DNA of 64,000 nucleotides from Chloroflexota bacterium (GCA_020349245.1 CP070764.1:3401057-3465056), one strand, 5' to 3'; counted from the first letter of the stretch, positions 1 to 64,000 are shown. Notes: generated by a model from the letters alone, not told the origin. Program-made: numbers and translations.

Positions 1-228
1 CGCCACGACCAGGGCTGCTGCCGCCATTCCGAGTAATACAAAAGTCATCGCATAGATTTTCACCCCCAAAACCTCATAGCTCCAACGGAACCAATCCAAG
101 ATATTATCCATTCGAGGAGTAGGTTCGGAGGCACTGCTGACCACAGCATATAGCAGATATAGCAGCACGATCCCTGCATAGACCTTCAGGCGTTCTTTTA
201 ATCCGTATAGTATCAGTTTGAGTGTCAT
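1..228 (-). CDS. ABC-2 type permease, N-terminal part (runs off the window)
   Basis: Only the first 76 codons lie in the window. The reading starts MTLKLILYGLKERLKVYAG and shows two hydrophobic stretches, about residues 15-33 and 54-75, joined by a short polar loop. The ATG (228-226) overlaps the stop of the upstream ATPase gene in an ATGA arrangement, so the two are translationally coupled. Context (GntR regulator, ATPase, then this gene) makes it the membrane subunit of a YtrB/C-like ABC exporter. The assignment to the permease rests on position and hydrophobicity, because the conserved part is outside the window. Confidence 0.6.
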   Translation of the reverse strand, partial: MTLKLILYGLKERLKVYAGIVLLYLLYAVVSSASEPTPRMDNILDWFRWSYEVLGVKIYAMTFVLLGMAAAALVVA

Positions 229-920
229 GAGAAAATCTCCTTATAGATCCCTTCAATAGATCTCTTTTTTTCCAACCGCAAATCCTCTGTACTGCCGGAC
301 AGGATGATCTCGCCTTCCTTTAAAAAGACCACCTCATCCAGCAGTTTCTCTACATCGGTTATCAGGTGCGTAGCAATGATCAGAGAACCTTTAGTATCGA
401 AATGTTCCAAAATTGTATCGATGGTAACCATGCGCGCAACAGGATCGATCCCCTCTAGGAGCTCGTCCATCAGGTATAAGCGTGCCCGCCTGGCCAATGC
501 CAATGCCAGCTTCAGCTTCTCACGGGTACCTTTCGAAAGAGCCGTCACCTTACGGCTTTGGTCAATCCCCAACCGGTCCAGCAGTCCAAAAGCACGTTCA
601 GGATCAAAATCTTCATAGAAGGCATTGAAATATTGGATAAGCCCTGGAATGGTCATCCAGGTTGGCAGGTGGTTGACATCTGGCAGATAAGACACCAATG
701 CCTTGGTCTGCATGCCTGGAACCATCCCGCACACCATTACCTCGCCACTAGAAGGCTGGAGAAGACCAGCCACTATCTTGATCAGGGTTGTCTTCCCGCT
801 GCCATTGGGACCTAAAATCCCCATTATCCTGCCAGGTTCAACTTCAAGATCCACGTTCTTCAGAGCTGGAAAACCAGCGTAGGATTTATTCAGATTGTGT
901 AAATGTAATATCGCCTCCAT
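225..920 (-). CDS. ABC transporter ATP-binding protein (YtrB-like)
   Basis: This is the cytoplasmic ATPase of an ABC exporter, 231 residues from the ATG at 920. That start is preferred over an upstream in-frame ATG at 983 because it follows a GAGGTTGAT ribosome site just after the GntR stop. The Walker A motif GPNGSGKTT lies near residue 37. An LSKGTREKL signature, the Walker B LYLMDELLEG and a switch-type ATHL histidine follow. The short C-terminal tail and the GntR-ATPase-permease order are typical of the YtrA/YtrB type, which exports small or envelope-related compounds. The substrate cannot be told. The stop overlaps the permease start by 3 nt. Confidence 0.9.
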   Translation of the reverse strand: MEAILHLHNLNKSYAGFPALKNVDLEVEPGRIMGILGPNGSGKTTLIKIVAGLLQPSSGEVMVCGMVPGMQTKALVSYLPDVNHLPTWMTIPGLIQYFNAFYEDFDPERAFGLLDRLGIDQSRKVTALSKGTREKLKLALALARRARLYLMDELLEGIDPVARMVTIDTILEHFDTKGSLIIATHLITDVEKLLDEVVFLKEGEIILSGSTEDLRLEKKRSIEGIYKEIFS

Positions 921-927
921 ATCAACC

Positions 928-1291
928 TCACTCAGACAAGTATTTTTCAATGATCTTGAGGAGTTCATCATGTGAAAAGCCAAACTCCACCATTTCCCTC
1001 ACAAATGTAGCAACCCTATCCAGAACCATTTCCTGGCGAAGTTCCAAAACAATCTCCGGTTCATCGACAATGAATGTGCCCTGTCCTCTTTTTGTATAAA
1101 CTAACATTTCACGCTCCATTTCTATGTAGGCTCTCTGCACGGTGTTTGGAGTTCACTTCCAAATGCTTCGACATATCGCGCACGGAGGGAAGCTTATCAC
1201 CAGGCAATATTTCTTTTGAAATCATCTGTTTCTTGATCAAATCCATGATCTGAATATAAATCGGTATATTTTCATCAAATACTTCAATCAT
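928..1291 (-). pseudogene. GntR-family (YtrA-type) regulator with a one-base frameshift
   Basis: Two overlapping minus-strand frames together make one YtrA-type repressor of about 120 residues. The first frame (ATG 1291, AAGGAG six bases upstream) gives MIEVFDENIPIYIQIMDLIK up to HLEVNSKH. The second frame resumes with VQRAYIEMEREMLVYTKRGQ and ends at 928. The family consensus across the break reads VNPNTVQRAY. Here the DNA reads TCCAAACACC where TCCAACACC would give V-N-S-N-T-V-Q, so one extra A (plus-strand T in 1144-1146) breaks the frame. It is either a real mutation that inactivates the repressor or a sequencing error in a three-base run. The remaining sequence shows no other decay, which slightly favours an error or a very recent event. 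Confidence 0.8.
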
Positions 1292-1318
1292 ATACAACTC
1301 CTTCGTGTATTAGTGAAC

Positions 1319-1344
1319 TAGTGTATTATGTACATAATACACTA
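1319..1344. promoter_or_regulatory. 26-bp perfect palindrome, probable GntR operator
   Basis: The half-site is TAGTGTATTATGT followed directly by its exact reverse complement, giving 26 bases of perfect two-fold symmetry. It overlaps the -10 box of the promoter of the GntR operon, about 30 bp before the start codon. YtrA-type GntR proteins bind long GT...AC palindromes of this kind, so autorepression of the operon is the natural reading. The symmetry is seen directly; the binding protein is inferred. Confidence 0.8.
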
Positions 1345-1362
1345 ATACAAAATATTTGTCAA
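1334..1362 (-). promoter_or_regulatory. Sigma-70-type promoter of the GntR/ABC operon
   Basis: On the minus strand TTGACA (1362-1357) is followed after exactly 17 bases by TATTAT (1339-1334), a near-perfect housekeeping promoter. The -10 hexamer sits inside the 26-bp palindrome, so repressor binding would block RNA polymerase. It drives the frameshifted GntR gene, the ATPase and the permease. Confidence 0.75.
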
Positions 1363-1403
1363 GTACCAATTTCAGATCTTATTTCCACATATCCAAAATA
1401 AAC

Positions 1404-1437
1404 CCCACCCGCTTGCGGCAAACGCAAGCCGGGGGGG
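1404..1437 (-). terminator. Probable intrinsic terminator, minus strand
   Basis: A GCTTGCG/CGCAAGC stem (1411-1417 with 1423-1429) with a five-base loop is extended by C-run/G-run pairing with one bulge. On the minus strand it is followed by TTTATTTT. It would end transcripts coming from the UspA side before they enter the GntR promoter. Confidence 0.55.
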
Positions 1438-1847
1438 CCTTGGTCATTATTAATCTTCTATCACTGGATAATAATTCTTGAGTTTATCCCTGGCATTGGG
1501 ATCGTGAAACGTCAATCGATGGTTACCCTGGTAATCGCCCAAAAATGGCGGGTTTTGATTGACCAGCTTGCCACAATAATCTTGCATGAATATTCACCCA
1601 GTAATCATGCACAAGAATAAACAATGACTGACAAATTTTCAAGGGATCACCCTTGGTAAAGGGGATTGCAGGTTTCCACCTCCCGAGCGCGGAAAGGGGG
1701 TAAAAGTATTCGAAGGGTTTGTCCTGTGCACGAAGAATTGTACCTTCAGAACATTTTTGATATTCTGTGCGCCAGCCCACTGAGGACGACTGTGTTGATG
1801 TCCAGGACGGAAAACAATCAAATCCCTCGATGATAATTTACCAACAA
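1438..1847. other. Gene-poor spacer, possible remnant
   Basis: No recognisable gene. A 45-codon minus-strand frame (1587-1450) beginning MQDYCGKLVNQNPPFLGDYQ looks protein-like and ends just before the terminator. It has no clear ribosome site or family, and the overlapping frames to its right are not convincing. It may be the tail of a decayed gene. Confidence 0.4.
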
Positions 1848-2138
1848 CTAACGAGGAATTTGATCTTCCCGGGAAACCTGCACTGGATCCGACCAGTGTT
1901 TCCACCAGCGACGGAATAACAATTTTTTCAGGTAATGATATACCAGCAACCAGAAGCCATGGTTCCCTGATGATATATCCGCGATCAGTTTCGGGGTCAA
2001 GAAAACAATCTTCTGCTCGCGCTCTGCCGGTGTGCGATCTTTGAGCAACCAGTTCAGGAAGTCTGTGATCATCAGCACCTGCTCCTCTGGAGATAATGCA
2101 GTCATCATCCTTCTAATGAGACGCTGCTTATGCTTCAT
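1848..2138 (-). CDS. Small hypothetical protein downstream of UspA
   Basis: A 96-residue basic protein, with no family that I recognise. The start at 2138 (MKHKQRLIRRMMTALSPEEQ) is chosen because AGAGAGG precedes it; an earlier in-frame ATG at 2198 would overlap the UspA gene. It is rich in Leu, Lys and Trp, and has a segment FLTPKLIADISSGNHGFWLL that could fold as amphipathic helices. No membrane span is clear. It follows the UspA gene by about 50 bases in the same direction, so the two are probably co-transcribed and may share a stress-related role. Confidence 0.5.
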   Translation of the reverse strand: MKHKQRLIRRMMTALSPEEQVLMITDFLNWLLKDRTPAEREQKIVFLTPKLIADISSGNHGFWLLVYHYLKKLLFRRWWKHWSDPVQVSREDQIPR

Positions 2139-2188
2139 GATGTGCCTCTCTAATCTAATAAACCAATTACCCGGATCCTCTAAATACA

Positions 2189-2716
2189 TTAGAGGCAAGG
2201 CTCGCCAAACATCGCCAAAATCCTCTCTTGGTTCTCGATTACCTTGGGAGTGACCGACACTGGCTGGGTAGCATCGTTCACAAACAGGACCGGGATTTGC
2301 GCTTTACGGCGAACTCCACCGGCAGGGCAATCTGACAGCAGGCACCTGATCCATGAGTGGTTATCCGAGACCATGATTAGCAGTTCGTAATTGCCCAGGT
2401 CAGCGTAGGCGAGGATTTCATCCGCATAACTGCGGTCCCCAACCACGATGGCTGTTACGATTGGCACTCCTCGAGCCAGCTGGTGTTCCTTGATTCTTGA
2501 CAGTTCCCACCCAGCTTTATTCTTCCGTTTCCAACCGCTCGAGCCGATCTCAGTCTGGAATTGATGTCCCAGATTCTTGGGCCCATCACCCATGATGGTG
2601 ATCACGCGCAGAAAAGTAACCTTTGCTTGGTAAGTTTGTGCCAGTTCGACTGCCTGACCGGCAACGATATCATCCGATGGTTTTCCTTGGAGCACAACGA
2701 GTATGTTGCTGAACAT
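2189..2716 (-). CDS. Universal stress protein (UspA) domain protein, nucleotide site degenerate
   Basis: A single UspA-like Rossmann domain of 175 residues. It opens MFSNILVVLQGKPSDDIVAG, the usual first strand with small residues after it, and later has VPIVTAIVVGDRSYADEILAYA and the core strand ELLIMVSDNH. ATP-binding members carry G-x2-G-x9-G-[ST] after that strand. Here the stretch reads SDNHSWIRCLLSDCPAGGVR, so the phosphate-binding glycines are largely missing and ATP binding is unlikely. The last strand IPVLFVND is intact. About 25 extra residues follow the domain. Lies upstream of the small hypothetical gene. Confidence 0.75.
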   Translation of the reverse strand: MFSNILVVLQGKPSDDIVAGQAVELAQTYQAKVTFLRVITIMGDGPKNLGHQFQTEIGSSGWKRKNKAGWELSRIKEHQLARGVPIVTAIVVGDRSYADEILAYADLGNYELLIMVSDNHSWIRCLLSDCPAGGVRRKAQIPVLFVNDATQPVSVTPKVIENQERILAMFGEPCL

Positions 2717-2776
2717 GGGATTACATACCTCACTTTTTTCAATAAGAGTTTAGGGTTGGTATTCTCAGAATACAGG

Positions 2777-2815
2777 AAAAGTTCTCCAGGCACATCCAAT
2801 GCCTGGAGAACTTTT
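2777..2815. terminator. Strong bidirectional intrinsic terminator
   Basis: A perfect 16-bp stem, arms 2777-2792 and 2800-2815, with a seven-base loop CATCCAA. Each arm begins or ends with four A or T, so a U-tract is produced on both strands. It sits 84 bp after the stop of the NarL-type regulator and closes the sensor kinase/regulator operon. Confidence 0.85.
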
Positions 2816-2898
2816 AACTCGTTTATTTATGGGATTTTTTTATCCTACTTCAGAAGCATAGCTACCAGTATTTAAGTATCTCCTATGTACCCCCTGAA

Positions 2899-3570
2899 CT
2901 AATCTACCAATCCTTGGCGAATTGCGAGGACAATTGCTTCAGCGCGATTGGAAACCCCCAGCTTGGAAAGGATATTGCTGACATGCGTGCGGACAGTGGT
3001 AACGCTGATGGTCAGGCGTTCACCGATTTGCGGATTGTTCAACCCTTCGACCATCAAGGCCAAGACTTCGTGCTCACGGGGGGTCAGGTTATTCCCTAAT
3101 GCAGGAGATTGTTCTGATGCCGCTTGAATTAAGACTTGGGCCGCTTCTGGAGCTAACGTCGGCTGCCCAATATAGGCAGCACGGATGGCATCGGCAAGTT
3201 GTTCCATCGTGACGTCTTTAAGCAAGTACCCGATAGCCCCTGCTTGGAGTGCTTCCTGAACTAACTGCCTATCCTGGAAGCTCGTCAGTGCGATGATTTT
3301 AATCTGAGGCCAACGTTCGAGCAAAGTTCGGGTGGCCTGGATACCATCCATCCTGGGCATAACCAGGTCCATCAGGATCACATCCGGCTTGACTCTTTCG
3401 CATATCAGCAGAGCTTTCTCGCCATCCCGGGCCTCACCGACAAGTTCCAAATCGGGATTGACTAGAATAAAGGTAGACAGACCGGTCCGCACCATGCTGT
3501 GATCATCAACAATCATCACCCGGATCGGTTCCTGCTGATCATAATCGGTAGCCAAATTATTCATCTTCAT
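2899..3570 (-). CDS. NarL/LuxR-family response regulator
   Basis: The partner of the propeller kinase encoded just upstream. From the ATG at 3570 (after GGGGAAGTG) it has 223 residues and overlaps the kinase stop by 14 bases, which implies coupled translation. The receiver domain has the acidic pair in IVDDHSMVRTG, the phospho-acceptor D68 in VILMDLVMP, a switch Thr/Ser in IALTSF and K in LLKDV. The output is a LuxR four-helix domain, LTPREHEVLALMVEGLNNPQ to TVRTHVSNILSKLGVSNRAE. It acts as a DNA-binding activator or repressor; targets are not visible here. Confidence 0.93.
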   Translation of the reverse strand: MKMNNLATDYDQQEPIRVMIVDDHSMVRTGLSTFILVNPDLELVGEARDGEKALLICERVKPDVILMDLVMPRMDGIQATRTLLERWPQIKIIALTSFQDRQLVQEALQAGAIGYLLKDVTMEQLADAIRAAYIGQPTLAPEAAQVLIQAASEQSPALGNNLTPREHEVLALMVEGLNNPQIGERLTISVTTVRTHVSNILSKLGVSNRAEAIVLAIRQGLVD

Positions 3571-6500
3571 CACTTCCCCGGGGTACTTGCCATATAACCC
3601 TGACCGATGTACCATCACCAGGTTCACTGCTGATGTCCAAATCTGCACCAATTACATTCGCTCTTTCAAGCATGATGTTCAGGCCATGGTGTTCCTGTGA
3701 AACCTCCTGCACATCGAAACCCTCCCCATCATCACGGATTGATAACTCAATTATATACTCGCATTCTTCCTCGTTGGGTGGGCTGGAAGCAAATTTCGTA
3801 CATCGCAGGCTTAATGAAGCGCTGCTTGCCTGGGCATGTTTCACCACATTATTCAATGCCTCTTGAGCGATACGATACAAGGCGATTTTTCCATCTACCG
3901 GCAGCTGGCAAATCTCGTCAATATGGAGATCAACAGGTATACCTTCTCGCCCAGAAGCGGCCTGGGCTAACTGGGTTAAAAGGTCCTGCAAGGATGCCTC
4001 CGCCAGGGCACCGGGACGTAGTTCCATGAGTAAGCCACGCATCTCGGCTAAAGCGCCACGATTCGATTGGCGCAATTTTTCAAGAAGTACTTGGGCCTGT
4101 TCTTGATCGGTTTGCCATACAGATGGTAGGGCTTCAGCGATCAGGCTGGCGGAAAACAGCATTTGAGAAACTGCATCATGCAAATCGCGAGCCAGGCGCT
4201 GCCGTTCTTCGATGGCAGCCAGCTCTTGCACCTGGCTGAATAGACGGGCGTTTTGAATCGCCAAACCTGCCCGCTGCGCCAGGGAGAGCAGGAGACGCCT
4301 TTCATCCTGGTCGAAAGTGTGTGGTCTGGTGAAATCAACGCTGAAAACACCGAAAACTACATCGCTGACCTGGATAGGCACCAGCATAAAAGCAAGAATT
4401 TCTGTCGGAATAGCTTTGTCCTTTTCAATCCGAGGATCAGTGAGAATGTTTTCTACAGCGAGTGGTATACCACTGCTCGCTACTGATTGGGCAAGCTCCT
4501 TTTTGAACCCAAGAGCGATTTCATCCTTCATCCAGGGAGATGGCCCATGCACAGCCCGGGTAACCAGCGTCCCCAGTGATTCATCCCAAAACATGAGCAA
4601 CCCCTGATCGGCTTTTAAGGTCTGGACGGCTGTATCGACCAGCACCTGGAGCAGTTGATCTAAATCTAGATGGCGGTACAGTTCCTGGTCAGCCTGGTAC
4701 AGAATCTCCAGTTCCCTGCGCCGTGTTTCAATCTCCTGTGTCCGATCTTCAACCTGAGCTTCCAGTTCCCTGCTGCGTTCTTGGATGACCTTCACTCGCT
4801 GACGATATATACCAACCCCAAATAAGACAAATGCTATTCCAGCCAGAATCCTAAATACCCAGGTATCCCAAATCGGGGCTTCGATGGTCAGGTAAACTGC
4901 TACACCAGCTTCATTCCAGATGCCATCACTGTTTGATCCTTTCACCCGGAAGACATAATTTCCTGGACCCAGACCAGCGTAATCCACATAACGTCGATTC
5001 CCCGCATAAACCCAGTCTTCATCAAGACCCTCCATCATATAGGCATATTGATTCTTTTCAGGAAGAATGTAATCCAGCGCGGCGAACTCGAAAGAGAGAT
5101 AATTCTCGCGGTTTGGCACAACGATCTGTTCATCAGGGAAAAGCTCTGATCGAACTGGTTTGTTAAAAATTCTCAAGCCGGTAATCATGATCGGGGGTGG
5201 GGAGAGATTCTCCAAGATTCGATTTGGATCCATCACATAAATTCCATGCAGACTGTCGAAATACATCTCCCCGGTCATACTGCGGTGACAGGGTTCATGG
5301 AGAAAAGCGCCTGAATTGAGAGCCCCTAATCCATCGGAAAGGTCAAAATTATTAAAATTTTCGGAATCGGGGGTAAATCTTGAAAGACCTTTGGGCGTAG
5401 TCAGCCATAGAGAACCCGTGTCATCTACCAAGATACAGCCAACTACATCGTCGATCAACCCATCTCCAGTAGTGTATTGGGTAAATGTGCGCTTTGTCCG
5501 ATCGTAGCGGTTCAATCCCCCTCCGCCTGTACCAATCCAGAGAATGTCGCGGTTCTGTGGATCTTCAAGGATGGATAACACCTGGTCATGGCTCAGGGTA
5601 TTCGGATCGCTGGGATTATGCCGCAGGTGAGTGAACTTATCTTGCTTCGCATCCCAAATATTGATCCCGCCACTAAAAGTACCCACCCAGGGCACACCAT
5701 ATTGGTCGATAAAAATATCCAGGATGATATTATGGCTTAAACTTCCAAAACGATTCCAATGATCGTAGTCCTGCCAGTAATGTGGATAAAAAACCATTTC
5801 TGTATTTTCAGGTTCAAAGCGGTAAAGTCCATTAAATGTACCAACCCAGAGATTTCCCATGAGATCTTCGGTGATCACCGAAATATTGCTGGGCAGTTTT
5901 CGGAAGTGAATAAAACCCCCATTCCGGGGGTCAAATTGCTCCAGCCAACCATCTGAATTCCCGAGCCATAATCTTCCAGAAGCGTCCTCGAAAATTGCAG
6001 TGACTATATCAGACTTCAAGCTGCTCGGATCTGCGGGATCATGCTTGAAAATCTTTACTTCACCTGTTTCAAAGTTAACCCGATTTAGCCCGCCGAAATA
6101 GGTACCGATCCACAGGATGCCATCCTGGTCTTCTAAAGTGGTGGAGATCTTGTCAACGCTCATGCCGAATAATATCTCTTTTGATGAGACCTCCGGGGAT
6201 GAGGGTACCAGTTCCGGACGGCTCTGGTAGAGAGAGAAAATATCGCCCCGGCGATTGGATTTACTGATCCCGTTGGTTGTCCCCACCCAGAGTACACCTG
6301 AGCGATCTTCAAACAGGCTGATAACAGTGTTATCACTCAAGCTGTGCATATCGGATGGGTCATGGTGATAATGCGTGAAGTGGTCATGAACCGGATCGTA
6401 TTGGTCCAAGCCATTAATTGTCCCAACCCATAGGATTCCCTGGTTATCTTCAAGAAGGGAAGTCACAAAATCATTACTTATACTATGTGGATCGTTTGGG

Positions 6501-7399
6501 CTAAAGCGATAATGGATGAATGTACCGGATGTGCGATCAAACCGGTTGAGGCCTCCGTCGAGTGTACCTACCCAAATAGAACCTTTCCGATCTTCGAGAA
6601 TCACGGTGACCACACCCTCGCTGAGGCTGGAGGCATCGGTGGGGTCAGGTTCGAAATGATCGATTAAACCCGTTTGACGATTGAATCGATCCAATCCCTG
6701 GCTTGTACCAATCCATAAATCACCCTGACTGTCTTCAAATAGTGCATTAGCACTATTAAGGGATACCACTTCTACCCCATCATACTCAGTCGCGTAGGAT
6801 TTAAGTTCATAAACAAGTTGGTGAGTATCCCGATCGTAAGCGTATAAACCGTGCCAGAATGAAATCCATACCAATCCCTGAGAATCTTCATAGACTACAT
6901 CCGCTTGCCCGCCACGCTCATCAATAAAAGTGAAAGTTTCTGCTTGGCGATCGAAGAAATCCACACCCCCAGCGCCTGCCACCCAAAAGCCCCCTTCTTG
7001 GTCCACCAGAAGATCGGTGATGTATGAGAAGTGGAGGGAATCGGGATCACCTTGGACTGAACGGTATACGGTGAATTCATGACCATCAAATTTATTTAAC
7101 CCCTGATCGGTACCAAACCACAGAAAGCCATATTGATCTTGAACGATGCTGCGAATAAAAGGGAAGGAGAGACCATCCGCGGTCGTGATATGCTCAAAGC
7201 GGATGACCTCTGCTCCTTCCTGGTGATTTGTGGAGGGAAAATCGGAAGCTGCTAGGTCGAGATCGGTTTCCCGGGATAAATCTCGATCTATGGATCCAGC
7301 AGATTGCACGCTGATTGGAATAATTAGACCTGCTGCGGTCATCAAAATGATCAGCACGGAAGCAAGGTTGTTGGGTGAAGAAAATCTTTTCCAGTTCAC
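3557..7399 (-). CDS. Hybrid propeller-sensor histidine kinase (Reg_prop/Y_Y_Y/GAF/HisKA_3)
   Basis: A 1280-residue membrane kinase. An N-terminal hydrophobic segment (about 13-33) exports a very long sensor built of repeated two-component propeller motifs (LWFGTDQGLNKFDG-like, roughly residues 70-740). A Y_Y_Y domain follows (about 765-840), then one membrane span (about 850-867), a coiled coil, and a cytoplasmic GAF domain (about 900-1055). The kinase part is of the HisKA_3 type, with phospho-acceptor H1074 in LARDLHDAVSQ, and an HATPase with N box EALNNVVKHA and G box DDGEGFD. This layout resembles the two-domain propeller sensors that bind extracellular glycans in Bacteroidota, but here the output is a separate NarL-type regulator. 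The ligand is unknown. It is the first gene of a two-gene operon. Confidence 0.93.
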   Translation of the reverse strand: MNWKRFSSPNNLASVLIILMTAAGLIIPISVQSAGSIDRDLSRETDLDLAASDFPSTNHQEGAEVIRFEHITTADGLSFPFIRSIVQDQYGFLWFGTDQGLNKFDGHEFTVYRSVQGDPDSLHFSYITDLLVDQEGGFWVAGAGGVDFFDRQAETFTFIDERGGQADVVYEDSQGLVWISFWHGLYAYDRDTHQLVYELKSYATEYDGVEVVSLNSANALFEDSQGDLWIGTSQGLDRFNRQTGLIDHFEPDPTDASSLSEGVVTVILEDRKGSIWVGTLDGGLNRFDRTSGTFIHYRFSPNDPHSISNDFVTSLLEDNQGILWVGTINGLDQYDPVHDHFTHYHHDPSDMHSLSDNTVISLFEDRSGVLWVGTTNGISKSNRRGDIFSLYQSRPELVPSSPEVSSKEILFGMSVDKISTTLEDQDGILWIGTYFGGLNRVNFETGEVKIFKHDPADPSSLKSDIVTAIFEDASGRLWLGNSDGWLEQFDPRNGGFIHFRKLPSNISVITEDLMGNLWVGTFNGLYRFEPENTEMVFYPHYWQDYDHWNRFGSLSHNIILDIFIDQYGVPWVGTFSGGINIWDAKQDKFTHLRHNPSDPNTLSHDQVLSILEDPQNRDILWIGTGGGGLNRYDRTKRTFTQYTTGDGLIDDVVGCILVDDTGSLWLTTPKGLSRFTPDSENFNNFDLSDGLGALNSGAFLHEPCHRSMTGEMYFDSLHGIYVMDPNRILENLSPPPIMITGLRIFNKPVRSELFPDEQIVVPNRENYLSFEFAALDYILPEKNQYAYMMEGLDEDWVYAGNRRYVDYAGLGPGNYVFRVKGSNSDGIWNEAGVAVYLTIEAPIWDTWVFRILAGIAFVLFGVGIYRQRVKVIQERSRELEAQVEDRTQEIETRRRELEILYQADQELYRHLDLDQLLQVLVDTAVQTLKADQGLLMFWDESLGTLVTRAVHGPSPWMKDEIALGFKKELAQSVASSGIPLAVENILTDPRIEKDKAIPTEILAFMLVPIQVSDVVFGVFSVDFTRPHTFDQDERRLLLSLAQRAGLAIQNARLFSQVQELAAIEERQRLARDLHDAVSQMLFSASLIAEALPSVWQTDQEQAQVLLEKLRQSNRGALAEMRGLLMELRPGALAEASLQDLLTQLAQAASGREGIPVDLHIDEICQLPVDGKIALYRIAQEALNNVVKHAQASSASLSLRCTKFASSPPNEEECEYIIELSIRDDGEGFDVQEVSQEHHGLNIMLERANVIGADLDISSEPGDGTSVRVIWQVPRGSDEDE

Positions 7400-8203
7400 G
7401 ATAATCTGGCTGTGAGGAGAACCTCCAATTATGCAGGAGCCGGCTTAAGAAGTTGTTATTCGGGTCTTACATCCTGAAAATTAACTTACTATCAGATACC
7501 TACATTCGCACCGAAAGTAGAAGAGATTTTCCGGTAGTAGACCGAAAATCCACATCAATCCACCTGGAGCTCGAATCGCGCACCTTCTGGCACTGCAGAA
7601 GTCACCCCAAATCCATTTTGCTTCCAAATTGAACGTAATCCCATCTATGCGTTCATTCTAGACCAATTTGCATCAAGGATAGCAGCAATCTCCAACCAGC
7701 ACAACCTTCACCAGGGGTGTTTGCATATCCTACAGGTATAGGATATGGCGCATGTACCGCTTGATTAATCAAATGGATAGAAGGACTCTGCAGACTCTCA
7801 TTTTGAAGGATTGGATACCCGTCCGATCTCCGCAGGCCGTAGTAAAGATCGCCCAGATTTTCACGGACACTCCCTTCTTCAGTCTCTTGTGAACCGCAAT
7901 CCAGCTCATATTAGGTTTACGGGGGTCGGATTGGAGAGGTTACCTTCAAAAAATTGCAAATTAGTTGCCAGTCAACCAGCAGGCAATCGTGACATTCGTT
8001 GATGATCAACCCTGTAATTTTCGATCACTTTGCAGCGCGTTTTCCCATAAACATAAACTAGCAGCTGTAAATGAAGATAAATTTTAAAAAAACAGCATAG
8101 TGTAAATCCCAATAAATCGGATGACTCTACCCGCTAGCAGCTGTAAGCATTGTCTCGCCTGAATAAAATACCAGGTATCCGGTTATGGTGTTTGATCTTC
8201 CAT
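7400..8203. other. 800-bp spacer upstream of the propeller kinase
   Basis: No convincing gene in either strand; a 63-codon plus frame at 7811 has no ribosome site and no family. It holds a pair of 12-base near-repeats at 7510-7541 and a 13-base exact direct repeat CTAGCAGCTGTAA (8058-8070 and 8134-8146) 76 bases apart. It probably contains the promoter of the kinase operon and the 3' end of the neighbouring one. Confidence 0.5.
7510..7541 (-). promoter_or_regulatory. Candidate regulator site: two direct repeats 20 bp apart
   Basis: ACCGAAAGTAGA (7510-7521) and TCCGGTAGTAGA (7530-7541) match at 9 of 12 positions and begin exactly 20 bases, about two helical turns, apart. They lie 110-140 bp upstream of the propeller kinase. 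NarL-family regulators often bind tandem half-sites like this, so autoregulation is possible. Weak evidence. Confidence 0.3.
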
Positions 8204-8881
8204 TCAGGGGTCGCGGCGAACAATGCCCTCTCGCCAGGCATAGACCGCCGCCTGGGTTCGGTCTGCCAAGTGAAGTTTTCCAAGGATATTGCTGACGTGA
8301 CCTTTTACTGTTTTTTCACTGATCACCAGCTGCACGGCAATATCGGCATTCGAAGATCCAGCCGCGATGAGGCGCAGGACTTCCATCTCTCGATTGCTGA
8401 GCTCGGTGAATGGGTTAGCGACAAAATTGCGGGAATTCTGAACTTCTTTGATTAGGCGAGCCGCAACCCGCGGGTTGAGTACCGCTTCCCCTTTCGCCGC
8501 CTTGCGGATCACATCTGCAAGCTCATCGGGACCAATATCCTTCAGCACGTAGGACAACGCCCCGGCGCGGATGGCTGGAAATATGTGCTCGTCTTCATGG
8601 TACGAGGTCAGCACGACAACCTGGGTGCGCGGGGTTGTGTTTCTCACCTGGCGGGTAGCTGCCACACCATCGACCTCCCCCGGCATCACCAGATCCATCA
8701 AGATCACATCCGGAATTTGTTCCGCGGCGAGTTCAACTGCTTGCATTCCAGATTCAGCTTCCCCCACCACGACAAGATCTTCTTGCGAGTCCAGAAATGC
8801 CCGCACACCTTGTCGTACAACCTGATGATCATCCACGAGTAAAATGGTAATTTTATCTTCCATGATCAGCTCGCTCATCAA
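8204..8881 (-). CDS. NarL/LuxR-family response regulator of the ABC-exporter operon
   Basis: Last gene of a five-gene operon. Receiver domain with LLVDDHQVVRQG, phospho-acceptor D63 in VILMDLVMP, and LKDI near its end. The LuxR output domain is LSNREMEVLRLIAAGSSNAD through TVKGHVSNILGKLHLADRTQ. The start is uncertain: ATG at 8881 gives 225 residues, and an ATG at 8863 (MEDKITILL) gives 219 and fits the family better. Either overlaps the kinase stop at 8853. The receiver and output domains resemble those of the regulator at 2899, but the sequence differs enough that crosstalk cannot be judged. Confidence 0.92.
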   Translation of the reverse strand: MMSELIMEDKITILLVDDHQVVRQGVRAFLDSQEDLVVVGEAESGMQAVELAAEQIPDVILMDLVMPGEVDGVAATRQVRNTTPRTQVVVLTSYHEDEHIFPAIRAGALSYVLKDIGPDELADVIRKAAKGEAVLNPRVAARLIKEVQNSRNFVANPFTELSNREMEVLRLIAAGSSNADIAVQLVISEKTVKGHVSNILGKLHLADRTQAAVYAWREGIVRRDP

Positions 8882-10328
8882 GTGGGCATCGTACAGTTAG
8901 TACGGTTCCCTGCCCCGGTCCGCTTTCAATAACGAAATTGCCGCCAACACTTTCGACACGCTCACGCATGCTGCGTAATCCCATGCCTCTATCCTCCGCA
9001 GCGTGAAGATCAAAACCTATGCCATTATCGGAAATTTTGAGAAACACTTCTTCTTCGTCCCAGTCCAATTGGATTTCAACCCGTGATGCTTCGCTATGCC
9101 GGGAAGTATTGGATAACGCCTCTTGTGTAACCCGGAACAGCACTTGTTCTAAACTTGGGGGAAGGCTACCTTCCCCGGCAGCCGAGAATGAGACCTCGAT
9201 TTTGCTTTGGCGACTCCAACCAGAGAAATATTCTTCAAGGGCTGAAATCAAGCCTCTATCGGAAAGACTGATTGGACGTAACTCCTGGATCAGAGCAGCC
9301 AGTTCAGATTGTGCCTGGTGAGAAAGCTGTTCAGCTTCTGCCAAATGCATCCGAGCGGTATTTATATCCTGAGAGAGCATAGTCCGGGCTGCCCCGATCT
9401 GCATTGTTGCAGCGAATACCTGTTGCTTGACGCTGTCGTGCAGATCTCGCGCCAACCGGTTGCGTTCCTCCAAGGTTGCCAAGTCTTGCTTGGTCTGCAA
9501 CAATTGCTGAAGCTGTTCGGCCATGCGATTCAGCTGCTGAGCAAGCTGGCTGAGCTCATCTCGTGAGCGATCCTTTATAAAAGCAGAGAAATCTCCCTCG
9601 CTCCAGGAATTTGCCGCAGTAGATATCCTTTCCAATCGCCTTGTTAATCCACGAGCCGTGAAAATACCGAACACAGCTCCAACCAGCCCAGCTGCCAGGG
9701 CGAAGATAATTACACTTACCCCGAGTAAGGAAAGCATTTGGGTTAATGAACCTGGCGGAGGATACGTGATAACCATCAAGACAATCCCGGTCAATTTACC
9801 GCCCCCATCAAAAACTGGGACAGCGGTTTGTAGATAACCGCCAGAGACATTGGTGATTTTGTCAGGTGCTTTCTGACCACCCTGGGCCGCCACCAGAAGG
9901 TTAATTACCTCTTGGTTTCCCGTAATGCTCTGGAAATCATACGAAGCGGGCACCCCTGCCACCTGTTCCAGGGTCTCATCCAGAACGATCAGAACCGCGT
10001 TTTGATCAAGATCACCAAGATGGAAGGATATCCTTGGATTTTCAGGGGAGGTAAAGGTAATGCCCTCAGCAAATGCTGCTTCCATCCAAGCTGTCAGTGA
10101 ACCGACATCTGGTTGTGGTTGCTGAAGAAAACTTGCCACTTGAGGGACAATAAATCCGTCTATCGCCGAGACCAAAAAGGCAGGCATGAGATTGGAATAA
10201 ATGAGCAGGTAACTGGCCCCCCCAATGATGGCGATCTCAATCACCAACCACGTTGCGACGGTGACCAGCATATAATTGAGGGTGAGCTTCCATCGCAAGC
10301 TCTGGAATGGTTTCATCACGCGGTCCAT
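8853..10328 (-). CDS. NarX-type sensor histidine kinase (HAMP, HisKA_3)
   Basis: A 491-residue membrane kinase. A first span at about residues 20-45 and a second at about 200-225 enclose a roughly 150-residue extracytoplasmic sensor that I do not recognise. A HAMP domain (RGLTRRLERISTAANSW...) and a coiled coil follow. The phospho-acceptor is H297 in LARDLHDSVKQQ, and the HATPase has EALSNTSRHSEA and the G box DNGIGFD. It is encoded between a lipoprotein and its regulator in one operon with an ABC-2 exporter. The regulator-exporter pairing suggests it senses the compound that the exporter removes, or membrane damage. Confidence 0.92.
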   Translation of the reverse strand: MDRVMKPFQSLRWKLTLNYMLVTVATWLVIEIAIIGGASYLLIYSNLMPAFLVSAIDGFIVPQVASFLQQPQPDVGSLTAWMEAAFAEGITFTSPENPRISFHLGDLDQNAVLIVLDETLEQVAGVPASYDFQSITGNQEVINLLVAAQGGQKAPDKITNVSGGYLQTAVPVFDGGGKLTGIVLMVITYPPPGSLTQMLSLLGVSVIIFALAAGLVGAVFGIFTARGLTRRLERISTAANSWSEGDFSAFIKDRSRDELSQLAQQLNRMAEQLQQLLQTKQDLATLEERNRLARDLHDSVKQQVFAATMQIGAARTMLSQDINTARMHLAEAEQLSHQAQSELAALIQELRPISLSDRGLISALEEYFSGWSRQSKIEVSFSAAGEGSLPPSLEQVLFRVTQEALSNTSRHSEASRVEIQLDWDEEEVFLKISDNGIGFDLHAAEDRGMGLRSMRERVESVGGNFVIESGPGQGTVLTVRCPLDERADHGR

Positions 10329-10346
10329 GCTGGTTTTATTATATGT

Positions 10347-10760
10347 TTATTTTATATCCCAGGAAACATCGATATTACCGCTGAAACCATTCCCCTGGAC
10401 GATGATCACGTATTCCCCGGGAAAAAGAATGCTGATTTCAGCTCCCCCACTACCGCTCTCAGCAAGGACTTCCTGCCACATTACTTCACCCTCCGGGTCC
10501 TGCCATTCAATCAGCAAACTGCCTTGATCGAGAATCACCCTGTAGGAGAAGGGGATGGTCTGACCCTTCGTGGCTTGGACACTACCGCTCTCCACACCCG
10601 TAAAACTGCGGATATTATATGCTATGCGGCCTTCTTCATTACTACCGTACATCATTCTCACTTCCCCGATTTTGATTTTGCTCAGGTTGCAGCCACTTAA
10701 AAGGCCTGCCTGAAATATTGTGATTACCAAAATAATAATCAAGTTGCGCTTGGGGTCCAT
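10347..10760 (-). CDS. Small exported lipoprotein
   Basis: 137 residues with an N-terminal signal and a lipobox LLSGC (C24 becomes the lipidated N-terminus). The mature part is a single beta-rich domain, about residues 35-135, with VESGSVQATKGQTIPFSYRV and a GEYVIIVQGNGFSGNIDVSW ending. This resembles pre-peptidase-type or emp24/GOLD-like sandwich folds, but I cannot name the family. A good ribosome site (AGGAG) precedes the ATG. It sits between permease and kinase genes, 18 bases after the former, and may act as an accessory ligand-binding partner of either. Confidence 0.7.
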   Translation of the reverse strand: MDPKRNLIIILVITIFQAGLLSGCNLSKIKIGEVRMMYGSNEEGRIAYNIRSFTGVESGSVQATKGQTIPFSYRVILDQGSLLIEWQDPEGEVMWQEVLAESGSGGAEISILFPGEYVIIVQGNGFSGNIDVSWDIK

Positions 10761-10778
10761 ATTAAATCTCCTAAATAC

Positions 10779-11636
10779 CTAATCCGTAAAATCCTGTCTT
10801 TGAAAGATCCACAGGCTCAAACCTGCGAAGAAGAGAGTCCAGGCTCCAATGCCAATAGCAGCATTTAAAGGGCTGACGTATCCAATACCTGGAGACCCTC
10901 CCGCTGCTAAAGCCGCATTATTGAGGGACAGCAGGCTTTCTGCCAATGACCCCGGCAGGTAATAGCCGAGTTTCGCCCAACGCTCATCCAGCAACCCGAT
11001 AGTTTGCATGATTAATGGTTCCAGCAGCAACGTGTAAGCCAGGCCACCACTGATCGCTACAACAGCTGAGCGGCTGGCCACGGCCAGTAAGAAAGTCAAG
11101 GCACCGAATGGCAATAAGGTGAAGATCGTACGCAATACGCTGAAAAATAGGAGCTGAAGATCCAGCTTTCCAAGTTGAAGCGAGCCATTGATCTTCATAC
11201 TGGTGAGCGCTGTGACAAGGCTACCAACAAGGAGAACCACCAGAACAATCGTCACGGCTGAAATCAGGAAGGTGGTGAGTTTTGCAGTTGCCAGGAGGGG
11301 TCTGGAAACCCCACGAGCTAGACAAACATGCAATGCACGCCAGGTGTATTCTTGAGCCGTCACTGCGCCAACGAGAACAATCAGGAAAAGTGGCCCAAAG
11401 CCATCCCAACCGGCAAATCTCAAAACGTTCAACAAAGCCTCAGTCCAGGTAATCATCTCCAGCAACATCAAGCGCTCTTCCGATGGCATACCGATCCCAT
11501 CCCGAGCAGCACCGATGGTGATATACAGCGCGACCAAAATTCCCATCACAATTAAACCCAATAGAGCGATCTCCACCCAGAACAATCTTCGCTTTATTAT
11601 TTTCATGTTTTCATTTATCAAAACATTCCGAAACAT
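10779..11636 (-). CDS. ABC-2 type transporter permease
   Basis: A 285-residue integral membrane protein with six predicted spans, starting MFRNVLINENMKIIKRRLFW. The first long span is followed by a large loop, then VGAVTAQEYTWRALHVCLAR, the conserved element after the second span in ABC-2 permeases that tracks the E-Y-x-x-x-T motif. The ATG at 11636 is chosen because AAGGAG precedes it; an in-frame ATG at 11657 would place that ribosome site inside the gene. The start follows the ATPase stop by one base (TAACATG). Forms the membrane half of an exporter with the neighbouring ATPase. Confidence 0.88.
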   Translation of the reverse strand: MFRNVLINENMKIIKRRLFWVEIALLGLIVMGILVALYITIGAARDGIGMPSEERLMLLEMITWTEALLNVLRFAGWDGFGPLFLIVLVGAVTAQEYTWRALHVCLARGVSRPLLATAKLTTFLISAVTIVLVVLLVGSLVTALTSMKINGSLQLGKLDLQLLFFSVLRTIFTLLPFGALTFLLAVASRSAVVAISGGLAYTLLLEPLIMQTIGLLDERWAKLGYYLPGSLAESLLSLNNAALAAGGSPGIGYVSPLNAAIGIGAWTLFFAGLSLWIFQRQDFTD

Positions 11637-11637
11637 G

Positions 11638-12552
11638 TTAATTCTCCTTCGATTCACTTTCCGTCAGCTCCAGGAAGATACTCTCTAAATCCGAACCCCG
11701 AGATATGACCTCGCTCGGAATTAAACCATTGGAGGTCAGGTGGGCAATGACCTCCTGACTCGAAACCCCGGACACGAGTAGCGAAGCACCGTTGGTTCTT
11801 ATCGCGGTGATTCCGGGGAGTTCCCGGAGGCAATTTGCTGCCTTGTTTGTGGTTGGTATGCGAACCTGTACGCTGGTAGCTCTCCCATGAAGCTCTTTCA
11901 CCTTACCTTCGGCGACAACTCTACCTTGTTTGAGAACAGCCACTCGATCACAAACCTGCTCGACTTCATACAACAAATGGCTGCTGATGAAAATCGTCAC
12001 CCCCTGATCGGCGAGCACGATGATCAAGTTGCGGATGTCACGCATCCCCCCAGGGTCCATGCCGTTAGTGGGTTCATCCAGGATCAATAACTCTGGCTTA
12101 TTTAGGATGGCCATAGCCAATCCGAGGCGCTGTTTCATTCCTGTGGAAAATTCGCTTACCCGTCTCCTGGCTGCTTTTTCAAGACCAACGATATGAAGAA
12201 TTTCATTAATCCTTCCCTCTGGAAGCTCAGGGTATAAACGGGCGATCAACTCCAGGTTCTCCTTCGCTGATAAATATGGCACCAGGGAGGGCAGCCCAAC
12301 AAGGGCTCCAACTTTCTGCAAAATTCTTGTCTGGAATGGAGATACAGGTTCACCAAACAACTGGACATTCCCTTGGCTGGGATGAATCAACCCCAGGATC
12401 ATGCCAATCGTCGTTGTCTTTCCCGAACCGTTTGGACCCAAGAAGCCAAAGATTTCTCCTCTTGCGACTCTCAAATTGACGCCGTCCACGGCGTGCACTG
12501 AGCCGTAATACTTTCTCAAATCCTTTGTTTCGAGGATAGTGTTGATTTGCAT
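11638..12552 (-). CDS. ABC transporter ATP-binding protein (drug/antibiotic exporter type)
   Basis: 304 residues from the ATG at 12552, which has a strong AGGAGGTG ribosome site; longer readings upstream are unlikely. Walker A GPNGSGKTTT, the Q-loop region, signature FSTGMKQRLGLAMAIL, Walker B LLILDEPTNGMDP and switch SSHL are all present. The C-terminal 80 residues form the extra domain usual in CcmA/BcrA-like exporters. It heads the operon ATPase, permease, lipoprotein, kinase, regulator, an order like the LnrJK/LnrLMN linearmycin-resistance locus of Bacillus, where a LuxR-type system controls an exporter. Resistance is a plausible role; the substrate is unknown. Confidence 0.92.
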   Translation of the reverse strand: MQINTILETKDLRKYYGSVHAVDGVNLRVARGEIFGFLGPNGSGKTTTIGMILGLIHPSQGNVQLFGEPVSPFQTRILQKVGALVGLPSLVPYLSAKENLELIARLYPELPEGRINEILHIVGLEKAARRRVSEFSTGMKQRLGLAMAILNKPELLILDEPTNGMDPGGMRDIRNLIIVLADQGVTIFISSHLLYEVEQVCDRVAVLKQGRVVAEGKVKELHGRATSVQVRIPTTNKAANCLRELPGITAIRTNGASLLVSGVSSQEVIAHLTSNGLIPSEVISRGSDLESIFLELTESESKEN

Positions 12553-12561
12553 ATTTTCACC

Positions 12562-12586
12562 TCCTGAAATATATCTGCATTCAGGA
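12562..12586 (-). promoter_or_regulatory. Inverted repeat that overlaps the ribosome site of the exporter ATPase
   Basis: In the minus-strand transcript TCCTGAA and TTCAGGA are separated by 11 bases. The second arm runs straight into the ribosome site AGGAGGTG. A hairpin would hide half of that site, or the repeat may be an operator. The pairing is seen; the function is inferred. Confidence 0.35.
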
Positions 12587-13074
12587 TACCAATTCGAATC
12601 CGGGTTGTCATGCGTCTGGAGACCCGATTTCAGTGGGACTGGAGAGGGAAATTTTGGTCCAGCACATATCCCCCTTGGATTTAGCTGCTCAATGAATTTA
12701 TACATGCCCCAAAAAATGAAAACTCTTTAGATCGTCAGGTCAGATTTCGAGGGAGAGCAAACCAGGTCGCCCAGCAGAGTCAGTCCAACCATCAGCAAAT
12801 GGGGATTCTGATAGGCGATGAGTTTTAGGATCAAAGGGGAAGACAGCTTCGCAATTGAATAAACATACAATTCTCGATATACCGACCTAATATTTTGCCA
12901 GTTCCCGGAGGGGGCTAGCGGTAAAACGGAATACTTCCAAACAACCACCGGCTATCCATGCCTGTAATTGACCAGCAGGAAGTATTCCAGTAACGTAAAT
13001 AGGATTTGCTATAAATTGGCTAAGCCTTCTCCCCCCGGAGATCACAAGCCAAGTTTGCAATAGCTGGCAGCCAA
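12587..13074. other. Spacer upstream of the exporter operon
   Basis: About 490 bases without a recognisable gene. Two short minus-strand frames (12948-12727 and 13078-12887) have no start signal or family. It should hold the promoter of the exporter operon, but I could not pick a clear one. Confidence 0.4.
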
Positions 13075-14250
13075 TCAATCAGGGGAGACAAGCGGGTATA
13101 CGAATTTAATCCACTGATCATCCCCCAAGGCGAGAAGACTGTCAGGATTGTAGAAAAACCGCTCTCGAACGATCAGCCCATCCGGATCGATGTCAAATGA
13201 GCCCTTATTCTTCACGCCGAGTTCAAAGACTGTCAGACCATCAAGCGGAATAGACACCCGATCAATCATGGTTGTCCAACGATAATGGATACCGATAGCG
13301 ATGATAATTCCTTTATCAGGAAATTGTGAACTTGGTTGGTCAGGCCCATTCGTCTGGACAATCAGATCAACAATTTCGATAGTATTATTTTCCGCTGGGC
13401 CGAAGCGCTCTTGGGCCAGTTTGGCAATCGAGGCAGATCCCTGGACCTGGATGTTGCGCAAAGTATCCTCAAACACTGCATCATCCCTGTAAAGGGCGGC
13501 GATTTTTTGTGCATCTCCAGAGGTCCAAGCGCTAATATAACGATTAACGATGTTTTCGAGCTTAACTTGACCGTCTTGACCAGGCGCAAAAGCAGCATGT
13601 TGAAGTAATTCGAGGCTTGAGGGCGATACCCAAAGGTCCCAATTATCGATCAATCCGTTTTTGAAATGGAAGAGGTGGCTAAACTCTATCGGCGGAGGAT
13701 CTTCGAATTCCGAGAAAGCTTCCAAACCTGCAATATTATCTTCATCTACCTTAAACACTGCACTGTCAGCCGAGATGTACATCGCGCGTCTGTTCACTGT
13801 AATATCAGGGGAGCTGCCCAAAAATCCCTGAAGCCTCCAAACCAACATACTCTTATCAGCAATAAAATCACTGTTAGATGGATCGGAACTTGATACATCC
13901 TTCGCAAGTATGGTAAAACCGGGTAGCTGTTTTCCATATTCCCCAAAAAACGAATCGGCGAAGGCATTCGCATTGCTCTTCAGCTGGGCAATATCATCCT
14001 GTGATTGAACTGGCAAAGAAACATCAACGATAACCACTTCCACCGTTGTTGGCGTGGTGGTAAGAACTTGCTGAGTGGCAGTTGGTTCTTGGGTGCCAAT
14101 CACCGCCTGTTCCACAGTAGCCGCTTCTTCCCTCGCACCTCTGCACCCGCTGATAAATGTGCCCGTTACTGTGAAAAGAATTAACCCAACAACAAGAAGC
14201 ACCAAATTAATTCGAGAATCTTGACCAATCGTTTGCAGTCTGGTGTTCAC
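13075..14250 (-). CDS. Exported lipoprotein with SnoaL/NTF2-like domain
   Basis: 391 residues from a GTG at 14250 with GGAGGTG upstream. A hydrophobic segment (about 14-33) is followed by a lipobox FISGC (C36) and a Thr-rich linker. The second half, about residues 230-370, begins IVNRYISAWTSGDAQKIAALYRDDAVFEDT, the classic opening of a SnoaL-like/NTF2-like fold, and ends with a beta-sheet segment. Residues 85-225 may be a second, more diverged copy of the same fold. Such domains bind small hydrophobic ligands or work as enzymes, but no catalytic set can be assigned. The gene appears to stand alone. Confidence 0.75.
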   Translation of the reverse strand: MNTRLQTIGQDSRINLVLLVVGLILFTVTGTFISGCRGAREEAATVEQAVIGTQEPTATQQVLTTTPTTVEVVIVDVSLPVQSQDDIAQLKSNANAFADSFFGEYGKQLPGFTILAKDVSSSDPSNSDFIADKSMLVWRLQGFLGSSPDITVNRRAMYISADSAVFKVDEDNIAGLEAFSEFEDPPPIEFSHLFHFKNGLIDNWDLWVSPSSLELLQHAAFAPGQDGQVKLENIVNRYISAWTSGDAQKIAALYRDDAVFEDTLRNIQVQGSASIAKLAQERFGPAENNTIEIVDLIVQTNGPDQPSSQFPDKGIIIAIGIHYRWTTMIDRVSIPLDGLTVFELGVKNKGSFDIDPDGLIVRERFFYNPDSLLALGDDQWIKFVYPLVSPD

Positions 14251-15230
14251 GAATCACCTCCATAGCAATCCCGATTTTTCACTTCTCCTCGCCTTTTTTC
14301 GCGACAGCATCCTTGTGAGGCTTATCATTCTTTGTACCGGTTCTATATCCGTAGCTATTGAATACTTCGTTCTTTCAGCTTTCAACGAGTTTCTCGACTT
14401 AAGTCCCGGTCTTAACCACACCTTCGATCCACCCAGTACTTTGAGGGAGATCACAATCAACCCATTGCACCATCCCCAGTTTAAGTAATGGATTACCGCT
14501 GGTTGGTACCACTATCTTGATGAAATTTTCACATTCAGGCTTATATCGGGTGGACACCTCCTAAATTTTTGAAATGCTTATAATGCAATTACAAATCTCC
14601 TTGTGCATCATGATTTATTTCAAGACGCGCCCGAGTACCCTGGCAAGAACGACAGCCAGCTGCGGTGTGCGTATCCCATCCCAGGGAGCTTCCTGGATGA
14701 GTTCACTTTTTTTCTGTATTGAGTGCGTTTTATGAGAAGAAAGAGGTAACTTTCTGAGCTTTTTTTTACAAAGATTCAGCGTCACGAGAGGTGATACTGC
14801 CAGCTGCCAAGGAACGACCTGCTTGTTTAAAAAATGGACATTCTCAGACATTGTCGTTAACTCAGGAGCAGATTTCCGATCAGATCCTGATATATAAAAT
14901 CCAGTATCACCCGCAGGTGAAGTGAGAAATTCAGACGCTGTTTTGAGACGCGTAATACCTGGGTGCGAATAATTATTCTATTGGGTCAACTGTGAAACTG
15001 GAATGAAAGTGTGAAATCTTGACGAAATCCTTATTTTTTAATTATATCACTATTGATTTTTTGTTATGTTGTTGAAAACATGACTGGATTAGGATGGATG
15101 ATCCCGGATCATCCATCACCCAACCAATGTAGACCCATCCCATTTAAAGCAACCCAGGCAATGGACCTGTGCAAAATTCCAGAAATATTTTCCCGAGAAA
15201 AATATTATTGGGTCTTTAATCAACAAAAAC
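14251..15230. other. 1-kb spacer, no gene seen
   Basis: Several short overlapping frames exist on both strands, none with a ribosome site or a recognisable motif. The stretch from 15000 is AT-rich. The only structure is an inverted repeat, GATGGATGAT and its complement around a CCCGG loop (15093-15117), without a following T-run. It may hold decayed sequence. Confidence 0.45.
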
Positions 15231-15256
15231 AGCCACAAACCGCGCGGTTTGTGGCT
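15231..15256 (-). terminator. Intrinsic terminator of the YCII gene
   Basis: A 26-base perfect palindrome, 11 or more paired bases from AGCCACAAACC, is followed on the minus strand by GTTTTTGTTG. It lies 25 bases after the stop of the YCII gene. Confidence 0.85.
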
Positions 15257-15280
15257 GCGCTATCAAGAAATTCGCTGCTT

Positions 15281-15601
15281 TTACCCGACCTCGAAGGTCT
15301 CAAAGATAGAAACATCGGCACCCCCCTGCAGTACCGGGCAGCTCTGGGCCATATTTGCCGCCTCGTCCAATGAACCCGCCTCCAGAATTGTATATCCAGT
15401 TGCCATCGTGCCAGCAGGACCATCGCTGACAGCACCAGTGCTTGATACTGATTTTGCGGCTGGGGTAAAGGGATATCCGGGATCAACAACCGCGGCACCT
15501 AATTTGCCATACCAATCTTCCCAGGCTCTCATCACCTGGGCAGTCTCTTCTTCAGTTTCTGGCATCCCTCCGCCAACATAAAGTAACAAATACTTAGCCA
15601 T
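15281..15601 (-). CDS. YCII-related (DGPF-type) small protein
   Basis: 106 residues, starting MAKYLLLYVGGGMPETEEET with AAAGGAG upstream. The order of elements fits the YCII/DGPF alpha-beta barrel: the first strand KYLLLYV, helix AQVMRAWEDWYGKLG, the D-P-G-Y-P element, the SDGPAGTMATGYTILEA strand-turn, then the helix SLDEAANMAQSCP and a last strand. Many members are found near sigma factors; none is present here. The biochemical role of the family is unclear, and some members are weak dehalogenase/peroxidase-like enzymes. It is monocistronic with its own terminator. Confidence 0.82.
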   Translation of the reverse strand: MAKYLLLYVGGGMPETEEETAQVMRAWEDWYGKLGAAVVDPGYPFTPAAKSVSSTGAVSDGPAGTMATGYTILEAGSLDEAANMAQSCPVLQGGADVSIFETFEVG

Positions 15602-15768
15602 CTTTATTCTCCTTTAAAACGGTCTCTTTTCGGATAATCAATCTCCATTTTAACATATTATTACGACCCAAAATATCGAAATTAAGCTTGATCATCAAGC
15701 TGTGTAGCTATTAAAGTGGAAGGCATACTCTATCGGTGGAAAGAAAACCTGCAAGCGCTGGGAAGCGC

Positions 15769-17613
15769 TTATCTTTCATTGAGCAGCAGCTGGATCCCCT
15801 CACCCTCAGGAGCACCAAACTGCATCTCGTAGAGGCGGGCATAAAGACCACCAGGCGTTTCCAGCAATGATTGGTGGGTTCCTTGCTCCACCAAGCGCCC
15901 TTCATTGAGCACTAAAACCCAATCAGCGTTAATAATGGTGCTGAGCCGGTGAGCGATGACAAAGGAGGTGCGTCCCTCCATGAGATGCTCCAAAGCTTCT
16001 TGCACCAAGCTCTCACTCTCGCTATCTAGCGAGGAGGTAGCTTCATCCAAGATCAAGATACGCGGGTTCTTCAGGATAGCTCTGGCGATTGCCACCCGCT
16101 GGCGCTGACCACCACTCAATTTCACTCCCCGCTCACCAACTTCAGTCTCATAACCGTTCGGAAGATCGTTGATAATAAAATCATGTGCGTTAGCTGCCGC
16201 TGCAGCTTCGTATATTTCTTCCTGGGTGGCATCTAAATTACCGTAGCGGATATTCGCAAATACCGAATCAGAAAAGAGGATGGTCTCCTGGGGTACAATG
16301 CCGATTTGGTCACGCAAGCTTTTCAGATCGATATCACGAATATCATGTCCATCGACCATCACCCGGCCAGCAACCACATCCCAGAAGCGCGGGATCAGGC
16401 TGATCAGTGTCGATTTGCCTGCACCACTCGGCCCAACCAGGGCAACAACCTGACCAGGCTGGGCGTGAAACGAAACATCCCGCAGTATTGGAATATCCTT
16501 CGAGTAAGTGAAGCTTACATCTTCAAATCGAACTTCTCCGGTGAGGGAAGGTAGGACCGGTGCCCCCGGTTCGCTGACAATATCGGGGAGTTCATCCAGC
16601 AGATCAAACAACCTCTCCGTGGCACCAATGGCACCCTGGAAGCGAGCATATAAGCCTGCCAGCGAGGCGATCGGTGTGGCTACCATCATGGTATAGATCA
16701 GGTATGCCACCAGCTCACCAGCGGTTAATTGGCCTTGAATGACTTCATACGCACCAAACCACAGGGTGATGGTGATCGAAGCGAAAGCCATGAAGCCGAT
16801 TATAGGACCCAGAACCGCTCCGATCTTTGCCCTCCGCATAGCAGCGGCATAAGTCTCTCTCACCGCACGAGAAAAACGCTGAATTTCATACTGCTCCCTG
16901 GCAAAAGATTTGACGATACGCACTGCCGCTGCAGATTCTTCGACGACACTCGCGGATTTGGCCAATGCATCTTGCACCGCCTTGGATTCCTTCCTGATCT
17001 TGCGCCCCAACCAGACCATGGTGAGAGTGATAAAGGGTATCCCCAACAAAATGATCACCGTCAGCCGCCAATCCAACCAAAAAAGCAGGATTGCAGCTCC
17101 TATCAGGGTTAATCCCTGGCGGAGCAGGGCTACCAGGTCATCCGTGATCGCAGATTGTAGCAGGGAGGTATCATTTGTAATCCGGGAAACGATCTCCCCG
17201 GTACGATAATCCCCAAAAAACCGCAAGGAGAGGGAATGCAGGTGGCCGAAGACCTTAACCCGAATGTCAACGACCGCGTTCTCTCCAACAAAAGCCAGGG
17301 ATAGCTGGTGGATGAAGCTCGCAATCGATTGCAGGATGAATACAGCAAAGAGACCTATCGCCAGCTGGTTGAGTCTTTGGAGATCATTCTCGACGAAGAT
17401 CAAATCAACCAGGTTTCGGATCACCAAGGGCAGTATTAAACCCAGACCCACGCTGAAAATAAGCGCGATGATCGAGACCACCATCCACTTGGTATACGGT
17501 CGCACATACTGCAGCAATCGCCAATATGTATTAAATTCTTCTCGGGTGATTCGGATTTTTTCCCTGTCACTTTCTGATCTATCGACGGTTCGCGATCGGC
17601 GTCCTGCAAACAT
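15769..17613 (-). CDS. ABC exporter, fused membrane and ATPase domains (MsbA/BmrA-like)
   Basis: 614 residues from ATG 17613, which follows GAGGAA; a longer reading from 17742 has no ribosome site. The N-terminal domain (about 40-320) has six spans. The ATPase (about 350-600) carries Walker A GPSGAGKST, a Q-loop Q in IGIVPQETILF, signature LSGGQRQRVAIARAI, Walker B ILILDEATSSLDSESE and switch H in IAHRLSTI. Such half-transporters work as homodimers or pair with a second gene. No partner is present, so a homodimer is likely. It could export lipids or drugs. Confidence 0.93.
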   Translation of the reverse strand: MFAGRRSRTVDRSESDREKIRITREEFNTYWRLLQYVRPYTKWMVVSIIALIFSVGLGLILPLVIRNLVDLIFVENDLQRLNQLAIGLFAVFILQSIASFIHQLSLAFVGENAVVDIRVKVFGHLHSLSLRFFGDYRTGEIVSRITNDTSLLQSAITDDLVALLRQGLTLIGAAILLFWLDWRLTVIILLGIPFITLTMVWLGRKIRKESKAVQDALAKSASVVEESAAAVRIVKSFAREQYEIQRFSRAVRETYAAAMRRAKIGAVLGPIIGFMAFASITITLWFGAYEVIQGQLTAGELVAYLIYTMMVATPIASLAGLYARFQGAIGATERLFDLLDELPDIVSEPGAPVLPSLTGEVRFEDVSFTYSKDIPILRDVSFHAQPGQVVALVGPSGAGKSTLISLIPRFWDVVAGRVMVDGHDIRDIDLKSLRDQIGIVPQETILFSDSVFANIRYGNLDATQEEIYEAAAAANAHDFIINDLPNGYETEVGERGVKLSGGQRQRVAIARAILKNPRILILDEATSSLDSESESLVQEALEHLMEGRTSFVIAHRLSTIINADWVLVLNEGRLVEQGTHQSLLETPGGLYARLYEMQFGAPEGEGIQLLLNER

Positions 17614-18127
17614 TATTTTATTCCTCGTTTTGCTGGCCTTTGGAGAGAACAGCATCAAGATGTAGATCCAGGATGATTTCTGGATGATTTTACCAAACAA
17701 GCTCGAGAGTATGGCTGGTATTTGCCATCCTCCCATTTTCAAACACCCTGCAACCAGGGGGATTAAATTCGCAATTAATATTTGCCCCGTTTATCCATCC
17801 TGAACGATATGGTGGTCCGCGCACATTTGTTGGGTTTAAGAATTAGATATCCCCCCATTGAGCGCGGATGAGGTATTGATCAAAATCAGAAAAACAGGAT
17901 CAACATTAACAGATTCCGCTCAGCAAGCTTTATCCATGCAACTTAACCCAGATTCGTCAAAAAACTGACGAACGTCGTGATTTTCGAATCAGCAGGATTG
18001 GGATATCTGGTCTTGTTTACCTAGTGGGGAATGTTATGCAGAAGGTGAATAAAAGGGAGCAGAATGGAAAAGGCTTGAATCTGCGTTTGCAAGTTAGGAA
18101 TAAAAATAGAAGCGATATCCGCTGAGA
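17614..18127. other. Spacer between the exporter and the electron-transfer operon
   Basis: About 510 bases. No gene with a recognisable product. A 29-codon plus-strand frame (18035-18124, MQKVNKREQNGKG...) is too short to judge. A weak AGCG/CGCT stem followed by TCTATTTTTATT on the minus strand, just after the last gene of the cytochrome operon, could be its terminator. Confidence 0.35.
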
Positions 18128-18934
18128 TCATCGCAGTAAAGTTGCATAATAAATGGCAGCCACAATGTGAATGAATGCTGCGACAAACAATGCCAACCCG
18201 ATCGGTACGTGCAATGTGTGCCAGAGTGCCATGAGCCTACGAGCCTGGGCAAGAGAGACTCGCTGCCGATTCAGAGTCCGGCGGCGCTTGAGCAGTTCCG
18301 TGAGGGCAGTGGCTTGGGCTCGTGTTCGGGTATCCATTTTCCGCTGCAAATTCCACATGCTTATCTGGTAGCCCAGATCTTCGAACAGGTTGCCGATTCT
18401 AAATGTCGAACCAGACACTGGAACTGAGACGTACCTTGAAAACTGTGCAGAGACTTCCGGCTTTTCCTTGATCCAACCAGCGATCTGCGTTTCCAGGATG
18501 GAAATCCGTTTGTGGAGCTCGCCAACTTCGATTTCCATGCCATCCGCACTGCGGGGGATAGCTGTATAGATATAACGACCGATAAATCCACTGATCACAA
18601 CCACACCTGTCATCAGCATGACGATACCTGCCAGACCATTGAATTTCCATGAGGAGTGCAGCAAAACCATAAAAGGTCCAACCAAACCGGTAACAATGTG
18701 GAATTGCAGCCAGGATGAGGTTCGCCCCCAACGTGCGCTGCGGCTTCTTTTGCGCAACGTGTAAAGTGTTTCAGTCATCAACATCAGGAAAAATCCTATA
18801 ATGCCCAGTGTATGACCGAAAAAGTCACTGGCTGCGGGAATCCCGCCAAGCAAAATCACTGCCCCCAGGTAGACGAGGGAGATGATAATGATTGCAACGA
18901 ATGCTATCCATAATTCACGCGTGCTTTGGTACAC
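18128..18934 (-). CDS. Integral membrane protein, probable b-type cytochrome
   Basis: 268 residues with six predicted spans: two at the start, two in the middle (about 78-120) and one or two near the end (about 235-265), with a basic cytoplasmic loop between. Histidines sit inside or at the edge of spans: FFGHTLGIIG, FHIVTGLVGPFMVLLHSSW, LWHTLHVPIG and FIHIVAAIYY. This spacing recalls di-heme b cytochromes or ferric-reductase-like domains, but the family is not certain. It is the last gene of the cytochrome operon, and its start overlaps the upstream oxidoreductase by 20 bases. It is the obvious candidate to carry electrons through the membrane. Confidence 0.6.
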   Translation of the reverse strand: MYQSTRELWIAFVAIIIISLVYLGAVILLGGIPAASDFFGHTLGIIGFFLMLMTETLYTLRKRSRSARWGRTSSWLQFHIVTGLVGPFMVLLHSSWKFNGLAGIVMLMTGVVVISGFIGRYIYTAIPRSADGMEIEVGELHKRISILETQIAGWIKEKPEVSAQFSRYVSVPVSGSTFRIGNLFEDLGYQISMWNLQRKMDTRTRAQATALTELLKRRRTLNRQRVSLAQARRLMALWHTLHVPIGLALFVAAFIHIVAAIYYATLLR

Positions 18935-20249
18935 GAGATTTCACCCATTGAGTCCAAAAATCAGCAATTAGCTCCGCGATGGATGCTCCTGGTTGCAAGA
19001 GTGCTTCACGTATCGGAGTAACATCAACCTGGTGAGAAACCAGTGATTGCAGCGCGTGCGATAAAGTTTGGTCGCCCATGAGTATAGCGCCTAAAATTGA
19101 TTTCTCTCCCAACATTAATCGCAAGCGATTTACATCAAAATCCTGCTGAGCTGCGATTGAATCTGGCAGCTGCCGCCAGATTTCACTATCGCCACGGGCA
19201 ATACCGATTAAATCTTCGTCCTTTCCCTGACCCACTTTGCCGATAATGGTTGTGGTTAACCCAGCCAAGCGGGTCACATTGAAAGCAATTGGTTTTGAAT
19301 AGACTACCCGGCCACCCGCCATGTTCATACCCGCGATTGAACCCTGGTCGCGGGCTGGTCCCCAGAGTGAATCAATGATCGATCTCCCGGTAAAAGGGTC
19401 ATATACCTGAGCGACGTCACCAGCTGCGAAGATATCTTCCAAACCAGTACGCAGGTATTCATCCACCAGGATGCCTCGATCGACTTCCAAGCCGGACTCA
19501 TATGCAAGCTTTACTCGCGGCCGGATACCAATGGCGATGGCGACCATATTACAGCGAAGGATGCGGCCATCCTCGGTGCGGACACCGCTTACCGAGCCTT
19601 TGTGATCGAGAATATCAACCAGGCTGGTGTTATAGTGAATCTCCACGCCATGTTCCTTGAGCCGGTTTTCGATGATACGAGATTCGGTTTCGTCCAGGAC
19701 ATTATGCCAGTAGCGGTCGCGGCGCAGGAAATAATGCGTTTTGACTCCTTTCGCCACCAGACCTTCGACCAGTTCCAAGGCAGTGATCCCGCCTCCAACG
19801 ACAACTGCGACTCTTCCTCTTCGAACCAAAGATAAAATCCGCCGGGCATCATCCAGGTTGTCCAGCTTCACCACACCCTGCAGATCTTCACCCGGTAAAC
19901 CGCTGCGCGCAGCAGCTGCTCCAGTGGCGATCAGTAAGCGATCATAAGGCAGGTGGCTGCCATCATGCAGTTCAAGCATATGCTCTTCAGGCAGTATCCT
20001 ATCCACGCGGGCATGATAGCGGCGCAATCCTAATTCATCGAAATCGCGGTCGCTAAAAGGGAACAGCTGGGATTCGATAAGCTCACCGGTCAGGTAATAT
20101 GCAAGACCCGGCCGCGAGTAGTAACCATCTCGTTCTGCACACAGCAAGTAGATCTCCCCAGTGGCATCCTTTTTCCGGAGGGATTCCGCGGCGGCGATAC
20201 CCGCAGCACCACTCCCGATTATCACATATTGACGGATGCTACACCTCAC
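18915..20249 (-). CDS. FAD-dependent NAD(P)-linked oxidoreductase (NirB-N/rubredoxin-reductase type)
   Basis: About 444 residues if the GTG at 20249 is used; this start overlaps the ferredoxin stop by 11 bases and no ATG fits better. The FAD-binding GxGxxG is YVIIGSGAAGIAAAESLR. The second Rossmann motif for NAD(P) is VAVVVGGGITALELVEGLV, and ATG-type IATGAAAARSG and DIFAAGDVAQ complete the pattern of the pyridine nucleotide-disulphide reductase superfamily. There is no redox-active Cys pair, so it is not a thiol reductase. A partner is the ferredoxin encoded directly upstream. It probably takes electrons from NAD(P)H and feeds the cytochromes, or runs in reverse. About 110 C-terminal residues are beyond the usual core. 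Confidence 0.85.
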   Translation of the reverse strand: MRCSIRQYVIIGSGAAGIAAAESLRKKDATGEIYLLCAERDGYYSRPGLAYYLTGELIESQLFPFSDRDFDELGLRRYHARVDRILPEEHMLELHDGSHLPYDRLLIATGAAAARSGLPGEDLQGVVKLDNLDDARRILSLVRRGRVAVVVGGGITALELVEGLVAKGVKTHYFLRRDRYWHNVLDETESRIIENRLKEHGVEIHYNTSLVDILDHKGSVSGVRTEDGRILRCNMVAIAIGIRPRVKLAYESGLEVDRGILVDEYLRTGLEDIFAAGDVAQVYDPFTGRSIIDSLWGPARDQGSIAGMNMAGGRVVYSKPIAFNVTRLAGLTTTIIGKVGQGKDEDLIGIARGDSEIWRQLPDSIAAQQDFDVNRLRLMLGEKSILGAILMGDQTLSHALQSLVSHQVDVTPIREALLQPGASIAELIADFWTQWVKSRVPKHA

Positions 20250-20523
20250 TCTCGCGAATGAGTAGAGGATCAAACAGGTTGCTGCGCTCGAAACGCAGCA
20301 CACCGCGTGGGCAGCGAGCCACACACTCCCCGCAAGTCAGGCAGTAGCTTTCGCTGATCAATTTTCTCTCCCAGGCATAGCGGCGCACATCAATACCGAT
20401 CGGACAGGAATACGAGCAGATTCCGCACTGCACACAACGGGATGAGTCCGGTACAACGCAACCCTCCGCCCGAGTCTGGTGTTTGGAGACCTCACCATGC
20501 AAAAGACGTCTAAAATCAATCAT
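20239..20523 (-). CDS. Two-cluster [4Fe-4S] ferredoxin-like protein
   Basis: 94 residues from ATG 20523, which overlaps the end of the 16-heme cytochrome gene by eight bases; GGAGGAG lies upstream. Two complete cluster motifs are visible: CVQCGICSYSCPIG and CLTCGECVARCPRG, both C-x2-C-x2-C-x3-C-P. The rest is short and basic. It probably passes electrons between the FAD oxidoreductase and a membrane or periplasmic partner. No signal peptide is present, so it is cytoplasmic. Confidence 0.88.
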   Translation of the reverse strand: MIDFRRLLHGEVSKHQTRAEGCVVPDSSRCVQCGICSYSCPIGIDVRRYAWERKLISESYCLTCGECVARCPRGVLRFERSNLFDPLLIRESEV

Positions 20524-22141
20524 CGTGACCGCCTTCTCCTCCACCGCGGTGACATTCCACGCAGCGCCCCCCAATATTTGAGATACCCTCTTCATTATGT
20601 TTGCTGATCGTCTTATCCTTATCGTGACATGCGAAACAATTGTACTTTGATCCGCCCGCCGGGTGGCATGTACTGCATTTCCCATTTGCGCCACCATGGT
20701 TCATTGGAAACTTGTGATTGAAGGAGGCACCGCCCCAGGAGGATGTGTTATGACACTGCGAGCACTGCCCATCGAAATGATTGGCAGGTTTTCTGCCACT
20801 GTGACAGGCCTTGCAATCCGTTGCTCCTGCGGCACTGTGGTTGAATTTTGCGCCCGCCCAGGAGGAAGTACTATGACAGGCTGAGCATTGACCTCCAAAG
20901 TGGTTCGCTGGTTTTCGCCCGCTGTGGCAAGCCTTGCAGTCCGTGGCACCTACTGCCTGGTGATTAAAGCTTGCCTGGGCCCAATTGGAAGTATTATGGC
21001 AAGCCGAACATTGACCGCCATAATGATTGGCAGGTTGTTTTCCGTTATGGCAACTTTTGCAATCTGTTGCGCCAACTGCTTGATGGTTGAAATTCGCCTG
21101 AGCCCAATTTATCGTATTGTGACAGGCTGAACACTGGCCATCATAATGATTGGCAGGTTTGCTTGTTTGATGACAGGATTTGCAATTCCTGGTATCCACG
21201 GCTTCATGATTGAAATCCGCTTGTTGCCAATCTTCGGTATTATGGCAAGCTGAACACTGTCCGGCATAATGCCTTTCAGGTTCATCTCCTTGATGACAGG
21301 ATAAACAATCGGTAGTGTCAACCACGCTGTGTTCAAAGGAAATCTCCTCCCAGGAACCTGTAATATGACAGGCAGCGCAATCTTCAGCATAATGGGCTGC
21401 GGGTGCTATATCTCCATGACAATCCGCGCACAAATTCGGGGTCCCTTTATATTCACCATCCGAGTGGCAAGCAAAACAATCCAATTCAGCATGCTTTCCA
21501 TCTAAAATGAAGAATTCATGCATCGCGCCTGGACTGCCGGGCGGGAAGAGCACATCGTGTGGCGCTACTTGAGAGCTTTCTGGACTGTTTTCAGAACCTG
21601 GATCCCTTGCTGAATTAAGCGTATCATCGTGAAGATTTGAATTTAATGTAGCCTGGTCCCCTTCCGACAATCCAGCCAGTATTGCTGATAACGTGGCAAT
21701 TTTGGCTTGCAGGTTCTCAGCCGCCATCTCTTGCTCAGAAGAAAGGATAGAGCCCTTATCCAAAACAACTTTGATATTTAAAATCAACCTATCCAGCTGG
21801 GTGTACGAGGGAGATAAATCCCCTTCTGGCGCGTTTTTCACAGCATACAATACCCGGTCCAGCGCTTGATTTAAATATTCAGCTGCCAATGGTGCATGCT
21901 CACTCTCCCACAGGACAACCAGATCCTCAGTTCGTTGGAAAGCCAGTTCCAAATAATAGTTAACTAAATCTGACTGGCTGAAAATGATCCGGGCACGAGC
22001 CTGCTCAGAAAAATCCTGCAAGGGGAAAATGACGTTGCCAGGGCGAAAAGGTCTTGCGGCAGCCATCCCTACCTGGGCGCTTAACCCGACTATCCCGACC
22101 AGCAGGAATATTACCAAGGCAAGAATTATAAATCGGCGCAT
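20516..22141 (-). CDS. Exported 16-heme cytochrome c with 41-residue tandem repeats
   Basis: 541 residues; a signal or anchor segment (about 1-29) precedes a helical, heme-free region (30-220). Then come 16 CxxCH motifs, from CFACH at 222 to CVECH at 527. Five exact-length 41-residue units start with a CxxCH at 255, 296, 337, 378 and 419; each holds two hemes plus conserved F-N-H and A-N-H-[YF] histidines that can act as distal ligands. The C-terminal domain CSQCHNTSSWGG to the end matches the end of the neighbouring 18-heme protein. The protein is of the cytochrome c3/c7-like extended type and likely acts outside the cytoplasmic membrane as an electron wire. Heme maturation genes are not in the window. 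Confidence 0.92.
   Translation of the reverse strand: MRRFIILALVIFLLVGIVGLSAQVGMAAARPFRPGNVIFPLQDFSEQARARIIFSQSDLVNYYLELAFQRTEDLVVLWESEHAPLAAEYLNQALDRVLYAVKNAPEGDLSPSYTQLDRLILNIKVVLDKGSILSSEQEMAAENLQAKIATLSAILAGLSEGDQATLNSNLHDDTLNSARDPGSENSPESSQVAPHDVLFPPGSPGAMHEFFILDGKHAELDCFACHSDGEYKGTPNLCADCHGDIAPAAHYAEDCAACHITGSWEEISFEHSVVDTTDCLSCHQGDEPERHYAGQCSACHNTEDWQQADFNHEAVDTRNCKSCHQTSKPANHYDGQCSACHNTINWAQANFNHQAVGATDCKSCHNGKQPANHYGGQCSACHNTSNWAQASFNHQAVGATDCKACHSGRKPANHFGGQCSACHSTSSWAGAKFNHSAAGATDCKACHSGRKPANHFDGQCSQCHNTSSWGGASFNHKFPMNHGGANGKCSTCHPAGGSKYNCFACHDKDKTISKHNEEGISNIGGRCVECHRGGGEGGHDD
20765..21379 (-). repeat. Five in-frame 123-bp tandem repeats in the 16-heme cytochrome gene
   Basis: The units encode residues 255-459 with strict 41-codon period. 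Units two to five are the most alike, sharing long stretches such as FNHQAVGATDCK. This points to growth of the protein by unequal recombination, with two hemes gained per unit. A sixth, partial unit leads into the C-terminal domain. Confidence 0.88.
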
Positions 22142-22165
22142 GGCATTTCCTTTTCTCTATCCCAT

Positions 22166-23638
22166 CTATTCGTCATGATTTTTCGCTTCATGGACAAAGC
22201 CATCCAGATGGCATTCAGTACAATTGGCAAGCTCAGCGGTAGAGATATCTAAATCTTTGTGCTTATCTGCAATCTCATTCACCTCATGTTCATGGCAGCC
22301 ATAGCATGTGTACTCACTGTAAGTGGAGAGATGGCATACAGTGCATTCCACTTCCCCCTGGTCGCCATGATCAATTGGGAATTTGTGACTGACCAGCTGG
22401 GCTGGGTACCAGCTGGACGTGTTATGGCAGTATTCACATTTCAGACCGAAGAATCCAATGTGGACTTCAGGCTCCAGGTGGCAATCTTTGCACTCCGTTG
22501 AAGTGCCCAGGTAAACCTCATCCACGTGGCAAGCCTTGCATTCTATCTCAGCATGGCGACCTTCCAATGGGTAGACAATCTGGTGGTTGAAACCCTTCAT
22601 GCGGTCCGTACCATCATGGCAGGCCAAACAGTTATTCCCCAATTGAGATTGATGCTGAACAATAAAATCATTGTCATCTAGGGCATGGCAATCATTACAG
22701 GTAGCCTGCTCAAATGTCCGTACATCCTGCGCGTGGCAGGTCGTGCAAACGATCGAATCGCCAGAAAAATCCTGGGTGTGAAGTTCAAGGCTGAAACCCG
22801 AGTGATCAAAATGGTCAAAAGATTCACCCGCCAACAAAGCAGGTTTCCAAGAGCTTGTATCATGGCAGCTCCCACACTCAATCCCAAAAACGCCCAAATG
22901 GATCGCCGGTTCTGCATGGCAATCTACACAGTCAGCTGGCAGGTTCAAAAATTGACCCTGCTGGTGACAGCTTGCGCAGGTTTGATCAGCGTGGGAACCA
23001 TCCAGCGGAAAGCTCGAATTGGCATGATCAAAGCGGGTCAGGGTATCTAGGCCATCATGGCAGTTCATACAATCATTTCCGAAATCGGCCAGGTGAGTAG
23101 TCATAAACGCTAAATCCTGCCCTGCATGGCAGGTGGTACACAAATCGATTGACACCGAGAAACGATCATCAGACAGGTGGCACGCAGAACACTGCATGGG
23201 TGTCAGCGAATAATCGACCTGGTGCCAGATAAGGCTGAAAGACAACACTGAGTGGTCGAAATTCTCCAGGCTTCCTAAACGCAGGTCAAAATCCTTGCCG
23301 CGATGATCTGGATGGCATTGCGAGCATTTTTCCACCTGTTCAAACCTGGCGTGCAAACTATCCTCCATCAATAATTGAACTCCAATCTCGGTATGGCAAG
23401 CAAGGCACTGATTTGCTTGTATGCTGGTCAGGGGTTGGTGGCAGAGTGCACATTGCCCCTCAAAATCAGCATGTGAGTCAAAACCGCCAATATTTCCACC
23501 TGAAGAGCCGCTTGAGCTCAAAGCACCTGGACTGAAAGCCAGCCCACCCTGGCGCCAGAGAGTGAAACCCAGACCCGATAATAAAAACACCAATATCAAC
23601 AACCCGGGTAGGGAAATTACCGTGGATCTTCTCCTCAT
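22166..23638 (-). CDS. Exported 18-heme cytochrome c
   Basis: 490 residues from the ATG at 23638 (an in-frame ATG at 23668 would add ten). A hydrophobic segment (about 6-27) exports or anchors it, followed by a Ser/Gly-rich linker. 18 CxxCH motifs run from CALCH to CTECH. A four-heme block (CMNCH, CASCH, CVDCH, CGSCHDTSSW) is repeated as CLACH, CKACH, CKDCH, CEYCHNTSSW, which shows internal duplication. The last about 75 residues match the end of the 16-heme protein. First gene of the operon; 24 bases separate it from the next. Likely an extracytoplasmic electron carrier, with metal or another extracellular acceptor as a possible final partner. Confidence 0.92.
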   Translation of the reverse strand: MRRRSTVISLPGLLILVFLLSGLGFTLWRQGGLAFSPGALSSSGSSGGNIGGFDSHADFEGQCALCHQPLTSIQANQCLACHTEIGVQLLMEDSLHARFEQVEKCSQCHPDHRGKDFDLRLGSLENFDHSVLSFSLIWHQVDYSLTPMQCSACHLSDDRFSVSIDLCTTCHAGQDLAFMTTHLADFGNDCMNCHDGLDTLTRFDHANSSFPLDGSHADQTCASCHQQGQFLNLPADCVDCHAEPAIHLGVFGIECGSCHDTSSWKPALLAGESFDHFDHSGFSLELHTQDFSGDSIVCTTCHAQDVRTFEQATCNDCHALDDNDFIVQHQSQLGNNCLACHDGTDRMKGFNHQIVYPLEGRHAEIECKACHVDEVYLGTSTECKDCHLEPEVHIGFFGLKCEYCHNTSSWYPAQLVSHKFPIDHGDQGEVECTVCHLSTYSEYTCYGCHEHEVNEIADKHKDLDISTAELANCTECHLDGFVHEAKNHDE

Positions 23639-23728
23639 AAATATCCATGAACCTCGATGATTGCACACTCATCCAGGCAATCATCCAGATAATTAATGCC
23701 TTATTTGTTTAAGACGTAATAATCACAT

Positions 23729-23743
23729 TTTAATCGCGTTAAA
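23729..23743. promoter_or_regulatory. Short inverted repeat in the divergent cytochrome/DtxR spacer
   Basis: TTTAA-N5-TTAAA about 90 bp upstream of the cytochrome operon. It is AT-rich and short, so chance is possible; it is listed because the spacer must hold the cytochrome promoter. Confidence 0.2.
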
Positions 23744-23797
23744 TCTATAGCCTAATAGTCCTGCAAATCCTTTCAATCTTGCAAGGCGTGCAAAAGG

Positions 23798-23827
23798 ACA
23801 TTTGTCACTTGATTCTATGACAAATGT
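23798..23827. promoter_or_regulatory. 10-bp inverted repeat upstream of the DtxR gene
   Basis: ACATTTGTCA and its exact complement TGACAAATGT flank a ten-base spacer, about 30 bp before the DtxR start. Length and position suit an operator for this regulator, which could control both its own gene and the divergent cytochromes. It does not match the classic IdeR/DtxR consensus closely. Confidence 0.5.
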
Positions 23828-23859
23828 GAATAGCCCACCAGTCTACTCCATGATATATT

Positions 23860-24603
23860 ATGGCAAACCATAACTTTTCAATCGATAATTTTATGTCTAG
23901 CCATAACTCCCTGGGAATAAGCGAAAGCGAACAGATGTACTTGATCACTATTGCCCGCCTTCTTGAGAATGGGCAAACCGAACCAATTCCCCTATCCAGC
24001 ATAGCCCAGAAGATGTCTATCCTGCCGGTGTCCGTAAACCAAATGGTGCGCAAATTGGAAGGAGAGGGATTGTTGCACTACCTGCCTTATAAAGGTGTTG
24101 AGCTTACCATTCGAGGAAAGGAGGTTGCCTTTCGTACCCTGCGTAATCGGCGCTTATGGGAGGTTTTTCTGGTCAATCACCTGCAGGTTCCCTATGAAGA
24201 AGCAGATGCAATGGCTTGTGCAATGGAGCACATCACACCAGAGGATATCGCCCTGCGTTTGGCTGACTACCTCGATAATCCAGTTTCGAACCCGACCGGT
24301 CAGCTCATACCCATCTTGGAGGCTGAGGGATTTATGGTAAATCTGGTTCGATTGACGGAGGTCGAGGCAGGTAGGGAGGTGCATATCGTCAAGATTGAAG
24401 GCCAGCAAGCTGCGACAAGGTTTCTCAACGAGGAGGGATTGCACCCCGGTTCCTCAATCGTGCTGGAAGCAATCGGCGCCCAGGGGTCTTGCCTGGTAAA
24501 AAGTGAAGCAGGATATCTGGAATTATCAGCGAAATTGGCCAACTCAATATTTATTTCCCCATTGGACCATACCAATAATTCGCAATCAAAAAATAATCAC
24601 TGA
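23860..24603 (+). CDS. DtxR/MntR-family metal-dependent regulator with FeoA-like domain
   Basis: 247 residues. A winged helix-turn-helix (about 19-85: SESEQMYLITIARLLENGQT..., VSVNQMVRKLEGEGLLHYLP) is followed by the DtxR dimerisation/metal domain. Its conserved ligand region is visible in LWEVFLVNHLQVPYEEADAM and CAMEHITPEDIALRLADYL. A C-terminal SH3/FeoA-like domain covers about 165-230. Iron or manganese would be the co-repressor. No strong ribosome site marks 23860; ATG 23893 is a possible alternative. It faces away from the cytochrome operon and lies 62 bases before the FTR1 gene, which implies iron-linked control of both sides. Confidence 0.9.
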   Translation: MANHNFSIDNFMSSHNSLGISESEQMYLITIARLLENGQTEPIPLSSIAQKMSILPVSVNQMVRKLEGEGLLHYLPYKGVELTIRGKEVAFRTLRNRRLWEVFLVNHLQVPYEEADAMACAMEHITPEDIALRLADYLDNPVSNPTGQLIPILEAEGFMVNLVRLTEVEAGREVHIVKIEGQQAATRFLNEEGLHPGSSIVLEAIGAQGSCLVKSEAGYLELSAKLANSIFISPLDHTNNSQSKNNH

Positions 24604-24665
24604 TGAGGAAGGGATAATCTTTTTTTCACGACCTACTCTCTCACAAGAAAGGATAACCCGTTACC

Positions 24666-25493
24666 ATGTTCCCTAGTTTATTGCTGTCACTTCGTGAAGG
24701 CATAGAAGCCGCTCTGATAATCGGTATCATTATTGGTGCATTAACCAAGCTGCACCAGGAGGAGCTCAAACCTGTAGTTTGGCGCGGCGTTGCCATCGCT
24801 GTAGTTCTCAGCCTTGTTTTCGGATTCGGATTGAATTACATCGGCATGGAATTTGAAGGTCAATTCGAAGAGGTTTTTGAAGGGATAGCAATGCTGCTGG
24901 CAGCTGCAATCTTAACCTGGATGATTCTCTGGATGCAACGCCATGGAAGTCAGATGCAGCAAGAATTAGAAGCAAAAACCACTATGGCTACTAAGGATCG
25001 CAGCGGCTCGGCATTATTCGTGCTGGCTTTCCTGGCTGTTTTCCGCGAGGGAGTTGAATTAGCCATTTTCTTGCTCGCCATCCGGGCGGCATCGAATCCT
25101 TCTTCGGTTCTCATTGGCGCTGCCCTTGGATTGGGCAGTGCGATTTTTCTCGGATGGATGATATTTGCCTCCACCCGCAAGCTGAAACTGCGCCAATTTT
25201 TCCAAATCACCAATGTACTCTTATTATTTTTCGCCGCTGGTCTAGTTGCCTTGGGTGTGCATGAACTCAATGAGGCAGGCTGGATACCCCCCATTATCGA
25301 AAACGTATGGAACATGAACCACATTATCAGCGATACGTCGGAAGTCGGATTATTGCTCAAGGCTCTATTTGGTTATAATGGCAACCCTTCGCTTTCCGAG
25401 GTATTTGCATACCTGGGATACTTCCTGATCCTTGGTGCGATTATCCTTAAGAATCAAAGACGTCCAATGAACAGGAAAGCGATCACAGCGTAG
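24666..25493 (+). CDS. FTR1-family iron permease
   Basis: 275 residues with seven predicted spans. The two iron-binding REGxE motifs are present: LREGIEA at residues 10-14 in the first span and FREGVEL at 127-131 in the fourth. These glutamates move iron through the channel in FTR1/EfeU. The partner proteins EfeO and EfeB, or a multicopper oxidase, are not next to it. The gene is downstream of the DtxR regulator and probably in one transcript with it. Confidence 0.92.
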   Translation: MFPSLLLSLREGIEAALIIGIIIGALTKLHQEELKPVVWRGVAIAVVLSLVFGFGLNYIGMEFEGQFEEVFEGIAMLLAAAILTWMILWMQRHGSQMQQELEAKTTMATKDRSGSALFVLAFLAVFREGVELAIFLLAIRAASNPSSVLIGAALGLGSAIFLGWMIFASTRKLKLRQFFQITNVLLLFFAAGLVALGVHELNEAGWIPPIIENVWNMNHIISDTSEVGLLLKALFGYNGNPSLSEVFAYLGYFLILGAIILKNQRRPMNRKAITA

Positions 25494-25702
25494 CTATCAA
25501 TTATTTACGATCATCCAATTTCTTTGGTTTCCATTGGCTTTTGTTCTCCCGGGCAGTATTCAATCCAATGTTTTTGAGGTTTTTTCACACCAACATTCAC
25601 CTTTAGATTGTTGGCAAAATTCAGTTTAACCCGATCTTCCTGGAAGAGAAAATTAAATTATCACCCGGTTGATGGTATGATCGAGTTGAAGGAGAAAGAT
25701 AG

Positions 25703-26236
25703 ATGAACGCACTGCATCCAGATTTATCCCGCATAGTTGTATCTGCTGATCAAATCCAAACCCGGGTGAAGGAATTGGCAGGTCAGATTTCAACTGACTT
25801 CAGCAATGGAGACCAACTATATATCGTGGGAATACTCAAAGGCGCCTTCATCTTCTTAGCCGATCTGACCAGGCAGTTAACGGTTCCCCACGCGGTTGAT
25901 TTCATGGCTCTTTCCAGCTACGGGAAGACAACCTCTTCGGGTGCAGTGCGCATCCTGATGGATCTGCGGGAACCAATTGAAGGTAAAAATGTGATTATCG
26001 TGGAAGATATTGTAGATACAGGTCGCACATTAGAATACCTTTACCGGATATTAAAAGGACGCAAACCCGCCTCCCTGCACAGTTGCGTTCTTGTTCGCAA
26101 ACAACGTGACAACCTCAACATCCCGATTGAATATCTTGGTTTTGATATCCCTGATGTTTGGGTCGTGGGTTATGGCTTGGATTTCGCCGACAAGCACCGC
26201 ACATTGCCTTACATCGCAGAACTGAAGCGGGATTAG
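25703..26236 (+). CDS. hpt: Hypoxanthine phosphoribosyltransferase
   Basis: 177 residues, the usual length for bacterial HPRT. It joins hypoxanthine or guanine to PRPP in purine salvage. The PRPP motif VIIVEDIVDTGRTL is complete, the catalytic loop region SSYGKTTSSG is in place, and the C-terminal VVGYGLDFADKHRTLPYI is typical. GGAG precedes the start and a terminator follows. The gene looks monocistronic, and lies 210 bases from the iron genes. Confidence 0.95.
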   Translation: MNALHPDLSRIVVSADQIQTRVKELAGQISTDFSNGDQLYIVGILKGAFIFLADLTRQLTVPHAVDFMALSSYGKTTSSGAVRILMDLREPIEGKNVIIVEDIVDTGRTLEYLYRILKGRKPASLHSCVLVRKQRDNLNIPIEYLGFDIPDVWVVGYGLDFADKHRTLPYIAELKRD

Positions 26237-26276
26237 GTCGCTAGAACTTCCCAACTTTGTCAAGTCTGATGAATTT

Positions 26277-26303
26277 TCCCACCCCCTGTGTGGGAGTTTT
26301 TTT
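26277..26303 (+). terminator. Intrinsic terminator after hpt
   Basis: TCCCAC and GTGGGA pair around a seven-base loop, then G and seven T. It lies 40 bases after the hpt stop. Confidence 0.85.
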
Positions 26304-26419
26304 GTAGAACATGCGAGTTTGAATACTGATCTCTTCCAGAAAATAGGAGCCAAAATGCTCCCGGAAAATGACTTTTCATCCTGGATCAACTTTATGCTAT
26401 GATAGAGAAGAGGTGTGAG

Positions 26420-26653
26420 ATGCACGCACCAGAAAATATTTCTCACGGAGCTGAGGGTCCACAATCGGCATTAGAAAGGAAATACATCCTGGAATACTTA
26501 CAAAGCAAAGGTGTCGATCTTGAGAATTTAGCTTTGATGCCCAAAGAAGAGCAGCAAAACCTAATGCGAGAAGCAAGCCAATATGCCTCTCTCAAACTCG
26601 CTGAAGTAGAATCTCGTGCCAAGTTCCGCCATGATATCCATGCTCCTTCTTAA
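26420..26653 (+). CDS. Small helical hypothetical protein
   Basis: 77 residues from ATG 26420, which follows AGAGGTG; an in-frame ATG at 26399 has no ribosome site. The sequence is charged and helical: ALERKYILEYLQSKGVDLEN, LMPKEEQQNLMREASQYASL, KLAEVESRAKFRHDIH. No cysteines or membrane spans. I think short proteins of this type occur in other Chloroflexota, but I cannot name a family. Stands alone between hpt and the adenosine-kinase-like gene. Confidence 0.55.
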   Translation: MHAPENISHGAEGPQSALERKYILEYLQSKGVDLENLALMPKEEQQNLMREASQYASLKLAEVESRAKFRHDIHAPS

Positions 26654-26984
26654 ACGACAGGAATCACCCTCAAATCCTTAAAGAAATTTTTATTGCCCGT
26701 TTCTGAAATTCGAATCCTGGGAGGGGGAAATATTTTTTATTGCTATCAACCCCGACCCTGATAGCCAAGAATTTTTCCAATCAACAATTGCCGCCAATAT
26801 GATTCCTGGTAATCGCATATTACCATGGTTGCTGAATCTTATTTTTGCCCAAACAGCAATTTGACTTCAAGTCTATATTAATCAGCTCCAAGGTCTCTCC
26901 ATCGAGTAACCTGATCAATTGGAATGGCAGCTGTGATATTCCCTGGGTATATAATTAAGACGAATTCACATGGAGGTGCACACG
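26654..26984. other. Spacer with a probable promoter
   Basis: No gene seen. A TATAAT box at 26950-26955 lies about 30 bases before the ATG of the next gene; a -35 box is not clear. The run of AT-rich sequence around 26720-26850 has no structure that I can assign. Confidence 0.4.
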
Positions 26985-27470
26985 ATGGATATATCTACAG
27001 TTAAGATTGAAAAACCGATCACGGTTAACTTCATCCTCGGGCAGACGCATTTTATCAAGTCAGTTGAAGACATCCACGAGGCTTTGGTCACCGCCGTTCC
27101 GGGGATCAAATTCGGCTTGGCTTTCTGCGAAGCTTCCGGGAAATGCCTGGTCCGTTGGTCAGGCACAGACCCCGAGATGATAGAACTAGCTCAAGCAAAT
27201 GCTATGGAAATATCGGCGGGACATTCCTTCATCATCTTCCTGGGAGATGGCTTTTATCCAATCAACGTGCTGAACGCGCTTAAAATGATCCCAGAGGTGT
27301 GCCATATCTATTGTGCTACAGCTAATCCAACCCAAGTGATCGTCGTGGAAAGCGATCAAGGGCGTGGGATTCTGGGTGTAATCGATGGCCAAAAACCCAA
27401 GGGGATCGAAGGCGATCAGGATATTTCCTGGCGCAAAGACTTCCTACGGCAAATTGGCTACAAGTCCTGA
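26985..27470 (+). CDS. Adenosine-specific kinase family protein
   Basis: 161 residues from ATG 26985, after GGAGGTG. Matches the compact family known from archaea and thermophilic bacteria as adenosine-specific kinase (PF04008-type): VEDIHEALVTAVPGIKFGLAFCEASG, a GHSFIIFLGDGFYPINVLNA segment, the conserved VCHIYCATANPTQVIVVESDQGRGILGVIDG block, and the tail WRKDFLRQIGYK. This family is unrelated to ribokinase-like kinases, and its true role is not settled. The alcohol dehydrogenase gene follows closely. Confidence 0.85.
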   Translation: MDISTVKIEKPITVNFILGQTHFIKSVEDIHEALVTAVPGIKFGLAFCEASGKCLVRWSGTDPEMIELAQANAMEISAGHSFIIFLGDGFYPINVLNALKMIPEVCHIYCATANPTQVIVVESDQGRGILGVIDGQKPKGIEGDQDISWRKDFLRQIGYKS

Positions 27471-27509
27471 GAGGTTATCATCCAAACAGATTTGACAGAG
27501 GGTAAAACA

Positions 27510-28499
27510 ATGCAGGCAATGGTTTTAGAAAAACCAGGAGAACCTCTAATACTGAAAGATATTCTCCGCCCCACCCCAACTGCAGACCAGGTCCTGATTC
27601 GGGTTCTTACCTGTGGAATTTGCCGCACGGATCTGCATATAATCGATGGAGAATTAACCCAACCTAGACTTCCCCTTGTTTTAGGACACCAGATTGTGGG
27701 TGTTGTAGAGGCGATCGGATCGAATGTAGATCGGTTTGAACCTGGCGAGCGAGTAGGTGTCCCTTGGTTAGGTTATACCGATGGCAGCTGCAAGTACTGC
27801 CAGCGTGGTCAAGAGAACCTGTGCGAAAACCCAATGTTCACTGGCTACACGATCGATGGCGGGTTCGCTGAATACACCACCGCTGACCAGCGTTATTGCT
27901 TCCCGCTACCCGGGGAGTACAGCAATAGCGAGGCAGCCCCACTGCTTTGTGCTGGCCTGATCGGCTACCGCACTTATCGATTAGCGGGTGAACATAAAGA
28001 ACGGCTCGGTATCTATGGATTCGGGGCAGCTGGCCATATAACTGCCCAGATAGCAATTCACCAGGGGCGACGAGTTTTTGCATTCACCCGCCCCGGCGAT
28101 TTCCAGGCACAAGAATTCGCCCGTAGCTTAGGCGTAGAATGGGCAGGTGATTCGACCAGCTCCCCTCCGGAAAAGCTCGACGCAGCTTTGATTTTCGCCC
28201 CAATCGGCTCACTGGTTGTAGCAGCTCTGGGCGTGACCGTCAAAGGTGGAACAGTAGTCAGCGGCGGGATCCATATGAGCGACATCCCCTCTTTTCCATA
28301 TCGCCTGCTCTGGGAAGAGCGACAAATCCGCTCTGTCGCCAATCTCACCCGTCAAGACGGAGAAGAATTCCTGGCAATTGCACCCCAGGTCCCCGTAAAA
28401 ACTGCAGTTACCACATATCCACTGAAAGAAGCAAACCAAGCTCTGCAGGATCTCCGCAACGGAGACCTCCAGGGAGCCGGTGTCCTGGTAGTTGCTTAA
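27510..28499 (+). CDS. Zinc-dependent alcohol dehydrogenase family protein
   Basis: 329 residues from ATG 27510 (AGAGGG upstream). An MDR-type oxidoreductase. The catalytic zinc ligands are Cys in TCGICRTDLH and His in LVLGHQIVG. The structural zinc cysteines are in GSCKYCQRGQENLC. The nucleotide site is GIYGFGAAGHITAQIA. The pattern fits the AdhP/AdhA-like group that oxidises primary alcohols or reduces aldehydes with NAD(P). It follows the adenosine-kinase-like gene by 39 bases and runs up to the DUF2804 gene, so all three may be one transcript. Confidence 0.92.
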   Translation: MQAMVLEKPGEPLILKDILRPTPTADQVLIRVLTCGICRTDLHIIDGELTQPRLPLVLGHQIVGVVEAIGSNVDRFEPGERVGVPWLGYTDGSCKYCQRGQENLCENPMFTGYTIDGGFAEYTTADQRYCFPLPGEYSNSEAAPLLCAGLIGYRTYRLAGEHKERLGIYGFGAAGHITAQIAIHQGRRVFAFTRPGDFQAQEFARSLGVEWAGDSTSSPPEKLDAALIFAPIGSLVVAALGVTVKGGTVVSGGIHMSDIPSFPYRLLWEERQIRSVANLTRQDGEEFLAIAPQVPVKTAVTTYPLKEANQALQDLRNGDLQGAGVLVVA

Positions 28500-28503
28500 G
28501 GTT

Positions 28504-29538
28504 ATGCAGAACGAAATCACGCAACCCTCCAATCTCCTTTCGCCTACTGGCCAACTGACACAAATCGGGTGGTCACGCCAGCCGCTCCTGGATTGCAACT
28601 TGGAAAATGCGAAATTCAATCCAGGTCGCCTTATGCAGCGGTTTCGAATAAAACGCTGGGATTATTACGCCGTCTTTTCCCCACAGCATTTCTTCTCCGC
28701 AACCATCGCCGATTTGGGTTATGCAGGAAATATATTTGTGTATATACTCGATTTCACCAGCGGTGAGCTTCATGAGCAAGGGCTGGTTATTCCATTCAGT
28801 AAGGGCATTGTTCTTCCACGAAATAGCACAACGGGGGACGCACATTTTAATAATGAGCAGGCGCAGCTGTCATTCCAGCATAAATCATCCAGCAAGGCCA
28901 TTTCCGTGATCTGGCCAGGTTTCAACCACAACCAAGGCATCGAAGCACAAATCACCTTAACCCTCCCGGATGACCATGAATCGATGAATATCGTCATCCC
29001 CATAGGGAAAAAGCGCTTTTACTACAATCACAAGATCAACTGCTTGCCAGCAAAGGGCTGGATACGGTACGGGGATTTACAGATCGAGATCAACCCAGAG
29101 GTGTGTCTGGGCTCACTGGATTGGGGGCGCGGCGTATGGGAATACAGCAGCTTTTGGAATTGGGCCAGTGCTTCTGGATTCTTGCCCACTGGCCAGACTG
29201 TTGGACTGAATCTTGGTACAGGTTTCGGGGATACAACTTCCGCAACTGAAAACTGTCTAGTCGTGGATGGAAAGATTCACAAACTCGACCGGGTTAAATT
29301 CAAGTACAACCCGGTTGAATATTCATCACCATGGGAATTTAACGATTCGCAAGGCAACTTATTCTTGGAATTTCAACCATTCCATGAACGACTGGCTCGC
29401 ACCAACCTGCTGCTCATTTTCAGTGAAGTCCACCAGATGTTTGGACACTTTAATGGATGGGTGGTCACAGATGGAGGTGAGCGGATCGTTATTCACGATC
29501 TCATTGGATTCGCCGAGGAGCACCATGCGCGCTGGTGA
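28504..29538 (+). CDS. DUF2804 family protein
   Basis: 344 residues from ATG 28504, four bases after the dehydrogenase stop. The family signature is visible in KRWDYYAVFSPQHFFSATIADLGYAG, LDWGRGVWEYSSFWNWASASGF, and QTVGLNLGTGFGDTTSATENCLVVDGK, ending with an LFSEVHQMFGHFNGWVVTD strand. The fold is probably a lipocalin-like or svf1-like beta barrel. The activity is not known. No signal peptide, so cytoplasmic. Co-transcription with the dehydrogenase is likely. Confidence 0.85.
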   Translation: MQNEITQPSNLLSPTGQLTQIGWSRQPLLDCNLENAKFNPGRLMQRFRIKRWDYYAVFSPQHFFSATIADLGYAGNIFVYILDFTSGELHEQGLVIPFSKGIVLPRNSTTGDAHFNNEQAQLSFQHKSSSKAISVIWPGFNHNQGIEAQITLTLPDDHESMNIVIPIGKKRFYYNHKINCLPAKGWIRYGDLQIEINPEVCLGSLDWGRGVWEYSSFWNWASASGFLPTGQTVGLNLGTGFGDTTSATENCLVVDGKIHKLDRVKFKYNPVEYSSPWEFNDSQGNLFLEFQPFHERLARTNLLLIFSEVHQMFGHFNGWVVTDGGERIVIHDLIGFAEEHHARW

Positions 29539-29671
29539 ATTAAGAGCGGGGCGTGCATAATCTGTTGAATTGCATTCCAACGATCATTGAACCACAAGGC
29601 TGATATAATCCTTGAAGTTCGCCTCCTGATCGAGAACCAATGGACAAAAACCTATCCTGGAACCTTTACGA

Positions 29672-30727
29672 ATGATCATATTACTTCGAGTAATTGCCTT
29701 TGCACTTGGTGCGTTGCTGGTTTTCTTCACGCTATTATCAGCGGTGAGAACCCTGGTAACTCCCCGGGCCATTTCGGACAGGATCACCGATATAACTTTT
29801 GGTTTAATTCGTGCCATCCTCAACATCCCGCTGCGCTTGGCAACCACCTACCAATCCCGCGACCAAATCCTGACATACTATGCACCCATCGCCCTGCTGG
29901 CACTCTTGCCTGTCTGGCTGTTACTTGTGACTCTTGGATACATGGCAATTTTTTGGGGGCTTGGTATCGATAGCTGGTACGAAGCTTTCCTGCTGAGCGG
30001 ATCATCACTTCTGACACTCGGCTTTGCCAGGGCAGAGAATCTCATCCAGCTCGGCTTGGTATATTCTGAAGCCACAATAGGTTTACTGTTGATCGCCTTG
30101 CTGATCGCTTACCTGCCGACGATGTACGCGGCTTTCCAACGCAGAGAATCAGCCGTCACTCTGCTTGAGGTAAGGGCAGGAAACCCGCCGTCAGCGGTCG
30201 AGATGCTGTTGCGATTCAATCGCATTCATGGATTGAGCAGGCTCAACGAAACCTGGAAAACTTGGGAGGAATGGTTCGTGGATCTCCAGGAAAGCCACAC
30301 ATCTTTAGCCATGCTGGTATTCTTCAGGTCTCCCCAACCCTCACATTCCTGGATCACTGCTGCTGGTGCGGTCCTCGATGCAGCAGCCCTGACACTCTCC
30401 AGCCTGGATATCCCCCATGATTTTCAAGCGGATCTGTGCCTGCGTGCTGGATACCTCGCCCTGCGCAACATCGCCGATTTCTTCAAGGTGGCTTACAATC
30501 CAAATCCAAGTGCCGGCGACCCGATCAGCATCGCCCGTGAAGAATTTGATGCAGCTCTCGATCAATTAGCCAGTCAGGATTTACCGGTAAAATTCAACCG
30601 CGATCAAGCCTGGCGGGACTACGCTGGATGGCGGGTGAATTACGACCAGGTACTGCTGGCTCTGGCAGAATTAACTGAGGCACCAGAAGCGCCCTGGTCC
30701 AGCGATCGCGTATCGAAAGCGAATTGA
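29672..30727 (+). CDS. Membrane protein with ion-channel-like pore segment
   Basis: 351 residues. Three or four spans lie in the first 150 residues, followed by a soluble helical domain. Between spans two and three the sequence SWYEAFLLSGSSLLTLGFAR resembles the pore helix and filter of two-TM potassium channels (TxGYG-type), with TLGFA in place of the filter. The cytoplasmic part shows no RCK or nucleotide-binding motif. A channel or sensor is possible, but the filter match is weak. It stands alone. Confidence 0.5.
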   Translation: MIILLRVIAFALGALLVFFTLLSAVRTLVTPRAISDRITDITFGLIRAILNIPLRLATTYQSRDQILTYYAPIALLALLPVWLLLVTLGYMAIFWGLGIDSWYEAFLLSGSSLLTLGFARAENLIQLGLVYSEATIGLLLIALLIAYLPTMYAAFQRRESAVTLLEVRAGNPPSAVEMLLRFNRIHGLSRLNETWKTWEEWFVDLQESHTSLAMLVFFRSPQPSHSWITAAGAVLDAAALTLSSLDIPHDFQADLCLRAGYLALRNIADFFKVAYNPNPSAGDPISIAREEFDAALDQLASQDLPVKFNRDQAWRDYAGWRVNYDQVLLALAELTEAPEAPWSSDRVSKAN

Positions 30728-31179
30728 TCCACAGTCAGGTTTTCTCATAGGAATTGGGCTTCTCCCAATTATTATCTGGCAGGCTGATTTCCCCCAAAAA
30801 TTGATTGTATTCACTTTTATCACCACCGGGATGTTGATCACAATTAACAACCTGTGGTCGTGGTTCAAAAATGGAATTGAGAGAGGAGTATTTGACATTT
30901 CCCAGGTAACACAATTTTCATAGTTAGACACGAGTGGATCACATCGGAATAGTTCTCAATGACCAGGTGATGCTGAGCTGAAAATCTCCCCCACACAAAC
31001 CATGCTCCTGTTGCGATTCGATTAGATTCTATACCTTTTCCTAAGTTATGGTATTATCCCGAGATAAGAATTCCGAGACATGAAAATTAGGGTGGGTCGA
31101 GCCAGACTTTCGATGGACAAGTTATTAAATTAGCTCTCCACACATATGCCAATTTGTCAGGCCAGCAACGAAATATCCA
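30728..31179. other. Spacer, no gene seen
   Basis: About 450 bases. A TTGACA at 30892-30897 has no good -10 partner. Nothing else stands out. It probably carries the promoter of the DUF4832 gene. Confidence 0.35.
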
Positions 31180-32952
31180 GTGAATAGATTTCCAAAATTC
31201 CTAGATACAGTGATCTTGATTGGGCTGACCACGCTGATTGTCTTCCTCCAATCTTCTGGAGAAGCAAGTCTGGGATTACGGAAGAATGGAAGCGATCCTG
31301 ATAAATCGGCGAATGGCAAACCAGCCATCCCAAGCCCACTTATAACCCATCCACAAGATGGATCCATCCAGTTTATTCGAGCAGCGTCTTCTTTAGATCT
31401 GGGCAAACACGGGCGTGAGGATACCTTATCGGTTACGATTGCGATGATGACATCCCCAACCGAAAACAGCTCCGTTACCCGGACATACTTAGAAGATTTC
31501 AGTCCTTTTGCTAATCCAGAACGTGGTTTCTTTATCCAGGGTAGAACCCAAGAGCAGCCACCTGATAACCCGGATCGCTGGCCTGGGATTAATCAACGGG
31601 GTGTAAAACAAAAAAGGGATACAGAAAACCTTCGCCTGGTGCGTCAATATTATCACCTGGACCTCTATAAAACCCGGGGTATCCCCCAGTCCTACCTGGA
31701 TATCTTACAAGATGATTTAGATTTCATCCGCGAGGCTGGGATGAAGATCATCCCGCGTTTTACCTATAGCTGGGACCGCGCCTCCATCCAACCGGGTGAT
31801 AAGAATGATACGACAAAGGAATGGACCTTGAAGCATATTGAAACCCTGATGCCTATCCTGGCAGAGAATGCAGATGTCATCGCCTTTGTAGAGATGGGAT
31901 TCGTCGGGCTGTGGGGCGAGTTTTGGGGATCAGACAGTGGCTGGACGACAGATCGCCGCGATTACGGTTCTTGCTCCACCCTCCAGAATTACATTGAAAC
32001 TTTCCCAGGCCGTCAGAGCGATCGAGAAGAGATTATCAGCAGGGTGTTGGAATTATTACCTGATGGGATTAAACTCGCTCTCCGCTACCCTCGGGATAAG
32101 CAGGCGATGTTTCTCGACGATCCATCCACTTCTACCAGTCTCCCACTCACTTCTAGAGAGGCACATACCCCATTGTGGAAATCCAGGATCGGGTTTCATA
32201 ACGATTCTTTGTTCACCGGAAATGCTGATGAACAGAATACCTTCTTCTCTTGCGACATCGATAATGCTACCTTCGTAAAATCACAGGTCGATTGGCTCAA
32301 CCAGGATGCCCTTTTTGTACCCCAGGGGGGTGAGCTGGGTTGCCCGTACGAGCCGGAATATGGAAACTGCCAGAATGCTATCGAAGGATTAGCTGAAAGA
32401 CATTTCGATGCTCTTAACCGGGGGTATTGCCCAGAAACTCTGCAAGCATGGCGGGACCAGGGTTGCTTTGACGAAATCACAGCTCACCTGGGTTACCGGA
32501 TAAGGTTGATATCGACCACAATCATTCAAACCCTGCTCAACCCGGGCGATCAACTTAATTTGCAATTCAAACTAGTCAATGATGGTTTTGGCAAAATCTA
32601 TAATGAGCGCAGCCTCGAGGTTGTATTAAGACACAAATTAACCGGCGCAGAATACTTTCTGCCCCTTTATGGTCATGATCCTCGTTTCTGGTTACCCAAT
32701 GAAATACAGAAGATTGGTTTTACAAGTCTGATCCCCGCTCGAGGCCTGCCAAATGGGGGATACGATATATTTCTTTTCCTGCCCGATCCAGATCCTGAAT
32801 TGAGATTCTATTCCGTCAAGAACGAGTTCGGCAACCCATTGATCCCGTCCTGGAGTCCATATGCCATCCGGCTGGCAAATAAAGAAGTATGGGATGAAAG
32901 CACTGGCTATAATGACCTGCTGATAGATCTCATCATCAGCAGGGGCAAGTAG
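31180..32952 (+). CDS. Exported DUF4874/DUF4832 protein
   Basis: 590 residues from a GTG. A signal-anchor (about 8-25) precedes a linker with low conservation. DUF4874 begins at FANPERGFFIQGRTQEQ, and the TIM-barrel-like body includes YYHLDLYKTRGIPQSYLDIL, GMKIIPRFTYSWD and FVEMGFVGLWGEFWGS. DUF4832 follows with LRYPRDKQAMF, RIGFHNDSLF and the C-terminal beta domain. Such proteins look like glycoside-hydrolase relatives; the acidic residues in VEMGFVGLWGEFW are in a fitting position for catalysis, but no activity is proven. No transporter or other sugar genes are next to it. Confidence 0.82.
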   Translation: MNRFPKFLDTVILIGLTTLIVFLQSSGEASLGLRKNGSDPDKSANGKPAIPSPLITHPQDGSIQFIRAASSLDLGKHGREDTLSVTIAMMTSPTENSSVTRTYLEDFSPFANPERGFFIQGRTQEQPPDNPDRWPGINQRGVKQKRDTENLRLVRQYYHLDLYKTRGIPQSYLDILQDDLDFIREAGMKIIPRFTYSWDRASIQPGDKNDTTKEWTLKHIETLMPILAENADVIAFVEMGFVGLWGEFWGSDSGWTTDRRDYGSCSTLQNYIETFPGRQSDREEIISRVLELLPDGIKLALRYPRDKQAMFLDDPSTSTSLPLTSREAHTPLWKSRIGFHNDSLFTGNADEQNTFFSCDIDNATFVKSQVDWLNQDALFVPQGGELGCPYEPEYGNCQNAIEGLAERHFDALNRGYCPETLQAWRDQGCFDEITAHLGYRIRLISTTIIQTLLNPGDQLNLQFKLVNDGFGKIYNERSLEVVLRHKLTGAEYFLPLYGHDPRFWLPNEIQKIGFTSLIPARGLPNGGYDIFLFLPDPDPELRFYSVKNEFGNPLIPSWSPYAIRLANKEVWDESTGYNDLLIDLIISRGK

Positions 32953-33469
32953 GGGAATAGTCTAATTATTAATCAACAGATTACCGGATCTATAGGTTTT
33001 TATAGTTAACCAAATTTAAGTACTCACTATCAACAACTATCATCAAGGGGACTTCCATATTATCTTATATGGTTGACATGCTGAAAATCCAAAACACTAT
33101 TTATCAATCAACAGCACATCAACAGCGAGTAATAAAAAAAAAAAATCTGCTCGTAGATTATCCGGTTAGCTAAAAGTCGTAAAGCGAAAGAATCCAGTAT
33201 TGAATGATATCGCTATAACTTGAGATTCGGCAATCAACATTTGACATTTCATACAAGTGATAATCGATTACACAAAAAGCGGATAAAGAAAGTTTCTTGA
33301 AATTCTTATTATTTGTATATACAATAAGTCTAAGGTAGATAATTAATTAGAAAGGTGATTGATCGAAACTGTAGATTAACGATCGAATCTAGATAGCGAT
33401 CATCAGGTTATGATTAGGAAATCTGATCTCATGATCGATATTCTTGAAATCAGGTTAGGGGTGAAAATC
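32953..33469. other. AT-rich spacer with promoter of the propeller protein
   Basis: About 510 bases, the most AT-rich stretch of the window, with a run of 12 or more A near 33137. No gene seen. It contains the promoter listed at 33297. Confidence 0.5.
33297..33325 (+). promoter_or_regulatory. Sigma-70-type promoter
   Basis: TTGAAA (33297-33302), a 17-base spacer, then TACAAT (33320-33325): one mismatch to consensus in each hexamer. It lies about 145 bases before the start of the large secreted propeller gene. Confidence 0.5.
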
Positions 33470-36238
33470 ATGAAGAAAACAACAAAGGAAAGATTTACAT
33501 TCAAATTAGGCATTGTCCTTGGAAGAATGCATCGCCAAACCACTTCTTTTAAATTAAATCGATTAATAACTAAAAGGTTTTCCATTGCCATAGTCATTCT
33601 GCTGATACTGAGTGGATTCTCACCAGGTTTCACACGGCATGAAGGAAATAATTTCATCGCGCATGGAGTCCAAGTAAATCGTTCAAATAGAAACCGAATT
33701 CCCACAATAACCACTTTATCCCAAAGTATCGTTAGCTTCGATGTCCGGGTTTCTACAAGTTCAGATGATGCTGAAGAGAATAATAGCGGTCGAGTATCTC
33801 TCAATAGTAGCGATCTTGAACTGGTTGATGAGCGATCTAACCAGATTGTTGGTATACGTTTTAATGGGATAGCAGTACCACAAGGGGCTACCATATCCTC
33901 TGCCAATATTCAATTCAAGGTGGACGAAACAAAGAATACAGATATTTGTACACTATCGATCCATGGAGAGCGGACCACAAATGCATCAACGTTTACCAAT
34001 TCAAGACGAAATATCTCCTCCAGACTAATGACAACAGCTTTTGAATCCTGGTCCCCAGAGCCTTGGTTAGTCGTTGGTGCAAAAGGACCTGACCAGCGCA
34101 CTCCAAATATCGCATCTGTAATTCAGGAGATAGTAAATCAACCCGGCTGGTCTGAAGGAAACTCTCTGGTAATAATTATTTCGGGAACTGGTAAACGGGT
34201 AGCCGAATCCTTCAATGGAGATCAGGCAGATGCACCCATCTTGCACATCGAGTATGAAGCTGAGGCTTCGAATAATCCTCCAGTAGCACTTGACGACACA
34301 GGGACAGTCGCCGAAGGAGGCACTTTCTTCCAGGAAGCACCCGGAGTGCTGGGTAATGACAGCGACCCCGATGGCGATCCATTGATATTGAACACAACTG
34401 TTCTCAACGGACCAACAAATGGCACCTTGTCTCTCAATCCCGATGGCTCGTATTCCTACTCACATGATGGCAGCGAGACAACCAGCGATAGCTTCGAATA
34501 TGAAGTTTGTGATGATGGTCCTTTGTGCGATACTGCCTCAGTATATATCACAGTAACACCAGTTGACGATGATCCGCCAGTATTGGTTTACAACACCGGA
34601 AGTCTGGTTGGAGAGGGTGACAGTGTTCCGATATCTCCTATGGAATTACGCTACGTAGATGAGCAGCCATCCAGCAGTGTGATGTACTCAGTCACTTACC
34701 CTACTGGGAACGGCCAGCTGGAGCTAACCAGCAATCCTGACCAAGCAATCAGCAGGTTTAGCCAGGCAAATATCGACGATGGACTGTTGATTTATATTCA
34801 TGATGGGAGCCATACATCCTCAGACAGTTTTCAATTCTCAGTAGATGACGGCTTAGGAAATATACTCGCAGACCAGTATTTTGCGATCACAATCAGCCCT
34901 TCGAACACTGGAACGGGGGCATTATCCCAACTTACTGGGACGGATGGTTGCGTGAGCGAAGACGGTACCAATGGTGAATGTGCTGACGGCAAAGCTCTTG
35001 ATGGGGCAGAACGGGTTGTTGTGAGCCCCGATGGAAAGAACGTCTATGTCGCCCTCGAAACCAGCAACGCGGTTTCCATCTTCGCACGAGACGAAACAAC
35101 AGGGGCACTCACCCAACTCCCGGGCAGAGAAGGATGTGTGAGTGATTCAGGCACTCAAGGTGTCTGCACTTTGGGTATAGCTCTCGTTGGTCCCCGAGCA
35201 GTGGCACTGAGTCCCGACGGAAAACATGTTTACGTAGCTGCAAGTGGCAGCGCTGCTGTCTCCATCTTCTCACGGGATCAGTTAACTGGTGCTCTTACTC
35301 AACTTTCGGGCATAGATGGATGTATTAGCGAAACTGGATCTAGTGGTGCTTGTGCAGACGGCAGAGCTCTTGATGGTGCCCGATACATTACAGTAAGCCC
35401 AGATGGGAATAATGTGTATGTTGCCTCTTTTTTCAGTGATGCTGTAGCCGTTTTCTCACGCAACTTATCCACAGGAGCACTCACCCAGCTGACAGGTTTT
35501 GATGGCTGTGTAAGCGAGACCGGAAACAATGGAACCTGCTCCGATGGTAAAGCGCTTGAAAGAACAAGGGCTGTTATTGTTAGCCCTGACGGTAAGAATG
35601 TGTACGTCGCATCTCAGATCTCCAATTGGAGTGATGAATTTCCAAACCGCGGTGCAGTTTCAATTTTCTCCCGCAACGTATCCACAGGGGCAATCACTCA
35701 GCTCGCTGGCACAGATGGCTGTATAAGCGAGACAGGAACCAATGGTGCTTGTGTTAATGGTAAAACCCTGGCTAGAGCCTTCGATTTAACCGTGAGCCCA
35801 GATGGCAGGTATATATACGTCACAGCTTTTAAAAGCGATTCAATCTCTGTTTTCTCGCGCGATCAGACAACGGGCATACTCGCGCAGCTAGGTGGTACAG
35901 ACGGTTGTATTAGCGAATCAGGAACTCGCGGTGCGTGTACTGATGGCGTTGCGCTTGACGGTCCACGCGCTGTGACTATCAGTCCTGATGGCAATAATAT
36001 TTATGTGGCACTAGCCTTCAGTGATGCTGTCTCAATCTTGTCCCGAGATCAAACGACAGGAGTGCTCACCCAGCTCGCAGGTATGGAGGGTTGCATAAGC
36101 GAGACCGGAACAGGTGGTGCCTGTGTGCAGGGAATCGCACTTGATGGTGCGCGGTCAGTGATTGTGAGCCCGGATGGTAAGAATGTCTACGTCGGGACTT
36201 TTGTGAGCAGTTCCATCGCAATATTTTCACGCCGATAG
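33470..36238 (+). CDS. Large secreted protein: tandem-95, CSPG and seven-bladed propeller
   Basis: 922 residues from ATG 33470 (GGGGTG upstream). An unusually long N-terminus leads to a hydrophobic export segment, about residues 36-55. A beta-sandwich (about 85-260) with GIRFNGIAVPQGATISSANI follows. Then a tandem-95/cadherin-like repeat starts NNPPVALDDTGTVAEGG, and a CSPG-like repeat is recognised by DDGLLIYIHDGSHTSSDSFQ. The last 441 residues are seven repeats of 60-71 residues (TGALTQL...DGCISE.GT..AC..G.AL...VSPDGKNVYVA), the lactonase-type propeller with two Cys per blade. No anchor is visible, so it is probably secreted. It may be an adhesin or surface enzyme; a true lactonase site cannot be seen. 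Confidence 0.85.
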   Translation: MKKTTKERFTFKLGIVLGRMHRQTTSFKLNRLITKRFSIAIVILLILSGFSPGFTRHEGNNFIAHGVQVNRSNRNRIPTITTLSQSIVSFDVRVSTSSDDAEENNSGRVSLNSSDLELVDERSNQIVGIRFNGIAVPQGATISSANIQFKVDETKNTDICTLSIHGERTTNASTFTNSRRNISSRLMTTAFESWSPEPWLVVGAKGPDQRTPNIASVIQEIVNQPGWSEGNSLVIIISGTGKRVAESFNGDQADAPILHIEYEAEASNNPPVALDDTGTVAEGGTFFQEAPGVLGNDSDPDGDPLILNTTVLNGPTNGTLSLNPDGSYSYSHDGSETTSDSFEYEVCDDGPLCDTASVYITVTPVDDDPPVLVYNTGSLVGEGDSVPISPMELRYVDEQPSSSVMYSVTYPTGNGQLELTSNPDQAISRFSQANIDDGLLIYIHDGSHTSSDSFQFSVDDGLGNILADQYFAITISPSNTGTGALSQLTGTDGCVSEDGTNGECADGKALDGAERVVVSPDGKNVYVALETSNAVSIFARDETTGALTQLPGREGCVSDSGTQGVCTLGIALVGPRAVALSPDGKHVYVAASGSAAVSIFSRDQLTGALTQLSGIDGCISETGSSGACADGRALDGARYITVSPDGNNVYVASFFSDAVAVFSRNLSTGALTQLTGFDGCVSETGNNGTCSDGKALERTRAVIVSPDGKNVYVASQISNWSDEFPNRGAVSIFSRNVSTGAITQLAGTDGCISETGTNGACVNGKTLARAFDLTVSPDGRYIYVTAFKSDSISVFSRDQTTGILAQLGGTDGCISESGTRGACTDGVALDGPRAVTISPDGNNIYVALAFSDAVSILSRDQTTGVLTQLAGMEGCISETGTGGACVQGIALDGARSVIVSPDGKNVYVGTFVSSSIAIFSRR
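34913..36235 (+). repeat. Seven 186-bp tandem repeats encoding propeller blades
   Basis: Blade units are 62 codons. The fourth has a nine-residue insertion (SNWSDEFPN), and the last is two codons short. Each keeps SPDG[KN]NVYVA and a pair of Cys ten residues apart. Exactly seven units fits a closed seven-bladed wheel. Confidence 0.88.
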
Positions 36239-36356
36239 GGGATTATCATCAAGGTCCCCACAATAGTGAATGGCGTAATCAATCTGCAAACACAACAGTT
36301 TAGTTTCCCCCGTGATTAACGACGAAATTTAACTGGTTATAAGATTATCCTGGTTA

Positions 36357-37124
36357 CTAGTTCACCGTAATCTCGGCCACTGATTTATATACGTGGGTTG
36401 GTATATAAGAATATCGCTCTATTTGTTCTGGCTTCGTAACCCCGGTCAAAACCAAGATCGAATCCATGCCGTTCTGAACACCGCCAATAATATCAGTGTC
36501 CATGCGGTCACCCACAATGATCGTCTCCTCTGAGTGCACGCCGAGATAGTTCAGGGCAGTGCGCACCATTAAGGGATTGGGTTTACCGATGAAAAAGGGG
36601 CTTACTCCGGTCGCTTTCTCGATCATCGCAGCCACTGCCCCGCAGGCTGGCACAATTCCCATCGCAGTCGGACCGGATGGATCAGGATTGGTGGCGACAA
36701 AGCGTGCTCCATCAATGATCAGACGGATGCCTTTCGTCAGGTTTTCCAGGCTGAAAGCATTTGTTTCACCCAGGACAACATAATCGGGATCATGTTCCGT
36801 GATAATATAGCCGACTTCGTGCATTGATGAAGTCAACCCGCTTTCTCCAATAACATATGCAGTGCCGTTGGGACGTTGTTTCTGCAAGAACTGGGCAGTC
36901 GCCATAGCTGAGGTAAATATCAATTCAGGTGGGATTTTCAACCCCATCTTCTGCAAATTGTGGGCGAGGTCTTTGGCGGTATAAATCGGGTTGTTTGTCA
37001 ATACCAGGTACTTGCCCTGACTGGCATTCAAGCGGTCCACAAATTTACTTGCGCCAGGTATAACCCTGTCCCCGCTGATTAATACCCCGTCCATGTCGAC
37101 CAGGTAATTCTTTACATTCTTCAT
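36357..37124 (-). CDS. HAD-IIA hydrolase (NagD-like phosphatase)
   Basis: 255 residues. The catalytic motif I is [11 protein letters not shown], motif [13 protein letters not shown], motif III lysine in [11 protein letters not shown], and motif [13 protein letters not shown]. The C2-type cap lies between about residues 75 and 180, which places it in subfamily IIA with NagD and phosphoglycolate phosphatases. The likely substrate is a small sugar or nucleotide phosphate. Transcribed toward the secreted propeller gene. Confidence 0.92.
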
Positions 37125-37213
37125 ATTATGCCTGTTTAGGAATTAATTCTGCCTATCAATTAGGATTATACTCGACCACCACTATGAATATGCTGGATAA
37201 TTCTTCTCCACCA

Positions 37214-39076
37214 TCAATCTGGCTCTGTTGAGATCTCCACCGGCAGACCTTCCAAGTTCATAATCTGTAATGCATTCGTGGTCCGGCTGGGACCAGGACG
37301 TAAAAGGTAATCAAAGGTCATCCGGTCTTGTACGATCTCTTCTTGAAAATGGTAATTGGTGACACCTGGCAATTCGTCAGCAAAAATCACCAATTCGAGA
37401 TCGTGAGTCGAGATAAGACCAACGCCATGTTCTCCAACCAGCTTGCGGACAAATGCCCTTCCGCCGATCTCTCGTTCACGGTTGTTCGTACCGCGGAAAA
37501 TTTCATCGATCAGGAAAAAGACCGGCAAATCATCTGCCATCTCCAGCGCATCCAGCAAGGCTTTTAACCGCTTCACTTCTGCATAAAAATAACTGATGCC
37601 ATCCACGAGGGAATCCTTTACTTGAATCACAGTAAATAAGCGAAACATATTGGTAGAAAAAGACTCTGCATTCACCGGTCCTCCAGCGAATGCCAGACAA
37701 AGATTGATACCGATCGTGCGCAGGAAAGTCGATTTCCCTGACATATTCGAGCCGGTTATGATCACCACCTCGCCCAACTCGTCAATAGAAAAATCATTGC
37801 ACACTTTTACCTCGTCGGGGATCAAGGGATGCCCAACGCCGAAAGTCTTAATCAGTGGTTTTTGGGTTGTCAATTGGTTATCCACGATGGGAAAGGTGTA
37901 ATCCGGGTTCAGAAAGGAGAAATTCGCCAGGGAATTCAGGGCTTCCAGCTCGTACCAGGTATCCAACCAGGCTGGCAGCACTACCTGCATCTTGCTTTTA
38001 TAGCGCTGCAGCTGGTAGGCAAAGAAGACATCCCAAGGGACAAATACATTAACCAAGAGCCACACGACCGGATTAGCGCCGATACTGGAAGCTGACGCGA
38101 TCAGGGATATCCTTCTCAGGTAACTGGAAGGCCGCTGGCCATCAGCCCAAAATGTCTCGCACAATTGGAAAAGGTGGCTTCCAGTTCGAAACGAATACTT
38201 CTCAATAAAAACCAGAACCGCGCGGAATCTGTCCAGGGTAGTGGATAAATGCTGAGCTTGCCCGAAGATGTCCTTCATATTGCGATAAGCAAATAAATAA
38301 ACGGCAGCATAAATCCCAAGAGTGATCATCCAAAACGCAGGTACAAGCCCCAAAGAAAATAATGCAAAAAAGAGAATATTCGCCGCAGCCAGGATAGCCA
38401 GGATGATCAAAATTGGTTTTAAGGATCCAGATGCTATCTGCTTAGCTAACCAGCTGATTAATTCTTCTCCGTCCCAGGCCTGATCCTCCTCCACGGTAAC
38501 CAAGCTGCTGGATAAAGCCAAGCGGCTGCGGAATCCAGACAGTGATTTCATCTCTTCAACTATCTCCCGTCTTTGATACACCTGGGAATTACTTGGATCT
38601 TGCTCAAGCAGCCAATCTTGAAGGCGGGTGCTTCCGCCTCTAGAGACAGCTGTACTCAACAGCTGGTGCAAAGATTGGTTCCCGCTGATGTTTAAATCGC
38701 TGGCAAATGGGTGCTTATCGCCTGAGGGAATGTTTGGCGCAGGTGGTATGCGATCCCAGGCTAAATCCATACGGGCTATTTGACCCAGGAAATACTGTCT
38801 CGATAGGTTAAAGCGGATGAGGCTGGTTTTAACCTTGCGGTTGAAATAGACAACCAGGGAAAAGGCAACCAAGAAAACAAGACCGGCAAATATCAGGTTT
38901 CTTGATTGGTGGCTTTGGTAAGCGAGGAAAAATCCCAGCACACCAACCAAAAGGACTGCCAAACGAACCCAGAAGTAACGTCGGTCGAGCTCTTGTAATT
39001 TGATGATCTCATGATCAAGGCGAGCGATATGCCTGGAGAGAACTCGATGCCGATCTGCCTTTTTTTTGCCTCTCAT
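37214..39076 (-). CDS. Membrane-associated MutS-like ATPase
   Basis: 620 residues from ATG 39076, preceded by GGAGG. The C-terminal third is a MutS domain V: Walker A TGSNMSGKSTFLRT near residue 440, the aromatic and ST motifs, Walker B FFLIDEIFRGTNNRER, and ISTHD. The N-terminal part has no DNA mismatch-binding domain. Instead there are two pairs of hydrophobic segments, near residues 40-80 and 225-270. This type of membrane MutS relative is known, but its role is not. Probably not a mismatch repair protein. It is 90 bases upstream of the HAD gene, in the same direction. Confidence 0.85.
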   Translation of the reverse strand: MRGKKKADRHRVLSRHIARLDHEIIKLQELDRRYFWVRLAVLLVGVLGFFLAYQSHQSRNLIFAGLVFLVAFSLVVYFNRKVKTSLIRFNLSRQYFLGQIARMDLAWDRIPPAPNIPSGDKHPFASDLNISGNQSLHQLLSTAVSRGGSTRLQDWLLEQDPSNSQVYQRREIVEEMKSLSGFRSRLALSSSLVTVEEDQAWDGEELISWLAKQIASGSLKPILIILAILAAANILFFALFSLGLVPAFWMITLGIYAAVYLFAYRNMKDIFGQAQHLSTTLDRFRAVLVFIEKYSFRTGSHLFQLCETFWADGQRPSSYLRRISLIASASSIGANPVVWLLVNVFVPWDVFFAYQLQRYKSKMQVVLPAWLDTWYELEALNSLANFSFLNPDYTFPIVDNQLTTQKPLIKTFGVGHPLIPDEVKVCNDFSIDELGEVVIITGSNMSGKSTFLRTIGINLCLAFAGGPVNAESFSTNMFRLFTVIQVKDSLVDGISYFYAEVKRLKALLDALEMADDLPVFFLIDEIFRGTNNREREIGGRAFVRKLVGEHGVGLISTHDLELVIFADELPGVTNYHFQEEIVQDRMTFDYLLRPGPSRTTNALQIMNLEGLPVEISTEPD

Positions 39077-39466
39077 CTTGGACCTGGCCTCCAATGTAAA
39101 GCTGGATCTATTTCACTCTTCAGCTTACCCGATATATCAAATCATGACAACTGCACAGAACCTATCCAGAGATGGAAAATCATACCATCAGTGGGTATTG
39201 GCAAGCTCATCCTACCAGAACTGGTTCCTTGCTATACAGCTGGAAAGATATCTTATGCACCCCGATCTTCGTGCTGCCAACACCAGCTCGGGCAATGATT
39301 CAATTCAGCGAATTATGAGTCAAGTCGCCTTTCCCCGAGATTTACGAATAATTCATCCTTGCCAGAATCCTTGCTGCTGTTGGTACAAAATCACACAGTT
39401 GGCGGCTTGATTATCCTGTAAAATAATAAGATAAACACGCTCCTGAAAAGTGATAAAGGAGATTCA
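39077..39466. other. Divergent spacer between MutS-like and receiver-PP2C genes
   Basis: About 390 bases; overlapping plus-strand frames from 39011 and 39066 have no ribosome site or family. It should hold both divergent promoters, but neither is clear. Confidence 0.35.
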
Positions 39467-41083
39467 ATGAGTGAAGGTGATCCGATCCGGGTCGCAATCG
39501 TCGATGATCACGCAATTGTTCGACGTGGGTTGAGTGCAATCCTCACAACCACTGAACAACTGAAGCTGGTTGGCGAAGCAGAAGATGGCCAAGAGGCAGT
39601 TGAACTTTGCCAGCTCGCCCAACCGGATGTGGTTTTGATGGACCTGATCATGCCGGGAATGGATGGCATTCAGGCGACCCGGGAAATTCACCAGCGATGG
39701 CCTCACATTCAAGTCCTGGTTCTGACCAGCTTCACAGAACAAGAGATGATCCAGGGTGCCCTGGATGCCGGTGCGCGTGGATACCTGTTGAAGAACGTCA
39801 AGGGAAGTGAACTGGTCGAGGCTATCGTGGAGGTTTACAGGGGTGGTCAAAGAATTGCCCAGGAAGCCCAGCAATTTCTTAAAAACTCCGGGCAGCTGAC
39901 CAGTCTGAAAAAAGATATTCATGGAAAACGGGTGTCAACAGCAGAGCTGACTGCAACTCTCGGCAAACATCTCCCCCGCCTCTTTCCAAGTTTTCAGGTT
40001 GAAATTCACCTATTCCCAGATAGTTTGATCTATCTCTCTTCTGAAAAACCCAAGGTGCAAATCCCTGGGGATGGTTGGCAGTGGTTGCATTCCGTGGGAG
40101 AAATGCACACATTTTCTGAGGACCAAGAGCTCCCCTGGGGAGGTAGGCAAAATTGGGGAATAACCCTGATCCTTTTCCCAATCCATGATGCTGAGAAAGA
40201 GCTCATCCTAGGAGGGATCAGCTTATTGATTGAAAGTGAAGATAGCGATATTGATGAACTGACCAATACCCTGAAATCGCTGGCGAATATCATCGCCATA
40301 GCTCTGGAGCGAGAACCCGAGGATACTGAGCAAGTTATCGGAAGACTCGCCAGCGATGAGCTTGAAATGGCGGGAAAACTCCAGTCCCGCATCTTGCCGG
40401 AAAAACCCCCCCACCTGGATGGCTGGGATATCGCCACCCGGCTTCTCCCAGCCCGTGAAACTTCAGGTGATTTCTATGATTTCATCCCATTGAGCAATAA
40501 TAAATGGGGTATCTTGATCGCCGATGTCACCGATAAAGGGCTCGGGGCTGCGGTATTCATGGCCATGTGCAGCTCGCTCATCCGCACCTATGCGGTCCGT
40601 TTCCCTACCTTGCCAGCGCTGGCACTCAGCTCGGTCAACGAACGGATTTTCACAGATATGCGTGGAGGTCTTTTTCTAACTGCTTTTTACGGCATTTTAG
40701 AACCTGAAACCGGACGCCTGCGTTACGTGAATGCTGGCCATAATCCGCCATTTTTAGTTGGCAATCTTAAAGGAAAACCTTTGGACAGGTTACCCAGCAC
40801 TGGAATGGCATTAGGCGTTTCTGAAGAAGCTACTTGGCAGCAAAAAGTTTTGAAGTTCTCCCCCGGTGATGTGCTGGTGATGTTCACTGATGGGATCACG
40901 GAAGCTCAAAACCAGGGTGGTGTATTTTTCGGCGATATACGACTTCAGGAATCAATTCGCAAGAACAAAACACTGCCTGCGAACAGGCTGCTGGAAACAA
41001 TCCTGAACGAAGTCAATGAATTCACCCGGGGCGCACCAGTGCAGGATGACAAGGCCCTGGTCATTCTCTCCCGCAAGATTTAA
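39467..41083 (+). CDS. Response regulator with PP2C (SpoIIE-type) phosphatase output
   Basis: 538 residues, AAAGGAG upstream. The receiver domain (about 5-125) is very close to those of NarL regulators: VDDHAIVRRGL, phospho-acceptor D59 in VVLMDLIMP, YLLKNV. Instead of a LuxR domain there is a GAF-like middle region (about 155-290). A SpoIIE-like PP2C phosphatase follows from about 310, with LQSRILPEKPP, RETSGDFYDF, DVTDKGLGAAVFM, YVNAGHNPPFL, FTDGITEA and DDKALVIL; the metal-binding aspartates are all present. It probably dephosphorylates an anti-sigma antagonist or another Ser/Thr target in response to a kinase. No kinase gene is adjacent. Confidence 0.93.
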   Translation: MSEGDPIRVAIVDDHAIVRRGLSAILTTTEQLKLVGEAEDGQEAVELCQLAQPDVVLMDLIMPGMDGIQATREIHQRWPHIQVLVLTSFTEQEMIQGALDAGARGYLLKNVKGSELVEAIVEVYRGGQRIAQEAQQFLKNSGQLTSLKKDIHGKRVSTAELTATLGKHLPRLFPSFQVEIHLFPDSLIYLSSEKPKVQIPGDGWQWLHSVGEMHTFSEDQELPWGGRQNWGITLILFPIHDAEKELILGGISLLIESEDSDIDELTNTLKSLANIIAIALEREPEDTEQVIGRLASDELEMAGKLQSRILPEKPPHLDGWDIATRLLPARETSGDFYDFIPLSNNKWGILIADVTDKGLGAAVFMAMCSSLIRTYAVRFPTLPALALSSVNERIFTDMRGGLFLTAFYGILEPETGRLRYVNAGHNPPFLVGNLKGKPLDRLPSTGMALGVSEEATWQQKVLKFSPGDVLVMFTDGITEAQNQGGVFFGDIRLQESIRKNKTLPANRLLETILNEVNEFTRGAPVQDDKALVILSRKI

Positions 41084-41104
41084 ACCTTTAATTTAATAGG
41101 GTTG

Positions 41105-41776
41105 TCAAGCCCAACCGATCAGATAAATCCCCAGGTTACCATTGCCCTTAACTGCTGATCGGCAAATTTTTAATCCCACAACTCCGGCTAGGCTGGAGAC
41201 ACCACCCCGGGTGAGAAAATCCCGAGAATTGTTGTAATGATCCCATCCTGCCAAGAATTCTATCGCTGAAATTAGGCCATATGTCAGCTTGCCTTTGAGC
41301 GGGCGCGAATCCTGCGGGTGAAAATCAATGAGAATAAGTTGACCTCCAGGTTGCAGAACACGCACCATTTCTGAAAGCACCGCAGGTCTCAAGGAAGGGT
41401 TTATCTGGTGTAAAAATAATGATGACAGTACCAGGTCGAAACAATGGTCAGGAAATGGCATAGAGATGGCGTTCCCATTCGCCAGGACAGAGCTGCCATT
41501 TAATTTTGACCTGGCTATGCTAAGCATCGGGGAAGACAAATCGATACCGAACACCTCTCCCCCACCTTCTTTGTAGATTGCCAGCTGTGCTCCAGTGCCA
41601 CAGCCAACATCCAGGACTCGTAATCCTTCCCTGGGAGGGACAAGCTCAACTACCGCCATTCTCAATCCTCTCAAAACATTCTCGAACAGCGGGTCATACC
41701 ACTTCGCAGCTTCAAAATACCTTTTCTTCGCCATGAGATTTGTCAATCCCGAGGAAATTTTACGCTTCTGGCTCAC
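41105..41776 (-). CDS. Class I SAM-dependent methyltransferase
   Basis: 223 residues from a GTG directly next to the stop of the upstream methyltransferase (TGAGTG); an ATG at 41734 is the alternative. The SAM motif I is VLDVGCGTGAQLAI, then the acidic end of beta 2 in VFGIDLSSPML, motif PFPDHCFDLVLSS, and LRPGGQLILIDF, the Methyltransf_11 pattern. The substrate is unknown. Its end meets that of the receiver-PP2C gene with only 21 bases between. Confidence 0.88.
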   Translation of the reverse strand: MSQKRKISSGLTNLMAKKRYFEAAKWYDPLFENVLRGLRMAVVELVPPREGLRVLDVGCGTGAQLAIYKEGGGEVFGIDLSSPMLSIARSKLNGSSVLANGNAISMPFPDHCFDLVLSSLFLHQINPSLRPAVLSEMVRVLQPGGQLILIDFHPQDSRPLKGKLTYGLISAIEFLAGWDHYNNSRDFLTRGGVSSLAGVVGLKICRSAVKGNGNLGIYLIGWA

Positions 41777-42562
41777 TCAAACTGGATAGTTTTTCATTCC
41801 AGACAGCATTTTGATTGAAATCCATGTACGGAATGCCAAAATCCGGCCATCAGTTTCGGCTTTTGATACATCCTTTTCTATCTTCAGCAATCCTTCCTGG
41901 TAAGACTCCTGAGGAAGTAAGGCCAGTTGGGAGCAGGCATGCTTTTCCAGAAAAGGATCCTTGAACACCTCTCTGCCGAGTTTACTCTCGTTGATCACCG
42001 CCACGTCAATCAGTTTCAGATCGGTGAAGCCATTACCCTCAAACCATCCGCTAACCTCCGACCAGGCGGGAAAGCGCTGCTCATCCAGTTCATAACAGCC
42101 CTTAAAGTATTGGTAAATATACCAGTCAGATCTTGACCTAGGTTTGCTGCCCCCTATGATTGCCAGTAATCCCCCAACTGCCAGGATACGGTGGGCCTCA
42201 CCAATAAATACAGTCGGATCGGCAAAATGGTGGAGGGCGTTGACGCAGTATACAAGATCGAATTTTTCTTCCCTGAAGGGAAGTTGTCGAGCGGTTCCCT
42301 GGACAAAATGCGCTGGGATGATTTTCCGCTGAGCTTGGGCCAGCATCCCGGAGGAAAGATCTAAACCAAATAAATCCAGGCCAGGTGCGGAAAGCCTTTC
42401 CAACCAATGACCGGTCCCACAACCAGCTTCCAAAATCCGTTGTGCATGCAGCTGCCCAACCAGATGCTGCAAGTTTTGTCCTGTATCCGCATCCTGGCTG
42501 AAGACAAATCTGCGATCATAATCTACCGCCAAGCCATCATAATCAACCTGGATGCGGTTCAT
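41777..42562 (-). CDS. Class I SAM-dependent methyltransferase
   Basis: 261 residues from ATG 42562 with AGGAGG some 12 bases before it; a GTG at 42589 is possible. Motif I ILEAGCGTGHWLERL, the ribose-binding acid in LFGLDLSSGML, then PFREEKFDLVYCVNALHHFA and AVGGLLAIIGG. It pairs with the next gene (stop touches its start), so the two are co-expressed and may modify the same kind of molecule. The C-terminal 100 residues are specific to this protein. Confidence 0.88.
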   Translation of the reverse strand: MNRIQVDYDGLAVDYDRRFVFSQDADTGQNLQHLVGQLHAQRILEAGCGTGHWLERLSAPGLDLFGLDLSSGMLAQAQRKIIPAHFVQGTARQLPFREEKFDLVYCVNALHHFADPTVFIGEAHRILAVGGLLAIIGGSKPRSRSDWYIYQYFKGCYELDEQRFPAWSEVSGWFEGNGFTDLKLIDVAVINESKLGREVFKDPFLEKHACSQLALLPQESYQEGLLKIEKDVSKAETDGRILAFRTWISIKMLSGMKNYPV

Positions 42563-42860
42563 TCTAATTCTGATCCTCCTGGATAGCACAGAATCCAGAA
42601 TGGTGGCTTTATCCTAATCAAAGAAAAATACAGGAAAAAAGTTAAGGCTTGCAAAGCGCCACAAGCAACCTCGGACCGCAATCCCAGTCATTAAATCCAG
42701 CTTACCTACAGAACCAGGAATTTCCGTTCAGCTGCTATCCCTTTTTAGAAGCAGGCAATCAGCCTCCTCCTGCTCGCTCCGATGGAGAAATGTGATTTTC
42801 ATTTCCCAAGACGGGCGTAATTAATTCGAGAATGGCTGATAACTAATAAGAGATTTTGAA
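42563..42860. other. Spacer, nothing seen
   Basis: About 300 bases between the methyltransferase pair and the DUF4203-like gene. No gene, repeat or clear hairpin. Confidence 0.35.
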
Positions 42861-43361
42861 TTATTTCCGACTGGATGCCTGCCAGAAAATGCCGAGAACC
42901 ATTAAAACCAGGAATATCACTGTGCCGAGGGTTCCATCCAGAGAAATCCATTTTTGGGCTGCGAAGGTGATCGCACTGGCACCTGCCCAGGTTGTGAGCA
43001 GGATCAAGCCCCAATCGAATGCCACTGCCACCACGATTAAACCAATCGCACCTCCGATTAGCGCCAGGAGAAACCAGCTCATGTCGACCCCAAAAATACC
43101 CACCAGGAAAGGCAGGGCAACCGCACCGGCCAGGAAGCAAACAAAATACGCCGCCATCCGGATAAATTTCACCGCCAACCAGGCGAATATTACCCCCATG
43201 ATGATTGCGATCACCACGGACAATCCCGGTCCTAAGAGATTGCCAAACAATTGCCACCCAAATAAGAAAGCGACCAAGGCAGCTGCCAACCAGAAAAGCC
43301 TTTTTCCTGATACTAGAAGTAGTAAACCAACGACTAATGCAATGATGCCGTCCAATAACAT
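42861..43361 (-). CDS. DUF4203/TMEM198-like membrane protein
   Basis: 166 residues with seven short, Gly/Ala-rich predicted spans starting MLLDGIIALVVGLLLLVSGK; GGAGAAG precedes the ATG. The repeated pattern of small residues and the early G-x3-L-G-x-L segments fit the DUF4203 (TMEM198-like) family, whose function in bacteria is unknown. No charged loop of note. Apparently monocistronic. Confidence 0.65.
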   Translation of the reverse strand: MLLDGIIALVVGLLLLVSGKRLFWLAAALVAFLFGWQLFGNLLGPGLSVVIAIIMGVIFAWLAVKFIRMAAYFVCFLAGAVALPFLVGIFGVDMSWFLLALIGGAIGLIVVAVAFDWGLILLTTWAGASAITFAAQKWISLDGTLGTVIFLVLMVLGIFWQASSRK

Positions 43362-43474
43362 GTGAACTTCTCCGCTTCAACTATAATTTTCGAGGATTCC
43401 TGCCACTTCTCGGTGGACATTATTATCCTAACAGATCATTTCATATAAGAAAAGAATGATAATCAAATATTTTA

Positions 43475-44320
43475 TTATACTTTTTTACCCACATATAAAC
43501 CATAGCCAAGATATATGAAAAACTGGCGCAGCACCGCAGGAGAAGGGGTGATACTCCGGGCATATTTTCTAAACTCAGGGTTGCGCAGAGACAGGGAAAA
43601 GAAATCCTTGAAGGCTCGCAGGGTATCCTGTTTATCGCCAGCACGGAGGCCTCCCAATTGGTTCTTCCACTGCTCAATCATGGATATTTTATAAACCTTT
43701 ACCCGAATATCGACCAATTCGGCCCGCTTGAATAATGCTTCCCACCCCGCAGCAGTTAAGAATTGGACATTCTCCATTGTGTTCTTGACATATTCAACCA
43801 AGTTCTCGGGCGGATCGTCGTAAAGCCAGGTCCCTTCATTTATCCCCACAAAACCCCCAGGCCTCAGAAGCCGGGCATATTCATTTATAACAGCTTGCTT
43901 TTCCCTGGGAAAGGCTGTCACTGATTCGCTCAACACGATATCAAAATGATCACTGAGGAATGGCAGGTTCGTAGCATCTGCAATTACGAATGTAGTTTGA
44001 CTTTTAACACTTTCCTTTTCGACTCGTTTTTTTGACCAGGCAATCATTTGCGGGGATAAATCAACCCCGACAACGCTACAATGGTATTCTTTTGCCAAAC
44101 GCCAGGTGGTCATGCCAGCCCCACACCCCACTTCCAGGAATCGTTTTCCTGGTGTAATTTGACACATGGTTATCAATTCCTCTGTGGCTTTGAATCCCCC
44201 CATGTGCTTCGTTGCACCCCATGACGATTGCGCCTTGAAATAAGAAAAATTTGAAGATTGATCAGCTCCCGCAGGGAGGGATCCGGTTTTTTCTTTAGAT
44301 TGACCGATTTCAGGTCTCAT
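43475..44320 (-). CDS. SAM-dependent methyltransferase (cyclopropane/sterol-methylase-like)
   Basis: 281 residues from ATG 44320, which follows GAGGGA; an in-frame ATG at 44335 has no such site. Motif I is FLEVGCGAGMTTWRLA, then VVGVDLSPQMIAWSKKR, PFLSDHFDIVLSES and LRPGGFVGINEGTW. The N-terminal ATKHMGGFKATEELI segment is seen in methylases acting on small molecules. It follows the DinB gene by 18 bases, in one transcript. Confidence 0.88.
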   Translation of the reverse strand: MRPEIGQSKEKTGSLPAGADQSSNFSYFKAQSSWGATKHMGGFKATEELITMCQITPGKRFLEVGCGAGMTTWRLAKEYHCSVVGVDLSPQMIAWSKKRVEKESVKSQTTFVIADATNLPFLSDHFDIVLSESVTAFPREKQAVINEYARLLRPGGFVGINEGTWLYDDPPENLVEYVKNTMENVQFLTAAGWEALFKRAELVDIRVKVYKISMIEQWKNQLGGLRAGDKQDTLRAFKDFFSLSLRNPEFRKYARSITPSPAVLRQFFIYLGYGLYVGKKV

Positions 44321-44338
44321 AAGATTCCCTCGCATTGC

Positions 44339-44893
44339 TCATAATCGAATTCTCTGCAACGCGGCTTCAATTTGTTCTTCATGCAGCTTATCATGATAAA
44401 TACCAACTCTCAAGACTTTGATCAGATTCAGCCACCCCATGACTGGGTCGTACAAGCTTACATGTCCTAAATAATCAGCATCCTTACCTGAGAAAAAATT
44501 TCTGATCTCCTGGTGAGTTTTCACCAAGTTATCTTTCAACACCTTCAATGAAGTTGGCTTCCGTGGTGTATATTTGGGAGACCAGATCCAGCCAGTATGT
44601 AAAGGAAATCCTGGACGTTTATATACATTATCAATCTCTGTCTCGTATGGATGATCGTAGCGAAGTTTTGCGAATGGAAGCAAGAAAAGCCAGGTGATTT
44701 TAATAAGGGTCAGGGTGCTTGTGTTGATCACCCTTAGATGATCTAGGTTCTCTCCAATAGACCATTGGTCACTTGTGGGACGTTGCCAGAGTAATCTATC
44801 TTCAAGCTCATTCACAATCTGGAATAATTGCTCGCGCTGCTGGTCCATCATCTCCAGGTATTTCGTCACGACTTCTTTTTCTTGGTAATCCAT
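44339..44893 (-). CDS. DinB-family protein
   Basis: 184 residues, AAGGAAG before the ATG. A four-helix DinB/YfiT-like metalloprotein: the first helix MDQQREQLFQIVNELEDRLL, the conserved W-S-I-G-E-N-L-D-H-L, whose last His is one metal ligand, and the C-terminal GIYHDKLHEEQ, which holds two more. Such proteins are thiol-dependent transferases or detoxification enzymes using bacillithiol or similar. Lies between the LLM oxidoreductase and the methyltransferase. Confidence 0.88.
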   Translation of the reverse strand: MDYQEKEVVTKYLEMMDQQREQLFQIVNELEDRLLWQRPTSDQWSIGENLDHLRVINTSTLTLIKITWLFLLPFAKLRYDHPYETEIDNVYKRPGFPLHTGWIWSPKYTPRKPTSLKVLKDNLVKTHQEIRNFFSGKDADYLGHVSLYDPVMGWLNLIKVLRVGIYHDKLHEEQIEAALQRIRL

Positions 44894-44942
44894 AAAAACT
44901 TCCTTGAATTATGATCCCACAACATATTGGATGTACAAACCA

Positions 44943-45815
44943 TCAGATATGGCTTGGTGGACCATTTTGGACACGTCTGACCAATTTATCGATAATCTCC
45001 GGCTCCCACGGGTCCGTCCAGCTCAATCCATAATCAAAGGGACTGATGCCTTCAACCCACCAGGTGACGCCGACCTCGAGATAAGTTTTCGTAATGGAGG
45101 CAGCTGCAACAGGATCGTCACCAGGAGTGACCCCATACTGAATTAAATCAAACCCATCGACCGACCCCCGTTGGCTTTCAATTATCATTTGAATCTCAAT
45201 CCAATCTTTGGGTGCAACAGGTTTAACCAGAGCATCTGGGAAGTAGCCATCATATTTGGCTGCCCGGTAAATTGGTCCCTTATTTGGCCAGGTTCCACCT
45301 ACCCAGATCGGTATGGATGGATTTTGGACCGGTCTTGGTAAGAAGACCATTTCATCCAGGTTGTAGAACTCACCCTGGTAGCTGAAGGGTTCACCACTCA
45401 ACAACCCAAGCAATATTTCTAGACCCTCATCCAGTCTTCTCGCACGTACCTTTGTGTCTACCTCCTCCCCGAAAGCGCCAAACTCCCACTGAGCAGGCGC
45501 TCCGAGGCCAACCCCTAAAATCAGGCGACCCTGGCTCAGCTGGTCGATTGAGGCTGCTTCCCGGGCGACTTTCCATGGGCGGCGTCGGGCTAATGGTGTA
45601 ACCATCGTACCAAGCCGGATCTTATTTGTATTTATACTAATTGCAGCTAAAGCGATCCAGGGATCAACAACTGGCCGCTGGAGATCATCAAACAGGATAT
45701 GATCCCAGATGAAGAAACCATTCCATCCAGCTTCTTCTGCATCTTTTGCCAGATCTGCCAAAAAGGCAATATCAGCAAAATTTGAGAATTGGGGTACAGA
45801 TAAACCAAACTTCAT
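44943..45815 (-). CDS. LLM-class flavin-dependent oxidoreductase
   Basis: 290 residues from ATG 45815. A luciferase-like barrel: MKFGLSVPQFSNFADIAFLA, GWNGFFIWDHI, LGTMVTPLARRRPWKVAREA, LSQGRLILGVGLGAP, and the late IPIWVGGTWPNKGPIYRAA. It would use FMN or F420 from a separate reductase; the group cannot be told apart here. It is 49 bases upstream of the DinB gene and probably in its transcript. Confidence 0.92.
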   Translation of the reverse strand: MKFGLSVPQFSNFADIAFLADLAKDAEEAGWNGFFIWDHILFDDLQRPVVDPWIALAAISINTNKIRLGTMVTPLARRRPWKVAREAASIDQLSQGRLILGVGLGAPAQWEFGAFGEEVDTKVRARRLDEGLEILLGLLSGEPFSYQGEFYNLDEMVFLPRPVQNPSIPIWVGGTWPNKGPIYRAAKYDGYFPDALVKPVAPKDWIEIQMIIESQRGSVDGFDLIQYGVTPGDDPVAAASITKTYLEVGVTWWVEGISPFDYGLSWTDPWEPEIIDKLVRRVQNGPPSHI

Positions 45816-46398
45816 CAATATTTCTTTACACAGCTTTCACTTGGGATTTCATTTGAGCATATTAGGTATAAAGTAAGTTCTGTAAATTCCGGGTGTCCCC
45901 ATGATCCAGGAGATGCAAAGATAATGGGTGGCAAAGCAGGAGTTACCAGATTGGTGGAAGAGACCGAAAAAGAACAATGAAAATAGACCATAATCGAAAA
46001 ATTAATTATCCTTTCTCCATTTCCGAGCCCTGAGGATGCTTCCCCGGGTCAATAGAGGTGGTATTGACCCGGGGTCCCGGTTGAATTTTCGATAGGCCAT
46101 GAGACAAAATTACTCTTTACAATATTACATCGAAAGCGAATGTTTCAATATTAATGTACCTCAGCGAATTAGATATTGACACCCACCAAGGCTGGCAATA
46201 ATACCAGCTGGGTTCCTCGAGACAGGTTCCAGCAGATCGAGAAGACGCGTAAGGTGCTTTTCTTCTGAGCCATGCTGCGATAGCTGACGATTCGGGATTA
46301 GCTGAAACATTTGAAATACGGACCCAAATCGATTAGTTTTTAACCTCTTGTCAAATAATTCTATGATTTTGATTGACAACCAGAAAATTTTTCAGGAC
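45816..46398. other. Spacer with a strong hairpin
   Basis: About 580 bases. A minus frame at 46379-46161 (72 codons, ending ...IIASLGGCQYLIR) might be a small protein, but no ribosome site or family supports it. The hairpin at 46042-46074 is the main structure. No other gene seen. Confidence 0.4.
46042..46074. repeat. 12-bp perfect hairpin without T-run
   Basis: CCCCGGGTCAAT and its exact complement flank a nine-base loop. Very GC-rich and stable. No U-tract follows on either strand, so it may be an mRNA stabiliser or protein site rather than a terminator. Confidence 0.6.
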
Positions 46399-47541
46399 CT
46401 ATTCCAGCGGGCAAATAAAATAAGGATCGACATTATCGCCGCCTTCTGCGACCCATCCTTCAAGCCCTGAATCCAGCTCAACTTTCCACCAAAACCAGTT
46501 ATTGGCACATGCTGGTCCATCGACAATCATGAAATTTGTCCCTGGTTCAATTCCTCTCAGTTCCTTTCCATCCAGGCCGGGTCCACTCCGCATAATTAAA
46601 TCATCAGACTGCGTACATACACTGGCCTGCTCGTCAATCATTACCCTTTGCGGAGATGCCCCTGGACATCCTTTATCTACATTTGGGGGTGCCAGAATTA
46701 TCTCCTCTGCATTCCTTTCAAAATCCAGTTCCGGTGGTGTACCGAAGGTAAAGTCAATTCGCAGGATGGCGCCATTTTCTACCTGCAAGGTGACGAGAGT
46801 ATTCGGATCTTTTGATCTAAAAACAATCCCATATTCGCCGGCCGGGTAATCCTCCGTAGAATATGCTTCATCTGAAAGGCGATACACCGTGTACAGGCCA
46901 GCGATATCTAACCCTTGCCAATTACCTATTTCATCTCTGCGCAGTTGGGAACCTTCTCCCGGACCCAGGAAGGGGAGCACTTCAATCAGCGTGCCTTCTG
47001 CCTCCCCCTCTCTACAGTTTTCCGGACCACCCAATGCCATTACATGGGTGCAGCCAGTTGTTGTAAATTTAATCTTTTGCCGGAACGCATTCCTGTCTCC
47101 CGCCAAAACTACATCGATAATTTGATCGACTTCATCCAGACCTGTCCGAACATCTGCCTGGTGAACCAATACCTCATGAACCATTACCCCTGAAACTTCC
47201 TCTGCTGGTGTCGCCGAGGGAGGTCGTGATGAGGTCGCAGTGGGTCTTTGCGTCGCAGTAGGTGGACCCGCCTGGCTGGTATCCGTCAGCTTGGCCCCAC
47301 TTGTGGCGATAATGTTCAGCGCAGCCTGGTAGGTGGCTTCTGCAATAGCAGTAGTATCTGGAGTAGGTATTGTGGTGGCGGTGAGGGTCGGTGAGATCGG
47401 CATGGCCGTCTGTGTCGCGGCGGGTGTCGGTGAGATTGGCATGGGCGCTGACATCCCTGTCGGCTTGCCACAGCTGACCAAGAGCACCAGAACTAGAACT
47501 GCCATAAATGTGTAGTAAACGTATTGCGCTGTTTTCATCAT
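46399..47541 (-). CDS. Exported lipoprotein with bacterial SH3-like domain
   Basis: 380 residues. A signal peptide ends in lipobox LLVSC (C24). The next 90 residues are Thr/Pro/Ser-rich. A folded middle domain (about 115-290) is not recognised. The C-terminus (about 310-378) is an SH3b-type domain: LIMRSGPGLDGKELRGIEPG, then WWKVELDSGLEGWVAEGG. SH3b domains bind peptidoglycan or other ligands, so the mature protein could sit on the cell wall side. The first 110 residues match the neighbouring lipoprotein (47661), though the rest does not. Transcribed after that gene with 119 bases between. Confidence 0.8.
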   Translation of the reverse strand: MMKTAQYVYYTFMAVLVLVLLVSCGKPTGMSAPMPISPTPAATQTAMPISPTLTATTIPTPDTTAIAEATYQAALNIIATSGAKLTDTSQAGPPTATQRPTATSSRPPSATPAEEVSGVMVHEVLVHQADVRTGLDEVDQIIDVVLAGDRNAFRQKIKFTTTGCTHVMALGGPENCREGEAEGTLIEVLPFLGPGEGSQLRRDEIGNWQGLDIAGLYTVYRLSDEAYSTEDYPAGEYGIVFRSKDPNTLVTLQVENGAILRIDFTFGTPPELDFERNAEEIILAPPNVDKGCPGASPQRVMIDEQASVCTQSDDLIMRSGPGLDGKELRGIEPGTNFMIVDGPACANNWFWWKVELDSGLEGWVAEGGDNVDPYFICPLE

Positions 47542-47606
47542 CGTACTGCTCCAAAATCAGATATCTACTCGGATCGATGCCTATCGGCCTTGAGTTGGGT
47601 GCGATA

Positions 47607-47643
47607 CTGGCTTTAAGCCAGCCAGGTCGACTCCCGCGAGTCG
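47607..47643. repeat. Two small hairpins between the paired lipoprotein genes
   Basis: CTGGCT/AGCCAG (47607-47621) and CGACTC/GAGTCG (47628-47643) lie side by side, without a T-run. They may tune expression between the two genes. Confidence 0.35.
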
Positions 47644-47660
47644 GTCAGGCGCACTGAAGT

Positions 47661-48719
47661 TCAATTGTTGGGACTGGTAAGCTGTCCTGTAGTCAAGTTG
47701 AGACTCCAAGCGTTTCTTTCTCTATCGAATAATGTCAGGGAATTTAGGTTATCCCATGAGAGATCAAAGAAACTTTGATTCTCGGACGAATAAGCGAGCA
47801 ATGGTTCCATGTCTGCAAGTGCCACTGTTATAACATGCGTATCTCCGGTCATGCACTGTTCCTCGCCAAGCAGGTAGGCGACAGACCGGTTGTCTGGGGA
47901 CCAAACAATAGGTCCAGTGCTTGCCACTGGGACTGGAGTCTGAGCCATAGCTATCTGGCCCCCTGACGTCTCCCAGATCTCGAGTTGGCCGGAAATCCAT
48001 GCGGCGATCATTTTCCCGTCCGGCGAAATAACTGAAGAACCAAAGCGAGTCGGCAATTGATTTGTAATATCTACACGCATCAAGGGGCGCGCCCAGAAGT
48101 AGCCGCAACCATCCGGGACGCCATCTCGTGCGCTCGTATAGAAGAAAAACTTGCTGTCGTTTGTCCAGAACCTACCCTCCAGCCCAGAGGCTCCCAGCCC
48201 TCCGCAGTTGATGAATTGTGTATCGACAATCGTCCGGGTTGAATCGGACAGCCGAATGAGCACAAGCTGTTCCAACGAGTTTCCTCCAGGGGCCTCAGGG
48301 TCAACGCTTGTGCAGTCATAGATAATGACTTGCGCTTCCCAGTTTCCATCGGGGGAGGGGTACGAATCATAAATTCGCGGGGGGACTTCCGTGAGCAGTC
48401 GACTTTGAGCATCTGCTGGTGTCGCCGGGGGTCGCCGTGTTGGCGTCGCAACCGGTGGATCCGCCTGACTAGTATCCGTCAGCCTGGCTGCACTTGTAGC
48501 GAAGTGAGCGGCGTTTTGAGTCTTGTTTATATTCAGCATGGCTTGGTAGGTAGATTCTGCGACAGCAGTTGAATCTGGAGTGGGTGTTGTGGTTGCGGTG
48601 AGCGTCGGTGAGATTGCCATCGGAGTATGCTTCACTGTCGGACTGCTGCAGCTGACCAAGAGCACTAGACCTAGAACTGCCAAAAAAATTAGGTATACGG
48701 GGTGAATTATTCGGTTCAC
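47661..48719 (-). CDS. Exported lipoprotein with TolB/PD40-like propeller
   Basis: 352 residues from a GTG with AGGAGAAG upstream. The lipobox is LLVSC (C24), the same position as in its neighbour. A Thr/Pro linker follows. The main body is a propeller of PD40-type repeats: YDSYPSPDGNWEAQVIIYD, SSVISPDGKMIAAWISGQLE, GPIVWSPDNRSVAYLLGEE and FFDLSWDNLNSLTLFDRE. It could bind a ligand or partner on the outside of the membrane. Its linker and signal region are homologous to the downstream SH3 lipoprotein. Confidence 0.82.
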   Translation of the reverse strand: MNRIIHPVYLIFLAVLGLVLLVSCSSPTVKHTPMAISPTLTATTTPTPDSTAVAESTYQAMLNINKTQNAAHFATSAARLTDTSQADPPVATPTRRPPATPADAQSRLLTEVPPRIYDSYPSPDGNWEAQVIIYDCTSVDPEAPGGNSLEQLVLIRLSDSTRTIVDTQFINCGGLGASGLEGRFWTNDSKFFFYTSARDGVPDGCGYFWARPLMRVDITNQLPTRFGSSVISPDGKMIAAWISGQLEIWETSGGQIAMAQTPVPVASTGPIVWSPDNRSVAYLLGEEQCMTGDTHVITVALADMEPLLAYSSENQSFFDLSWDNLNSLTLFDRERNAWSLNLTTGQLTSPNN

Positions 48720-48861
48720 GGTACTTCTCCTAGCCTGGTCCTACTAATATACTGGACAAATTTTAGAAGTCAAATTAATTCAGAACGACTTGCCCGGTGA
48801 AGGATTCTTCGAAATGGTACAAATCGATTCAGCCAAGCATGACGAATCTTCAGTCAGCCAT

Positions 48862-49863
48862 TTACTCGGAAGTCTCAACCTTATAATTGAGGTTGACTTC
48901 ATACCAATCAGCGCCATCTAACGAGTTGTCATCCAGCTCGATAATCAGGGTAAAGTTGTTTTTGGTGTCAGGTTGTTGAACGATACGAACCGATCCTCTG
49001 CCTTCTACCACTTTCAACAAGACTGATTGATTAATGCCCGCCAGGGACGGAATACAATAGTAGGATGACGAATCACAATCACAAAATTCATTGGTCGAGT
49101 CTGGAGTATCTGGCCAGGTGGGCACCCAGGCAACTTGGTTGAGAAAGGTGGGCTTGCTACCCCCTCCAAACCGCCACCGTCCAGGCGCTTCAAAGTCAAA
49201 ATGGTGCCAATGAATCGTTGTGCCTTGAATAATGAGCTGACTCCTACCGTCAACGAAGGCGCGGACCTTCAGTGTGGTTGGTTGGGGTTTAGATCCATTG
49301 ACCGCATTGGGTTTAAGCAAGTATCCGCTGAAATCTTCCTGGCCGAGGACATAGTATCCACTACCTGGAGCCAGGCAGGCCAGGCGCCCAACCATCCCAT
49401 CCCTCCGGCTTTGGTCGACGAAGTATGTGGGGCATAATTCCCATTGGCCGGTTTCCTGGTTGGCAAACCAGATGGCGATCTTTTCCATGCCGCTCTTGAA
49501 CCACAGGTCTCGTTCCGCTCTGGCGACATTGAAGTAGACATAGACAAGGGCGCTGATCTGCTTGACCTCACCGCCCTGAGCGTTCATAAAACGCACTTCC
49601 ATCGCAGGGGAGCGGTAACCAATATCCAGCTTGCGACTGAAATGGGAGGGTAGATGCGTACCAATGTTATCCAAGTACACATGGGAGACGCTATAAGGGA
49701 TATTGGACACGTGGATGCCCTGATTGCCTAATCCGATCGTTTGACCTTCAACAAGCTGATAAACCCCGGATTTGGCTGAAGCAGGTTGCCATGTTCCAGC
49801 CAGGGAAATCGAGATGGTAATGGTGAGAAGCAAACCGATTGATAGAATTTTTTTGGTTTTCAT
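48862..49863 (-). CDS. Secreted protein of unknown function
   Basis: 333 residues with a clean Sec signal (about 1-30, AxA cleavage near ASA-KS) and GGAG before the ATG. No lipobox. The mature protein is beta-rich. A block of Cys (FCDCDSSSYYC) near residue 265 and two more Cys near 145-165 suggest disulfides. WHHFDFEAPGRWRFGGGSKP may be a binding loop. No family is recognised. It starts about 180 bases from the divergent HTH-ATPase gene. Confidence 0.65.
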   Translation of the reverse strand: MKTKKILSIGLLLTITISISLAGTWQPASAKSGVYQLVEGQTIGLGNQGIHVSNIPYSVSHVYLDNIGTHLPSHFSRKLDIGYRSPAMEVRFMNAQGGEVKQISALVYVYFNVARAERDLWFKSGMEKIAIWFANQETGQWELCPTYFVDQSRRDGMVGRLACLAPGSGYYVLGQEDFSGYLLKPNAVNGSKPQPTTLKVRAFVDGRSQLIIQGTTIHWHHFDFEAPGRWRFGGGSKPTFLNQVAWVPTWPDTPDSTNEFCDCDSSSYYCIPSLAGINQSVLLKVVEGRGSVRIVQQPDTKNNFTLIIELDDNSLDGADWYEVNLNYKVETSE

Positions 49864-50040
49864 AGTGAGACTCCTTTTTTAAGAACTATCAGAAACTAAG
49901 CTGAATTTATTTTGTCCCACACAGGATATGCCAATTATTCCGCTTACAATACCCCTTATACGTGCCAGTTAAGTGTCATTGGTGTGTCACTCACTCGTAT
50001 GGTCTGGTAATTTATCCGGTGATAGATTAAGATCTTGGCA

Positions 50041-51390
50041 ATGCAGAACCCATTTGCTGAACAAATCCAGGTATTCATCCAGCGTCGCAACCTTCCAATA
50101 GAGCAATTGGCGGGTTTATCTAATCTCTCCCGCAAAACCCTTTACCGCTGGGTGAAAGGTGAAGTTGCCCGCCCCCGCCATTGGTATGAAATTGTGGCAT
50201 TGGGGAAGGCGCTCCGTCTCAACTTGGATGAAATGAACCAATTGCTGTGGTTGACGAAAAATCCCAGTTTTGAGGAATTGAAAGAGATAGCCCGTTACGA
50301 ATACGAACTGGAATTGCTGGAGGAATTCTCATCTCTCGAGCCGGCAGCTGGATCGCACCCGCGACCTGCTACCCGGTTTAAATCGTGGACTGCTTTAGAA
50401 GCTCCATCGGGAGCGGTGTACCCGGAATCTCCCATTTACATTGAGCGGATTGCCGACAGCCAATTAGAACACCAGCTGACGGGTCAGGGAACTACCACAA
50501 CCATCCAGGCAGGCCGCCAAACCGGAAAAACCTCCCTCTTATTGCACGCTATTCACGCCACCCTTGGTAAGGAAAGAAGGGTTATCTACCTCGATTTTCA
50601 ATTGATGGATGAATCCAGCCGGGATGACCTGGCCAGCTTTCTGCAAATCTTATCTGAAGCCATCGCTGAACAGCTCGATTTGGAATTGGAAGTGGTGGAT
50701 GGATACTGGCAAGCCGCGCGCAACCCGGCGCAAACTTTCAACCGGTTCTTGCAACTCGAGGTTCTAAATGCGCTTGATCAAGAGATCTTACTGGCGATCG
50801 ATGAAGCCGATGCGCTCCTCGATGCCGGTTACAGAAAACACTTCTTTGCCCTGCTGCGGGCCTGGGATTCACGCCGGGCATTTGATGCAAGCTGGCGGAA
50901 ATTAAGCCTGGTCATGGTGATCTCAACTCACCCGTATCTGTTAATTGATGACGTGAACTTGTCCCCGTTTAACGTGGGATTGACGATATCACTCAAGGAT
51001 TTCACTGCGGAACAGGTTGAGGACCTGAATCAACGGCATGGAAGCCCGCTCAAACCAGAAGAAATCTCCACGCTCATGGCCATGGTAGGTGGGCATCCCT
51101 ACCTGGTTAGGCAGGCTTTCTACACCATGGTTAGTGAAGCTTTATCACTAGCAGAGCTGCTTTCCATAGCCGGTTCCCCTGATGGCCCTTTTGGGAAACA
51201 CCTGCTTTTTTACGAGCACAGCCTTAGGCGAAATCCCAGCCTGATGTCCGCATTTCAGCAGGTACTGCGGGGACAAGAGATACCCGATGAATCTCTTCTG
51301 GAAAGATTATCTGCGGTCGGGTTAATCCGGCAGGATGCGCAAAAGTGGAATGCACGCTGTGGATTATATGAACAATTCTTTTTACAGTAG
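50041..51390 (+). CDS. HTH plus AAA_35-type ATPase
   Basis: 449 residues from ATG 50041. The N-terminal HTH (about 5-60, EQLAGLSNLSRKTLYRWVKG) is of the XRE type. A linker leads to an AAA-like domain of the AAA_35 group: Walker A AGRQTGKTSLLLH near residue 160 and Walker B EILLAIDEADALLD near 255. Then come LVMVISTHPYLL and GGHPYLVRQAFYTM, typical late motifs of STAND-like NTPases. It has no membrane span. Ends eight bases before the next ATPase gene. Probably a signal ATPase that binds DNA. Confidence 0.88.
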   Translation: MQNPFAEQIQVFIQRRNLPIEQLAGLSNLSRKTLYRWVKGEVARPRHWYEIVALGKALRLNLDEMNQLLWLTKNPSFEELKEIARYEYELELLEEFSSLEPAAGSHPRPATRFKSWTALEAPSGAVYPESPIYIERIADSQLEHQLTGQGTTTTIQAGRQTGKTSLLLHAIHATLGKERRVIYLDFQLMDESSRDDLASFLQILSEAIAEQLDLELEVVDGYWQAARNPAQTFNRFLQLEVLNALDQEILLAIDEADALLDAGYRKHFFALLRAWDSRRAFDASWRKLSLVMVISTHPYLLIDDVNLSPFNVGLTISLKDFTAEQVEDLNQRHGSPLKPEEISTLMAMVGGHPYLVRQAFYTMVSEALSLAELLSIAGSPDGPFGKHLLFYEHSLRRNPSLMSAFQQVLRGQEIPDESLLERLSAVGLIRQDAQKWNARCGLYEQFFLQ

Positions 51391-51398
51391 GCGCTAAA

Positions 51399-54233
51399 AT
51401 GGCTGACTCCACTCCACTGGAATTCTTCGTTGTTGGAGGCACATTGTGGCGCGATGCCCCTTCGTACATTGTCCGTCCATCTGACGATGAATTATTTAAA
51501 TTAACCTTGAGGGGTGAATACTGCAATGTGCTGGCAGCCCGTCAGATGGGGAAATCCTCGCTCATGGTAAGCACCGCCAAGCGATTGCAGGAGGCTGGAG
51601 TCCGGACAGCCATCCTGGACATCAGCATACTCGGTGGGGGAATCTCCTCTGAGGAAGCATGGTTCTTCGGCTTTCTTGATGAGCTGTCATTCCAATTGGG
51701 GTTGCAGGTCGATGTTAATGCCTGGTGGGAATCACATGCCACCCATAATCCAGCACAATTGTTCACCAATTTCCTGCGGAGTGTTGTCCTGGTGGAAGTA
51801 AGATCTCCCATCGTCATATTTGTAGACGAAATCGACTCAGCGCTGGGCATGGCTTTTACCGATGACTTTTTCGCAGCCATCAGGGCTGCCTATAATGCTC
51901 GAGCAAGCCATAATGAATTTCAACGCTTGACCTTCGTCTTGTTGGGGGTGGCGCGCCCGGCAGACCTGATCCGCGACCGCAACCGCACACCATACAACAT
52001 TGGTACGCCGGTCCACCTGGGTGATTTTACCTTGCCTGAACTGCATCCTTTCCAAATCGTTTTTGAAGCCGCCTATCCAGGCCAAGGAAGCGAGATTATT
52101 GAATGGGTGCTGGATTGGACGAACGGACAACCCTATCTGACACAAAAATTATGCGGTGAACTGATCCAGCTCTCGGAAGTTTGCTGCACCCAGGAAAGTG
52201 TGGCTCAGACGGTCAAGCGTTTATTCTTCACGGAGGAAGCCCGTAAGGAAAGCAATCTGCGTGCTATCCGGGATCGCATCGAAAGCAGCCCATACAAAGT
52301 CAAAATGCTCCAGATTTACGCCCGAATCCTTAGCGATCAACCTGTACCGGACGAAGAACGCTCGCCAGCCAAAAACGAATTGAAACTTACTGGCTTGGTG
52401 TTTCCATCTCCACAGGGACAATTGAAAGTTCGCAATCGTATTTACCAGATGGTATTTGACCAGGACTGGTTGCATAAGAGCCTGCCTCAAACCCGCACCC
52501 GCCAGGTGGCTGTCCTGGCTTCTCTCCTGGCGATTCTGGCGTTAATTGTCGCTGGGTATGCCATTTACCGGCAGCGAATTCAGCCCGCACTTACCTATGC
52601 TGAACAATTTCAAACCAGCAACAGCCCGGATGTCAAGCTCACCAGCCTGGCCCGGTTACTAGAATTGGATGCTCGCTCCAGCTCCGAGGCACTTGAACTC
52701 TACTCCGGATTATCGCAAGCGGAAAAGCTGAGCCTTTTCGGCGAGCTTTCCAGCCCGCAGAATGTGGCTGAGGAGCTGGTCACTGTGATCGAAGCGGTCT
52801 ACCAGGACAACATGAATAACCCAGCTGGTAACGAAATCCTCAATGCGATGAAAACGGTACTGGGTCGGATTGGTGCGGCAGGCGCGCCGAGTCTGAAAAC
52901 CGAGGTTGAGTTCTGGCTCAAGGGCCGCGAGGAAGCCGCACTGATCCAGAACAATCAGACTGCAGTAAGTTTTTATGATAGCGCCTGGGCGGAAAGCGTG
53001 CTACGCGGGCATCCAAACCTATCAGTGCGTTTCGATCGGGCGATGGCGCTGATCGCGTTGGAAACCTATGCCTCCGCCATCGATGATCTGCAGGCAGTCT
53101 GGGAATCTGATCCAAACCGGCAAGCGGAGATTGTCAGCGTCATCCAGTCTTACCCAGCTTTGGCGGCCTTCATCTATGAAAACCCGACAACTGAACCGGC
53201 CATATTAGCCTTCATTACCCCTGTGACCCCCACCGCGACTCCCGAAACGACCCCCACAACCATAGCATCCCCAATATTACCCCTAACTCCAACCGGTGTG
53301 CAGTCACCTACACCTTCCCCCGACTCAGCCACCAAGCAGCCTTCTCCCTACACTGGTTGGATCGCTTCTGGATCTGGATCGGGTACTGGGAGTGAAATTG
53401 TCCTCCTGAACCCGGCAAACGGTTTCCAGCGCCAGATCACCTATAATGGTGTGATCGATGAAGCACCGTCTTTCTCGCCGGATAATTGGAAGCTGGTGTA
53501 CACCTCCTTCCGTAGCCAGAGTGGGTGGGAGCTATATTTGTTCGACCTGCTTAAAGGCACTGAACAACAGCTTACTTCTTTAGATGGACAGGCTCGTTAT
53601 CCAGATTGGTCGCCGGTGCCTGGCGACACGCGCATTGTTTTCGAACAGAGAATCTCGGAACCAGAGCCAGCGGTCAATATCTGGATGTTGGACATCGCAA
53701 CCGGGGATCTAGAGCAGCTCTCCAGTGGTACGGCTGATTCCCGCCCGGAATGGTCAGTGGATGGTACGCAGGTTTTATTTGGCAGGCCTACGCGTGACAC
53801 GACCGGTGACAACAGAATCAGCCTAAACGATGCTTTTGATATACACACCCTAAACCTCGCCTCGCGAGTGGAAAAAAACCTTACCAGAACTCCTGACTTT
53901 GATGATTTTAATTTCACCTGGTCCCCAGATGGGGAGCGGATAGCGTTTACCAGCGTACGCCTTGATGTGAACGGCGATGATGTGCTTAATCTCTATGACA
54001 GCCAGGATTTGTTCATCATGCAAGCAGATGGGAGTGATGAGCGCCGCCTGGACTTGGAAGGGAAGCCAATTTACTCCCCATCCTGGTCTCCAGATGGGCG
54101 CTTCATCCTTGTTGTGGTGGCTTATGAGGACGGATCGACTGCACTCTGGCGCTACGATACGAGAAACGGTAATTTCACCTCAATTACCGATCCTGGCACT
54201 TATTTGCACCCCACGTATTCAAATCCACCCTGA
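51399..54233 (+). CDS. AAA_35-type ATPase fused through a membrane span to a PD40 propeller
   Basis: 944 residues. The N-terminal cytoplasmic ATPase (about 15-340) has Walker A AARQMGKSSLMVS (near residue 50), Walker B PIVIFVDEIDSAL and the late GQPYLTQKLCGEL. One span follows (about 368-391, VAVLASLLAILALIVAGYAI). A helical, TPR-like region (about 395-605) comes next, then a Thr/Pro linker (about 607-650). The outer end is a PD40/TolB-like propeller (about 650-940) with SFSPDNWKLVYTS, WSVDGTQVLFG, WSPDGERIAFTS and WSPDGRFILVV. So the propeller should face outside and the ATPase inside. No effector enzyme is fused. Confidence 0.88.
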   Translation: MADSTPLEFFVVGGTLWRDAPSYIVRPSDDELFKLTLRGEYCNVLAARQMGKSSLMVSTAKRLQEAGVRTAILDISILGGGISSEEAWFFGFLDELSFQLGLQVDVNAWWESHATHNPAQLFTNFLRSVVLVEVRSPIVIFVDEIDSALGMAFTDDFFAAIRAAYNARASHNEFQRLTFVLLGVARPADLIRDRNRTPYNIGTPVHLGDFTLPELHPFQIVFEAAYPGQGSEIIEWVLDWTNGQPYLTQKLCGELIQLSEVCCTQESVAQTVKRLFFTEEARKESNLRAIRDRIESSPYKVKMLQIYARILSDQPVPDEERSPAKNELKLTGLVFPSPQGQLKVRNRIYQMVFDQDWLHKSLPQTRTRQVAVLASLLAILALIVAGYAIYRQRIQPALTYAEQFQTSNSPDVKLTSLARLLELDARSSSEALELYSGLSQAEKLSLFGELSSPQNVAEELVTVIEAVYQDNMNNPAGNEILNAMKTVLGRIGAAGAPSLKTEVEFWLKGREEAALIQNNQTAVSFYDSAWAESVLRGHPNLSVRFDRAMALIALETYASAIDDLQAVWESDPNRQAEIVSVIQSYPALAAFIYENPTTEPAILAFITPVTPTATPETTPTTIASPILPLTPTGVQSPTPSPDSATKQPSPYTGWIASGSGSGTGSEIVLLNPANGFQRQITYNGVIDEAPSFSPDNWKLVYTSFRSQSGWELYLFDLLKGTEQQLTSLDGQARYPDWSPVPGDTRIVFEQRISEPEPAVNIWMLDIATGDLEQLSSGTADSRPEWSVDGTQVLFGRPTRDTTGDNRISLNDAFDIHTLNLASRVEKNLTRTPDFDDFNFTWSPDGERIAFTSVRLDVNGDDVLNLYDSQDLFIMQADGSDERRLDLEGKPIYSPSWSPDGRFILVVVAYEDGSTALWRYDTRNGNFTSITDPGTYLHPTYSNPP

Positions 54234-54399
54234 TTTGGTAAATTATGAGAGAATACCACCTGGATTCAACGTCGCCCAATCAGTAAAGCGAAGATGGGCA
54301 GATTACCTCTGACAGCCAGAAACAGACCGGGTGGTCAAAGATCAAATTTCCCCAGGAAATGAGTGGGGACGAATCGGTCATCCATCCAGATTTGAACGC

Positions 54400-54849
54400 T
54401 TAAACCTGACTGTAGCGCCGCGAAAATTGTCCGAACAACATGCCAGCCAATAAGCCGAAGGTTCCCAACAAAACAATTAGTGGCAAATCTGGCAAATTTA
54501 CGAACATACTGATGGCTGCTCCACCTACACCACCGATGGTAAAACCAATCAGGGAACTAAAAAAGATGATGCTTCTGTCTTTGGGATAACTCGCCCATTT
54601 GCTCACATACCTGGCAACCGCCCCAGAGAGGGAGAAGATAATCCCCAGGGATAGAAAGATTGTATACTCCTGGTGCAAAATCAGTGCGATTATTCCCGGA
54701 AACAGAAACACAATCCCAAGGGTTAACATGGGATAGAGGGGAATTTTCTTATCCCGTGCATCTTTCCAGGCCAGGAATAAACTCACGACACCAACCACAA
54801 AGGAAAATATTGCTACCCCAATTAATATTGAGAGCAAGATAGTATTCAT
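54400..54849 (-). CDS. Small four-to-five-span membrane protein
   Basis: 149 residues from ATG 54849 (AAAGGAAG upstream; an in-frame start at 54864 is less likely). Predicted spans are near residues 5-25, 40-60, 63-82, 95-118 and 123-143. Charged loops RDKKIPL and SKWASYPKDR. No known family seen. It converges on the ATPase-propeller gene. Confidence 0.6.
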   Translation of the reverse strand: MNTILLSILIGVAIFSFVVGVVSLFLAWKDARDKKIPLYPMLTLGIVFLFPGIIALILHQEYTIFLSLGIIFSLSGAVARYVSKWASYPKDRSIIFFSSLIGFTIGGVGGAAISMFVNLPDLPLIVLLGTFGLLAGMLFGQFSRRYSQV

Positions 54850-55386
54850 GATTCTTCCTTTCACCTATCCAATCGGACCAGAATATTTTCTGACAGCTTG
54901 GCGATCCATATCCAATCGCTTGACTGCAGTATTAGTTTAGCGAAGCCCAAAAAACTTTGGAAGACCCTCCAGGAGGATATTTCACCCTTCTGGAGAGGGA
55001 GTTTGACGAGTGCAGATTCATCTAGGCACTTAATGATCTATTCCACGAGATTGATTCCCAAATTTTTGGGGGAAGACTTATCCACGAATTGTACTTTCTT
55101 GAAAAATACCTCCACCCAACACAACACCCGCTTACCTTGTCGCAGTAATTTACCTATTTTCTTGTTAACCTCGAGCATACAGCAAACACATTCACCTATC
55201 TGGACTGCCGTACTTACTTGAATGAACGATTTCCTTATCAAGAGATAACACTTGGGCTGGTTAGAATCAAAATCGGGTTTGAAACCCATCGGCAGATGAC
55301 CAATGCAGTTCACCAAATTGTCAATATTTTCGCTGCATCCTTTGTACCCGGGAAGCAAATGCCTGTGGAAATGAGATCCCAAATAT
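54850..55386. other. Spacer, possible remnant
   Basis: About 540 bases. A minus-strand frame (55382-55038) contains LVNCIGHLPMGFKPDFDSNQ and several Cys, and looks partly protein-like. It has no ribosome site and no family that I know. It could be a decayed gene or chance. Confidence 0.35.
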
Positions 55387-58300
55387 TTATTCTATAAATG
55401 ATCTGGCTTCCAGCAATAACTCATTGTCCAGGTCTTCTGCAAACAAATGGTGGATTTCTTTCAAACGCGCTTTCCCTTTCTGGTATTTGTCCCCACCCAT
55501 ATCCAGCTTCAACAATGATATGACCCCTCTTAATTCTAGTGATCTCGCCTCTTGTGTTCTCGCAATCTCAATTGCCTGCCAATATTTATCTGCGATTTCA
55601 GCTTTTGCTGCGCCATTCATTTCCAGGATCCTTCCCAGCAACCAATAGAGACCTGAGTCGTACCAGTGTTCTTCATTAGAAATGGCTTTCTCCATAGCTG
55701 AATCAAGGACTTTCAAGCCCTTTTCGATATCCTGACTCAAGCTGTAACTTTCCGCAAGCTGTGAGAGGAAAAAAGAACGTCCCAGCTCTGCCCCAATCGC
55801 TTCCATGCCCTCGATTCCACCTTTGATCAGTTTTTCAGCCATACCAATTTTCCCAGATTGACCTCGCGACCAACCACGAATAATCATACCCAAAGTCAGC
55901 AGAAATGGAAAATTTGATTTCTTTGCCAGCCTGATCGTTGTATCGCTGTGCTGAACCGCAGAATTGATATCTCTGCGGATAACATCCAGCAGGGCTGTGA
56001 TCCCATGAACAAAAGTCAGAGTGAATGGATGGTTAAGTTCCTCTGCTTTATTTAACGCATCACGGCTCATTTCTAATGCTTTGTGCGAATACCCCAGGAT
56101 CCATAAGTTCAGTGCCAAATAGGCCAAACAGGTGACTCGTGGATTTTGGCCGTAAAGGTAGGTGAGTGATTCATCTTGGTGGATATTCTCCTGCTCGAGA
56201 GTGTATTCGAGGTGTTGTTTGGCAAGCGGGAAATTTCCGATATGGGTCAGGGAAATACCCTGCATCCAATGGGCTACAAACATAAGATGGGCGTCTTCCT
56301 GGTTCCTCGCATTATCCAATATCTCATCCGCCAATTGGTACGCGATAGAGTGTTTTCCCCGTACCTGATAGAAGGCACAAAGCCCCCACAAAGTCGGTGC
56401 AAGCTGGGAAAGATCCCCAGTTCGTTTACACAGCAATCTCGCCCGTTCGTATGTGCGCTCCACTTCAGGGGAAGCATAGCCCTCAGTCGCTACGAGGGGT
56501 GCGCCTAAAGCGATCTGCAGAAGGAGCTCCATTTCATCACGCTGGTTACCATCCGGCAGAGTCCCCAATAGATCAATACCCTTTTTTAAGTACGCCACAG
56601 CCTGTTCATTGGCAGACAGCTGTTTTGCCTGTTTACCTGCCAGAAGCAAGTAATCGATTGTTTTTTTCAATACACCAGCAGCCTCGTAGTGCCGCGCCAG
56701 CTGTACAGCGATCTGCTCGGTATGCCCGTGGTAGAGCTGCTCCAGCGCATGGGCTACCTTCTCATGCAGAAAACTTCTTTCAACCGCATCCAAATCTTCG
56801 TAGACATACTTCAGGAACAGGTTGTGGCGGAAACGATATCCTGATAACCGCTGCTCACCGAGACGCATGATCCCGCTGGCTTCCACCAACAAGTATCGCT
56901 TATCCAAATCTTGGCTCAGTTTATGAATAACCTCTGCTTCATCTGCACCAATCACTTTGGCGACTACCTCTGCGGTAAATTCTTCACCCTCCACGGAAGC
57001 CACATTAATGATCTCTCTCAATTTTGGATGAAGCCGATTCACTCGTCCTGCAATAACAGCTTCTACCTTTGCTGGAAGTTTTTCCCAACCCAGCTTCTTT
57101 TTCGGTATCCAGCGCCCTTGATCATCCTTGAAGATATCCCCCTGTTCTTGCATCTGCCGCAGTAATTCAATCGTAAAAAGCGGGTGCCCAGCCGTTTGCA
57201 AAAAGAACAACCTGCGAAAATTCTCATTAAATCCATTCGGTTCTGTATTAAGAATGTCCTCGATAAATTGGCGGCCTTCCCGTTCACTCACTCGATCGAG
57301 ATCAGCTTCGATCTCTCCAAAAGACCGTTTCAATTCCGTCAAGATAGGGATCAATGGATGCTGTTGACCATCCGCGTACTGGACAACATCATCCCGCCGG
57401 TATGCTCCGAGGATCAGGATACGGTGCCCTTCGATCCTTCGGGCCAGGTGAAATAACAAATTAATTGTGCCCAAATCTGCCCACTGCAAATCATCCAGGA
57501 TCAGCAGGAGCGGTTTTTCACCCGCCAGGCGTTGCAAGTACCCGGTGTATTGGTTGAACAGATCCTTCCGTGAATTCCCATGGTCAATATTAACTGGCTC
57601 GGGTCTTTTCCTTCTGATCTCAACTTGGTTCTTCAAGCGTTCAATCCAGGGAGAATTTTCATGCCGATAAGGAACCAATCTGCTCAACAAGGCCGCCCCA
57701 GGTACAAAACTTTCGATCAGGTCCGGTCCAAATTCGATCAAAGTTTCCACAGACACCGGAATCATTTCCTGCAACCGCCTTGCGTTTTCGGAGCTGATCA
57801 AACCCAGAGATTGTTTCGCTGCCAAATCCCCGGTAAGCAGAGCTAAAATATTACGGAATGGAAGGTGCGGATCGCCAATTCCAGAATATGCTTCACAGGT
57901 ACTATACGCTGCCAGTAAATCTTGGTTTGATCGCTGGGCGCGACGGCTGAACTCTTGAATTAATGCTGTTTTTCCTTGGCCGGCGTTGCCAACAACCAAG
58001 GCTACCTGCCCAGAACCGGAAAGACTGCTGTCGATCTTCTCGCTTAACCAATTGATCTCCTCCTCCCTGGCAACGAATACCCTCTGCTCAAGACTGGGCA
58101 GTATTTCAATTTCTTTTCGTTGAGATCTGGGGATTGGTTCGCGTTCTGCGATAGAAGCAGCGGGATAAAGGAGCGAGACCTGGGGAATTTCACCACCCAA
58201 GATGAGTCGATAAAGCTTCTTTGACAAATCAGAGGGTTCAACCCCCAGCTGTGCCTCAAGGGTTTGTTCGCATCTTTGATAGACATTAATTGCGCTGGCA

Positions 58301-58887
58301 TTGTCCCCCAATTGACTGTGGGCGAGCATTAGAACCTGATAAGCCGGCTCTGGTATCTGTGCCAATGATATCCATTTTTCCGCTGTAGACAGCGTTTCCC
58401 GCCAGCGCTGCTCAAAACACAAGCGCTCCAGGAGCAGCGTTATTTTCTCTTCAAAAGCTGCGCTGAACTGCTCTCGCAGAAGGAATATCCAGTCTTCATA
58501 GAAACCAGGGAGAAGTTCCCCCTCATATAACTCCACGATTTTTTGTAATTCACTGGTACTGAATTGATCCCCTGTCTTGCTTTCAAGTTCTGCGCAATCA
58601 AACCAATATTCCGCCTCGTCATTTAATGCTACTGATATCTTGTCGGAGAGGAAATATGAGTCACCAACTGATTTTCGCAGCTGCCACAATGCATATCGCA
58701 ACTTACTTCGGGCAGAGTTTTCATCAGAATCTGGCCAGAACACGCCGGCAACTTTTTCCCTCCGATGCTGCACACCGGCATTCAATATCAGGTAAGCAAA
58801 CAAGGATTGTGCTTTGCGCGCAGGAATTTCGATGCGAAAACCATCGATGCGGATATCAAATTTCCCTAAAAATCTGACCTCCAACAT
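55387..58887 (-). CDS. SARP/BTAD transcriptional activator with AAA ATPase and TPR
   Basis: 1166 residues. It begins with a winged-helix OmpR-like DNA-binding domain (MLEVRFLGKFDIRIDGFRIE, SKLRYALWQLRKSVGD), then a BTAD helical domain (about 95-235, ELLPGFYEDWIFLLREQFSA, DNASAINVYQRCEQTLEAQL). An AAA_16-type ATPase follows with Walker A GNAGQGKTALIQEF near residue 300 and Walker B LLLILDDLQWAD. A long TPR-rich tail fills 700-1166. Such LAL-like activators sense small molecules or partner proteins and switch on nearby genes. No clear target is next to it. Confidence 0.9.
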   Translation of the reverse strand: MLEVRFLGKFDIRIDGFRIEIPARKAQSLFAYLILNAGVQHRREKVAGVFWPDSDENSARSKLRYALWQLRKSVGDSYFLSDKISVALNDEAEYWFDCAELESKTGDQFSTSELQKIVELYEGELLPGFYEDWIFLLREQFSAAFEEKITLLLERLCFEQRWRETLSTAEKWISLAQIPEPAYQVLMLAHSQLGDNASAINVYQRCEQTLEAQLGVEPSDLSKKLYRLILGGEIPQVSLLYPAASIAEREPIPRSQRKEIEILPSLEQRVFVAREEEINWLSEKIDSSLSGSGQVALVVGNAGQGKTALIQEFSRRAQRSNQDLLAAYSTCEAYSGIGDPHLPFRNILALLTGDLAAKQSLGLISSENARRLQEMIPVSVETLIEFGPDLIESFVPGAALLSRLVPYRHENSPWIERLKNQVEIRRKRPEPVNIDHGNSRKDLFNQYTGYLQRLAGEKPLLLILDDLQWADLGTINLLFHLARRIEGHRILILGAYRRDDVVQYADGQQHPLIPILTELKRSFGEIEADLDRVSEREGRQFIEDILNTEPNGFNENFRRLFFLQTAGHPLFTIELLRQMQEQGDIFKDDQGRWIPKKKLGWEKLPAKVEAVIAGRVNRLHPKLREIINVASVEGEEFTAEVVAKVIGADEAEVIHKLSQDLDKRYLLVEASGIMRLGEQRLSGYRFRHNLFLKYVYEDLDAVERSFLHEKVAHALEQLYHGHTEQIAVQLARHYEAAGVLKKTIDYLLLAGKQAKQLSANEQAVAYLKKGIDLLGTLPDGNQRDEMELLLQIALGAPLVATEGYASPEVERTYERARLLCKRTGDLSQLAPTLWGLCAFYQVRGKHSIAYQLADEILDNARNQEDAHLMFVAHWMQGISLTHIGNFPLAKQHLEYTLEQENIHQDESLTYLYGQNPRVTCLAYLALNLWILGYSHKALEMSRDALNKAEELNHPFTLTFVHGITALLDVIRRDINSAVQHSDTTIRLAKKSNFPFLLTLGMIIRGWSRGQSGKIGMAEKLIKGGIEGMEAIGAELGRSFFLSQLAESYSLSQDIEKGLKVLDSAMEKAISNEEHWYDSGLYWLLGRILEMNGAAKAEIADKYWQAIEIARTQEARSLELRGVISLLKLDMGGDKYQKGKARLKEIHHLFAEDLDNELLLEARSFIE

Positions 58888-59187
58888 TTCAAAGAATCAG
58901 CTTTTCATCATTCGTGATAAATGGAACAAAAAGGATAAAACAACGAAACTTATTGATAGATTAAAAGTATACCATCACTAACTTAGCAGCATTCCCCTGT
59001 TTACCCAACCTCACCAGGATTTACATGCTTTTCTTTCCGCACCCACAAAATTATCCAATCGTGCAGGTCCAAAAGGAAAATATCAGGTTACACAAACGTT
59101 TAACAAACGGTCTGCAACGCAAATTTGCTAGACTAGGTGCGTAAAACCTGTTGGAAGATATTATTCAAAAAATCCACGGAGTGCCAA
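58888..59187. other. Spacer between the SARP gene and the transposase fragment
   Basis: About 300 bases. No inverted repeat of insertion-sequence type seen in it. No gene. Confidence 0.35.
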
Positions 59188-59676
59188 ATGATAATGGTTA
59201 TCGATTTTTCCAATCAATTAGCAACACAAATTCAGCGAGAGGCGGGATCCCTGGTAAGCTTGAAGGACATGGAGCTGGTTGTAACCCAGCTCAGTCGAAA
59301 ATTAATCCGGCACTGGTTAGAGCATTGCGAAGAAAAGGAACCAGCCGCCACAACTCGCTGCCGAAATTGCGGCCATCATGCAATTTTTGTCGCCAAGCGT
59401 ACGGGGTATGTGCGTACAAAATACGGGGTAATCCGCTTCAGGAGAGCTTACTATGAATGCCCCGACTGCCACCAGAGCACCTGTCCATTGGACGAACGAC
59501 TCAATCCAATTGAAAGTCTTGCCCGGCTAAGAGTCAAGATTGCCGCTGGTAAAGCACTGCCTGTCGCTGAAATATCAAAAGCTTGGGGACTAGGCTCACT
59601 TGAGAGCAGCAACCCAGTCAGTCTGGATGCTGATTATGACCTTCAACGAGCTCTATCGCAAGCAGGTCTGGCATGA
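59188..59676 (+). pseudogene. ISKra4-type transposase, N-terminal fragment
   Basis: 162 residues from ATG 59188 with GGAG upstream. The zinc-finger pattern and the block KYGVIRFRRAYYECPDCHQS followed by CPLDERLNP match the N-terminal domain of ISKra4-family (UPF0236-like) transposases, which are normally over 400 residues. The catalytic DDE part is missing. After about residue 120 the sequence no longer follows the family. No terminal inverted repeats were found near it. It is a remnant or an independent small zinc protein derived from one. Confidence 0.65.
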
Positions 59677-59808
59677 GCTGGTCAAAAGGCAATTTTTCAG
59701 TGAATAATTCTAGCCGGGTCACTCCAGATATTTTTCAGTTGACAGCTTTTTACCTGGTAATTTTATGTCCAATTAATTCAATTTCGTTCTCATGGGAAGG
59801 AGAATAAT

Positions 59809-60306
59809 ATGAAAAAACAAATGGAACTGGGGTTACTTTCTCGGCTCGAAAATAAAGCCAGCGAGAATTTATCGCTATGCGGTAACTGTGCTCAAACCAC
59901 CTTCATGACACTTGATGAAGAATTTCAACTGGGCGGGGAGGTGATCCTAAAAGCACTAACCCCCTTTCCAGGAATTGCCCTGCGAGGGGAAACATGCGGC
60001 GCAGTCACCGGAAGCTTGATGGCATTAGGATTGGTATTCGGACGGGACAGGGATGCCTTGAACAATTGGCAGGCGTACCTGGATTCTCTACCCCCTGCGA
60101 GAAGATTCTGCCGAAGATTCGAAAATGAGCTGGGCAGCACAATGTGCGAAGACATCATCGAAGCTAAATTCGGGCGAAAATTTGACCTCGCCAACCCTGT
60201 AGATGCCATGCAGTACATGAATTGTGGAGCACTTGATAAATGCGGGCAGGTTATTGGAACTGGGGTAAAGATAGCTGCCGAGATCATCTCAAGATCAGGT
60301 AAATAG
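59809..60306 (+). CDS. C_GCAxxG_C_C family redox protein
   Basis: 165 residues, AAGGAG upstream. It has the Cys pattern of the C_GCAxxG_C_C family: CGNCAQTTF, GETCGAVTGSLMALGL (the GCAxxG variant), a C pair in RRFCRRFENELGSTMCEDI and NCGALDKCGQV. Such proteins are cytoplasmic, redox-active and possibly metal-binding; some occur near electron-transfer genes. The function is not known. It stands alone here. Confidence 0.85.
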   Translation: MKKQMELGLLSRLENKASENLSLCGNCAQTTFMTLDEEFQLGGEVILKALTPFPGIALRGETCGAVTGSLMALGLVFGRDRDALNNWQAYLDSLPPARRFCRRFENELGSTMCEDIIEAKFGRKFDLANPVDAMQYMNCGALDKCGQVIGTGVKIAAEIISRSGK

Positions 60307-60457
60307 TAGCTTCAAAAACTGAAGCCGGCAAATTTCCCGATCCATTAGGCCTTCAATTCTTCAGCCAGTCTTGAGCTCAACCAAGCGAAATCTAACCAGA
60401 TCAGGCTACCTCAAATAAGTAAACAACGCTTCTGCTGGATAAGATACCCAGTTAAAA

Positions 60458-61933
60458 CTATTGCAGGGGAAAAACAGCCACCAGGAGCCAGCCAATAAAC
60501 AAGGCACCACCAAGGGCAAAGGTCGACCGCCACCGGTATGGTCCGGATGCCAGGGCATGCAAACCGAGAACCAAGGGAAAAACCGGCAGGATCAGGATCA
60601 GGAATCCCAGCTCTGGGGTGAGGCGCAACGCAAGGAAGAGAGAACCTATTAATATCAGGTTGTACACAAACCACCAGAGAACCCTGCCAAGCCGAGTAGT
60701 CGGCAGGACTGCTTGGGCGACTGCCAGCAACCAAGGCAGACTCAGCAAGACACCTAGCGGCCACAGAATTAATCTCTTGGGAATCAGTATCCAGGGCAGC
60801 CATACATAATTACCCAAGAAACCGACGCCAATCCACAGAGAGGCAAATACCATCAGGCTTCCGAAGACTGCAGGACGTACCAGAAGACTTGACATCCGGC
60901 CGAGGAGTATGATGCTGATCGCACCTGCAATGGCAAACCAGATCAGCAGGTAACCGCCCACCAATAAACCCAGCAAATCGGTAATGTTAAGCCCTGCCTG
61001 CGAAAAGATGTATAGGATACCTGTTGCACCCAATGCCCCAATGAGCAGGGCTCCAAAGCGCCTGCCAACCGAGAGTTCAACGGGTTCATCTGAATACTCA
61101 TCAAGGAGATTTATTAAAGGCGCCAACGACCAGAAGAGAACGAGTACTCCTGCCAATCCCACCAAGTACCACAGGATCCGCCGGTCAGTGAAGCTCTCTG
61201 CATTTGTTTGGATTCCAAATGTATTATCTAACCACTCCCGGCTGATCGCCTGTGCCGTAGGAGAAAACAAGATCGAGATATGCTCAATGCCTGGAATGAT
61301 CTCCAATTTTCGGGCAGTACCTAACTGCGGATCACCACCAGGCCCGCCCGCCTGTACTAGCAGCTCTTCTGCGTTCTCAACAAAACGCTGGTCTAGCCCC
61401 TCGGCCAGGAGAAGCAAGTTGCGCGGCAGTTCCATTGAAACGGTTCCCTGAATCGGCGATACTGCGATCGTGGCCATGGTTTCTGGATGCGCCATTCCGT
61501 AGGATAACGCCATTCCACTACCCATGGAATGGCCCAAGACGGCGATCCTGTCAACTGAAAAGCCATTCTCTGCAGCCGCCTGGAGCGCACTTTCAGCATC
61601 CCTGACCAGTTTCTCTGCATCACGCCCAGCCGGAAGAGGTTGTGAATTGTTACCGTGACCAGCAAAATCCCACGAGACCACGTTATAGCCGGCATGCGCG
61701 AAGGTTAATGCGTATCCACGCATAATCACTCTTGAACCTGCCACTCCATGACCGATCAACACCAGCGGCCTGTCAGATCTCACTTCTCCATCAGGGGAAA
61801 TCATCGTCACTGGCAGTGTTCCTGCTTTCGTATGGATGACAGAAAACCCACGATCATCCCATTCTAATTGAATAATTGATAGTAAGAACAACAACAAGCC
61901 TAACCCTGCTGTTACCCACCGTGTTGTATTCAT
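60458..61933 (-). CDS. Alpha/beta hydrolase with C-terminal membrane domain
   Basis: 491 residues from ATG 61933, which follows GGAAGGTG; longer starts at 62011 or 61960 are less supported. One span at about 6-24 precedes an alpha/beta hydrolase domain (about 35-240): oxyanion LVLIGHGVAGSR, nucleophile elbow VLGHSMGSG, and a late IPGIEHISIL with the catalytic His. The second half (about 255-490) has seven or eight spans and is unlike known hydrolases. A lipid or ester substrate near the membrane is possible. No partner is next to it. Confidence 0.82.
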   Translation of the reverse strand: MNTTRWVTAGLGLLLFLLSIIQLEWDDRGFSVIHTKAGTLPVTMISPDGEVRSDRPLVLIGHGVAGSRVIMRGYALTFAHAGYNVVSWDFAGHGNNSQPLPAGRDAEKLVRDAESALQAAAENGFSVDRIAVLGHSMGSGMALSYGMAHPETMATIAVSPIQGTVSMELPRNLLLLAEGLDQRFVENAEELLVQAGGPGGDPQLGTARKLEIIPGIEHISILFSPTAQAISREWLDNTFGIQTNAESFTDRRILWYLVGLAGVLVLFWSLAPLINLLDEYSDEPVELSVGRRFGALLIGALGATGILYIFSQAGLNITDLLGLLVGGYLLIWFAIAGAISIILLGRMSSLLVRPAVFGSLMVFASLWIGVGFLGNYVWLPWILIPKRLILWPLGVLLSLPWLLAVAQAVLPTTRLGRVLWWFVYNLILIGSLFLALRLTPELGFLILILPVFPLVLGLHALASGPYRWRSTFALGGALFIGWLLVAVFPLQ

Positions 61934-62217
61934 ACCCTGCACCTTCCAGATCGTGCTCATCGATTGACCATTATCTATCCCTGGATGCCCCTGATCAGTA
62001 ATTTGCTGCAATCAATATTGATTTCAATATAGGTATATTATATAATCGATTATCAGGGATGTAACGAAAGCTGGTCATGCTGTTCGGGGAGACCCGGCGC
62101 TTATTTCGTGGAACCAGCTAGAGAGGTTTATCCAGTGATAAAGCGCAATTCACCCTTTCAACTTAATTTGTTGACTACAGGAACCTTCACATATCGGTCT
62201 TCCCGGAGATCAAAAGA

Positions 62218-63177
62218 ATGTTGAATAAAAAATACTCGCCTGTTTTTGGATTGATCACAATCCTTTTATTTCTCGGTGCCTGCAGTTCAAACCCAGCAAG
62301 CATACCAAGTCCAAGCCCTGTGATTGACCAGGGAGTATCTCTACAGACTGAAACCGCTCCAGTTTTCCCCTCTCAACCATCCACCCCACCTGCAACGCCA
62401 ACAGCCAGTACAACCCCAGCAGCAATTGAGATTGAAATCATTAACGATATCCCCTACACCAGTCAGATGAAGCTGGATATCTACAAGCCAACAGGAGCAG
62501 GACCCTGGCCTGTAGTTGTCGCCCTGCACGGTGGTGGTCAAAGCAAGGAACTCTTTAATCTATTCAGCAATCGTATTGCCAATATTGGAGCAGTCGTCTT
62601 CACCCCGACCTGGCACTCTTCCGAACCCCAGGGCGATCCCCTCACCAGAGAAATAATCATCAAGGGTGACGAAGATGCTGCCTGTGCTGTACGCTTCGCC
62701 CGGGAAAAAGCAGCCGAATTTGGTGGAGATGCTTCGCGAATCGTTCTTGTCGGTTATTCGGGAGGTGGTACCGCCGGCGGCGTCATGGCTTTGGCGGGCG
62801 ATGATTTTCATGGCGATTGTTTGGTAAGCACAGGATCTGCTTTCCCTGATGCCTTTGTGGGCGTTGATGGCGCATATGACCTTGTCAAATGTTGTGTACC
62901 GGAAGACCTGTATGTGAAAGCTTCCCCGGAAGATTGGGAACTTATGGTTCCGTACACCTACCTCGATCGGCAACCGATCAACAAGGAAAGATCTTTTCAC
63001 CTCATCGTTGGTGAAACTGTGGAGTTAGTTGAGATGGCTGAGTATTTTCACAATCAGCTCAAAGAATTAGGGTACCGGACAACCTTGACCAAATTCCCAA
63101 CATTAGATCACGGAGAGATCGTCAGCGTCCCGTTTGCCGAGTTATTCAACGTCATCCAAGGCGCTTTATATCCCTGA
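62218..63177 (+). CDS. Lipoprotein alpha/beta hydrolase (BD-FAE/esterase-like)
   Basis: 319 residues, GGAG before the ATG. Signal and lipobox FLGAC (C22), then a Pro/Thr/Ser-rich linker to about 75. The hydrolase has DIYKPTGAGPWPVVVALHGG (the HGG oxyanion motif), nucleophile GYSGGGTAGG, and a late TLDHGEIV with the catalytic His. It is an extracytoplasmic esterase or similar; the substrate is unknown. Two Cys in KCCVPEDLY may form a disulfide. Confidence 0.88.
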   Translation: MLNKKYSPVFGLITILLFLGACSSNPASIPSPSPVIDQGVSLQTETAPVFPSQPSTPPATPTASTTPAAIEIEIINDIPYTSQMKLDIYKPTGAGPWPVVVALHGGGQSKELFNLFSNRIANIGAVVFTPTWHSSEPQGDPLTREIIIKGDEDAACAVRFAREKAAEFGGDASRIVLVGYSGGGTAGGVMALAGDDFHGDCLVSTGSAFPDAFVGVDGAYDLVKCCVPEDLYVKASPEDWELMVPYTYLDRQPINKERSFHLIVGETVELVEMAEYFHNQLKELGYRTTLTKFPTLDHGEIVSVPFAELFNVIQGALYP

Positions 63178-64000
63178 CAGTAATCCCGGTGATTAATCAG
63201 CCCGGCTATGTAATCCATCAAAACTTATAAGAGACCCGATTACTTTTATATCTCAAATGGATTGATTGTACTCCCCACTCGCTTATCAAAGATATTCAGG
63301 TGGTTGTGACATCTGCAGTTACGCACCTGACACGGTCGCCCCCACCAAGCTGTGGTGGAACATAGATTGCTTGTCCGCCCAACAACCTGGCCCATATGTA
63401 ATTCCTCACTTTCAGTAAGCTTGTACTTGCCGTGCAGCATGGTTCCCTGGTAGATACTTTTCTCAATCACCAGGGTTGGATTACCATGCTGTCACTATAC
63501 AGGTCAGCAATTTATCCGTTGATCGATGATTTGATCGCCGGGCCCTTTCCAGCGGTGGTATCGATCGCCACGTTACCGTAGGAGAAACAGTGCAATTCTT
63601 GGGTCAGGGTACAAGTATCACATGTCGTTACAACCGGGCTGTTATCTATCGACTTTGCGACAAGCCCTGGCCTGAACCAATTTCCCGTTCGATATGTTCC
63701 CGGTGAACCGCGGTCAACAATTCTACCGGTTCAATACCAAACGATTTCTCTAATTTATCTTTATACCCTGTTGCGTTTGTGCAGAAATACGGACTCGCAT
63801 AAGGTTCATCGAGCGATAAGTAAAGAGTTTTGGAATCCCGGGAAGGGGAACGTGGATATCACTTGGCATAGCACATTTGTTGTGTCTTAGCAGAATGAAA
63901 CATATTTGAACCGGTAAATAAAGATCTCCCAGAGATGTTTTACTGGTATTATTGACCCCATTGTGTACCCACAACAGCGAGGCTCAGGGACGTGAACAAG
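63178..64000. other. End-of-window spacer with possible gene remnants
   Basis: About 820 bases. Two overlapping minus-strand frames without start codons look protein-like: one (63858-63646) contains KDKLEKSFGIEPVELLTAVH, the other (about 63740-63510) has VVTTCDTCTLTQELHC. No family is recognised. It may be a frame-shifted remnant. Confidence 0.4.

Follow-up and report, generated by a model that had tools for sequence, protein, structure and literature searches.

The window, a 64,000-nt stretch of DNA from a Chloroflexota bacterium (GCA_020349245.1 CP070764.1:3401057-3465056), carries at 18128-25493 a real, conserved Chloroflexota electron-transfer gene set that is apparently undescribed and appears to give a known process, multiheme extracellular electron transfer, a new architecture. 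On balance, we consider it probable that this set is a cytoplasm-fed electron export module. As the preliminary description had outlined, five minus-strand genes encode cytochromes of 18 and 16 hemes, a two-cluster ferredoxin, a flavoprotein and a membrane protein, all found where it had placed them, and they diverge from genes for a DtxR-family regulator and an FTR1 permease, both of which are identified by Pfam and NCBIfam (Table 1). The two cytochromes hold 34 of the 35 CxxCH motifs found in the same reading frame across the 64 kb window.

The gene spacing fits a single operon, with a 24-base gap between cytB and cytA and overlaps of 8 bases between cytA and fdx, about 11 between fdx and fad, and 20 between fad and memb. 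The third of these figures uses a revised start, as the fad ORF as listed is ~25 residues longer N-terminally than its family and its true start is probably near 20249, which would give an 11-base overlap with fdx. Likewise, the likely start of cytB is an ATG near 23638, and the probable start of dtxR is ATG 23893. Elsewhere, the window encodes, at 3557-10328, a large sensor kinase (regulator propeller, Y_Y_Y and GAF domains) close to a HAMP histidine kinase. At 50035-54233, two AAA_35 proteins lie side by side, and PD40 propeller repeats are present in the second of them. Rfam gave nothing at gathering level, and a MIR6151 match (21.7 of 71 bits) was rejected as chance.

Table 1. Coordinates of the module genes, the divergent neighbours and the candidate operators in the window
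Feature	Position	Strand	Supporting features
cytB, 18-heme c-type cytochrome	22166..23668	-	18 CxxCH; Cytochrome_C7, Cytochrom_c3_2, MtrC/MtrF domain II/IV matches
cytA, 16-heme c-type cytochrome with signal peptide	20516..22141	-	16 CxxCH, ~41-residue diheme repeat
fdx, 94-aa 2[4Fe-4S] ferredoxin	20239..20523	-	Fer4 matches; two CxxCxxCxxxC clusters
fad, FAD/NAD(P) oxidoreductase	18915..20324	-	Pyr_redox_2 (PF07992), E 3.7e-53
memb, predicted five-helix diheme cytochrome b	18128..18934	-	H79, H93, H242, H256; weak PF01292
dtxR, DtxR/MntR-family regulator, divergent neighbour	23860..24603	+	Pfam Fe_dep_repress, Fe_dep_repr_C, FeoA
ftr1, FTR1/EfeU iron permease, 3' of dtxR	24666..25493	+	PF03239 5e-55; EfeU-like
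Perfect inverted repeat ACATTTGTCA-N10-TGACAAATGT, candidate dtxR operator	23798..23827	.	Upstream of dtxR
Inverted repeat TTATGG-N4-CCATAA at dtxR promoter, candidate operator	23858..23873	.	Arms kept in sister species

Gene content is conserved while gene order varies

Searches with memb found it in 21 of 61 genomes of relatives, at 31 loci in GTDB genome contigs, and as 40 matches in 400 genomes of the phylum. All 31 GTDB loci are titled Anaerolineae, Anaerolineales, Anaerolineaceae, Anaerolinea, Levilinea or Chloroflexi/Chloroflexota. The locus set was made up of the 51 Chloroflexota loci fetched with a length of 5 kb or more, and a few of these are duplicates between collections (L046 and L090, for example). 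Within 9 kb of memb, a flavoprotein gene is present in 48 of these 51 loci, a ferredoxin gene in 44, and a gene for a large multiheme cytochrome (MHC) in 39, and the module genes always share one strand. Loci without the full set are mostly contig ends or members of a group that has no MHC. Gene order is more fluid: fdx-fad-memb-MHC is commonest, the studied window has MHC-MHC-fdx-fad-memb, and other arrangements include memb-MHC-fdx-fad-MHC and MHC-fdx-MHC-fad-memb.

Because the content is kept while the order is shuffled, there is good evidence that the genes function jointly, and the recurrence of the same content at some 50 loci across many genomes makes their co-occurrence more than chance. 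When the neighbours in 44 loci were clustered, only fad, MHC, memb and fdx recurred widely, with a response regulator recurring in 8 loci. No fused memb/fad/fdx gene was present in the fetched loci. The module is also carried in the genome of the cultured species Levilinea saccharolytica (L060), known as a sugar fermenter. The synteny search that the preliminary description had proposed thus yields conserved gene content across Chloroflexota (51 loci) without a fixed order, and none was found of the three outcomes it had held to speak against a new module, namely loss of the order in every relative, a membrane protein whose predicted structure has no heme ligands, or a match to a known conduit.

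The membrane protein and its cytoplasmic partners

Six His residues are nearly invariant among 53 aligned memb sequences, and four His (H79, H93, H242 and H256) are kept in the distant homologues of large-genome relatives (L096, L097, L098, L101, L105, L106) and in those of L099 and L100. H79 and H93 form an H-x13-H pair in helix 3, as do H242 and H256 in helix 5. Paired H-x13-H helices are the established pattern of stacked bis-His b hemes across the membrane in diheme b cytochromes, and by this four-His ligand pattern memb is predicted to be a transmembrane diheme cytochrome b. Candidate heme ligands of the kind sought in the preliminary description are therefore present as two H-x13-H helices; its term "His-rich" was loose for a protein with 7 His in all, although four of them lie in these helices. 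A separate proposal, that H41/H239 mark MHC-linked homologues, was rejected because it fails for L099.

An excess of Lys and Arg lies on the N-terminal side in all 24 of the 24 members with five called helices. We therefore place the N-terminus in the cytoplasm together with a coiled-coil insert (residues ~130-225) that short relatives do not have, and this placement would have H79/H242 facing the cytoplasm and H93/H256 the exterior. AF2 models of memb have five membrane helices (pLDDT about 80). PF01292 (prokaryotic cytochrome b561/hydrogenase b subunit) was matched in 25 of 30 members with a best E of 2.1e-6, below its gathering cut-off of 30.1 bits (16.9 for memb of the window, 20.4 for L045); PF01794 (ferric reductase/NADPH oxidase) matched one of the 30, at E 0.2. 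Coiled coils dominated the fold search with the long form, and the short form was therefore modelled. Its top matches over more than 100 residues were a designed diheme bundle (8ccr, Z 8.4), cytochrome b561 (4o7g, Z 8.3, 130 residues) and superoxide oxidase (5oc0, Z 8.2, 132 residues); Z values of 8.2-8.4 are within noise for helical bundles, making this match to diheme b proteins suggestive, not significant. NOX5 is in the same list at Z 7.0. Foldseek with the short form returned nothing at E<=0.001, and a PDB sequence search with the memb profile gave no match.

Homologues of memb occur with fad and fdx and no nearby MHC (L096, L097, L101, L105), or with an MHC and no fad (L099, L100). Since it pairs with either side alone, memb looks like the hub between a cytoplasmic input and an output on the outside. 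The large-genome Chloroflexota relatives L096, L097, L101, L105 and L106 encode a 550-650 aa FAD protein, a ferredoxin and the diheme-b homologue, with no multiheme cytochrome nearby.

On the input side, none of the 31 fad members keeps the acidic residue of the NADH motif; its position holds another residue, followed by invariant R201 and R204. Changes of this kind occur in NADPH enzymes such as glutathione reductase, and the motif suggests NADPH rather than NADH as the donor. All eight cluster cysteines of fdx are invariant in 26 sequences. The nearest solved relative of fad is AorC (8c0z_E; E 6.8e-62 by profile, 4.5e-44 by single sequence), the flavoprotein of Aromatoleum aldehyde oxidoreductase, which exchanges electrons between an FeS chain and NAD (PMC10413684). 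The flavoprotein subunits of AorABC and PadH (PDB 8c0z, NF045765; PMC10413684) share with fad a fold family that links FeS clusters and NAD(P), but they belong to soluble catalytic enzymes. The Glu of their NADH motif is Leu-Arg in the module fad, which scores 190.5 bits against the NCBIfam PadH equivalog (NF045765), far below its cut-off of 475.

Multiheme cytochromes change length in whole heme units

The cytB protein consists of a 3-heme head, two 6-heme blocks and a cap, preceded by an N-terminal signal or anchor (TM 17-35), and its match to PF22113 (MtrC/MtrF-type domain; 43.7 bits over a cut-off of 30) is a domain resemblance only. Its heme count is nearly fixed, at 18 in eight of nine relatives and 12 in the ninth. 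In cytA, which contains a 123-base tandem repeat (20734-21036), CxxCH spacings alternate 17/24, and relatives with 26, 30 and 34 hemes, against 16 here, have grown by the diheme unit. The module cytochromes carry a signal or anchor segment. PDB sequence searches with cytA and cytB gave no match.

Across relatives, the cytochromes are modular, with conserved head spacings (15-17, 27-30, 45, 16, 23, 31) followed by triheme repeats (32-16-18) and then a cap. Among complete downstream-type cytochromes with a classifiable cap, 43 of 46 have a heme number that lies on the three-step ladder their cap predicts (15, 18, 21, 24, or 17, 20, 23, 29, 35 hemes, by cap), where chance predicts a third and the proteins are related, not independent. 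Heme number thus moves in whole units of three (two for cytA) while head and cap stay constant (loci L031-L109), and this triheme ladder is a natural length series for studying the evolution of heme-wire length. Triheme (c7-type) repeat cytochromes, of which the Geobacter GSU1996-type is one, are likewise wires of repeated triheme units (TIGR04257), but those of the module are joined to a conserved head and cap and encoded beside an FAD/ferredoxin/cytochrome b input, in Chloroflexota.

The genome from which the window comes (G000) encodes a Ccm-type cytochrome maturation cluster that would serve the module cytochromes. Its other redox clusters (L132, L133, L134) comprise an ACIII-like cluster, an octaheme cytochrome with FeS/NrfD-like partners plus a nonaheme cytochrome, and an NrfHA-like pair. 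A whole-genome CxxCH count was set aside, as the reversed-pattern control was not a fair match.

Proposed electron path, alternatives and known systems

In the path that we infer, electrons would enter from the cytoplasm, where NAD(P)H (by the motif, NADPH) and/or reduced ferredoxin would donate them to the flavoprotein, which is AorC/PadH-like, and to the 2[4Fe-4S] ferredoxin. Electrons would then pass to the inner b heme of memb (predicted ligands H79/H242), on to its outer b heme (predicted ligands H93/H256), and from there to the large multiheme cytochromes, which would sit outside the membrane as anchored or secreted proteins. These may act as a variable-length wire toward an acceptor past the cell wall, be it a mineral, humics or a partner cell. 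Overall, this would amount to a split NADPH-oxidase-like transmembrane path with a cytochrome wire as acceptor and quinone bypassed. More tentatively, the module could be a quinone-independent entry into extracellular electron transfer, in which menaquinone-less fermentative Chloroflexota dump or take up electrons through an NADPH/ferredoxin-fed, split-NOX-like diheme b protein and wires lengthened by triheme units. Where the preliminary description saw an undescribed respiratory or metal-reducing module, conservation and apparent novelty stand, while metal reduction, the direction of flow and delivery outside are parts that we infer, as are the donor and quinone independence.

Quinone independence bears on an alternative in which the diheme b protein oxidises menaquinol to feed the cytochromes, as CbcL or Mco does, or in which the flavoprotein and ferredoxin reduce menaquinone through it and the cytochromes are a branch. 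MenD was above cut-off in 7 of 24 module genomes, which would allow such a link, and not in the other 17; MqnA/D was found in none of the 24. Of the 13 order-level (f12) module genomes examined, each with a completeness of 96% or more, 10 showed neither menaquinone marker, the single-contig G169 among them, and neither was detected in the Levilinea genome. The same was true of G000, which nevertheless has COX1 and an ACIII-like cluster that should need quinone, so absence of the markers does not prove absence of quinone; in G000, either a pathway escapes the markers or it is missing from the assembly, which is 92.7% complete. The marker pattern in module genomes nonetheless favours a quinone-independent input, and a quinol oxidase would not need the conserved FAD protein and ferredoxin. 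The MHC-less family, which is FAD-ferredoxin-cytochrome b alone, suggests that this part can serve another acceptor, perhaps quinone, and ANME Mco offers a precedent for a cytochrome b adjoining an MHC (PMC9012536). We regard the quinone-linked scheme as unlikely.

A module running in the opposite direction, its wire taking electrons from a partner cell, Fe(II) or a cathode so that the cytochrome b, FeS and flavoprotein components reduce NADP+ or ferredoxin, is similarly improbable. It would require a low-potential outside donor, and Levilinea saccharolytica, a sugar fermenter that carries the module, needs electron sinks, not sources. Each step is reversible in principle, however; AorC-type flavoproteins reduce NAD+ from FeS chains (PMC10413684), and a Chloroflexota isolate gives both anodic and cathodic current (PMC5808234).

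The link to iron drawn in the preliminary description found no support, as dtxR and ftr1 were seen beside the module only here and in a congener (G004, L107), thus only within the genus, and clustering of the 44 loci does not place them with the recurring neighbours. The repeat at 23798-23827 is the only match in the genome with up to 3 mismatches and the sister species conserves it in part ahead of dtxR; there, the repeat at 23858-23873 keeps its arms and has a changed spacer. Both look like dtxR operators, abutting dtxR and not the cytochrome operon; in the congener, cytB lies about 700 bases from the two repeats upstream of dtxR. Iron-regulated assimilation was rejected as a general role on these grounds (non-recurring neighbours, palindromes that belong to dtxR). 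An assimilatory ferric reductase, controlled by DtxR and providing Fe(II) for the FTR1 permease encoded next door, is very improbable. The divergent dtxR-ftr1 pair in both species and the likeness of a transmembrane diheme plus FAD to ferric reductases would suit it, but the candidate operators are hundreds of bases away from cytB in G004 and 34 hemes would be an odd investment for assimilation.

Consistent with the earlier view that known conduits differ, no published description of the module was found in the literature searched, most subscription papers and all preprints falling outside that search. Mco, the methanophenazine:cytochrome c oxidoreductase of ANME archaea, likewise has a membrane cytochrome b gene adjoining a large MHC in cells without an outer membrane, a trait seen here as a cytochrome b encoded beside an MHC in 39 of 51 loci, but it has a proposed methanophenazine feed and a VhtC-type b subunit (PMC9012536), whereas the module has a flavoprotein and ferredoxin in its operon and a b protein below the PF01292 cut-off. 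Rnf-MmcA of Methanosarcina acetivorans (PMC6703419) also carries cytoplasmic ferredoxin electrons to an outside multiheme cytochrome, but Rnf is a many-subunit ion pump, whereas transfer across the membrane in the module would fall to one predicted diheme cytochrome b; no Rnf genes (RnfABCDGE) are among the recurring neighbours (44 loci). Nor is any porin-like family that could represent an Mtr/Pcc outer-membrane beta-barrel, and for the Anaerolineales genomes PMC7399161 reports porin-cytochrome complexes to be absent. The consulted portions of PMC7399161 and PMC3971608 report large MHCs of varying heme number in Anaerolineales and relatives from bioanodes and sediment, and describe no input module for them. 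Ardenticatena shows two-way electrode activity (PMC5808234), and Anaerolineaceae are present in Fe(III)-reducing enrichments (PMC10052568).

Large cytochromes, electrodes and Fe(III)-reducing enrichments had led to the suspicion of extracellular electron transfer in Chloroflexota, while the exit route from the cytoplasm was open. The four-part module offers a concrete, testable path that reaches a cultured species, Levilinea saccharolytica, with memb as a marker gene for searches. CymA, ImcH, CbcL and Mco are inner-membrane inputs that rely on quinol; unlike them, the module would be an inner-membrane input without that reliance.
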